Below, piece by piece: positions 1-36,687 of a stretch of DNA of 36,687 nt (position 1 is its first letter; every line of letters starts with the position of its first letter). This DNA is from Opitutaceae bacterium. GTDB lineage: Bacteria; Verrucomicrobiota; Verrucomicrobiia; Opitutales; Opitutaceae. The position numbers and the translations under genes are program-made. Under the pieces are notes generated by a model, which was given only the letters and a program-made list of their open reading frames with translations, had not been told where the DNA came from and searched no databases. Where the stretch lies: positions 1-36,687 of the forward strand of contig JACSRI010000101.1 in assembly GCA_014879845.1 (NCBI GenBank), read 5' to 3'.

Positions 1-1
1 C

Positions 2-1969
2 AAGATTTACCGGAAAATTCGCGCCCGGCGGCTGTGGGACTTGATCATGGCCTCCACCTACGATTACGCGGAACCGGGGTTCATCCTCATTGATGAAGTG
101 AATGAGATGAACAATAACTGGTTCTGCGAAAATATCAGGGCCAGCAATCCTTGCGTCACTGCCGATACCCGGCTGCATACGCAATATGGCCTGATTCCTA
201 TAGGCGAACTTTATGAAAAAAATTTGCCCTTGGAAGTCAGCGTAGACCAGCGAGCACTTGGCTTAAATACCCGTGGCATAGAGCAACGTCCGGCTATACC
301 AGCATTCATGACCGCAGTGGATGCCGAGGTATATTGCGTGCTAACGAAAGAGGGCTATGAAATTAAAGCCACGGCTTGGCATGATTTTTACACGACCAGA
401 GGTAAGATCAAACTGAAGGATTTACAGCTTGGCGATAAATTATTAGTACAATCAGGAAAAGGCCAATTTGGCAATCAGGGTAGTGCTGAACTTGGGCAAT
501 TAATCGGACTGATTACTGGAGACGGTCATTTTACTAAAAGAAGTGATAATCAAGATATTGTTGTTATCAGTTTATGGGGTGAAGATCGCCATTTGGCCGA
601 AGAAACTACCGCTTATATCAATAATCTAATCAGCACTATTGCTAAAACTAACCGGCATTATAAGGTAAGCCCAGTCACTGTGCCTGCCCGTAATATGATC
701 ACTATCGGTTCGGCATTATTGGCGCGTCTCCTTGAGGATGAATATGGCTTCACCGCCAGAACTAAATATCGGGTACCAGAAGTAATATGGCGCGGTACCG
801 AAGCTTGCGTCAAGGGGTACCTATGCAGTCTGTTCCAGATGGATGGCACCGTCAATGTATCTAGTAACCGCCAGAGTTGCTCGGTTCGCTTGGCGTCGAG
901 CCATCGTGAACTGCTCAAGGATGTGCAATTACTGCTGACCAATTTCGGTATTTTCAGCCGCATCTATCAACGTCGAGATGCCGAGCAAAGACGACTACCT
1001 GATGGTAAAGGGGGATACAAGCTCTATAATTGCCAAGCTGATTATGAACTTATTATCGATGGGGAATCCCGTAATTATTTCATACGGGAAATTGGTTTTT
1101 ATGGTAATTCTAAAAATCAGCTCTACTGGGATTGGGCTAAAAATCAGGCACTCAAGAAAACCCAGTCATTTGCTACTAAGGTCATCGATATTAGCTATGT
1201 GGGCAGGGAACCGGTATTCGATACCACTCAACCCGATCACAATACGGTGATATTTAATGGTTTGGTCACCGGTCAATGCGGCGAACAAATGCTCCCACCC
1301 TATGGGTCGTGTCTGCTCGGTTCTGTCAATCTAACGCCATTTGTCCAGAATCCATTCACCGACCGGGCCAGGTTCCTCGACCTCCTGAAGGCGCTCCCGG
1401 AGCTCCAGGAGAAGATGGGTGCGGCCAACGAAGCCCAGGGCCTCGCCGTCGACGTGACCTTCGGCGAAATCCAAGACTACCACGGCGCGTCGCTCGTCGA
1501 CTACTCCCAAACCTACCGCGCCCTCACCCCCGCCATGGAGGAGGCTCTGACGGCGCTGCGCACCATGGGAATCGAAACCTTCACCGCCACCTATGCCATC
1601 ACTTCTGATCAAGTCCTCTACGCCATGGGTGACAACTCCCGCGCCAGGGCCGAAGCCTTGGTCGACGCCAAATCCGTCCCCGCTGCTGCGGTCACGCCCG
1701 CCACCTACGGCCTGCCCACCGACGCCACGATCTTCACCGCCATCTCGCTTCCGCGCTACCTGGCCTGGATCTCGAACATCGCGCCGATGCCCTTTGCCGC
1801 ATCCGCACCGCTCCCTGCCGATCTGAAACCCGGCCTCGCCATGACCGCCGATCTCAACGCCGGCCGCGCCGACCTCCGCCTGCACCTCGCCGCCTCTGAA
1901 GTCGCCGCTGTCGTCGGCATGACCCGTCCGCAAGCCAGCGCGCCGGCGGCCTTGCCCGTGGTGGAATAG
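2..1969 (+). CDS. nrdJ: NrdJ (B12-dependent ribonucleotide reductase) internal fragment with intein, joined to an unrelated C-terminal tail
   Basis: The frame is open from base 2, so the gene enters from outside the window; TTG at 41 is only the first start-like codon. Bases 2-151 encode a class II reductase segment (LIMASTYDYAEPG, then NNNWFCENIRASNP). After the intein (152-1276) the reductase resumes with CGEQMLPPYGSCLLGSVNL and NPFTDRARF up to about base 1375. Joining the flanks restores SNPCGEQ, the conserved active-site-region motif of NrdJ, which reduces ribonucleotides for DNA synthesis. The family then normally continues with several hundred residues containing the rest of the barrel; here the frame passes into GC-rich sequence with no reductase motif and stops at 1969. 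The product as written cannot be a working reductase. The reductase and intein assignments are strong; the reality of the fusion is doubtful. Confidence 0.8.
   Translation, partial: KIYRKIRARRLWDLIMASTYDYAEPGFILIDEVNEMNNNWFCENIRASNPCVTADTRLHTQYGLIPIGELYEKNLPLEVSVDQRALGLNTRGIEQRPAIPAFMTAVDAEVYCVLTKEGYEIKATAWHDFYTTRGKIKLKDLQLGDKLLVQSGKGQFGNQGSAELGQLIGLITGDGHFTKRSDNQDIVVISLWGEDRHLAEETTAYINNLISTIAKTNRHYKVSPVTVPARNMITIGSALLARLLEDEYGFTARTKYRVPEVIWRGTEACVKGYLCSLFQMDGTVNVSSNRQSCSVRLASSHRELLKDVQLLLTNFGIFSRIYQRRDAEQRRLPDGKGGYKLYNCQADYELIIDGESRNYFIREIGFYGNSKNQLYWDWAKNQALKKTQSFATKVIDISYVGREPVFDTTQPDHNTVIFNGLVTGQCGEQMLPPYGSCLLGSVNLTPFVQNPFTDRARFLDLLKALPELQEKMGAANEAQGLAVDVTFGEIQDYHGASLVDYSQTYRALTPAMEEALTALRTMGIETFTATYAITSDQVLYAMGDNSRARAEALVDAKSVPAAAVTPATYGLPTDATIFTAISLPRYLAWISNIAPMPFAASAPLPADLKPGLAMTADLNAGRADLRLHLAASEVAAVVGMTRPQASAPAALPVVE
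152..1276 (+). other. In-frame intein with LAGLIDADG homing endonuclease, ending in Gln
   Basis: The element has 375 codons. Block A begins with Cys1 (CVTADTRLHTQYG). Block B is ATAWHDFYTT, with the Thr and His of the TxxH motif. Two dodecapeptide motifs, LIGLITGDGHF and YLCSLFQMDGTV, keep the acidic residues expected of an active LAGLIDADG endonuclease. Block F is VFDTTQPDHNTVIF and block G is NGLVTGQ followed by Cys of the extein. The last intein residue is Gln and the penultimate Gly, where most inteins have His-Asn; functional Gln-ending inteins are known, for example in an iridescent virus ribonucleotide reductase. Its base composition is much more AT-rich than the rest of the window, which fits horizontal movement. 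Boundaries are chosen because excision restores SNPCGEQ exactly. Confidence 0.9.
1376..1969 (+). other. 3' remnant of an unrelated, uncharacterised gene (GC-rich, native-like)
   Basis: From about base 1376 the composition becomes GC-rich and codon use matches the rest of the window. The roughly 197 encoded residues (from LDLLKALPELQEKM to the end in LPVVE) are alanine- and leucine-rich, contain a proline- and alanine-rich stretch (FAASAPLPADLKPG), and show no ribonucleotide reductase motif. I do not recognise the family; it looks like the C-terminal part of an uncharacterised, perhaps exported, protein. It lacks its own start, because the upstream part has been replaced by NrdJ sequence. Its stop codon is only two bases from the stop of the convergent gene at 1972, a spacing typical of a genuine gene end. 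The exact left boundary is uncertain by 10-20 bases. Confidence 0.5.
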
Positions 1970-1971
1970 AG

Positions 1972-2235
1972 TCACGCCCACCGCGGGTCACCAAGCGCAG
2001 GATACAGCAACGTTGTCCAACGTCGCGGTTCGACCATGCGGGCAAACTCGCGCTGGTCAGCGGTAATGTCGACGAGCGTGCCATCACCCTCGGCTTGCGC
2101 CGTATGCAGCAATATCTCGCGACCATCGGTGGCAGACCGGTGGGTGCAAAACGGATGATCCGTGCCGAGCTTGGCCTTGGCGGCACTATGCGCCTCGCGC
2201 ATCGTCTTCCAAGTGAACCGTGCATACCATGGCAT
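1972..2235 (-). CDS. Small hypothetical protein (87 aa)
   Basis: No family recognised. The ATG at 2235 gives a protein beginning MPWYARFTWKTMREA; an upstream start at 2292 is possible, but the added residues look like non-coding translation. The protein has aromatic and charged residues in a pattern normal for a soluble globular protein, no membrane segment and no signal peptide, and unlike many shadow frames it is not Arg/Pro/Ser-biased. It lies downstream of the response regulator on the same strand (130 bases apart) and ends two bases from the stop of the opposing frame at 1969. It could be a third gene of the two-component operon or an independent small gene. Confidence is moderate because only length, composition and position support it. 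Confidence 0.45.
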   Translation of the reverse strand: MPWYARFTWKTMREAHSAAKAKLGTDHPFCTHRSATDGREILLHTAQAEGDGTLVDITADQREFARMVEPRRWTTLLYPALGDPRWA

Positions 2236-2365
2236 CCGCCCAGGATACCGTCGGGGATCAGCCTCAGGCCTAGAGCACCACGCCACCACCACCCTACTGC
2301 ATCGGCAAATGGCGCAATGCCGCCCGTCGCCGAGTCTGGCGCGCGGCGACGGTCTCGCACTTGTC

Positions 2366-2785
2366 TCAACGACCCGGCGACGATCGCGGGACCTCGGTCG
2401 ATGCCCGGGACACGCGCAGCTGCTCCAGCACCGCCTTGAGCTGCTCGCGTTCGAAGGGTTTCTCCAGGGTCGCGACGGCGCCGAGTTTTCGCGCCATGTG
2501 CAGGTAGTCGGCGCTGCTCAGGCGGCCGCCTCCCGAGATCGCGATGACACGCAGGGACGGAGCACTGCGACGCAGCTCCAGGATCGTCTCGATCCCGTCC
2601 TTCTCCGGCATGAGCAGGTCCGTGATGACGAAATCCGGTGTCGCTGTCTTCAGGAGGTCGAGCGCGATCCGGCCGTTGGCGGCCGGGATCACGTCGTATC
2701 CAAGCCGGTGCAGCATCTGCACCAGCATCGCTCGCATGGCTTCGTCATCCTCGATGACCAAGACCTGGACAGGGCGTTCGCTCAT
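2366..2785 (-). CDS. Stand-alone receiver-domain response regulator (CheY-like)
   Basis: This 139-residue protein is a single receiver domain with no output domain. Beta1 ends in VLVIEDDEAM, giving the acidic pocket Glu12-Asp13-Asp14. The phosphoacceptor is Asp56 in DFVITDLLMPEKDG. The conserved Ser/Thr position is Ser84 in AISGGG, and the conserved Lys is Lys109 in LEKPF. A short Ser/Arg/Pro tail follows. It lies 39 bases downstream of the histidine kinase on the same strand, so the two are almost certainly co-transcribed and act as a phosphorelay pair. Without a DNA-binding domain, it probably passes the signal by protein contact or phosphotransfer to an unseen partner. No Shine-Dalgarno sequence is visible before the ATG at 2785. 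Confidence 0.93.
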   Translation of the reverse strand: MSERPVQVLVIEDDEAMRAMLVQMLHRLGYDVIPAANGRIALDLLKTATPDFVITDLLMPEKDGIETILELRRSAPSLRVIAISGGGRLSSADYLHMARKLGAVATLEKPFEREQLKAVLEQLRVSRASTEVPRSSPGR

Positions 2786-2824
2786 AGGGTTTCGGATGGG
2801 TGAATAAAGGTGTCGGTGTGCCGC

Positions 2825-4510
2825 CTAAGAATCGGCCACACACCCCTCAGTCGTGCACGTGCGCGGTGCGGCTGGCGTCGGCGTCGCCGGAAGGAAGACC
2901 GCAAACTCCGTTCCCCGTCCCGGCTCGCTGCTGACCCGGAGCGCCCCGCCATGCGCCTGCACGATGCCGTGCGCCACGGAAAGGCCGAGACCGGTCCCCT
3001 CACCCACCGGCTTGGTGGTGAAGAACGGTTCGAAGATGCGGCGCATCACCTCCGGGGTCATGCCATGCCCCGTATCCGCCACGTGAATGCGCACATACCG
3101 CCCGGGTGGCAGCTCATCGTCGCCCTCGCGCAGGTCGACTCCACGCGAGCCGATGCGCAGGACGCCCCCGCGCGCCTTCATCGCATGCATGGCGTTGGTC
3201 CCGAGGTTGAGCAGCACCTGCTGGATCTGGGTGCCGTCCGCGACGATGTGCTGCTCCTCGCCCTCGCACTCGAGCGCGAGCGAGATCGTGGCCGGCACGG
3301 CTACGGCAAGAAAACTCACCACTTCGCTGAGGATCGGCGGCACCGCGAGGACGGTGCGCTGGTTCGCGTCGGCGCGGCTGAACATCAGGATCTGCCGGAC
3401 GATTTCCCGGCCCCGGCGGGCGGCAGCAATCACCTGATCGAGGTTGTCCGGCGGGATGCCGCGATCGCGGGCGTCGTCGCGGCCCATTTCCGCGAAGCCG
3501 GTGATCGCGCCGAGGATGTTGTTGAAGTCGTGGGCGATGCCGCCCGCCAGCGTTCCCAGCGCCTCCATCTTGTGCGCCTGGAGGAGCTGCCGCTCGAGCC
3601 GGATGGCCGCGGTCTGCGCGGTGCGCCGCTCCGTCACGTCCTGGATCATGCCCTCGTAGGCGACGATGCGCCCGCCGCGGCTGCGGATGGCGCGGGCGTT
3701 TTCGCAGATCCAGATGGCGGAGCCATCGCGCCGGCGGACCTCGTACTCGAGGTTGCGCACGATGCCGTCGCGTTCGATCAGGCTGCGGAACTGCTGGCGC
3801 ATGGCGGGATCGACATAGATCTCGCGCTCGATCGAAGCCACATCCGCCAGCATCTCCTCCGGGCTGGAATACCCGTACATGCGCGCCAGCGCCGGATTCG
3901 CATCGAGGTATCTGCCATCCGGCGTGCTGCGGTAGATGCCTTCCACGGCATTTTCGATCACGCTGCGGAACTTCTGCTCGGTCGAGCGCAACTCCTGTTC
4001 GACGCGCTTGCGCTCGACGATCTCGTCGTAGAGCTGCTCCAGGGCCTGGCGCATGTCGGCCGCTTTCAGCGCCGCACGCTTGCGGTGGGCCTGGGTGGAG
4101 GCCCGGATGTCGTGCTCGAGTTCGACGCGTGCGGTGACATCGCGCTGCGATTTCACCACCAGGCGTCGGCCGCTGGGAGCGTGGTTCACTGAATACAGAC
4201 TGACCTCGTTCCAGAAAAGGGATCCGTCCTTGCGGCTGCACTGGAGCACCACGCGCGTGGGCCGGCCTGTGGCCATCGCCTCACGCATTTCGTCCAGCGC
4301 GGCGGCGTTGCCCGATGCGGCGACGTGCCGCTGCAGAAACGCCACGCCCTGGCCGAGGACCTCCCCGGCCGAGTACCCGGTCAGGTCGCAGAACGCCCGG
4401 TTCGCGAACAGAATGGGACGGTCCGGATCGTCGGCATCGCGAACGATGATGGCGTTCGGGCTGCACGACAGAATCTGTTCAAAATCATGGAGGTCGAGTG
4501 ATGCCGGCAT
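2825..4510 (-). CDS. Double-PAS sensor histidine kinase, probably cytoplasmic
   Basis: Starting at the ATG at 4510 gives 561 residues; a TTG at 4561 would add 17 unlikely ones. Order of domains: PAS1 (about 9-131) resembles LOV domains but has Val where the flavin-binding Cys should be; a predicted coiled linker (about 132-177); PAS2 (about 176-293) with [16 protein letters not shown] and a PAC tail ending in [10 protein letters not shown]; a HisKA helix with phosphoacceptor His327 in [12 protein letters not shown]; and a HATPase with N box [13 protein letters not shown]1 [10 protein letters not shown] box FEPFFTTK and G2 [11 protein letters not shown]. No membrane segment is visible, so the signal is probably intracellular. 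It autophosphorylates and should pass phosphate to the receiver protein encoded 39 bases downstream. The signal sensed is unknown. Confidence 0.95.
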
Positions 4511-4867
4511 CGGCGGGTGCGAGCCGCGCCCGGTTCGGTCGGGCGAAACTCGCTTCGGCAATCGGCCGGCGCCGCCGCGAGTTGACGCCGAACACCCTGC
4601 AACCCTTGGGATTTATGCCGCAGACAGGACCCAGCCGTGCCTCGCGCGGCGTTCATCATGAATGCAACAGGCGCCCTCGCCCGCGCCGATCGATCACGTT
4701 CATTGAGGCGGCCCAAGGCGCCCGGGCTCGTGGACACGCGCGGGCCCAGTCGGCCAACTCCGCGATCGGCCGCGGTGCGGGGCGAAGAAGCCTTCACGGC
4801 CGCGTCTGGCAGCCGCGGCTACGGGTCAGGTGCGGGGCCGAGCACGCCGGGGGAGCCGTACGCAGAA

Positions 4868-4892
4868 GCGCCACGCCTTGCGGGCGTGGCGC
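4868..4892. repeat. Strong GC hairpin (10-bp perfect stem)
   Basis: GCGCCACGCC at 4868-4877 is exactly complementary to GGCGTGGCGC at 4883-4892 around a five-base loop TTGCG. No T-tract follows on either strand, so it is not a classical Rho-independent terminator. It lies upstream of the histidine kinase in non-coding DNA and could be a dispersed palindromic repeat or an mRNA structure. Confidence 0.6.
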
Positions 4893-4999
4893 CCAGGGAG
4901 ATGGATACACGCGAGAGCGTGGTTGCCATCCCGATTGGCGCAGCATGAGGGGGATGAACCCCGGATGCATCAGGCAGCCTTGGTTGCCGACATCATGAG

Positions 5000-5179
5000 T
5001 GGCGTCTCCACCCCGACGGTGGCGCGGAGATCATCCTGCGCCTGAATCATCCGACCGACGCCGTCATCGCCGTGCTGCGCTGGCGCCGGCATGCGGAGGT
5101 GCTTTTCCCGGCGAGCCTGCGCCGAACCCCGGACGAGGAACTCGCGTCGGCGCTCGAGCGGAATCGCGAAAGATCATAG
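5000..5179 (+). pseudogene. Possible C-terminal remnant of a WYL-domain transcriptional regulator
   Basis: Frame 2 from base 5000 to the TAG at 5177-5179 encodes about 59 residues with no usable start. The pattern (HPDGGAEIILRL, then AVIAVLRWRRHAEVLFP, then SLRRTPDEELASALERN) resembles the C-terminal WCX extension of WYL-domain regulators: a PDGG-type beta hairpin, a helix, a 'W..xxxVLxP' strand and a final helix of the 'ppeLrxxxxxELxxAL' kind. No helix-turn-helix or WYL core is found upstream; the frame is closed by a TGA at 4955-4957. I read it as the surviving end of a deleted gene. The family call is by pattern memory and is tentative. Confidence 0.35.
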
Positions 5180-5200
5180 GTGATCGAGGACGAAGATATG

Positions 5201-5485
5201 AACCACAGAGAACACAAAGGGCGCAGAGTCCCGGCCGGCTGAGGAATCACGAAGAGTTGCACAGGAACGCGGAGATCGATCGGAAGAAGAGCTGAATGCC
5301 TACCATCGATGCAGTTCTGTCCTTCTCTGCTTTCTCTGCGGCCTCCTGTGAAATACTTCAGGGTTTGTGGCCCAGAAGGTAACAAATGAAACGAAGGCTC
5401 GAGGTGAGTCTCCGTCTCCTCGTGGTATCGGCCTGCCGCTCCGTGACCTCGGTGCCTCCTCCGTGCTCTCTGTGACCTTCTCCTT
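5201..5485. repeat. Cluster of degenerate ACAGAG/CTCTGT-type repeats in both orientations
   Basis: At 5201-5228 the plus strand reads as a run of ACAGAG/CACAAAG/CGCAGAG units. At 5315-5354 and 5440-5485 related units occur in the opposite orientation (TTCTCTGC, TTTCTCTG, CTCTCTGTGACC, CCTCGGTGCCTCC). From memory, purine-rich 'CACAGAG-nn-CACxGAG' strings of this kind are scattered through many Verrucomicrobiota and Planctomycetes genomes, usually between genes. The units here are imperfect and no coding capacity is evident. Confidence 0.5.
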
Positions 5486-5563
5486 GGCCCGGGTCCGGTA
5501 TCGCGGGATTGCTCCGAAATTCGGCGGACGACACGCGACGGCGGGTTGTGCTACCGTGCGCCA

Positions 5564-6988
5564 ATGCGGATGACCGATGCCCAGATGTATGCGCGCGTGC
5601 TGGCGAGCGACGCCGACTTCGACGGCCGCTTCTTCACCGGCGTGCTCACCACCGGCATCTACTGCCTGCCCTCGTGCAAGGCCCGCAAACCCAAGCCCGG
5701 CAACGTCCGCTTCTTTCCCACCGCCGAGTCCGCCCGCGCTTTCGGCCTGCGTCCCTGCCGCAAGTGCCACCCCGACGACTTCGCGCGCGGGGCCGATCCT
5801 GTGCTCGAGTCGATCGAGGCGCTCGTCGGCGAGATCCGGCAAAACCCCGCGGCCTTCGCCGACGCGCGCGCGATCGTGCGCCGCTCGGGCTTCGGCACGA
5901 CGCGGTGCTTCGAGCTCTTCCGTCGCCACTATCATGCGACGCCCGCCGAGGCACTCATGCGCGCGCGCATCGCCAGTGCCCGGCACGCCCTGCTCACCTC
6001 GGACACCGGCGTGGGCGAGATCGGGTTCGCCGCGGGTTTCGAGACGCTCTCGGCCTTTCATGAGAACTTCCGCCGTCTCACCGGCCTGACACCCGCCGCC
6101 TACCGCACGTTGCGCGAGCGCGCGACCACGTCGTTCGCACTCGCACTGCCCGAAGACTACGCCCTGACCTACCTGCGCCACGCCCTCGCTCGCGATCCCG
6201 AGAGCCGCGATGTGCGCCTCGAGGGAGACAACGCCTGCGTCGCCGCGCGCCTGCCTGGGCCGGCCGTCCTCCGATTCACGCTCTCGCCCGAGAGCATCGC
6301 CGTGGACTGCCCGGCCGGCACCGCGGTCGAGGCCCATCGCATCGCCGTCGGGCTGCTGGGGCTCGAGCAGGACGCGGCCGCCTTCGCGCGGCTCGCGCGC
6401 AAGCTCGGCTTCGCCCGGCTGGTCGCGCACGCGCCTGGCCTGCGCATCAGCCTCACACCGTCGACCTTTGACGGGCTGCTCTGGGCCGTCATCGGCCAGC
6501 AGATCAACTTCAGCTTCGCCTGCCGTCTCAAGCGCCGCCTCCTCGAGCGCTGCGGCACACCGGTCGAGGACGGCATGATTGCGCCACCCACGGCCACGGA
6601 CGTCGCGCGCCTGTCCGCGGACGATCTGCTGCCGCTGCAATTCTCGAAACAAAAAGCCGGCTACCTCCTCGCCACCGCGCGGCTCATCGCCGAGGGGAAG
6701 CTCGACCTCGACAGGCTCGCGCACGCCTCGGCCACGCGCGCCGAGCGCACGTTGCTCGCGGTGCGCGGGCTCGGACCGTGGTCGGTCAACTACCTGATGA
6801 TGCGCGCGCTCGGTTTCGCCGACTGCGTGCCACTCGGCGACACCGGCGTGACCAGCGGCCTGCTCGCCCTCATGCACCTCGACGAGCGGCCGGACATCGA
6901 TGCCACGCGCCGGCTCATGTCGGTGTTTTCCCCATACCGAAGCCTCGCCACCGCCCACCTCTGGATGCTCAACCGCACGGTGCCTTAA
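5564..6988 (+). CDS. Ada-AlkA fusion: methyl-phosphotriester sensor/regulator with 3-methyladenine DNA glycosylase
   Basis: The ATG at 5564 gives 474 residues (a second ATG is at 5570). An Ada-type metal-binding domain comes first, with Cys34, Cys38, Cys65 and Cys68 (TTGIYCLPSC and LRPCRKCHP); Cys34 is the expected methyl acceptor from DNA phosphotriesters. An AraC-type helix-turn-helix follows (about 80-185; FGTTRCFELFRRHY and IGFAAGFETLSAFHENFRR). The rest is AlkA: an N-terminal sandwich and a helix-hairpin-helix domain with VIGQQINFSFA, RGLGPWSV (401-408) and catalytic Asp426 in PLGDTGV. The protein both senses alkylation and excises alkylated bases. The O6-methyltransferase domain of E. 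coli Ada is absent here but supplied by the next gene. It probably activates itself and ogt in the adaptive response. Confidence 0.93.
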   Translation: MRMTDAQMYARVLASDADFDGRFFTGVLTTGIYCLPSCKARKPKPGNVRFFPTAESARAFGLRPCRKCHPDDFARGADPVLESIEALVGEIRQNPAAFADARAIVRRSGFGTTRCFELFRRHYHATPAEALMRARIASARHALLTSDTGVGEIGFAAGFETLSAFHENFRRLTGLTPAAYRTLRERATTSFALALPEDYALTYLRHALARDPESRDVRLEGDNACVAARLPGPAVLRFTLSPESIAVDCPAGTAVEAHRIAVGLLGLEQDAAAFARLARKLGFARLVAHAPGLRISLTPSTFDGLLWAVIGQQINFSFACRLKRRLLERCGTPVEDGMIAPPTATDVARLSADDLLPLQFSKQKAGYLLATARLIAEGKLDLDRLAHASATRAERTLLAVRGLGPWSVNYLMMRALGFADCVPLGDTGVTSGLLALMHLDERPDIDATRRLMSVFSPYRSLATAHLWMLNRTVP

Positions 6989-6996
6989 GTCCCACC

Positions 6997-7061
6997 TAGG
7001 CGCGCCCGCCCGCGGGCGCGCCTACGACTCACGTCCGCCAATCAAGCGCCCGCAAGCGGGC
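6997..7061. repeat. Two adjacent GC-rich palindromes (REP-like) between ada-alkA and ogt
   Basis: TAGGCGCGCCCGC at 6997-7009 pairs perfectly with 7012-7024 around a two-base centre, so an mRNA loop would open slightly wider. A second hairpin, GCCCGC-AA-GCGGGC, occupies 7048-7061. Neither is followed by a T-tract. They sit nine bases after the ada-alkA stop and before ogt. They could attenuate readthrough or be dispersed palindromic repeats of the host genome. Confidence 0.6.
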
Positions 7062-7091
7062 CGCCTACACGATCGAAACCAATTTTGACCC

Positions 7092-7577
7092 ATGCTCTTC
7101 TGCTCCACGTTTGATACGTCATTCGGCCCGTTCTCCGTCGCCGTCGATGAGACCGGCGCGGTCGTCGCCACCGCGTTCGGTGAGCTCGACGCACTGCTCG
7201 CGCGCTGCCGCGGCGACGTGGAGTTGATCGCCGATGAGAAGCATACGGCGAAAGCGCGCGCGCAGATCACCGCCTACCTCGCCGGCAAGCGCCGCGACTT
7301 CGACCTGCCGCTCGCCGCGCAAGGCACGGCGTTTCAGCAGCGCGTGTGGCGCGCGCTCCGCGAAGTCCCGCGCGGCACGACGCGCAGCTACGGCGCGCTC
7401 GCGAAGGATTTGCGCAGCTCGGCGCGCGCGGTCGGCCGGGCCAACGCCACCAACCCGATCTGCCTGATCGTGCCCTGCCATCGCGTGATCGGCGCGGACG
7501 GTTCACTCACGGGCTTCGCCTTCGGCGAGGCGATCAAGCGGCGGTTGCTCGCGCTCGAGGGTGCGACTTCACGGTAG
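7092..7577 (+). CDS. ogt: Methylated-DNA--protein-cysteine methyltransferase
   Basis: This 161-residue protein is of standard length for Ogt/MGMT. The C-terminal DNA-binding domain is complete: FQQRVWRALREVPRGTTRSY, a helix-turn-helix region (GALAKDLRSSARAVGRANATN), the active site PCHRV with methyl-accepting Cys129, and GFAFGEAIKRRLLALE at the end. It removes methyl groups from O6-methylguanine (and O4-methylthymine) by irreversible transfer to Cys129. It lies 103 bases downstream of the Ada-AlkA fusion on the same strand and supplies the activity missing from that protein. The ATG at 7092 fits the family N-terminus; no Shine-Dalgarno sequence is seen. Confidence 0.95.
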   Translation: MLFCSTFDTSFGPFSVAVDETGAVVATAFGELDALLARCRGDVELIADEKHTAKARAQITAYLAGKRRDFDLPLAAQGTAFQQRVWRALREVPRGTTRSYGALAKDLRSSARAVGRANATNPICLIVPCHRVIGADGSLTGFAFGEAIKRRLLALEGATSR

Positions 7578-7626
7578 CATGATGCGCGAGACCTCGGGCC
7601 GGGCCGACACCGTACGCACATTGTCT

Positions 7627-7668
7627 ACGCGGCTCGGCCGGAGGCCTCGCCCTACCCGCGAGCCGCGT
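7627..7668. repeat. Hairpin between convergent ogt and ribB; carries the GCCTCGCCCTACC repeat
   Basis: ACGCGGCTCG at 7627-7636 is exactly complementary to CGAGCCGCGT at 7659-7668. The 22-base loop contains GCCTCGCCCTACC (7644-7656), found identically at 12719-12731. It sits between the stops of two convergent genes (7577 and 7675) and could end transcription in both directions, although no T-tract is present. Confidence 0.55.
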
Positions 7669-7674
7669 GATCGC

Positions 7675-8799
7675 TCATGAACCCGCGCCCAGCGGCACGT
7701 GCTCGACGATCTCGAGGCCGAAGCCCTCGAGCGCGACGACGCGGCGTTTGCGGCTGGTGAGCAGGCGGATCTTCTTCAGTCCGAGATTGGCGAGGATCTG
7801 CGCTCCGATGCCGTAGTCGCGCAGGCCGCGGCTGACTGCGCCGCCCGGCGCCTTGCTCGCGGCGCCGTCGGCCGTCGTCTCCGCCGGCACGCGCATGGTC
7901 GGGTCCTGCATGTAGACGAGCGCGCCGCGGCCGGCCGCGCGGATCTGGCGCAGGGCCTCGGTGAGCGACGCGTGCCCCTCCTCGCCGCGCGCGTGGAAGA
8001 CGTCGGAGAGGACATTTTCCACCTGCACACGCACCAGCGTGGGCGAGGCGTCGAGCTGGCCGAGTGTCAGGACAGTGTGGACACGCTGGTCGAAACGACT
8101 GCGGAACTTGTGCGCGGTGAACTCGCCGTACTCGGAGGCGAAGGGCCGCGAGTCGATCCGCTCGACCAACTGTTCGCGCGCCAGGCGATACTGGATCAAC
8201 TGCGCGACCGAGATCATGGGCATGCCGAAGCGCTTGCGAAACTCGATGAGCTCAGGCAGGCGCGCCATCGAGCCGTCCTCGTTGAGGACTTCGCAAATCG
8301 CGGCGCACGGTGCGAGGCCCGCGAGCGAGACGAGGTCGACCGCGCCTTCGGTGTGGCCGGCGCGCTCGAGCACGCCGCCCGGACGGGCGCGCAGCGGAAA
8401 GACGTGTCCCGGCTGCACGAGGTCGTTGGCCGTCGTCGCGGGATCGGCGAGCAGGCGCACGGTGCGCGCGCGGTCGTGCGCGCTGATGCCCGTGGAGATG
8501 CCCTCGGCCGCGTCGACCGAGACGGTGAAGGCCGTGCGGAACGATTCGCGGTTGGCCGGCGACATGTCGCCGATGCCGAGGCGCTTGAGGCCGTGCTCGA
8601 TCATGGGCACGCAGAGCAGGCCGCGCGCGTGGCGGATCATGACGTTTATCGTCTCGGGCGTGGCGAGTTGCGCGGCCATGATGAGGTCCCCCTCGTTCTC
8701 GCGGTCGGCGTCGTCAGCCATGATGACGATGCGTCCGGCGGCGATGGCATCGATCGCGGTCTCGATGGAGTCGAAGGGAGAGTCGGCGGCGTCGCTCAT
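7675..8799 (-). CDS. ribB: 3,4-dihydroxy-2-butanone 4-phosphate synthase with degenerate GTP cyclohydrolase II domain
   Basis: The ATG at 8799 (MSDAADSPFDSIETA) gives 374 residues; the longer open frame upstream is not family-like. The N-terminal RibB domain (about 1-205) is intact: DDADRENEGDL, RHARGLLCVPM, TGISAHDRARTV, and GHVFPLRARPGG followed by GHTEGAVDL. It converts ribulose 5-phosphate to dihydroxybutanone phosphate for riboflavin synthesis. The C-terminal part has the GTP cyclohydrolase II fold signature (FDQRVHTVLTLG and RDYGIGAQILANLGLKKIRL), but the zinc-binding cysteines are gone (VQVENVLSDVFHARG where HSECLTGDVFGS-x-RCDC is expected) and the GRGIGL loop is replaced. A separate RibA is therefore expected elsewhere. 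Divergent from the amylase gene. Confidence 0.92.
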   Translation of the reverse strand: MSDAADSPFDSIETAIDAIAAGRIVIMADDADRENEGDLIMAAQLATPETINVMIRHARGLLCVPMIEHGLKRLGIGDMSPANRESFRTAFTVSVDAAEGISTGISAHDRARTVRLLADPATTANDLVQPGHVFPLRARPGGVLERAGHTEGAVDLVSLAGLAPCAAICEVLNEDGSMARLPELIEFRKRFGMPMISVAQLIQYRLAREQLVERIDSRPFASEYGEFTAHKFRSRFDQRVHTVLTLGQLDASPTLVRVQVENVLSDVFHARGEEGHASLTEALRQIRAAGRGALVYMQDPTMRVPAETTADGAASKAPGGAVSRGLRDYGIGAQILANLGLKKIRLLTSRKRRVVALEGFGLEIVEHVPLGAGS

Positions 8800-8973
8800 G
8801 GAAACGCGCACCATCGGCGCGGGCGGCGTCGCGGTCAATCCCATCGCCCGCCTGTGCCGGCAAGGTTTCTCCAACAAATCGCGGTTTTCTTCGGCCCGGC
8901 CCGATGGCCACCGAAGGCCCGGGCCACAGCCTCGGAATCGTCGCCACCCCGACGCGCTCATCCCGCTCCGACC

Positions 8974-11475
8974 ATGGACGCTCCGCGCCTTCATCACCCC
9001 GTCGTCGCCCTGTTTCTCGCCGCCGCGCTGCTCGCCGCCCGCCTCGCCGGCTCGAGTTGCACGATCTCACCGGCCGCACGGGTCGCGGGCGAGCCCGTCA
9101 CCGTGATCTACGACAAGACCGGGGGCCCGCTCGCCGCCTCGGCCAATATCCGCCTGCACCGCGGCATGAATGGCTGGTCGCCCGTCGCCTCGCCCGATCC
9201 GCAGATGACGCGCGACCCGGTGGGCGGCACGTACTCGTGGACGTTTCTCGCGCCCGAGTCGGCGTGGTCGATCGACGTCGCGTTCAACAGCGTCGAGTCG
9301 CCCACGCTCTGGGACAACAACGGCGGGCAGGACTGGCACTTCGAGGTCGCCGCCGCGACACCGCCGGAGGAGGTGCCGGGCCCCGCGCCGCTGCCGGAGG
9401 GCGCGAGCCCGGCCGGCGTGATGATGCAGGGCTTTTATTGGGATGTGCCGGCCGGCGGCACGTGGTACGACTTCCTCGCCTCCAAGGCGGCCGCGCTACG
9501 CGACATGCGCGACGGCCAGGGCATCGACCGCATCTGGTTCCCGCCGCCGAGCAAGGGCCAGAGCGGCGCGCTCTCGATGGGGTATGACCCCTACGACTAC
9601 TACGACCTCGGCACCTATTTCCAGAAGGGCACGACCGCCGGGCGCTTCGGCACGCAGGCGCAGCTGAGAGCCGCGATCGCCGCCTATCACGCGCAGGGCA
9701 TCGCCGTGCTCGCGGACATCGTCTGCAACCACCGCTCGGGCGGCGCGTCCGAGGCCAATCCCAACACGGGTGGCTCGACCTACAACGACTTCAGCGGCGT
9801 CGCGAGCGGCCGGGCTACGTGGCGCTACGACCAGTTTCATCCGTCGACCTACGAGCACAGCGACGACATGGCATTCGGCGACTTCCAGGATGTGTGCCTG
9901 GCGGAGGCGACGCCGGATGTCGTGGGATGGCCACGACGCGACCTGATCGACTGGCTCGTGTGGCTGCGCGACCCGACCAACGCGGGTTTCGACGGCTGGC
10001 GGCTCGATCTCGCCCAGGGATACCGGCCGTCGTTCGCGGCCGAGCTGCGGCGCACCACGGGCGACAGCTTCGCCGTGATGGAGAAGTGGGACACCAGCAC
10101 GCGCAACCTCGAGGCGCACGTCGTGGCGGCCGGCGGCACGGCCACGTTTGACTTTGCCGGCTATTACACCTTGCGCGACATCTGCCTGTCGCCCGCGACC
10201 GCCGACCTGCGCACCCTGCTCGACCCGGCGAAGGTCTACGCGACGAAAAACCCGGCGAAGGCGGTCACGTTCTGTGAGAACCACGACACCGACAAGGAGC
10301 CGACTCAGTACCTGCAGAACAAGATGCTCTCCTATGCCTTCATCCTCACCTACGAGGGTTACCCCTGCCTGTTCTGGCGCGATTACTTCGACTATGGCCT
10401 GGCCACGCTCGGCGGGCAGAGCGGCAACGGCATCGACGCGCTCGTGTGGGTGCGTGGCGCTCTCGCGGCCGGGCGACCCGATCTCGAGATGCTGAACGAC
10501 GACGCACGCGACCTGCTCGTGTACGGCACGATCGCCGGCTCGCGCAGCGCGCCCGGCTACATCGCCGCGTTCAATCTCGACGCGACCTCGGCGCGCACGG
10601 CGACGATCACGACGACCAACGCGCGGCTGCACGGCCAGACGCTGCGCTGCTACGCGTGGTACTCCTACGCGAGCGGCGGCAATGTGCAGCCGGCCGACGT
10701 CGCCTGTGATGCGACCGGCGGCGCGACGATCACCGTGCCGCCGCTCGGCTACGCGGTCTACGGTCCGGCCACGCTGCTGGGCGCACCACCCGCGATCACG
10801 ATGCAGCCGGCCGCACAGGTGGTCACCGCCGGCAACGCCGCGACGTTCAGCGTGACCGTCGCCAGCGACTATCCTCTCACGTATCAGTGGCGCCTCGACG
10901 GCGTGGCCATCGACGGTGCGACATCGCCGGCCTATACGCTGCCGCGCGCGCAGGCGTTTCAGGCCGGAAGCTATACCGTGGCCGTGTCGGATGGCATCGA
11001 CACCGTCGTAAGCGAACCCGCGACGCTCGACGTGCAGCCAGCGCCGGCCTCGGACGGCCGATTGGTCAACATCTCCACGCGCGGTTTCGTCGGCGCCGGC
11101 AGCGAGGTGATGATCCCGGGTTTCGTCGTCTCGAGCGAGGGGCCGCGCACGCTGCTCATCCGCGGCGTGGGGCCGGGGCTCGCGCGCTTTGGCGTGCCGG
11201 GCACGCTCGCCGATCCGGTGCTCCTTGTCTACGAGAAGGTCGCGGGCAATCCACCGACCGACCAGCTCATCCTCACCAACGACAACTGGGACGGACTCGC
11301 CGGCTCGGCGACGACCGCGAGCGTGGCGGCGTCGCTCGGCGCGTTTTCGCTGCCGGCCGGCAGCGCGGATGCGGCGTTTGTCGTCACGCTCCCGCCCGGC
11401 GCCTACACGGCGGTCGTGCGGGGCAAGGACGACGCCACGGGCACCGCGCTGGCCGAGGTCTACCTCGTGCCGTAG
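8974..11475 (+). CDS. Secreted GH13 alpha-amylase with starch-binding-like, Ig-like and C-terminal accessory domains
   Basis: The ATG at 8974 gives 833 residues with a signal peptide (hydrophobic 9-25). Residues about 30-125 form a beta-sandwich resembling CBM25/26-type starch-binding modules (VYDKTGGPLA, HRGMNGW, WDNNGGQDWHF). The GH13 barrel (about 148-560) carries region I DIVCNH (248-253), region II FDGWRLDLAQGY with nucleophile Asp345, acid/base Glu370 in AVMEKWD, and region IV FCENHDTD with Asp438. It hydrolyses internal alpha-1,4 glucan bonds outside the cytoplasm. An Ig-like domain (about 605-690) follows, then a final ~135-residue domain (NISTRGFVGAGSEVMIPGF, LLIRGVGPGL) that I associate with exported Opitutaceae proteins. 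It has no visible operon partner and diverges from ribB. Confidence 0.93.
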   Translation: MDAPRLHHPVVALFLAAALLAARLAGSSCTISPAARVAGEPVTVIYDKTGGPLAASANIRLHRGMNGWSPVASPDPQMTRDPVGGTYSWTFLAPESAWSIDVAFNSVESPTLWDNNGGQDWHFEVAAATPPEEVPGPAPLPEGASPAGVMMQGFYWDVPAGGTWYDFLASKAAALRDMRDGQGIDRIWFPPPSKGQSGALSMGYDPYDYYDLGTYFQKGTTAGRFGTQAQLRAAIAAYHAQGIAVLADIVCNHRSGGASEANPNTGGSTYNDFSGVASGRATWRYDQFHPSTYEHSDDMAFGDFQDVCLAEATPDVVGWPRRDLIDWLVWLRDPTNAGFDGWRLDLAQGYRPSFAAELRRTTGDSFAVMEKWDTSTRNLEAHVVAAGGTATFDFAGYYTLRDICLSPATADLRTLLDPAKVYATKNPAKAVTFCENHDTDKEPTQYLQNKMLSYAFILTYEGYPCLFWRDYFDYGLATLGGQSGNGIDALVWVRGALAAGRPDLEMLNDDARDLLVYGTIAGSRSAPGYIAAFNLDATSARTATITTTNARLHGQTLRCYAWYSYASGGNVQPADVACDATGGATITVPPLGYAVYGPATLLGAPPAITMQPAAQVVTAGNAATFSVTVASDYPLTYQWRLDGVAIDGATSPAYTLPRAQAFQAGSYTVAVSDGIDTVVSEPATLDVQPAPASDGRLVNISTRGFVGAGSEVMIPGFVVSSEGPRTLLIRGVGPGLARFGVPGTLADPVLLVYEKVAGNPPTDQLILTNDNWDGLAGSATTASVAASLGAFSLPAGSADAAFVVTLPPGAYTAVVRGKDDATGTALAEVYLVP

Positions 11476-11671
11476 GGCCGGCGTTTTCCGCCGACCGCGG
11501 GAAACAGACTCAACTCGCGCACAACCCGTCTCATTCCCGGCGGGGCCGCTTCGGACTACGCTGCGAGCCTGCGCTTACCCCGACCGCACGCCACCGCGTG
11601 CGCGGGAACCATTGTTCGAGCGCAGGCTGCATTTCCACCACGCACGAATCCCGATTTCGTTCACCCACTCC

Positions 11672-12661
11672 ATGAAGCTCAAGATCGTCGGCAACCCGCT
11701 CCCCAACATCCCGTGGCAGCCCCGTCCGAAGGGCAACTCGGACCTGCTCTGGCGCTACTCCAAGAACCCGGTCATCGGCCGCCGCCCGCTCCCGCACGTG
11801 ACGGGCATCTACAACAGCGCCGTCGTGCCGTGGAAGAAGGGCTTCATCGGCGTGTTTCGCACCGAGGGCATGTCGCGCGTGCCGCACCTGCACGTCGGCC
11901 GCAGCCCGGACGGCTACAAGTTCACCTTCGAGCCGAAGCCGATCGTGCTGAAAAACGCCGACCCGGAGGTCACGCGTTTTGAATACGCCTACGATCCGCG
12001 CGTCACCGAGATCGAGGGCGTGCACTACATCACCTGGTGCAACGGCTACCACGGCCCGACCATCGGCATCGCGCGGACGACGGACTTCGAGAACTTCGAG
12101 CAGCTCGAGAACGCCTACCTGCCCTACAACCGCAACGGCGTGCTCTTCCCGCGCAAGATCAACGGCAAGTTCCTCATGCTCTCGCGCCCGTCCGACACGG
12201 GGCACACGCCCTTCGGCGACATCTTCACGAGCGAAAGCCCGGACCTCGTCTACTGGGGCAAGCACCGCCACGTCATGGGCCGCGGCTGGCCGTGGTTCCA
12301 GGGCACGAAGATCGGAGCCGGCCCGTCGCCGATCGAGACGAGCGAGGGCTGGCTGTTGATCTACCACGCCGTGACCGGCACCTGCAACGGCTTCGTCTAC
12401 TCGATGAGCGCGATGCTCCTCGACCTCGAGCAGCCGTGGAAGGTCATCGCCTCGGCCAACCAGGCGCTGCTGTGCCCGGAAGCCGAATACGAGCTGCAGG
12501 GTTTCGTCCCCGGCGTGTGCTTCCCGGTGGGCTGCCTGTGCGACGCCAAGACCGGCCGCCTCGCGATCTACTACGGAGCGGCCGACACCTTCTCGGCCCT
12601 GTGCTTCGGCAACGTGCACGACATCGTGCAGTTCGTGAAGGACAACCCGCTCAAGCGCTAA
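11672..12661 (+). CDS. GH130 phosphorylase, probably beta-1,4-mannooligosaccharide phosphorylase
   Basis: The ATG at 11672 gives 329 residues, the usual GH130 length, with no signal peptide, so it acts in the cytoplasm. The five-bladed propeller fold is indicated by SKNPVIGRR near the N-terminus, GIYNSAVV, the catalytic Asp108 in FEYAYDPRVTEIEG, GRGWPWFQGTKIGAGPSPIE, and EGWLLIYHAV. GH130 enzymes cleave beta-mannosides with inorganic phosphate, giving mannose 1-phosphate and saving ATP. Exact acceptor specificity (mannose, glucose or N-acetylglucosamine) cannot be read from sequence. It is followed 82 bases later by a GH2 beta-mannosidase, which supports a beta-mannoside substrate. Confidence 0.9.
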   Translation: MKLKIVGNPLPNIPWQPRPKGNSDLLWRYSKNPVIGRRPLPHVTGIYNSAVVPWKKGFIGVFRTEGMSRVPHLHVGRSPDGYKFTFEPKPIVLKNADPEVTRFEYAYDPRVTEIEGVHYITWCNGYHGPTIGIARTTDFENFEQLENAYLPYNRNGVLFPRKINGKFLMLSRPSDTGHTPFGDIFTSESPDLVYWGKHRHVMGRGWPWFQGTKIGAGPSPIETSEGWLLIYHAVTGTCNGFVYSMSAMLLDLEQPWKVIASANQALLCPEAEYELQGFVPGVCFPVGCLCDAKTGRLAIYYGAADTFSALCFGNVHDIVQFVKDNPLKR

Positions 12662-12697
12662 GCCCCAGGCGGAGCCTCGCAGGTAGACCCTCCGGGT

Positions 12698-12731
12698 GAG
12701 CCGCGGCTCGGCGAGGACGCCTCGCCCTACC
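12698..12731. repeat. Palindromic element between GH130 and beta-mannosidase genes
   Basis: GAGCCGCGGCTC (12698-12709) is a perfect 12-base palindrome, followed by GGCGAGG-ACG-CCTCGCC (12710-12726), a hairpin with a 7-bp stem. The final GCCTCGCCCTACC (12719-12731) is identical to 7644-7656, marking a dispersed repeat. It occupies most of the gap between the two genes and could adjust expression of the second. Confidence 0.55.
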
Positions 12732-12743
12732 TTCGATCCCACC

Positions 12744-15248
12744 ATGCGCGTCCTCCCGCTCGCCCCCGTCTCCTGGCAGTTTCGCGACGCGACCCGGCGC
12801 TCGCCGTGGCGTGCCGCCGTCGTCCCCGGCTGCGTCCATCGCGACCTCCGCCGGCACGAGCTCATCCCGGATCCGTTCTGGGGCACCAACGAGGAGAAAC
12901 TCCAGTGGATCGAGGAGCGTGACTGGGAGTACCGCACCCGGTTCACCGTGTCTGCGGCCATGCTCGACGAGGAGGTCGTAGAGCTTGTCGCCGACGGCCT
13001 CGACACCGTCGCGACCGTGCTGCTCAACGGCCGCAAGGTCGCGCGCACGGAAAACATGTTCCTCGGCTACCGCTGGAACGTGGCCGGCCTGCTCCGGAAG
13101 GGACGCAACGAGCTGACCATCCGCTTCGCCAGCGCGATGGACTACATCCGCGCGCACCGCACCGAGCACCAGCCGCGGGAGTTCAACGACCCGGTCGGTC
13201 GCTGCACGGTCATCCGCAAGCAACAGTGCCAGTTCGGCTGGGACTGGGGACCGCGCTTCGTCACCGCCGGCATCTGCGGCGACATCCGCCTCGAGGCGTG
13301 GACGGGCAACCGCCTGGAGAGCGTGCGCGTGGCGCAGGATCACCGCGCGGACGGCTCGGTCGCGCTGCTGCTTTCGCCCGAACTCGCGCGGGCGGACTCC
13401 ACCGTGACCGTGCGATGGCAGCTCACGCTGGGCACGGCCTGCGCCGCGACCGGCCAGGGCACGGAGATCCTCGTGCCACATCCGCAGCTCTGGTGGCCCA
13501 ACGGCCAGGGTGAGCAGCCGCTCTATCGCCTCGAGGTGGAGGTGAGCGCCGCCGACGGCACGCTCATCGGCCGCTGGTCGCGCCGGATCGGCCTGCGCAC
13601 GATCGCGCTCGATCGCCAGCGCGACGTCTGGGGCGAGTCCTTCCGGTTTGTCGTCAACGGCCGTCCGGTCTTCGCCAAGGGCGCCAACTGGATTCCCGCG
13701 CACACCTTCGTCGCCGGCCTCACCCGCGACGACTACGCGCGCGACCTGCGCGCGGCCGCCATCGCCCACATGAACATGATCCGCGTCTGGGGCGGCGGCA
13801 TCTACGAAAGCGAGGACTTCTACGACCTGTGCGACGAGCTCGGGCTGATGGTGTGGCAGGACTTCATGTTCGCCTGCACCCTCTACCCGGGCGACGCGGC
13901 CTTCATCGACAGCTCGCGCGCCGAGGCCGTCCACCAGGTGCGCCGCCTGCGCCACCGCGCCTCCCTCGCCCTCTGGTGCGGCAACAACGAGGTGTTCGGC
14001 ATCAACCACCACGAGCTGCTCGACCCGCGGAAGAAACACCTGCTCACCCTCTACGAGGCGCTCTTCCACCACGCGCTACCCGAGGTCGTGCAGGCGCATG
14101 ACGCCATCACCGCCTACTGGCCAAGTTCACCGTGGCGCGGCGACCAAGCCGCCGACCACGCGGCCGGGGAGCAGCGCGGCGACACGCACTTCTGGGACGT
14201 CTGGCACATGCGCCACCCGGTGAAGGACTACGAGAAGTACCTCTTCCGCTTCGTCTCCGAGTTCGGCATGCAGAGCTTCCCGTCGCCGGAGTCGATGGCG
14301 GAGTTCTGCCCGCCCGACGACCGCAACATCTTCGGCCCGACCATGAAGGGCCACCAGAAGAACCGCGGCGGCAACCAGATCATTCTCGACTACATCTCGC
14401 GCCGCTACCGCTTCCCGAAGGACGAGGCCTCGCTCATCTACCTCTCCCAGCTCAACCAGGCGGACTGCATGCAGATCGGCGTCGAGCACTGGCGGCGCAA
14501 CATGCCGCGCTGCATGGGCGCGCTGTATTGGCAGCTCAACGACTGCTGGCCCGTCGCCTCGTGGAGCTCGATCGAGTTCAACGGCCGCTGGCGCGCGCTG
14601 CACCACGTGGCCCGGCGCTTCTTCGCGCCGGCGATCGCCAGCGCACACGTGCCGGGCGAGGAGTATGACATCATCGGCAACTACCGCCGCTCCTCCGTGC
14701 GCGAGGTGCATCTCTACACCTGCTACGACGCACCCACGTCGGCGCGCGGCACGCTGCGGTGGGACCTCCACCACCTCGACGGCCGCCACCTGCTCGGCGG
14801 CAGCAAGGCCGTGGCGCTGCGCCCCGGCGAGAGCGTGAAGCACAAGACCCTCGATCTGCAGAAACACCTGGAGGCGCACGGCCGCGACCATCTCTACCTT
14901 CGCGTCGCGCTCGATCTCACTCCGCCGGCCGGACGCGACCCGGCGACGCGCGTGAGCGAGGAGACGGTGTTTCTCGCGCCGCCGCGCTACCTCGCCCTGC
15001 CGCGGGCGCGCACGGCCGTCGGGATCGAGATGAAGACGGCCACGCTGGCGGCCGTGACCTTCACCTCGGACGCGCTGCAGCACCGGTTCGTCTTCGACCT
15101 GCCGGGCATCGCACACAGCGTCAGCGACAACTATTTCGAGCTCTACCCGGGCGAACCCAAGACCATCGAGGTCGCGCTCGCGCGCCCGGCGCGCGCGGTT
15201 CAACTGAAACGCGTGCTCACGCATCGTTCGCTCGTCGACAGCACCTAG
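12744..15248 (+). CDS. GH2 beta-mannosidase (cytoplasmic)
   Basis: The ATG at 12744 gives 834 residues, the normal beta-mannosidase length. An N-terminal jelly-roll contains VPGCVHRDLRRHELIPDPFWG and DWEYRTRF, both hallmarks of beta-mannosidases, and QFGWDWGPRFVTAGI. The barrel holds FAKGANWIPAHTF, MIRVWGGGIYESEDFY, acid/base Glu416 in LWCGNNE, and nucleophile Glu506 in FVSEFGMQSFPS; CMGALYWQLNDCWPV is also typical. No signal peptide is present, so it releases mannose from imported beta-1,4-manno-oligosaccharides in the cytoplasm, alongside GH130. It is likely co-transcribed with the GH130 gene upstream; the symporter downstream is 152 bases away and has its own regulatory motif. Confidence 0.93.
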   Translation: MRVLPLAPVSWQFRDATRRSPWRAAVVPGCVHRDLRRHELIPDPFWGTNEEKLQWIEERDWEYRTRFTVSAAMLDEEVVELVADGLDTVATVLLNGRKVARTENMFLGYRWNVAGLLRKGRNELTIRFASAMDYIRAHRTEHQPREFNDPVGRCTVIRKQQCQFGWDWGPRFVTAGICGDIRLEAWTGNRLESVRVAQDHRADGSVALLLSPELARADSTVTVRWQLTLGTACAATGQGTEILVPHPQLWWPNGQGEQPLYRLEVEVSAADGTLIGRWSRRIGLRTIALDRQRDVWGESFRFVVNGRPVFAKGANWIPAHTFVAGLTRDDYARDLRAAAIAHMNMIRVWGGGIYESEDFYDLCDELGLMVWQDFMFACTLYPGDAAFIDSSRAEAVHQVRRLRHRASLALWCGNNEVFGINHHELLDPRKKHLLTLYEALFHHALPEVVQAHDAITAYWPSSPWRGDQAADHAAGEQRGDTHFWDVWHMRHPVKDYEKYLFRFVSEFGMQSFPSPESMAEFCPPDDRNIFGPTMKGHQKNRGGNQIILDYISRRYRFPKDEASLIYLSQLNQADCMQIGVEHWRRNMPRCMGALYWQLNDCWPVASWSSIEFNGRWRALHHVARRFFAPAIASAHVPGEEYDIIGNYRRSSVREVHLYTCYDAPTSARGTLRWDLHHLDGRHLLGGSKAVALRPGESVKHKTLDLQKHLEAHGRDHLYLRVALDLTPPAGRDPATRVSEETVFLAPPRYLALPRARTAVGIEMKTATLAAVTFTSDALQHRFVFDLPGIAHSVSDNYFELYPGEPKTIEVALARPARAVQLKRVLTHRSLVDST

Positions 15249-15321
15249 CCGAGCTCTCACGCTGCGCCCGACTGTCCGCATGACCCCGCGCCCTCACGTC
15301 GGTCCGCACCGGAATCCACGA

Positions 15322-15365
15322 TTGACATCCCCAAATCAGACCCAACGGTGATTTAACGACAAATC
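15322..15365 (+). promoter_or_regulatory. Putative operator and promoter element for the sugar symporter
   Basis: GATTTAACGACAAATC (15350-15365) is a near-palindrome with perfect GATTT/AAATC arms, flanked by wider arms GGTGAT (15347-15352) and ATCACC (15367-15372). Its core is 13/14 identical to the element before the TonB receptor at 18436-18449. TTGACA (15322-15327) resembles a -35 box, but no good -10 box stands at 16-18 bases, so the promoter itself is uncertain. The element lies 35 bases before the symporter ATG and is AT-rich in a GC-rich setting. Confidence 0.5.
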
Positions 15366-15400
15366 GATCACCCCAGAACGCCTCAGTTCCCCATACTCCC

Positions 15401-17029
15401 ATGAGCGAGCCCGCGTCCCATTCACCTGCACCTTCGGTCCCTCGGAGCCAGACCGCCCCCGAGGACAAGGTCCCAGTCATCCAGAAGGTCGCCTACGGCC
15501 TCGGCACCACGTTGGACATGTGGGGCAATTGGCTCTACCCGGGCTTGATCTGGATCGTGTTCAACATCGCGCTCGGCGTGCCGCCGTGGCTGGTGAGCAC
15601 GGCGCTGATGCTCAACCGCCTGTTCGACGCGGTCTCCGATCCTCTTTTCGGCTGGCTCTCCGACAACACGCGCACGCGCTGGGGGCGGCGGCGACCCTAC
15701 ATCCTGGTCGGGTCGATCGCCGCAGGCATCTGTCTTCCGTGCTTGGTGTGGGTGTCTCCGGGCTGGGGGTCGACAACGCTCTTCGGCACCGTCATCCCGA
15801 ATTACTTCTGGTACATGGTCGTGTCCTCGGCCATCTACATCACGATCGTGAGTTGCTTCAACGTCCCGTGGCAGAGCCTCGGCGCCGAACTCACGCCGGA
15901 CGTGCACGAGCGCACCAGCGTCTTCACCTACAAGACGGCGCTGCAGAAACTGCCCGAGATCGGTCTGTTCGCCGGCGCCGCCTTCTCGACCTCGACAGTC
16001 TGGGCGGGCGCGACCCGGGAAAACGCGGGTGAGCGTTTCCTGCTCATGTTCGAGCGCGCCGGCACGTGGTTTGCCGATGTCTTTGGCGCCCTGTTCTCCT
16101 TCGAGTTCGGACGTCTCCCCGCCCTGCTCGGCAATGCCTTTGGCTGGGCCACGCCGACCGAGGGCGAGGTCAATCAGATCCTCGGGGCCCAGGTCTACAC
16201 GATGCTGCTCGGGGCGATCATGGTGCTGGTCGGCATCTTCGTCTTCGCGACGGTCAAGGAGCGCTATTACCACTCTGTCACCGAGCGCAAGCAGGAGAAG
16301 GTGCGCATCCGCGAGACCATCTGGGAGGTGCTCAAGTGCCGCCCCTTCCGCGCCAATCTCGCCATGGCCTTCGCCTACGCCATGGGCACGGCGATGGTCG
16401 GCACGCTCGGTTATTACGCCACGGTCTACTACGTCTGCAAAGGGAACGTCTCCGAGGGTTCCGTATGGAATTTCTGGATGGGCGCGTCGAACTCCGTGCT
16501 CGGCCTGGTCGGCGTGGCGGCGTTCGCCCTGATCGCCCATCGCCTGGGCAAGCGCGGCGCGATGGCGTGCGTGCAGGTGGCGGCCATCGCGGTGTTCATC
16601 GCCACGTGGTGGCTCTATACGCCGGATATCGTCTGGCTGCAGATCTTTGCGTCGGGGCTGATCGCGTTCACCGGCGCAGGCTTCTGGATGCTCTACGGCT
16701 CGATCGGCGCCGACATCATCGATTACGACGAACTCGAATACGGCAAGCGCCGCGAGGGCGCCTTCACGGCGTGCGGCAGCTGGATCATGAAGGTCGGCCA
16801 GGCCGTCGGAATCGGGGCCTCGGGCTACGTGCTCTCCGCCACCGGTTTTGACTCCGCCCTCGGTGCCAACCAGTCGCCGGAGGCGATCTGGAACATCCGC
16901 TTCTATCTCGCGGCGATTCCGGTCGTGGGTCTCAGCATCGCACTGATCATGCTCGCGCGCTTCACGCTCACGCAGCAGCGGTCGCTCGAGATCCGCGCCG
17001 CGCTCGAAGCCCGCCGCGGCAAGGTCTGA
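15401..17029 (+). CDS. GPH-family (MelB-like) sugar:cation symporter
   Basis: This 542-residue, multi-spanning inner-membrane protein begins with a hydrophilic N-terminus (about 1-28). The GPH/MelB signature is clear: RLFDAVSDPLFGWLSDNTRT then RWGRRRPYI (about 73-101), and FNVPWQSLGAELTPDVHERT in the first half; DIIDYDELEYGKRREG lies late in the second half. It should bring oligosaccharides or sugars from the periplasm into the cytoplasm with a cation. It is about 75 residues longer than the related symporter at 32423-33823, mainly through an insertion at about residues 197-262. It follows the cytoplasmic mannoside enzymes and precedes the regulator; a hairpin follows its stop. Confidence 0.9.
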   Translation: MSEPASHSPAPSVPRSQTAPEDKVPVIQKVAYGLGTTLDMWGNWLYPGLIWIVFNIALGVPPWLVSTALMLNRLFDAVSDPLFGWLSDNTRTRWGRRRPYILVGSIAAGICLPCLVWVSPGWGSTTLFGTVIPNYFWYMVVSSAIYITIVSCFNVPWQSLGAELTPDVHERTSVFTYKTALQKLPEIGLFAGAAFSTSTVWAGATRENAGERFLLMFERAGTWFADVFGALFSFEFGRLPALLGNAFGWATPTEGEVNQILGAQVYTMLLGAIMVLVGIFVFATVKERYYHSVTERKQEKVRIRETIWEVLKCRPFRANLAMAFAYAMGTAMVGTLGYYATVYYVCKGNVSEGSVWNFWMGASNSVLGLVGVAAFALIAHRLGKRGAMACVQVAAIAVFIATWWLYTPDIVWLQIFASGLIAFTGAGFWMLYGSIGADIIDYDELEYGKRREGAFTACGSWIMKVGQAVGIGASGYVLSATGFDSALGANQSPEAIWNIRFYLAAIPVVGLSIALIMLARFTLTQQRSLEIRAALEARRGKV

Positions 17030-17047
17030 CCTCGGCTCGCCCTGCGC

Positions 17048-17081
17048 GAACCGTCCACGCGCGCCAGCGCCGGGACGGTTC
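17048..17081 (+). terminator. Possible terminator hairpin after the symporter
   Basis: GAACCGTCC (17048-17056) is perfectly complementary to GGACGGTTC (17073-17081), with a 16-base GC-rich loop. It begins 18 bases after the symporter stop. The following bases (TCACGTTTCTGG) form only a weak T-rich tail, so intrinsic termination would be inefficient. Confidence 0.4.
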
Positions 17082-17112
17082 TCACGTTTCTGGACCGGGC
17101 CAACCGACGCCC

Positions 17113-18327
17113 GTGCATGCAACCGAGTCGACACCCCGGCGCGAGCCACCATCGTCCCACGCCGTGAGACCGCAGGTGTTGCTCGTGTTCATGACCCGCT
17201 TCGAGGAGTGCAACGCGATGCTCCAGGGCATCGCGCACTACGAGCGGTCCCACAGCCCGTGGGCCGCATTCCTCGACGACGAGGCGCGCTCCGAGCACGA
17301 CCCGCGCTGGCTGCGCAGCAACAAGTGGCATGGCGTGATCAGCCGTCATACCACACCCGGCCTCGTCCAGACCTGCGCCGAACTCGGCCTGCCGCTCGTC
17401 GACGTCAACGACACGCCGCCGTTTCCCGGCATCCCCAAGATCCGCCCCGACAACGTCGCGGTCGGCCACCTCGGCGCCGAGCATTTCGTCGAGCGCGGCT
17501 ACCGGCATTTCGCCTTCTGCGGGTTCACCAACGACGCCTGGGCCTGCGAGCGGCGCGACGGTTTCGTCGAGGGCCTGCGGCTCGCGCACCACAGCTGCGA
17601 CGTGTTCGACGTGGAGTATCCCGGCGACCTCACGCCCTTCTGGGATGCCAAGCAGACGACGACGCTCAGCGCCTGGCTGCAGAGCCTGCCCAAGCCTGTC
17701 GCGGTCATGGCCTGCAACGACATGCGGGCTCTCCAGGTCATCGCGGCGGCCCAGGCGGCCGACCTGCTCGTGCCGGAGGAGGTCGCCGTGCTCGGCGCGA
17801 ACAACGACACCAACCGCTGCGACCTCGCCTACCCGCCGCTCTCCAGCGTGGCGACCAACTCGTTCCAGTCCGGCTACCGGGCAGCCGAGACACTCGCCGC
17901 ACTCATGGCGGGTGACCGCGACCACCAGGTTGACACGCGGATCGACCCCGTCGGCGTCGTGACGCGGCATTCCACCGACATCCTGGCCATCGATGACAAG
18001 AACGTCGCCGCGGCGCTGAGTTTCATCCGCGAAAACGCCTGCCGCGGCATCACCGTCGACCAGGTCCTGCGCCACGCCTACGCCTCGCGCAGTCAGCTCG
18101 AGAAGAAGTTTCGCCGCTACCTCGGCCGCTCGCCCCAGGCGGAGATCCGGCGCGTGCAGGTGGCCAAGATCCGGCAGCTGCTTTTCGAGACGGATTTTCC
18201 GCTCAAGAAGATCGCCGAACTCACCGGGTTCGAGCACGTCGAATACATGTGCGTCGTGTTCAAACGACTGACGGGTGAGTCGCCGGGCGGGTATCGCAAG
18301 AAGACGCAAACGCATCCGGGCAACTGA
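17113..18327 (+). CDS. XylR-type regulator: periplasmic-binding-protein fold plus AraC helix-turn-helix
   Basis: A GTG at 17113 gives 404 residues; a GTG at 17164 (VRPQVLLVF) is an equally plausible start. Residues about 20-275 form a LacI/periplasmic-binding-protein-like ligand domain: VDVNDTPPFPGIPKIRPDN, HFAFCGF, VMACNDMRALQVI, and VAVLGANNDTNRCDLAYPPLSSV. The C-terminus (about 295-398) is an AraC-type double helix-turn-helix (VDQVLRHAYASRSQLEKKFR and IAELTGFEHVEYMCVVFKRL, then GESPGGYRK). This architecture is that of E. coli XylR, where a sugar converts the protein to an activator binding direct repeats near the -35 box. It lies between the symporter and the receptor and is the natural candidate to control both. 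The ligand is not known; a mannose-derived sugar is inferred from context. Confidence 0.92.
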   Translation: MHATESTPRREPPSSHAVRPQVLLVFMTRFEECNAMLQGIAHYERSHSPWAAFLDDEARSEHDPRWLRSNKWHGVISRHTTPGLVQTCAELGLPLVDVNDTPPFPGIPKIRPDNVAVGHLGAEHFVERGYRHFAFCGFTNDAWACERRDGFVEGLRLAHHSCDVFDVEYPGDLTPFWDAKQTTTLSAWLQSLPKPVAVMACNDMRALQVIAAAQAADLLVPEEVAVLGANNDTNRCDLAYPPLSSVATNSFQSGYRAAETLAALMAGDRDHQVDTRIDPVGVVTRHSTDILAIDDKNVAAALSFIRENACRGITVDQVLRHAYASRSQLEKKFRRYLGRSPQAEIRRVQVAKIRQLLFETDFPLKKIAELTGFEHVEYMCVVFKRLTGESPGGYRKKTQTHPGN

Positions 18328-18398
18328 GTTCAACCGTCGGGCCTCCGGAGCGTCGCCCCAAGCCCGTTCGCCAGGTGCCGGGCTATCCGTGCCATCTG

Positions 18399-18410
18399 CA
18401 ACACGTGTTG
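18399..18410. promoter_or_regulatory. Perfect 12-bp palindrome in the receptor leader region
   Basis: CAACACGTGTTG is a perfect inverted repeat with no spacer, about 80 bases upstream of the predicted -10 box of the receptor gene. It could be a second operator or a chance palindrome; no second copy was noticed. Confidence 0.35.
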
Positions 18411-18424
18411 GAGGGGAAATCGGC

Positions 18425-18456
18425 AATTAGGCTCAATTTAGCGACAAATTAGCTCA
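18425..18456 (+). promoter_or_regulatory. Putative activator site: direct repeats 22 bp apart enclosing the shared near-palindrome
   Basis: AATTAGGCTCA begins at 18425 and AATTAGCTCA at 18447, 22 bases apart, about two helical turns, as expected for AraC/XylR-type half-sites. Between and overlapping them lies AATTTAGCGACAAATT (18435-18450), a near-palindrome whose core matches the symporter element at 15351-15364 in 13 of 14 positions. The block ends exactly at the -35 box, the normal place for a class II activator. Confidence 0.55.
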
Positions 18457-18485
18457 TTGGCAGGTTTCCCGCGATTCTCTATATT
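18457..18485 (+). promoter_or_regulatory. Sigma70-type promoter of the TonB-dependent receptor
   Basis: TTGGCA (18457-18462) and TATATT (18480-18485) are separated by an ideal 17 bases. Transcription would start near 18492, leaving a leader of about 195 bases before the ATG at 18687. A small hairpin TCGGG-TAAAT-CCCGA (18496-18510) lies right at the start of the transcript. No other stretch of the window gave so good a match. Confidence 0.6.
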
Positions 18486-18686
18486 TGGCGTTAAATCGGG
18501 TAAATCCCGACCTCCCCTCTCACCCGACTTACCTCGTCTCGGCGAATTGCCCCATCGTTTCGTCCATCGCTCTACCTCGAGCCATGCGTGCGACCGCGAC
18601 TCGCCCAAATCCATTTCCCGTACGGAGTCCCACTGGGAGTCCGGCCGCGAAAGTCAGAACACAGATACCCAATACCTCTAAGCCTA

Positions 18687-21600
18687 ATGAAAAAACAGAC
18701 GCTAGCTGAGTTGCTGCGCGCACCCCTGTGTTGCGCAGCTCTTTGGTTCTCGTTCGCGGCGACCGAAGCCGGAGCGCAGACCACATCGACCGGCGCCGAC
18801 GCCTCGAGCGCCAGCACACCCACCGCGACTCCGGAGGCCGCCCCAGAGGACGAGGCCGTTGTCGTGCTCGACCCGTTCGTCGTTTCCGCGCAGGAAGACG
18901 AAGGTAGCTATCGGGCGACCAGCACCCTCGCTGGCAATCGCATTCGCACCGACCTGAAAGACGTCGGAGCCTCCATCAGCGTCGTGACGACCGAGTTCCT
19001 CAAAGACACAGGTGCCACGAACAACGAGTCGCTGCTCCAATACACGACGAGCACTGAAGTAGCTGGTGTTGCCGGAAATTTCGCCGGCTTGGGCAACGGT
19101 AACGTCCTCGATGATACCGCCCAGCGCATGGCTCCCCACGAGTCCACGCGCGTTCGAGGACTCGCGGCCGCAGACAATACGCGCGATTTCTTCCTGACCG
19201 ATATCCCCTGGGATTCGTACAACGTAGGCCGCATCGATCTGCAGCGCGGACCGAACGCCATTCTCTTCGGCTTCGGTAGCCCAGCAGGAATCATCAACGG
19301 TTCGGTCAACGGCGCCTCGTTCGAGACCGGCGGCAACGTCGAGTTCCGCATCGGAAGCTACGGTTCATACCGCGTCTCGTTGGACGCCAATGTCGCGATC
19401 ATCCCAGATGAACTCGCGGCGCGAGTCGCGATCCTGGAAGACAACGCCCAGTATCGTCAGGACCCGGCCTACAACGACGATGGGCGCATCTACACTGCTC
19501 TGCGCTATGATCCGAAGTTCCTCCGTTTCGAAGGCGCCCGGACACAGTTCAACCTGAAGTATGAGAAGGGAAACATTGAGGCAAACCGACCGCGCATTCT
19601 ACCCCCTGGCGACCTGATTACGCCATGGTGGTCCCGACAGGATCTCAACGATATCCGTGTGGCAGGCGGCCTCAATCCCCTCACCGTCGGGCTAAACGAC
19701 AGCGCGACGATCGCAGCAGCACGTGCTGCAGGTGATCTGGGGGCAGGCGTCCGTGGCGACAACTCGGCCTACTACAATCGAAAGATCGGCGCGTTCGGTC
19801 GCAACTATGGTGGCGTCGTAGCCGTGTTTCCGGATGCGCGCAGCGAAAACAGCTACCTGCAGTACACGGAACTGTCGAAGGACGTCACTTCAGTGATCAA
19901 GTCCGTGCCGTGGACGATCATGTCAGGTGTCACTCCCAGAAGCGTACTCGAGGGAACAGTCCAAGAAGTGCCGAACTCCGACTTCTATAAGGACGAGCGA
20001 CTCCGCGATCGCACGATCTTCGACTTCTACAACAACCTCCTCGACGGACCGAACAAGCACGAGTGGTCGAACTTTGACGCCTTCAACGTCGCCCTCTCCC
20101 AGACATTCCTCGACAACAAGTTCGGCTTCGAACTGGCCTACGACGACCAGACCTACGATCGCGGCCAGACGAATCTGGCCTCCGACTTCGGTCAATCAAT
20201 CACGCTCGACATGAACAACCACCTTGTCGACGGGTCGGTCAACCCGAACTACGGCCGAGCAGTGATCGTTTCCGACCAGTACCAGAACAACATCTACAAG
20301 TCATGGCGCGAAGCCAAGCGTGCCACCGCGTTTCTCGATCTGGACGCCAAGGACTACCTCGGTGACAGCTTCTTGGGGAAGCTGCTCGGCCGCTCCGTCA
20401 TCACCGGCCTTCTGAGCCAGGAAGAGGCCCAGATTGAGCGACGCAACTGGTTCCGCTACGCCGCTGACCTGAACTATGGACTCGAGGTGCTCGACGACCC
20501 GGTTCTGCGCAACCGGACCGTGAACACGATGAACTACCTGTCCGACTCCATCGCGGATCGCGCGACGATCTCCGGAGCCGGTATCGGACGCATCTACGCC
20601 CGGCAGATTCCGCAGGGTGGCCCTCTCAGGAACTTCAGCACGGAGTGGACGGCGACCAACGTGAGCCCGACTGACCCATGGGTGAATCCATACGGCCAGA
20701 CGGTCACTCAAGTCGAGAATCCCGCCAACTATCTCGGCTGGGCGGGTCCTGACTACCCGCTGACTCTGATCAGCGATGCCGCAGGTCAGCGCGACGAACT
20801 CACCGTTGGCGCCGAACTCAACAAATCGATCACCGACTCCTATGCTGGCAACTGGCAGATGTACATGTTCGACGGCGTCTTCGTGCCGAGCTACGGCGTC
20901 CGCATTGACAAGCAGAAGTACTACGCGATGCCGAGCGCGCCGCTCTTCGTTGGAAGCGACGTGATCCCCACGGAGACGGTCAACCTCGACCCGGCGGTAT
21001 TCCGTCTGCCCGACGATCCGACATTCGAAAAGTCCAGTCGTTCGGAGAGCATCAGTCTCGTCTTGCACACACCGAGAGCCATTCAGGAACGCATGCCGTG
21101 GAACACCGGCCTGTCGGTGTTCTACAACAAGTCCGAGAATGTGGATCCGGCGGCGGGCCGAGTTGACATCAATGGCAACCCGCTCGAGTCACCCAACGGC
21201 GAAACCGAAGAGTACGGCTTCGTGATCAACACGCTCGATGGCAAGGTCACCTTCCGGGCTACCTACTATGAGACGACCGTCCGGAACGCCGCTTTGGACA
21301 ACTTTGGCGGCACCTACATGATCTGGGGCGCTGAGGCGTGGGCCCAATCATTCGCATGGGCCAATCTCCAGCGCGGCCGCTCGGGTGGCTGGGCGGACTT
21401 CACCAACGGGTACGATCCCACCGGTATCGTCGCCATGAACACGCCTGCCGATGGTTGGTCCGACGCAGACATCCTGCGGGCGCAGCAGGTCGGTGACGCC
21501 ATCTCTCAGGCCTACTTCGATACCGCCCTTGATGACTCATGGTACCAGCTCTGGAACATCAATGTCGCCTCATTGGAGGACGTGCCTCCCAACTCCAACA

Positions 21601-22346
21601 CGCCATTCCTCACAGGCACGCAGCCTCCCGGTCTGACGATCACGGGCGACACCTACTCCGAAGGCTACGAGTTTGAGCTCATGGCCCAGCCCATCTCCGG
21701 GTTGAATCTCTCGATCAACGCCACCAAGACCGAGGCCATGCGTATGAACATGGCTCAGTCACTGGTCGATTGGGTCGAAGAGCGCTGGGCCACCTACAAC
21801 ACGCCCGTCATGCTCAACGGCCAGCAGGTCGGAGTCATCGGTGATGTGCGTTTCTGGAACGGCGGATACAGCCCGGGCGAGTCGCTGAAGGGCAAGTTCG
21901 GTCGCGAGTTCATGGGACCATACTGGCTCTACCGCATCCAGGAAGGCTCGAGCGTCCCCGAACTCCGTGAATGGCGCTTCAACGCCGTCGCCAACTATTC
22001 GTTCGGCGAAGGCGTGTTGCGCGGTTTCAACATCGGCGGCGGCTTCCGCTGGCAAGACAAGCAGATCGTGGGATATCCGGTGCTCCCGGGTGCCACGGTT
22101 GACGACCCGCGTGCGTTTGACCTCGAGAATCCGTATATGGGACCGAGCGAAAGCAACTTCGACTTGTGGGTCGGCTACAACCGCCAGATCACCGAGAAGA
22201 TCGACTGGCGCATCCAGCTCAACATCCGCAACCTCTTCGCGGACGAAAGCCTGATCCCGGTCACGGTCCAACCCGACGGATCGCCAGCCGTATCGCGCAT
22301 TCCAGACCTCACCACCTGGACACTCACGAACACATTCTCGTTCTGA
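18687..22346 (+). CDS. Large TonB-dependent outer-membrane receptor (1219 aa)
   Basis: The ATG at 18687 (MKKQTLAELL) starts a clear signal peptide ending near AGAQ; upstream codons are non-coding leader. After a low-complexity Thr/Ala/Ser stretch comes VVVLDPFVVSAQED, the likely TonB-box region. The plug domain (about 75-210) has NRIRTDLKDVGASISVVTTE, RVRGLAAADNTRDFF, and RIDLQRGPNAILFGFGSPAG. The rest forms a long barrel ending in an aromatic residue (TLTNTFSF), as required for outer-membrane insertion. It should import a ligand, probably manno-oligosaccharide, using TonB/ExbBD energy. At 1219 residues it is larger than the second receptor. No SusD-like lipoprotein gene follows. Its codon use is slightly less GC-rich than its neighbours. 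It has its own promoter and a strong terminator. Confidence 0.94.
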   Translation: MKKQTLAELLRAPLCCAALWFSFAATEAGAQTTSTGADASSASTPTATPEAAPEDEAVVVLDPFVVSAQEDEGSYRATSTLAGNRIRTDLKDVGASISVVTTEFLKDTGATNNESLLQYTTSTEVAGVAGNFAGLGNGNVLDDTAQRMAPHESTRVRGLAAADNTRDFFLTDIPWDSYNVGRIDLQRGPNAILFGFGSPAGIINGSVNGASFETGGNVEFRIGSYGSYRVSLDANVAIIPDELAARVAILEDNAQYRQDPAYNDDGRIYTALRYDPKFLRFEGARTQFNLKYEKGNIEANRPRILPPGDLITPWWSRQDLNDIRVAGGLNPLTVGLNDSATIAAARAAGDLGAGVRGDNSAYYNRKIGAFGRNYGGVVAVFPDARSENSYLQYTELSKDVTSVIKSVPWTIMSGVTPRSVLEGTVQEVPNSDFYKDERLRDRTIFDFYNNLLDGPNKHEWSNFDAFNVALSQTFLDNKFGFELAYDDQTYDRGQTNLASDFGQSITLDMNNHLVDGSVNPNYGRAVIVSDQYQNNIYKSWREAKRATAFLDLDAKDYLGDSFLGKLLGRSVITGLLSQEEAQIERRNWFRYAADLNYGLEVLDDPVLRNRTVNTMNYLSDSIADRATISGAGIGRIYARQIPQGGPLRNFSTEWTATNVSPTDPWVNPYGQTVTQVENPANYLGWAGPDYPLTLISDAAGQRDELTVGAELNKSITDSYAGNWQMYMFDGVFVPSYGVRIDKQKYYAMPSAPLFVGSDVIPTETVNLDPAVFRLPDDPTFEKSSRSESISLVLHTPRAIQERMPWNTGLSVFYNKSENVDPAAGRVDINGNPLESPNGETEEYGFVINTLDGKVTFRATYYETTVRNAALDNFGGTYMIWGAEAWAQSFAWANLQRGRSGGWADFTNGYDPTGIVAMNTPADGWSDADILRAQQVGDAISQAYFDTALDDSWYQLWNINVASLEDVPPNSNTPFLTGTQPPGLTITGDTYSEGYEFELMAQPISGLNLSINATKTEAMRMNMAQSLVDWVEERWATYNTPVMLNGQQVGVIGDVRFWNGGYSPGESLKGKFGREFMGPYWLYRIQEGSSVPELREWRFNAVANYSFGEGVLRGFNIGGGFRWQDKQIVGYPVLPGATVDDPRAFDLENPYMGPSESNFDLWVGYNRQITEKIDWRIQLNIRNLFADESLIPVTVQPDGSPAVSRIPDLTTWTLTNTFSF

Positions 22347-22362
22347 GTTAGTTGTCACATCG

Positions 22363-22391
22363 CCTTCGCGGCGCGTCAGCTGCCGCGAAGG
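22363..22391 (+). repeat. Hairpin between the receptor stop and the terminator
   Basis: CCTTCGCGGC (22363-22372) pairs perfectly with GCCGCGAAGG (22382-22391) around a nine-base loop. It lies directly before the intrinsic terminator and may protect the 3' end of the receptor mRNA. Confidence 0.55.
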
Positions 22392-22401
22392 ACTCACTCG
22401 A

Positions 22402-22431
22402 GGCGCCGGAATGAGTTCCGGCGCCTTTTTT
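22402..22431 (+). terminator. Rho-independent terminator of the TonB-dependent receptor gene
   Basis: GGCGCCGGAA (22402-22411), loop TGAG, then TTCCGGCGCC (22416-22425) and six T residues (22426-22431). This is a textbook intrinsic terminator, the clearest in the window, and indicates that the receptor is transcribed separately from the lipoprotein-TPR-GH5 group downstream. Confidence 0.93.
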
Positions 22432-22581
22432 CGTACACTCTCCGCAACGTGCAACGCCTCCCGCCCGCCCAAGCAGCGATTTTCCCGATTGTTTGTGCAT
22501 CGCCTTGCGATCGCACGCGTCGCAGATTTCTACACTTGGCTCGCGTGCGGCTTCGAGAGCCCGCACCGCTCCAGTCACCCG

Positions 22582-23889
22582 ATGTCCTTCAGAAGCAGCA
22601 CACGCCGCCACCTCTGGTGCACAACCCTTCTCGTCTCGTCCGCGGCCATCGTCCTGGCCGGATGCGATCCCGCAAGTTCGTCCAAACCACGGACCTCCTC
22701 GGGCACACGCACGGTACGGCACCAGGCCGTGGACCGCACGGGATATCTTCGTCCGGAAGCGGTGGGTGCAGCGATCGCCGCCCCGCCATGGATCGCGCAC
22801 CTCACCCCCGTGGATCTGGACCGCGACGGGCGTCTGGACCTGATCGGATGCGAATCTCAAGAGAACCGCATCTTCTGGCTGCGGCAGGCGTCGCCTGGGC
22901 GCTACGAGGAAGTCACCGTTGGCACCGATCTGCTCGCGCCGGTCCATGTGGAGGCGGCCGACATGGACGCGGATGGCGATCTCGATCTGCTCGTGTCGCT
23001 GATGGGCTACGTCTTCCCCAACAACGACAAGATCGGCTCGGTCGTCATCCTCGAAAACGACGGGAGCCAACACTTCGCCCCGCACGTCGTCCTTGACCAC
23101 ACCTCGAGAGTCACCGACGTCCGCGCCGGAGACTTCAATGAGGACGGACGCATGGATCTCGCCGTCGGCCAATTTGGCTATGACCAGGGCGAAATCCGGT
23201 GGCTGGAACAGACCTCCCCCTGGCAGTTCAAGGAACATGTGCTCCTTGAACTCTCCGGGGCCATCAACGTACTGGTCGCCGACTTCAACGGAGACCGTCG
23301 CCTGGATATCGTCGCGCTGATATCCCAGCAATGGGAGGAAATCTACTTCTTCGAAAACACCGGTGGCGCGTTCAGGTCGAAACGCATCTGGGGATCGACG
23401 AACGAGGACTACGGCAGCAGCGGCATCTACCTCACCGACCTCAACAACGACACGCGGCCCGACATCCTCTATACCAACGGCGACGGTTTCGGGCCTGCGG
23501 CCCTTCCCGGGCCACGTCCGTGGCACGGCGTCCAATGGCTCGAGAACACCGGCGGCGGATTCTTCCGCTATCACCGCATCGGCGACCTGCCGGGTGCCTA
23601 CAGCCCCGTCAGCGTGGACCTGGACCAGGACGGACATCTCGACGTTGTCGCGGTCTCCGCCTACTCGGACTGGGACAAGAAGAACCCGCGCGTCGTATCC
23701 ATGATGTGGTTTCGCAACGACGGCCGCTTCAACTTCGAGCCGCAGATTCTCGCCTACGCGCCCAAGGACCTGATCACACTGGCGGTCGGCGACTTCGACG
23801 GCGATGGCTCTCCCGTGCTCGCCACGGGCGGGTTCTACATCTTCGCACCGCACATCAACATGGGACGGATCACGCTCTGGCGGCGCTGA
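22582..23889 (+). CDS. FG-GAP/VCBS-repeat lipoprotein (predicted seven-bladed beta-propeller)
   Basis: The ATG at 22582 gives 435 residues beginning with a lipoprotein signal; the lipobox is VLAGC with Cys28 as the lipidated residue. Seven acidic loops of the DxDxDGxxDL type follow at roughly even spacing: VDLDRDGRLDL, ADMDADGDLDL, GDFNEDGRMDL, ADFNGDRRLDI, TDLNNDTRPDI, VDLDQDGHLDV and a final GDFDGDGSPVL. Such loops bind calcium and usually cap the blades of integrin-like propellers. The protein is probably anchored in the outer membrane. It lies 13 bases upstream of the TPR gene, so the two are surely co-transcribed. In a locus without SusD it may be the glycan-capture partner or a scaffold; this is inference. 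Confidence 0.85.
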   Translation: MSFRSSTRRHLWCTTLLVSSAAIVLAGCDPASSSKPRTSSGTRTVRHQAVDRTGYLRPEAVGAAIAAPPWIAHLTPVDLDRDGRLDLIGCESQENRIFWLRQASPGRYEEVTVGTDLLAPVHVEAADMDADGDLDLLVSLMGYVFPNNDKIGSVVILENDGSQHFAPHVVLDHTSRVTDVRAGDFNEDGRMDLAVGQFGYDQGEIRWLEQTSPWQFKEHVLLELSGAINVLVADFNGDRRLDIVALISQQWEEIYFFENTGGAFRSKRIWGSTNEDYGSSGIYLTDLNNDTRPDILYTNGDGFGPAALPGPRPWHGVQWLENTGGGFFRYHRIGDLPGAYSPVSVDLDQDGHLDVVAVSAYSDWDKKNPRVVSMMWFRNDGRFNFEPQILAYAPKDLITLAVGDFDGDGSPVLATGGFYIFAPHINMGRITLWRR

Positions 23890-23902
23890 GCCCCTCGCGC
23901 AC

Positions 23903-25336
23903 ATGGGAAAGAAGACTCTCCTCGCAGGCATCCTCGTCTGCCTCGCCGCGGCCATCGCCGTCGGCACGATCGCGTGGCGCGCGCGCCAAAGAGCCGCCAT
24001 CCTGGCCGCGGCCCTGCCCGATCGCCCCGATCTCTCGGCGTGGGCGCCCGAGTTGGCCGCCCGGATCACATCCTGCGAGACGCGCGTGCGCGAGCGCACC
24101 GACCCGATCAGCGCGCTCGGCGAGTTGAGCCGGCTCTATCATGCCAACGGCTTCCTGCCCGAGGCGTCCCACTGTTACGGCGCGCTCACCGTCCTCGACC
24201 CGGCCAACGGCCGCTGGGCCTATCGGGATGCGATCATTCTATCCGGTTTCGGCGAAAATGAACCGGCCATCGAGCGTCTGCGCCAGGTGCCGACCCGGCC
24301 GGTTGACTACGTCCCGGCGCGTCTGCGCCTGGGCGAGACGCTCCTGAAGGTGGGAAACATCGACGACGCCATCGGCGTGTATCGGGCGATCCTCGAAACC
24401 CACCCCAAGGAATCCTACGCCCTGCTCGGGTTGGCGCGATGCGACATCGAGCGCGAGCGATGGCAGGACGCCCGCGAGAAACTGGAGAGACTTGTCGACC
24501 AAACGAACTACATGCTCGGATATGACTTGATCGTCTCCGTGTACGAACGGCTTGGCGAGACCGCCCGCGCGGCCGCGATTCGCGGCCAGATGAGGGCCTG
24601 GGGCGCCTTTCGAGACATGCTGGACCCCTGGATGGAGGAACTGCTGGAAGACAGCTACGATCCCTACCAGTTGTCCCTGGCCTCAGGCGCGGCGGCGCGG
24701 CGGCCGGACCATGCCCTCGCTCTGCGTCGGCTCGAGCGCGCCATCACCCTCGCCCCCGAGACGGCCGCCCTGCGCTTCCAACTCGCGAGCCTTCTCCTGG
24801 AGCGCAAGGAGTACGTCAAAGCGCGGGAGCAGTTCGAGCGTTGCACCCAGCTCGCCCCCAAGTTCGCCGACGGATGGGCCCACCTGAGCGGCCTTCTCGC
24901 CACTGTCGGTGACCGCGCCGGGGCCGACCGTATCCTCGAGGAGGGACTGCGCAACTGCCCGGACTCCCCGGGTCTGCACATGATGAACGGCCACCGCCTA
25001 AAGAGAATCGGACGCTTGGAGGAGGCCATCGCCGAATACAGACGATCCATCGAACTCCGGCCGACCGAAGCCGACGCCTACATCGAACTCGGCACGACAC
25101 TGATCGGTGCAGGGCGAAGTGCGGAGGGCATCAGCGTCCTCGAATCAGCTCTTGTAGCCGAGCCCCAGCATCCATTCATCGTCTGCACGCTCGCGTTGCA
25201 TGCGATCGAACAGCGCGACGAGGCCGCCGCGCGGAAATGGATCGAACAGGCCAGACTTCAGCCGAGGGTAAAACCGGTCGACATGAAGCAGGTCACGGAG
25301 GCGTATTCGGCGACTTTCGGTCGCAGAGCGCCTTGA
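23903..25336 (+). CDS. Membrane-anchored TPR-repeat protein
   Basis: The ATG at 23903 gives 477 residues. An N-terminal hydrophobic helix (about 5-24, LLAGILVCLAAAIAVGTIAW) followed by Arg residues suggests an inner-membrane anchor with the bulk in the periplasm. The remainder is helical, with tetratricopeptide repeats: AIGVYRAILETHPKESYALL, LRFQLASLLLERKEYVKARE, FADGWAHLSGLLATVGDR, AIAEYRRSIELRPTEADAYI, and SVLESALVAEPQHP. TPRs act as protein-binding scaffolds. Close coupling with the FG-GAP lipoprotein upstream suggests a two-membrane complex. The GH5-like gene follows after 112 bases. No enzymatic motif is seen. Confidence 0.85.
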   Translation: MGKKTLLAGILVCLAAAIAVGTIAWRARQRAAILAAALPDRPDLSAWAPELAARITSCETRVRERTDPISALGELSRLYHANGFLPEASHCYGALTVLDPANGRWAYRDAIILSGFGENEPAIERLRQVPTRPVDYVPARLRLGETLLKVGNIDDAIGVYRAILETHPKESYALLGLARCDIERERWQDAREKLERLVDQTNYMLGYDLIVSVYERLGETARAAAIRGQMRAWGAFRDMLDPWMEELLEDSYDPYQLSLASGAAARRPDHALALRRLERAITLAPETAALRFQLASLLLERKEYVKAREQFERCTQLAPKFADGWAHLSGLLATVGDRAGADRILEEGLRNCPDSPGLHMMNGHRLKRIGRLEEAIAEYRRSIELRPTEADAYIELGTTLIGAGRSAEGISVLESALVAEPQHPFIVCTLALHAIEQRDEAAARKWIEQARLQPRVKPVDMKQVTEAYSATFGRRAP

Positions 25337-25448
25337 TCCGCCTCGTTTGTCATCCTGACTCCGTCTCCCGCGTGCCCGAGGTCGGTCAAATAGCCGCCCA
25401 CCGGGAGCACATCCCACTGAACTCCGGGTCCTTCGTCTCCGTCCAAAC

Positions 25449-27584
25449 GTGCGCGTGTCATCGATAGCCGGCATCGCCAGAAGCCGATCCTTCGCACTTC
25501 GGGTCGCAGGCATCACAGCCGTACTCGCGCTGCTCTCCGTGCGCCTCACCGGCGCCCCCGTCGCCTTCGAGTTCGCCCTGCAGGACGACTCCGCGTCCGG
25601 GACGGCTCTCGCACGCGAGATCTTCGCCGACGTGGTCGCCCCCGACGGCACGACGGTGCGCCTGCCAGCCTTCGTCTCCGGACCAGGCCGCTGGACCGTC
25701 CACGCCCGCGCGGACCAGTCCGGCGAATTCCGGCTCGGCCACGTCGGCGAATGGGTCGACGGGACCGAGCGCGAACTCGCGGCGCGACCCGCCTCCGCCG
25801 CGACACGCACGGTTGCGCACCCGCAGGGCCGCCCGGCGATCGTGCGCCCGGCGGACGACCCGACGCGCCTCGCACTGGCCGACGGCGCGATCTACACGCC
25901 GATCGGCGCAAACCTCGCGTGGACCACCGGCGAGCGGGTGCGCTGGCACGAAGAAGCCTTCCGCGAATTCGCCACGCATGGCCTGAACTGGACGCGCATC
26001 TGGATGTGCCATTGGGGCGCGATGAATCTCGACTGGCTGCCCGAGGACATGGGCCCGTCGCCCGCGCCCGGCCAGGTGGATCCACGCATCGCCCATAACT
26101 GGGACCGCGTGCTCGCCGCCGCGGAGAGGCACGGCATCTACGTGCAACTGGTGCTGCAGCACCACGGCCAGTATTCCTCGACGGTGAATTCGAACTGGGC
26201 GTCCAATCCGTGGAACGCCGCCCATCCCGGCGGTTTCCTCAGGTCCCCCGGCGAGTTTTTCACCTCGCCGCGGGCGATCGCGCTCACGAAGCAGAAATAT
26301 CGCTATATCGTCGCGCGCTGGTCGCACTCGCCCGCGATCCTCGCCTGGGAGCTCTTCAACGAGGTCCACTGGACCGACGCCTACCGCCACGAGCGCGACG
26401 AGGCCGCCGTCGCCGCCTGGCACGCCGAGATGGCCGCCTACCTGCGCGCCATCGACCCGTATCATCATCTCATTACGACGAGCCTCGAGGACCTGCGCAG
26501 CCCGATCTACGCGGCGATGGACTACCTGCAGCCGCACCTCTACGCCATCAACATGCTCACCGGCGTGCGGGAGTTCGAGCAGCCGTTTGACTCGCTCGAT
26601 CGTCCGATCTTCTACGGTGAGATAGGCGACGACAAACTCGCGCTCACGCCCGAGGAAAAGTCCGCCGGCAGCGGGCTCGTGCCCCAGGTCTGGGCCAGTC
26701 TCATGGGTCCGGGTCCGAGTCCCGCGCAGAGCTGGCTCGGCGAGGCCTTCCTGCGCACCGGGCGAGTCGGCGAACTCGGCGCCGTCGCGCGCTTCCTGCG
26801 CGAAACCGGCCTCGCGACTCGCGCGGGCCTTGTCCCGTTCTCACCGGCCGTCTCCGGGCCGGGCACGAGGCCCTTGCGCATCATTCCCGGATACGACTGG
26901 GCGACCCACCGCTCCGCCACCGAAACGATCCCGCTCGATGGCAGCGACAGTCTCGCCGCGAACCATGTGCCAGGCATCCTGGTCGGCAATCCGCGCAGCA
27001 TCGCCGAGGGTTACCTGGCCGAGTTCACCCTCCATCTTGACATGCCTCGCGACACCGACGCGACGATTGCTTTCGCCGACGGCGGCGCGCGCGGCGCGGC
27101 CGCCTCGATCCTCGTCGACGGACGTGAAGTCGCGTCGCACCGCTGGGCGCGCCTACCCGGGACGAGCGAGGACGGCCCGCAACCACCCGACACGCCGGAG
27201 CGTCCCGCCGCGCTCAGCTTCCCGCTGACAGCCGGCCGGCATGCGATCACGATCCGCAACACCGGCGGTGCAGACTGGATACGCCTCGGCCATATCGATC
27301 TGGGGATCGAATCGCCCGTGATCGCCGCAGCCGGCAAGCGCGGGACGGATTTCATCGCCCTCTGGGCTTGGAACAAACGCGGCGTCCACGCGGCCACGCC
27401 GGCCAATCCGGCCACCGCGACGCTGCTCCTCGAGGATGTGCCCGCCGGCACCTGGATGGTCACGTGGTGGGACGCCGATCGCGGCGTGCCTCAACCCTCC
27501 GACCGCATCGACCACGCGGGCGGCACGCTACGCCTCGCGACGCCAGCGATCGCACGCCACGCGGCCGTGACGTTGATCCGCTGA
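25449..27584 (+). CDS. Secreted GH5-like glycoside hydrolase with N-terminal DUF5060-like domain
   Basis: A GTG at 25449 gives 711 residues. A hydrophobic segment (about 16-34) forms a signal peptide. Residues 37-105 (FEFALQDDSASGTALAREIF, GPGRWTVHARADQSGEFRLG) resemble the DUF5060 beta-sandwich that often precedes GH5-type barrels. The barrel (about 145-470) has FATHGLNWTRIWMCHWG, IYVQLVLQHHGQYSS, acid/base Glu305 in LAWELFNEVHW, and nucleophile Glu391 in IFYGEIGDD. C-terminal beta domains follow, one with carbohydrate-binding character (ATIAFADGGARGAAASILVDG). The likely job is to cut beta-mannan or a related beta-glycan outside the cytoplasm; specificity is inferred from GH130 and beta-mannosidase neighbours. 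Its stop directly abuts the opposing gene's stop. Confidence 0.82.
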   Translation: MRVSSIAGIARSRSFALRVAGITAVLALLSVRLTGAPVAFEFALQDDSASGTALAREIFADVVAPDGTTVRLPAFVSGPGRWTVHARADQSGEFRLGHVGEWVDGTERELAARPASAATRTVAHPQGRPAIVRPADDPTRLALADGAIYTPIGANLAWTTGERVRWHEEAFREFATHGLNWTRIWMCHWGAMNLDWLPEDMGPSPAPGQVDPRIAHNWDRVLAAAERHGIYVQLVLQHHGQYSSTVNSNWASNPWNAAHPGGFLRSPGEFFTSPRAIALTKQKYRYIVARWSHSPAILAWELFNEVHWTDAYRHERDEAAVAAWHAEMAAYLRAIDPYHHLITTSLEDLRSPIYAAMDYLQPHLYAINMLTGVREFEQPFDSLDRPIFYGEIGDDKLALTPEEKSAGSGLVPQVWASLMGPGPSPAQSWLGEAFLRTGRVGELGAVARFLRETGLATRAGLVPFSPAVSGPGTRPLRIIPGYDWATHRSATETIPLDGSDSLAANHVPGILVGNPRSIAEGYLAEFTLHLDMPRDTDATIAFADGGARGAAASILVDGREVASHRWARLPGTSEDGPQPPDTPERPAALSFPLTAGRHAITIRNTGGADWIRLGHIDLGIESPVIAAAGKRGTDFIALWAWNKRGVHAATPANPATATLLLEDVPAGTWMVTWWDADRGVPQPSDRIDHAGGTLRLATPAIARHAAVTLIR

Positions 27585-30116
27585 TCACTCGAAGGTCAGC
27601 GCGATCGAATCCACCTCGATCGCACCGCCGCGTGCGCCCGCGTCCGCCTCAAGAACCAGCTGCACCTGCTGGACCTGTTCGAGCTGAAGCTTGTCCCCGG
27701 CGCCGCCGCGGCCTGCGGCCGCGGGAAGGTGCGTGTTCCATTCGCCCGGATATCCGACCGGGAGCTTGGAGCCGCCACCGAGGGTAAACTCCGACAGCGA
27801 GATCCGTTCGTCCCGCGCCCCGGATCGCAAGTGCAACGCATGGCTCCACGACGTGCCGTCGCCTTCGATGAACACCAGGGTCAACGTCGTGCCCTCGGCC
27901 TCGGCGTACACGCGCACCCGCACGTCCTGCGCCTCCCGGAGCGTGTCGAGCCGCCCTTGCACACGATCGCGCACCGACCACCCGATGCGCATGGGTGCGC
28001 CCTCTCCACTCCACCGCACCCGTGCGGGAAGACCGCCTTTGGCGGCTGCCAGCGTGACCGGCCATGGCGTGCCCCGCATGGCGCGCTGAGCGTGAAATAT
28101 CCGAGGAAAGTCCACCGCCGGCGCGAGCAGCACGAGTGGCTCGCCCGGGGCCGCGGCCCGAAGCGACCATGAGCCCTCGGCGGGCGCCCTCACGAAATCG
28201 CCGTCCGCCTCCACCGTGACAAACCACGCGATCCGCCCGGGGGCGTCGTCAAACGCAGCCCGATAGCGGTACCCGCGGTCGCGCGTCATCACGCGTTCGC
28301 GCCACGCTCCCGCGTCATCGTGCCGCGTATGCAGCAAGACACGACGCGGCTCGCTCGCGCTCACGACCTCGATCTCCCAGGGCAGAGTCGCCGAGTCCCG
28401 CGCGAGCTGTTCCGGTCCGAGGTGAGATACGATCTGCGGCGGAAGATCCGGCGACGGCGGGCAGACAAATTCGGTGAGGCCCACACGACCGACGCGTTCG
28501 GGAAGGTTCTCCGGCCGCGCGAGGCCCGCGCGCGTGAGCAGGTACACGCCTGGACGCACGGCGAATCGTCCATCCGCGGCCCCGGCCCGATGCGCATTGC
28601 CGGGATCCAGCGGCTCGACCGCGAACGTGCCGCCGAGGTCCGGCAGGTCGATCGTCATCGGCCATGTCCGCCAGACGAGGCGCGAGGAAATGGTGCGAAA
28701 GTTCTGCCGCTGGGCGAAGGGATCCTGCACCAGAATCGCATCAGGGTAGACTTCGAGGCGCCATGCACCGGCCTCGAGGCGATCGAGGAAGTACGCGCCG
28801 TTCCCCTCGTAGTCGACGACCGCCGAGCTGCCGCTCGCCGCGATGCGGCGAAGTCGTTCCGGGTACCTTGGCCTCTCGCGGCGGTCTCCCGCATGCATCC
28901 AAGTGTCCTCTGTCTCCATCCAGGCCACGCCGCCACTCTCCGCGTCTACGCCGAATGGTCCGAAGCGACAATTTTCCGGATACGCGCCATAGCGCTCCCC
29001 ACGCGGCAGCCGGCGCATCGCCTCGGCCGCGATCACCGCGCCGACGGCTTTCTTCGGCGAGTAGACGAGGTTGAGGAAATGCGTCTGCCACCCGAGGTTA
29101 TACGGCGCGGTGTCGAGCATGTCATAAGAAAACATGGTCGCGAACTGCGCCCCGACGCCGCGGAAGGTGCGCACCATCGCCGGATACATCGCAGGCGAAA
29201 GCGTATCCGCGGCGTCAAACTCATAGACGATGCGCGGCAGGCCCGCGATCTGCGGATCGTCCATCGGCGGATAGTCGTCGACCCAGCGCAGGAAGTTGTC
29301 GGTGAGCGTGCGTCCGGCAACGAGTGCGGTGGGATACCAGCCGAAGGAGACACCCTGCGCGCGCGACGCCTGGATCGGTGCAGCCATGCGGAAGTCCTGG
29401 CTGAGGTTGTGGAACAGGATCTTCTCGCAACCCGTGCTGCGCACGGCGTCCGCAAGCGCATTGATGTAGGCGACGGATCCGCCGAAGTCATCCGCGTGGT
29501 GCCACGGCTCGTTGATGAGTTCGACGAAGAGCAGCGCCGGCTCGTCCTTGAGCGCCACGCCCGTGTAGGGATTCACGTGCTCGAGGATCTGCCGCAGGTA
29601 GTTCGCCTGCGCGGCGATCGCCGCCGGATCGCGGCCCATCTGGTCGCGTGGGAAGTGCTTCGAGAATCCCTGGATATCGTCGCCGTCCTTGCCATCCGGC
29701 CACAGCGAGCTGTGTGTATGGATCGGCGTGAACAACATCGAGATCCCGCGCTGCTTCGCCTGGAAGAGCGCGTAGTCCATGAGATCGAGGTGATCGTTGG
29801 CGACGAGGTTGCCCTCGCGATCGGAGTTTTCCCAATCCCCCCAGATCGCGAGGCGCATGGCGTCCCAGCCCAGGCGCGCGAAGTGCGCCATGTCGCGCTC
29901 GATGAGACGCTTCCGGTCGACGCCGAGGTAACCGGCCGCGCGATAGTCGCTCGCCGAGGGCAGGCAATAGCAGGCGCCGAAGAGTGCGACCTCGCTGGCA
30001 TCCGCGCGCCAGCGGATCACGCCCACGTCGTCGAGATACACCGCTTCCTCGGCGACCCCGGGCGCGGTCACGGCCAAAGCCAGCACGATCGGCCCGAGTG
30101 CGGCGGCGAGTCGCAT
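27585..30116 (-). CDS. Secreted GH5-like glycoside hydrolase, 843 aa
   Basis: The ATG at 30116 starts a short signal peptide (MRLAAALGPIVLALAVTAPG, cleavage near VAEE). A barrel (about 40-390) contains RDMAHFARLGWDAMRLAIWG, SMLFTPIHTHSSLWPDG, acid/base Glu203 in LLFVELINEPWH, and nucleophile Glu299 in RIVYEFDAAD. The second half consists of beta-rich domains; the C-terminal ~150 residues (LTLVFIEGDGTSWSHALHL, QLEQVQQVQLVLEADAG) look like a carbohydrate-binding sandwich. It has no DUF5060-like N-terminus and differs clearly from the GH5-like enzyme on the other strand. It is last in the operon receptor, symporter, GH2, this gene, with a nine-base gap to GH2. Substrate not determinable; a beta-linked plant glycan is likely. 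Confidence 0.78.
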   Translation of the reverse strand: MRLAAALGPIVLALAVTAPGVAEEAVYLDDVGVIRWRADASEVALFGACYCLPSASDYRAAGYLGVDRKRLIERDMAHFARLGWDAMRLAIWGDWENSDREGNLVANDHLDLMDYALFQAKQRGISMLFTPIHTHSSLWPDGKDGDDIQGFSKHFPRDQMGRDPAAIAAQANYLRQILEHVNPYTGVALKDEPALLFVELINEPWHHADDFGGSVAYINALADAVRSTGCEKILFHNLSQDFRMAAPIQASRAQGVSFGWYPTALVAGRTLTDNFLRWVDDYPPMDDPQIAGLPRIVYEFDAADTLSPAMYPAMVRTFRGVGAQFATMFSYDMLDTAPYNLGWQTHFLNLVYSPKKAVGAVIAAEAMRRLPRGERYGAYPENCRFGPFGVDAESGGVAWMETEDTWMHAGDRRERPRYPERLRRIAASGSSAVVDYEGNGAYFLDRLEAGAWRLEVYPDAILVQDPFAQRQNFRTISSRLVWRTWPMTIDLPDLGGTFAVEPLDPGNAHRAGAADGRFAVRPGVYLLTRAGLARPENLPERVGRVGLTEFVCPPSPDLPPQIVSHLGPEQLARDSATLPWEIEVVSASEPRRVLLHTRHDDAGAWRERVMTRDRGYRYRAAFDDAPGRIAWFVTVEADGDFVRAPAEGSWSLRAAAPGEPLVLLAPAVDFPRIFHAQRAMRGTPWPVTLAAAKGGLPARVRWSGEGAPMRIGWSVRDRVQGRLDTLREAQDVRVRVYAEAEGTTLTLVFIEGDGTSWSHALHLRSGARDERISLSEFTLGGGSKLPVGYPGEWNTHLPAAAGRGGAGDKLQLEQVQQVQLVLEADAGARGGAIEVDSIALTFE

Positions 30117-30125
30117 GGGGAACCC

Positions 30126-32411
30126 CTACGCAAGCGCCGCGGATGCGGCCATGAGTTCGACTCGGCCCCAGGACTGACTGGCCGGCAACACCGCGGCGGC
30201 GGTCGCGTGAATCACGAAACCGCGCCCACCTGCCGGCACGCGCACGACAATGGACGCCACACCAGCCTCCGCCGCCACGGCCGTCGGCCCGACGATCGAA
30301 CCCTCGCCTTCGATTTCGAAGGTGACGTCGCGGTCTTCCCCGACGCAGAGCGTCCCGTGGCGGTCGACCAGGCGCGCGTGGGCGACCAGCACATCGGGCT
30401 CGTCCGCGCGCGGCAGGATGCCGAGGTCGTCGACGGCGATCTCGAGAACCGAAGGCGTCTCGGGCGTCCGTACCAGGTGTGTGGTGACAACCACGCCGTG
30501 CATGAAACCCGTCGCCTCCAGCACGCCGGGCGCAAAGTGCGACAGGTCGAAAACGAAGGGCGGATGCGGCAGGTGCTGGGTGTGCCACGTGAGGTCGGGT
30601 CGCCGGCGGCCGAGTGAATGGCCGTTGATCCGGAGTTGGACCTCCTCGCAGTTGCTGAACACGACCACCCGCAGGTCCGATGCCGCCGTCCAGTATGAGG
30701 CGACAAAGACAACCGGGCCGCCACTCCACGCGACCGCCCCTTCGTGCGGGTCGCGCTGGCTGCGGTAGAACCAATAGGAGAACTTCGGCAGCCGGAACAC
30801 GTCGGCCACGCCGACGGCGGCGCGCACGGGGTCGTAGCCGCGCGCGTAGTCGAACACCGCCCACTGGCCGTCCAGCGCGGCCGGCGAGCAGAGCGTGTCG
30901 TTGAGCGCCAGCGTGTGATTCCACGCCTGCTGGCGCAACGCGCGCTCACCCTCGCCGCGGAAGTGCCGGCTGTTGCTCCAGCGCGCGAGCACGCCGGCGC
31001 CGGTCTTCTGGTCGAATCCCTCGTTCGTGGCGTAGAACTCCCAATCGCCATACTCGGAGACGACGAGGGCCTTGTCGCCGTTTCCCCAGGTGTGGATGCG
31101 CCCGTGCTGGCGCGCGTGCACGAAGACGTCGTAGCGGTCGATCCACCCGCAGGTGAACATCTGGTCGCCCGGGTACTCCTCGTGGCCGGCCGAGTGCAGG
31201 CGCGCCATGAGCGCGTCGTCCATGGCGGTCTCATTGAGCGAGAGTTCCCAGAGCACGACGCAGGGATGGTTGCGATCGCGCCGGATGAGCACGCGGGCGT
31301 CGCGCACGCACAAGTCCTGGAACTTCGCGCCGCCCACGAACTGCCAGCCCGGAATCGCGTTCATCACCACGATGCCGAGCTCGTCGCAGGCATCGAGGAA
31401 GTGCGGTGACTGCGGGTAGTGTGACAGACGCACGTAGTCGAAGCCCGCCTCCTTGATCAGACGTACATCGCGATACTGGGCGGCCCGCGGTGCGGCATAC
31501 CCGACTCGTGGATACTCCTGGTGACGGTTGGTGCCGCGCAGGCGCAGGCGGCGGCCGTTGATGACAAATCCACCGGCGCGCGAGAACGCGATGCGCCGCA
31601 CGCCGAACCGCTCGATCCGCTGGTCCAGCACGAAACCCTCGGCATGACGCACCGTGACGCGGGCGCGATGGAGGTTCGGCGCGTCCGGGCTCCACAACCG
31701 GGGGCGCACCAGCGCGATCTCCTCCGTCACATGCGCGGCCGCCCGCCCTGCAAGCTCGAGGGGCGACTCGACCCGGGCCACCGTCGTGTCGCCATCGAGG
31801 ACCTCCACGGCGACGACGATCCGGACGGCCTCGCCGCCGGAGTTGCGCACATGCGTCTGCACCGCGATCGTCGCGCCCTCTGGTCCGAGCGAGAGCGTGC
31901 GCACGAAGACGCCCCCGCCGCCGACCTCGCCCGCACCGACGGGATCGGTGATGTGGATCGGCGGACGCACACGCAGCTCCACGGAGCGGTAGAGTCCGCC
32001 GTACCAGCAGAAGTCGAGATCCTCGAGGGGCTTGCCCGGCGGCACGTCAGGGGCGTCACGGTTGTCGAGCCGCAGCGCGACCGTGCAATGCCCGGCGCCC
32101 GGCGTCACCGGCAGCTCAACCTCAAACGGCAGATAACCGCCCTCGTGACGCGCGACCTCGCGCCCATCGACGAGGACACGGGCAGTGTGCATCGCCGCAC
32201 CGACGACAAGGACATGGCGCGCACCGGCCGCCGCGCCGGGCAGCTCGACCGTCCGGCTGTATTCACATTCACCGCACCAGTGATCATGCCCGTCGAGATC
32301 CGCGACAAAGGGCGTGTGCGGCAGGTCGACCTCGGACCACGCCTCGGCCGTGCCATCGGCGCGGAGGCGCCGAAACGTCCAACCGCGATCCAGTGAAATC
32401 GTCTGCGTCAT
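30126..32411 (-). CDS. GH2 glycoside hydrolase, probably beta-galactosidase-like (cytoplasmic)
   Basis: This 761-residue protein has no signal peptide. An N-terminal sugar-binding jelly-roll (LDRGWTFRRL, DLPHTPFV, HEGGYLPFEVELP, WYGGLYRSVELRV) is followed by an Ig-like domain (about 155-270). The barrel carries RLRGTNRHQEYPRVGY, DYVRLSHYPQSPHFLDACDE, acid/base Glu394 in LWELSLNETAM, and nucleophile Glu453 in LVVSEYGDWEF. C-terminal sandwich domains complete the GH2 layout. The NRHQEYP and SHYP motifs point to beta-galactosidase relatives rather than beta-mannosidases; beta-galacturonates or other beta-glycosides remain possible. It is separated by 11 bases from the symporter upstream and by 9 from the GH5-like gene downstream, so it is co-expressed and probably hydrolyses what that symporter imports. 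Confidence 0.85.
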   Translation of the reverse strand: MTQTISLDRGWTFRRLRADGTAEAWSEVDLPHTPFVADLDGHDHWCGECEYSRTVELPGAAAGARHVLVVGAAMHTARVLVDGREVARHEGGYLPFEVELPVTPGAGHCTVALRLDNRDAPDVPPGKPLEDLDFCWYGGLYRSVELRVRPPIHITDPVGAGEVGGGGVFVRTLSLGPEGATIAVQTHVRNSGGEAVRIVVAVEVLDGDTTVARVESPLELAGRAAAHVTEEIALVRPRLWSPDAPNLHRARVTVRHAEGFVLDQRIERFGVRRIAFSRAGGFVINGRRLRLRGTNRHQEYPRVGYAAPRAAQYRDVRLIKEAGFDYVRLSHYPQSPHFLDACDELGIVVMNAIPGWQFVGGAKFQDLCVRDARVLIRRDRNHPCVVLWELSLNETAMDDALMARLHSAGHEEYPGDQMFTCGWIDRYDVFVHARQHGRIHTWGNGDKALVVSEYGDWEFYATNEGFDQKTGAGVLARWSNSRHFRGEGERALRQQAWNHTLALNDTLCSPAALDGQWAVFDYARGYDPVRAAVGVADVFRLPKFSYWFYRSQRDPHEGAVAWSGGPVVFVASYWTAASDLRVVVFSNCEEVQLRINGHSLGRRRPDLTWHTQHLPHPPFVFDLSHFAPGVLEATGFMHGVVVTTHLVRTPETPSVLEIAVDDLGILPRADEPDVLVAHARLVDRHGTLCVGEDRDVTFEIEGEGSIVGPTAVAAEAGVASIVVRVPAGGRGFVIHATAAAVLPASQSWGRVELMAASAALA

Positions 32412-32422
32412 GGGAATAGCGC

Positions 32423-33823
32423 TCAGTCGACCTTGCCGCGCCGCGCCTCGAGCTGGGCGCGGATCTCATGGGCGCGCTTGCGGTCCAGAGGATAGGCGCG
32501 CAGGAGGACGATCGCAAATACCGCCCACGCGGCCGTCGACAGCGCGAGGATGAGCCGAAGGCGCAGGATCGTCTCGGGGGTCTGATCGCCACCCAGCGCC
32601 GCATCGAACCCGGTCAGGTCGAGCGACAGAAACGCGCCGAAGAAGGCGGTGGAGTAACCGACCTTCTGGATCCACGAAAAGATCGCGCCGAACAACCCTT
32701 CGCGGCGCAGGCCGCCGCGGAGCTCATCCTCGTCGCAGATATCGGCAAGCATGGCCGGGGTGAGGATGTTGATGGCGATCCAAACCGGTCCGCAGAGCAG
32801 CGGATCGATGAGGATCTTCCACTCGTGGCCGGGCGTGTAGAGGAGCCACTTGCCGAGCGCCCCGACGAACACGAGGACGAAGGTGATGGCGACTGTCTGG
32901 GTCTTCCCGATACGCTGTGCGAGCCACGACACCGGATAGATGGCGAGGATCCCGACGATCGCGTAGGCGAGCGAAAGATGTCCCTTCCAGGTCTCCCCCA
33001 CCGCGACGTCCCCATCGAAGAGGTAATAGACGAGGATATAGCGATCCAGATTGCTCGCGAACATGCCCGCGACGATCTGCAGCAGCGTGAGGGCGACGAG
33101 AACCGCGAACGCGCGGCTCGAGAAGGCGGCGGCGATGCCCGGCAACAGCCTCACGGTTTCCTGTTTCGCCGTCTTGTGAAAATACCTTTCGCGCACGAGC
33201 AGCGCGGGTATCAATGCGACCAATCCCAGGAAAATGAACCCGACGACCCAACCCAGCGTCCGAACACCGACGATGGCCGAGGCGAACATCACCGAACTGG
33301 CGATCGGGAAGATATAGTTGTAGCCCATCTCGCCGGCCTTCCCGAAGAAGCCGACGAACGACGAGACGCGCGTGCGCTCATCGTAGTCGGGGGTGATCTC
33401 GTACTGCAGCGCCAGGAACGGGACCGAAAAGAAGGAGTAGCCGAGATAGAACACGATCTGGGTCGCGACAAGCCAGGCCGTGAGCGCGACCTGCCCCCAC
33501 CCCGTCGGCACCATCCAGATCATGCCGAAGGCGAGCGCCTGCACGATCGCGCCGAGCGCGACGAGCGGACGCCGCCGACCGAAGCGGGAGTGGAAGTTGT
33601 CCGAAAATCTCCCGACGAGCGGATCAATGAAGGCGTCGAGAAAGCGCGGCACGGTCAGGGCGGCGGCGAGCCACACCGGGTCGAGCTTCAGCGTCATCTG
33701 GTAGAACGGCGTGGCGAAACTACCGATCGCCGCGAGCCCGAGGAACATCGGCAAGCCGCCGACGCCGAGGGCGAGCTTCTCGCCGAATCCCACGCGATCG
33801 GCAGATGAGGTGGTTGAAGTCAT
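32423..33823 (-). CDS. GPH-family (MelB-like) sugar:cation symporter
   Basis: The ATG at 33823 (MTSTTSSADRVGFGEK) gives 466 residues, the normal GPH length; GGAG six bases upstream is one of the few visible Shine-Dalgarno sequences. Twelve membrane segments are expected. The GPH signature is present: RFLDAFIDPLVGRFSDNFHS and RFGRRRPL, then YSFFSVPFLALQYEITPDYDERTRV and ADICDEDELRGGLRREG. It should move the product of the secreted enzyme and receptor into the cytoplasm for the GH2 enzyme encoded 11 bases downstream. Unlike the symporter at 15401-17029, it lacks the long insertion in the middle of the protein. Confidence 0.92.
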   Translation of the reverse strand: MTSTTSSADRVGFGEKLALGVGGLPMFLGLAAIGSFATPFYQMTLKLDPVWLAAALTVPRFLDAFIDPLVGRFSDNFHSRFGRRRPLVALGAIVQALAFGMIWMVPTGWGQVALTAWLVATQIVFYLGYSFFSVPFLALQYEITPDYDERTRVSSFVGFFGKAGEMGYNYIFPIASSVMFASAIVGVRTLGWVVGFIFLGLVALIPALLVRERYFHKTAKQETVRLLPGIAAAFSSRAFAVLVALTLLQIVAGMFASNLDRYILVYYLFDGDVAVGETWKGHLSLAYAIVGILAIYPVSWLAQRIGKTQTVAITFVLVFVGALGKWLLYTPGHEWKILIDPLLCGPVWIAINILTPAMLADICDEDELRGGLRREGLFGAIFSWIQKVGYSTAFFGAFLSLDLTGFDAALGGDQTPETILRLRLILALSTAAWAVFAIVLLRAYPLDRKRAHEIRAQLEARRGKVD

Positions 33824-33869
33824 CGTGCTCCAGGGTGTGAACTCACTCTGTCTCAGGCGGGGGCTTGGA

Positions 33870-33910
33870 TTCCGGGTAGGGACGCCTCGCTGAGGCATCC
33901 CTACCCGGAA
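33870..33910. repeat. Long composite hairpin between receptor and symporter genes
   Basis: TTCCGGGTAGGGA (33870-33882) is perfectly complementary to TCCCTACCCGGAA (33898-33910). Inside, GCCTC-GCT-GAGGC (33884-33896) forms a second perfect stem. It occupies the 97-base gap after the receptor stop (33921) and before the symporter start (33823). There is no T-tract. It may cause partial termination or mRNA stabilisation, giving more receptor than downstream protein. Its GTAGGG and GCCTCG parts echo the dispersed repeat at 7644 and 12719. Confidence 0.65.
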
Positions 33911-33920
33911 TGAGAACGCA

Positions 33921-36687
33921 TCAGAACTCGAACTTCGCCGTGAAGGTGAACTTGCGCGGCTCCTGCAGACCGATGCGTTCGATCTGGTCGGGGTCGTGCC
34001 AGGTCACCGTGTAGATCTGGTATTTGTCCGAATCGAGGAGATTGCTGACGTTGAGCTGTAGGTCGACCATGCGGTCGCCGAGCCAGCCGGCCTTGAAGCG
34101 ATAGCCGATCGAGGCATCGACGAGGTCGAGCGAGCGACCGTCGATCACCTCGTCGTCCACCACGGTGATCGCGTTGGCGCTGCGGTAGCGGTAGCCGCCA
34201 CCGATGGAGAAGCCGTTGCCGAACTCATAGTGGGAGTAGACGCTGAAGTTGTAGCGGCGCTCTCCGCGGGCCTGCTTGCCCTCAAATGCCTGCTGACTGG
34301 CGATGTAGTCGTTCATCCAGCCGATGTTGGCGCCGAGGGTGTCCCAGTCGCCCCAGCCGAGGAGAAAGTCCGCCGGCGCCTCGGAGAGCCAGTAGGCCGT
34401 CTCCGTCTCGGCCCAGTCGGAGACCTCGGTCATGATGTTCGTCTTCACCAGTTCGTTGATCGAGAAGTTCGTCGTGATGCGCCAGTGCGCGGTCGGATTG
34501 GCGATGAGTTCGAACTCCCATCCCTCGGACTCGCGGTCCTCGAGGTAGGAGTTGGCGTCGATCAGGTGGGCGTCGTAGTCGGCCTGGGTGATGCGGCCGT
34601 CGGCGCGCAGCGCATCGAGCACATGCGTGTTGCGATCGCGCACCTGGGAGCCGATGTCGCCCCACTCCGCCTGAGCACGGGCGGAGGTGGTGTAGTACCC
34701 GCCGGTCGCATACAGACGACCCTCGAGCAGATCGAACTTCAGGCCGATGTCCTGGCCTTCGCTCTCCGAGACCGGCACGAAGTCGTAGCCGATGATCTTC
34801 TGCTGGATGTTCGGGATGGCGCGGCTGGTCGAGTGGTTGGCGTAGACGGCGACGCGCTTGGTGAGGTCGAACACGGCGCCGAGCGTCACCGTGTCGGCGG
34901 AGAAGTCGGCCGTGCGCTTGTCCGCGGCGGTGTCGAGCTCCCACGCGTGGGTCGTGGCGTCGCGCACGCTCGGCGTCTCCTCGACCTCGACCTCGTCGCG
35001 GCGGTAGCCGAGCGTGAGGGCGAGGCGGTTGTCCTCGAGGTAGAAGGCCTGGAGACCAGCGAGGAACGTGTCCTGCGTGCGCGAGGTGTCGATGATCTCC
35101 TGGCCGGGCACCCACGTGGAGTTGAGCGTGACGCCGCCGACGACCTGGTTGGTGACCGCGTTGCGCCAGGAGGGCGGACGGATGTCGTTCACGTCGCCCG
35201 GTGTGATGTAGTAGCGGCGCCAGACGCGGTTGGGCTGGTCCTCGGCGCTCCACGCGTAGGGTGCGCCGGCGTAAACATTGATCTCCTCGAGATAGTCGTA
35301 ATCGCGCCAGGCGCGCTCGAACATGCCGGCGAGGCGGTAGCGGCCGAAGCGCTCGGTCGCGAGATCGTAGGAGGCGGTCAGGTGGACGAAGTCCGAATCG
35401 GTCTCGCGCGTGCGGCGAGCCCAGTAGTTCTCGAGGTAGAGGTCGCCAGCGCGGGGGTTGGCCGCCCAGTTGGCTGGGTGCCAGTTGGCGGCGTCGGCCA
35501 TGAGCTGGTAACTGAACCACTCGGGGTCGTAGCCGGAGAAGTCGGAGTCCTGGTGGTTGTAGGCGAGTTCGAAGGCGAGGGAGTCTCCGACCTTCTGCTC
35601 GTAGTTGAGCGTGTAGGTCCGGTAGTCCGACGTGCGGTCGGCGTCGGGTCCGCCGGCGTTGGCCTTGATCGGGATGATGTCGAGATTCTCCCGGGTCATG
35701 GGCATGTGCACCCAGTTGTTGTCCGCGTTGGGCCAGGCGTAGGGCTGGTTGACCCAGTTCGCGAGGGTACCGTCGTTTTCGATCCAGACCACGTGGGGCT
35801 GCCATTGCTGTGTCACCACGGCGCTGTCCCAGTTGGCACCGTCGAAGGTCGGGCTGCCGGCGGCGCGCCAAGTGTAGGTCTGATCGATGGCGACCCAGGG
35901 ACGCATGACGAGGTCGTCGATCGTGCCGGTCTCGAACTCCGCGCGCAGCGTCGCGTCCTTCGTCACCTGCCAGCGCGCGGCGAGGTGCATGCGCTTCTCG
36001 TCGTTGTACTCCCACTGGCGCCAGGAATCGGCCGTCTCGGCCATGACGTTGGCGCGCAGGGCGAACTTGCCGGGCGCGATCACGGCGTTGTAGTCGAGGG
36101 CGGCGCGGTAGCGGTCCCAGCTGCCCATGGTGAGGGCGAGCGAGCCGAACGACTTGTCGAGCCAGGCGCTCTTCGTCGTCGTATTCATGATACCGCCGGC
36201 CGAGCCGAAGCCGAAGAGGATGGCGTTGGGACCACGCGCCTGGTCGATGCGCTCGACGTTGTAGAAGTCCGAGGGCGCCTCCCAGGTGAAGTAGTTGCGC
36301 GTGTAGGTGGCCGGGAGTCCGCGGATGCGCAGCGCGGTCTCCTGGTTGCCGATCATCGGGTTGGCGTTGAAGTTCGGCGCCGAGTCGCCGTACTCCGGCA
36401 CGGAGTTGTTCGTGTAGTGGATGACGTCGGCGAAGCTCGTGGCCCCGAGGTCCTGGAGGAACTCAGGGGTGAGCACCGAGATGGCCGACGCGGTGTCCTT
36501 GAGCTCGGTGTTGAGACGACTGCCGGCGAGGGTGTTCTGGGCGAGGTAGCCAACATCGCGACTGGCGTTCACCTCGAAGGGTGAGAGGACGACCATGTCG
36601 TCCTCGGCGCCGCCCTCGGTCGAAGTGAATGACGCGGGTGCGGTTGTGGCCGCGGCGGGTTCATCGTCCGGGGCGGGCGGAGTCTGC
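33921..36687 (-). CDS. TonB-dependent outer-membrane receptor, 5' end outside window
   Basis: The frame stays open to the right edge: 30 codons (Pro/Ala/Thr-rich, then STEGGAEDD) precede the internal Met at 36596, so the signal peptide is outside the window. At least 921 residues are visible. MVVLSPFEVNASRDVGY is the TonB-box-like region, nearly matching VVVLDPFVVSA of the other receptor. The plug has RLNTELKDTASAISVLTPEF, LRIRGLPATYTRNYFTW, and RIDQARGPNAILFGFGSAGG. The barrel ends in FTAKFEF with terminal Phe. It is the first visible gene of the minus-strand operon, followed after 97 bases by the symporter, then GH2 and GH5-like genes, and should import their oligosaccharide substrate. No SusD homologue is adjacent in the window. 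Confidence 0.93.
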   Translation of the reverse strand, partial: QTPPAPDDEPAAATTAPASFTSTEGGAEDDMVVLSPFEVNASRDVGYLAQNTLAGSRLNTELKDTASAISVLTPEFLQDLGATSFADVIHYTNNSVPEYGDSAPNFNANPMIGNQETALRIRGLPATYTRNYFTWEAPSDFYNVERIDQARGPNAILFGFGSAGGIMNTTTKSAWLDKSFGSLALTMGSWDRYRAALDYNAVIAPGKFALRANVMAETADSWRQWEYNDEKRMHLAARWQVTKDATLRAEFETGTIDDLVMRPWVAIDQTYTWRAAGSPTFDGANWDSAVVTQQWQPHVVWIENDGTLANWVNQPYAWPNADNNWVHMPMTRENLDIIPIKANAGGPDADRTSDYRTYTLNYEQKVGDSLAFELAYNHQDSDFSGYDPEWFSYQLMADAANWHPANWAANPRAGDLYLENYWARRTRETDSDFVHLTASYDLATERFGRYRLAGMFERAWRDYDYLEEINVYAGAPYAWSAEDQPNRVWRRYYITPGDVNDIRPPSWRNAVTNQVVGGVTLNSTWVPGQEIIDTSRTQDTFLAGLQAFYLEDNRLALTLGYRRDEVEVEETPSVRDATTHAWELDTAADKRTADFSADTVTLGAVFDLTKRVAVYANHSTSRAIPNIQQKIIGYDFVPVSESEGQDIGLKFDLLEGRLYATGGYYTTSARAQAEWGDIGSQVRDRNTHVLDALRADGRITQADYDAHLIDANSYLEDRESEGWEFELIANPTAHWRITTNFSINELVKTNIMTEVSDWAETETAYWLSEAPADFLLGWGDWDTLGANIGWMNDYIASQQAFEGKQARGERRYNFSVYSHYEFGNGFSIGGGYRYRSANAITVVDDEVIDGRSLDLVDASIGYRFKAGWLGDRMVDLQLNVSNLLDSDKYQIYTVTWHDPDQIERIGLQEPRKFTFTAKFEF

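Follow-up and report, generated by a model that had tools for sequence, protein, structure and literature searches.

Several described systems resemble the propeller-TPR gene pair analyzed here. In the SusC/SusD systems of Bacteroidota, a tethered extracytoplasmic protein is encoded beside a TonB receptor, the two sharing one transcript and SusD capping the SusC barrel. VCBS/FG-GAP propellers, such as those of integrin alpha, CRTAC1 and aldos-2-ulose dehydratase, have seven blades with calcium-type A-B loops; aldos-2-ulose dehydratase itself is made of a propeller and two cupin domains. In E. coli, the propeller lipoprotein BamB and the one-helix periplasmic TPR protein YfgM take part in outer-membrane protein biogenesis, but the blades of BamB are PQQ-like, not FG-GAP. 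The likeness to BamB/YfgM, namely a propeller lipoprotein and an inner-membrane TPR protein with genes side by side, would be one of analogy only. Passages of PMC12758564 describe hydrazine-synthase-like clusters in which CRTAC1-annotated FG-GAP genes lie beside redox-enzyme genes, with homologues in Opitutus terrae; unlike the pair studied here, the FG-GAP protein carries the CRTAC1 annotation and these passages mention no TPR partner.

The DNA under study, hereafter the window, is a stretch of 36,687 nucleotides from an Opitutaceae bacterium (contig JACSRI010000101.1) and is a beta-mannoside-type sugar locus. To the left of the pair it encodes GH130, GH2 and MFS_2 proteins, an AraC/LacI-like regulator and a TonB receptor; to the right, two large proteins with no Pfam match at E <= 0.01 are followed by GH2, MFS_2 and a second receptor. 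The sequence-only reading of this DNA had reported a propeller lipoprotein and a one-helix TPR protein, 13 bases apart, located 3' of a TonB receptor with no SusD beside it. This arrangement was confirmed by the ORFs, Pfam, the lipobox and the helix (Table 1), and Pfam found no SusD family member among 15 of the 18 called proteins of the window (those at 1289-1969, 2366-2785 and 7092-7577 were left out). The receptor ends 235 bases upstream of the propeller gene, and Plug is its sole Pfam match at E <= 0.01.

Table 1. Coordinates of the pair and of the features upstream of it in the window
Feature	Position	Strand	Basis
TonB-dependent receptor, directly upstream of the pair	18588..22346	+	Plug domain; start uncertain, 18588 or later
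Terminator-like hairpin followed by a T-run, between receptor and pair	22400..22427	+	12 pairs, folding test
Propeller lipoprotein, seven-bladed FG-GAP/VCBS	22582..23889	+	ORF of 435 aa (first position ATG, last position end of stop); Pfam, lipobox LAGC then Asp, model, PDB fold match
TPR protein, one N-terminal transmembrane helix	23903..25336	+	Pfam, helix, conserved propeller partner

As seen in its Pfam match, FG-GAP_3 (7.4e-44, spread over six stretches), and in an AlphaFold2 model made with 65 relatives (mean pLDDT 90.3, pTM 0.87), the first protein of the pair has seven blades, the last of which is closed by the N-terminal strand. All seven A-B loops are of the calcium type, as had been proposed from the sequence, but the count of seven DxDxDG loops was slightly generous, since only four carry the exact motif, one reads DxNxDG (DFNEDG), and two further loops lack the glycine (DFNGDR and DLNNDT). 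The FG-GAP_3 repeats, the seven blades and the calcium-type A-B loops place the protein among the VCBS/FG-GAP beta-propellers, and its fold matches to them are strong. Unlike the described members, it stands alone as a lipoprotein, has a TPR partner of its own, and lacks cupin, ASPIC/UnbV and integrin domains. The residue after the lipobox cysteine (+2) was considered as a localization signal and found uninformative, being Asp in the window propeller and variable in the examples inspected.

Among solved structures, aldos-2-ulose dehydratase has the propeller closest in fold (Z 33.8, rmsd 3.1, 358 residues), and this enzyme is also matched by Foldseek (2.1e-12) and, weakly, by sequence (7e-5); LGI1 (Z 30.8), integrins (about 29-30) and CRTAC1 (29.6) follow. 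With an enzyme as its nearest solved fold, the propeller might itself have catalytic activity. In that case it would work in the periplasm, perhaps as a sugar or keto-sugar lyase or dehydratase, held at the membrane by the TPR protein, and the 93 positions conserved across both the whole set and a redox-linked clade described below, among them motifs in loops other than the calcium loops, are consistent with such a role. We consider it unlikely, however. The 435 residues accommodate the propeller and leave no room for the two cupin domains, and the genomic contexts are too varied for one sugar pathway. A single strongly conserved pocket on the top face of the propeller was also looked for and rejected, the B-C loops (mean conservation, 0.69) being no better conserved than the calcium loops (0.71). 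Since passages of PMC8023676 unite FG-GAP_3 (VCBS) propellers, aldos-2-ulose dehydratases, lectins and integrins in one superfamily, the match to the dehydratase agrees with superfamily membership and indicates no function.

The second protein has several TPR motifs that exceed the Pfam cut-offs (best match, 1.9e-23). It matches 23 Pfam families at E <= 0.01, SusD not among them, and the best 60 of its 504 PDB matches include no SusD chain; on these grounds, homology to SusD was rejected. Its tether differs from that of SusD as well. Among 105 TPR partners, 91 carry a helix, 7 a lipobox-like match (at L078 and L147, at least, possibly a chance match inside the helix) and 7 no visible tether, from which we infer that most, in contrast to SusD, sit in the inner membrane. 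Clear lipoprotein versions, such as those at L083 and L148, indicate from their sequences that the TPR domain would be extracytoplasmic. The propellers, in turn, carry a lipobox in 72 of 119 copies and a helix in 34, while the 13 with no visible tether are partly explained by uncertain starts; for L080-L101, gene starts come from our own simple gene caller and not from annotation.

To describe the pair beyond the window, its genes were followed in several genome sets, and the results show that the propeller and TPR genes are a conserved two-gene unit that co-evolves, each product being membrane-tethered. Of 150 genomes from the family, 43 carry the propeller at E <= 1e-20, so the pair is not a chance occurrence, although the wider distribution of the propeller is patchy (10 of 288 genomes in a sample of the phylum, and 5 of 85 and 5 of 200 in two other samples). 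In a first set of 60 regions plus a second copy from the window's own genome, the TPR gene came next on the same strand for 60 of 65 propeller copies, and a scan of named genomes, whose 80 loci in part repeat the first set, placed a TPR match downstream in 72. After removal of near-identical copies, 119 propellers remained, from complete loci mixed with short contigs, so that partner counts in this set are lower bounds; here the TPR gene followed on the same strand in 105 of the 117 copies having a next gene. The spacing is tight, lying within 63 bases in 54 of 60 measured pairs, and 30 of these 60 overlap, 22 by exactly 4 bases. The order is reversed at a few loci (e.g., L129 and L160). The window's own genome carries a second pair (50% and 31% identity) and, on another contig, a TPR relative without a propeller.

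The identities of propeller and TPR proteins are correlated (r 0.81, 102 pairs; none of 1000 shuffles reached this value). As shared ancestry alone could yield such a correlation, paralogues were swapped within the 9 genomes carrying three or more copies; the observed r of 0.72 was matched by none of 500 swaps, a result for which a common species history cannot account. In addition, an acidobacterial ORF (L200:7222-9603) is a natural TPR-propeller fusion whose propeller is 38% identical to that of L175. Taken together, the co-evolution and the fusion suggest that the two proteins bind each other. The pair had been singled out from the sequence as the likeliest place in the window for an undescribed system; the coupled unit stands, and no account of it was found in the open-access literature searched. 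It is thus a co-evolving envelope module, present in up to six copies per genome, with no described function in that literature.

We tentatively favor, at a little under even probability, a reading in which the pair is an accessory complex of the cell envelope, tethered to the membrane, that several systems have recruited, with the TPR protein as scaffold and the propeller as recognition part. The complex would consist of two parts and lie outside the cytoplasm: the TPR protein may act as a scaffold in the inner membrane that binds an exported client protein, and the propeller may be the head that recognizes this client or its bound ligand. Such a general module could be taken up by differing systems. 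The recruiter would be a membrane protein with cupredoxin-like and 4Fe-4S regions in Desulfobacterota, Acidobacteriota and one further Verrucomicrobiota family; in Opitutales, it would be clusters of ASPIC/UnbV propeller proteins, STT3-fold membrane proteins and TonB receptors. In the window, the pair would serve the beta-mannoside-type sugar locus, more likely in the handling or maturation of envelope proteins than as a surface lid that captures glycans. Scaffolding is a general property of the TPR fold and hence is not evidence for the accessory role.

The sequence-only reading had proposed a survey for the pair near receptors, and the pair does occur near TonB receptors. In seven genomes, a receptor of the window's type lay within 10 kb of at least 16 of 26 propeller copies, against 1.4-1.5 expected; in one count HSPs were merged by rule, in the other secondary pieces were omitted by eye, and a weak propeller match (29% identity, genome G109) had been removed before the tally. 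Ten of the 26 copies had no listed receptor within 10 kb, 6 of them being more than 100 kb away. Among the 119 non-redundant copies, at least 50 have a receptor within 9 kb, and among the 113 with a called upstream gene, 21 have it directly upstream on the same strand. The nearness is real but labile and loose: on the tree, the receptor label requires 25 changes, at least 15 of these forced, and of the 25 rows in the well-supported set to which the window belongs, 5 are receptor loci, 7 are copies beside complex I genes and 13 are others. In 18 of the loci with the receptor directly upstream, receptor and propeller identities are strongly correlated (r 0.88), which counts against the accessory reading, since a dedicated receptor partner would also yield this.

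Most loci with the receptor directly upstream also carry a terminator-like hairpin that separates it from the pair. In the window, this hairpin has a folding energy of -22.8 kcal/mol and a z of -4.26, and under a strict definition 18 of the 21 loci with a receptor directly upstream, the window included, have one. By the same definition, none occurs in 8 loci behind a cupredoxin gene, 50 behind other same-strand genes and 34 with a divergent gene upstream, nor in 105 propeller-TPR junctions and 1500 random segments. A looser terminator scan gave a single site in 3.6 kb against a mean of 1.4 in shuffles, so by that scan alone the hairpin is not unusual; the claim is carried by the strict test and the z of -4.26. 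Receptors that lack the pair may end in such hairpins too. Overall, the receptor is probably transcribed separately from the pair. No strict hairpin was found in 99 segments 3' of the TPR gene, and the end of the pair's own transcript was not seen.

These results bear on the idea, put forward from the sequence, that the pair replaces SusD, with surface capture of glycans by the propeller and the TPR protein as its scaffold on the TonB receptor. The receptor enrichment, the receptor directly upstream in 21 loci and the r of 0.88 speak for this idea, as do the GH130, GH2 and MFS genes of the window and the sugar-binding lectins that passages of PMC8023676 count among VCBS-type propellers. Like SusC/SusD, the pair places the gene for a tethered extracytoplasmic protein next to that for a TonB receptor and, in the window, does so in a sugar locus. 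It differs from SusC/SusD in lacking a SusD match and in its TPR protein, which is usually helix-anchored, as in the window, and hence would not be at the cell surface. It also differs in that a receptor is often absent nearby and in that, although the window genes adjoin, the hairpin predicts separate transcripts rather than one. The receptor label is labile, with some copies adjoining genes for complex I or redox proteins, and outside the phylum a membrane protein of redox type is encoded ahead of the pair. Furthermore, in 139 of 153 comparisons the propeller is better conserved than the receptor beside it (median, 0.52 versus 0.30), opposite to what a substrate-specific capture protein would lead one to expect. 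The original proposal had named a pair usually found away from glycan genes as the outcome that would speak against it, and sugar-enzyme families are indeed few among the pooled neighbors (see below). We thus regard a split of capture and scaffold into two proteins as very unlikely and the SusD reading as largely refuted; in Verrucomicrobiota, a lipoprotein beside a TonB receptor need not be a SusD counterpart.

Returning to the accessory complex, neighbors were pooled from 31 of the 50 loci with a receptor and from 40 of the 59 without, leaving aside 3 of 85 and 3 of 109 listed proteins, respectively. The commonest family apart from the pair was ASPIC/UnbV, with 11 of 82 proteins at loci with a receptor and 12 of 106 at loci without. 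Sugar-related neighbors were few (four sulfatases and two GH43 with a receptor, two GH43 without) among the 25 commonest of 84 and 93 families, a view in which single sugar-enzyme matches would escape notice. A labelled partner was absent within 9 kb of 36 of the 119 copies, in some through contig ends.

In the same seven genomes, 18 of the 26 copies had within 10 kb an FG-GAP protein of the ASPIC/UnbV kind, about 1100-1200 aa long, against 0.76 expected and a maximum of 4 in 500 draws, a linkage at least as strong as that of the receptor. A membrane protein of about 800 aa lay within 10 kb of 10 of the 26 copies (0.40 expected); in 26 cases examined for this family, its neighbors include an ASPIC/UnbV protein in 24 and a receptor in at least 21. 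Three of these membrane proteins gave no Pfam match better than 0.03. The model of one from another locus (L078:14964-17375; pLDDT 86.8) has a GT-C membrane fold like that of the AglB/STT3/PglB oligosaccharyltransferases, matching AglB (3wak) with a Foldseek value of 5.7e-11 and TM scores of 0.54/0.51, and its best 22 Foldseek matches are AglB/STT3/PglB chains, complexes named for them, and DPY19. WWDYG, a catalytic motif of the STT3/AglB/PglB fold, is absent from the 13-row consensus of the family, and DPY19-type proteins have the same fold without this motif. It is conceivable, though quite improbable, that the Opitutales pair is an adaptor in an undescribed system that modifies or exports envelope proteins and consists of the TonB receptor, the large ASPIC/UnbV propeller protein and an STT3-fold enzyme outside Pfam; the STT3-like enzyme would modify propeller proteins, the pair would escort these to the outer membrane, and the window would be a reduced, sugar-tied version. 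The neighborhood of receptor, ASPIC/UnbV protein and STT3-fold protein is testable as one system.

Outside Opitutales, the propeller gene can be preceded by one for a protein of 614-670 aa whose N-terminal region is cupredoxin-like and which also has a Fer4_5 polyferredoxin region. This arrangement is seen at loci titled Desulfobacteraceae, Deltaproteobacteria and Candidatus Sulfopaludibacter, in further genomes of the same order and class as these, and in one further family of Verrucomicrobiota; in a MAG titled Bacteroidales, the gene is divergent from the propeller. It stands just upstream on the same strand at 8 loci and is divergent in L171, so that it adjoins 9 of the 119 copies, all inside one 11-row clade with a support of 100. 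The cupredoxin match is weak, reaching no better than 3.4e-4 in a single protein and so falling short of the Pfam cut-off, and the NapH match of the Fer4_5 protein reaches only 5e-6, below the NCBIfam cut-off. In the L180 protein, a C-x3-C-x3-H stretch presumably resembles a CuA site, and in the acidobacterial L175 protein these cysteines, the putative copper ligands, are missing.

It could therefore be asked whether the original job of the pair was electron transfer or metal-site assembly with this protein, the Opitutales copies keeping a related redox role. The position of the gene at the 8 loci and in L171 agrees with this, as does an order-level set of 85 genomes, in which close homologues of the protein (at least 60% identity) occur in 5 genomes and the propeller in 5, 4 of them shared. 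We nevertheless hold it to be quite doubtful, as a search of 12 Opitutales genomes, among them that of the window, found no such protein in any, and the L175 protein lacks the putative ligands. Complex I genes, which lie near seven Opitutales copies and would also fit a redox role, are divergent in orientation and confined to one part of the tree.

The membrane protein of approximately 800 residues that occurs near the propeller/TPR pair resembles the STT3/AglB oligosaccharyltransferases in fold. Proteins of this STT3-fold type are also encoded in the window's own genome, on contigs C156, C183 and C171. As seen among 26 such proteins from seven genomes, linkage was tight both to ASPIC/UnbV proteins, found nearby in 24 cases, and to TonB receptors (21 cases). 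Judged by eye, the TPR-tailed membrane protein listed below looks TMTC-like.

Features at the pair and its relatives (L, loci from other genomes with relatives of the pair)
Feature	Position	Remarks
STT3-fold membrane protein, ~800 aa	L078:14964-17375	No Pfam family; 12 relatives (alignment A3)
Membrane protein with long TPR tail	L085:12662-14986; L099:431-2659	Adjoins pair and STT3-fold protein
Cupredoxin-like/4Fe-4S (NapH/NosR-like) membrane protein	L180:5829-7787	Also L177, L175, L171, L195-L198, L223
ABC ATPase and ABC-2 permease	L175:3371-5655; L197:5318-7527; L068:9579-11866; L078:3472-5741	
TPR repeats and propeller of the pair's family in one ORF	L200:7222-9603	793 aa; acidobacterial class sample
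Sugar locus	window 7699-18327, 25449-33898	GH130, two GH2 proteins, two MFS_2 transporters, AraC/LacI-like regulator

Outside Opitutales, the cupredoxin-like/4Fe-4S gene immediately precedes the propeller gene, except in L171, where it is divergent. Similar ABC ATPase/ABC-2 permease pairs adjoin the propeller pair in Acidobacteria and some Verrucomicrobiota.

A strict test detected no terminator-like hairpin within 250 bases downstream of any of 99 TPR genes, and a strong one 3' of the TonB receptor gene at 18 of 21 receptor-propeller junctions.

In the window, a sugar locus flanks the receptor and the pair. Two large proteins (25449-27584 and 27585-30116) gave no match in a Pfam scan at E <= 0.01, and a weak alpha-amylase match was found within the locus.
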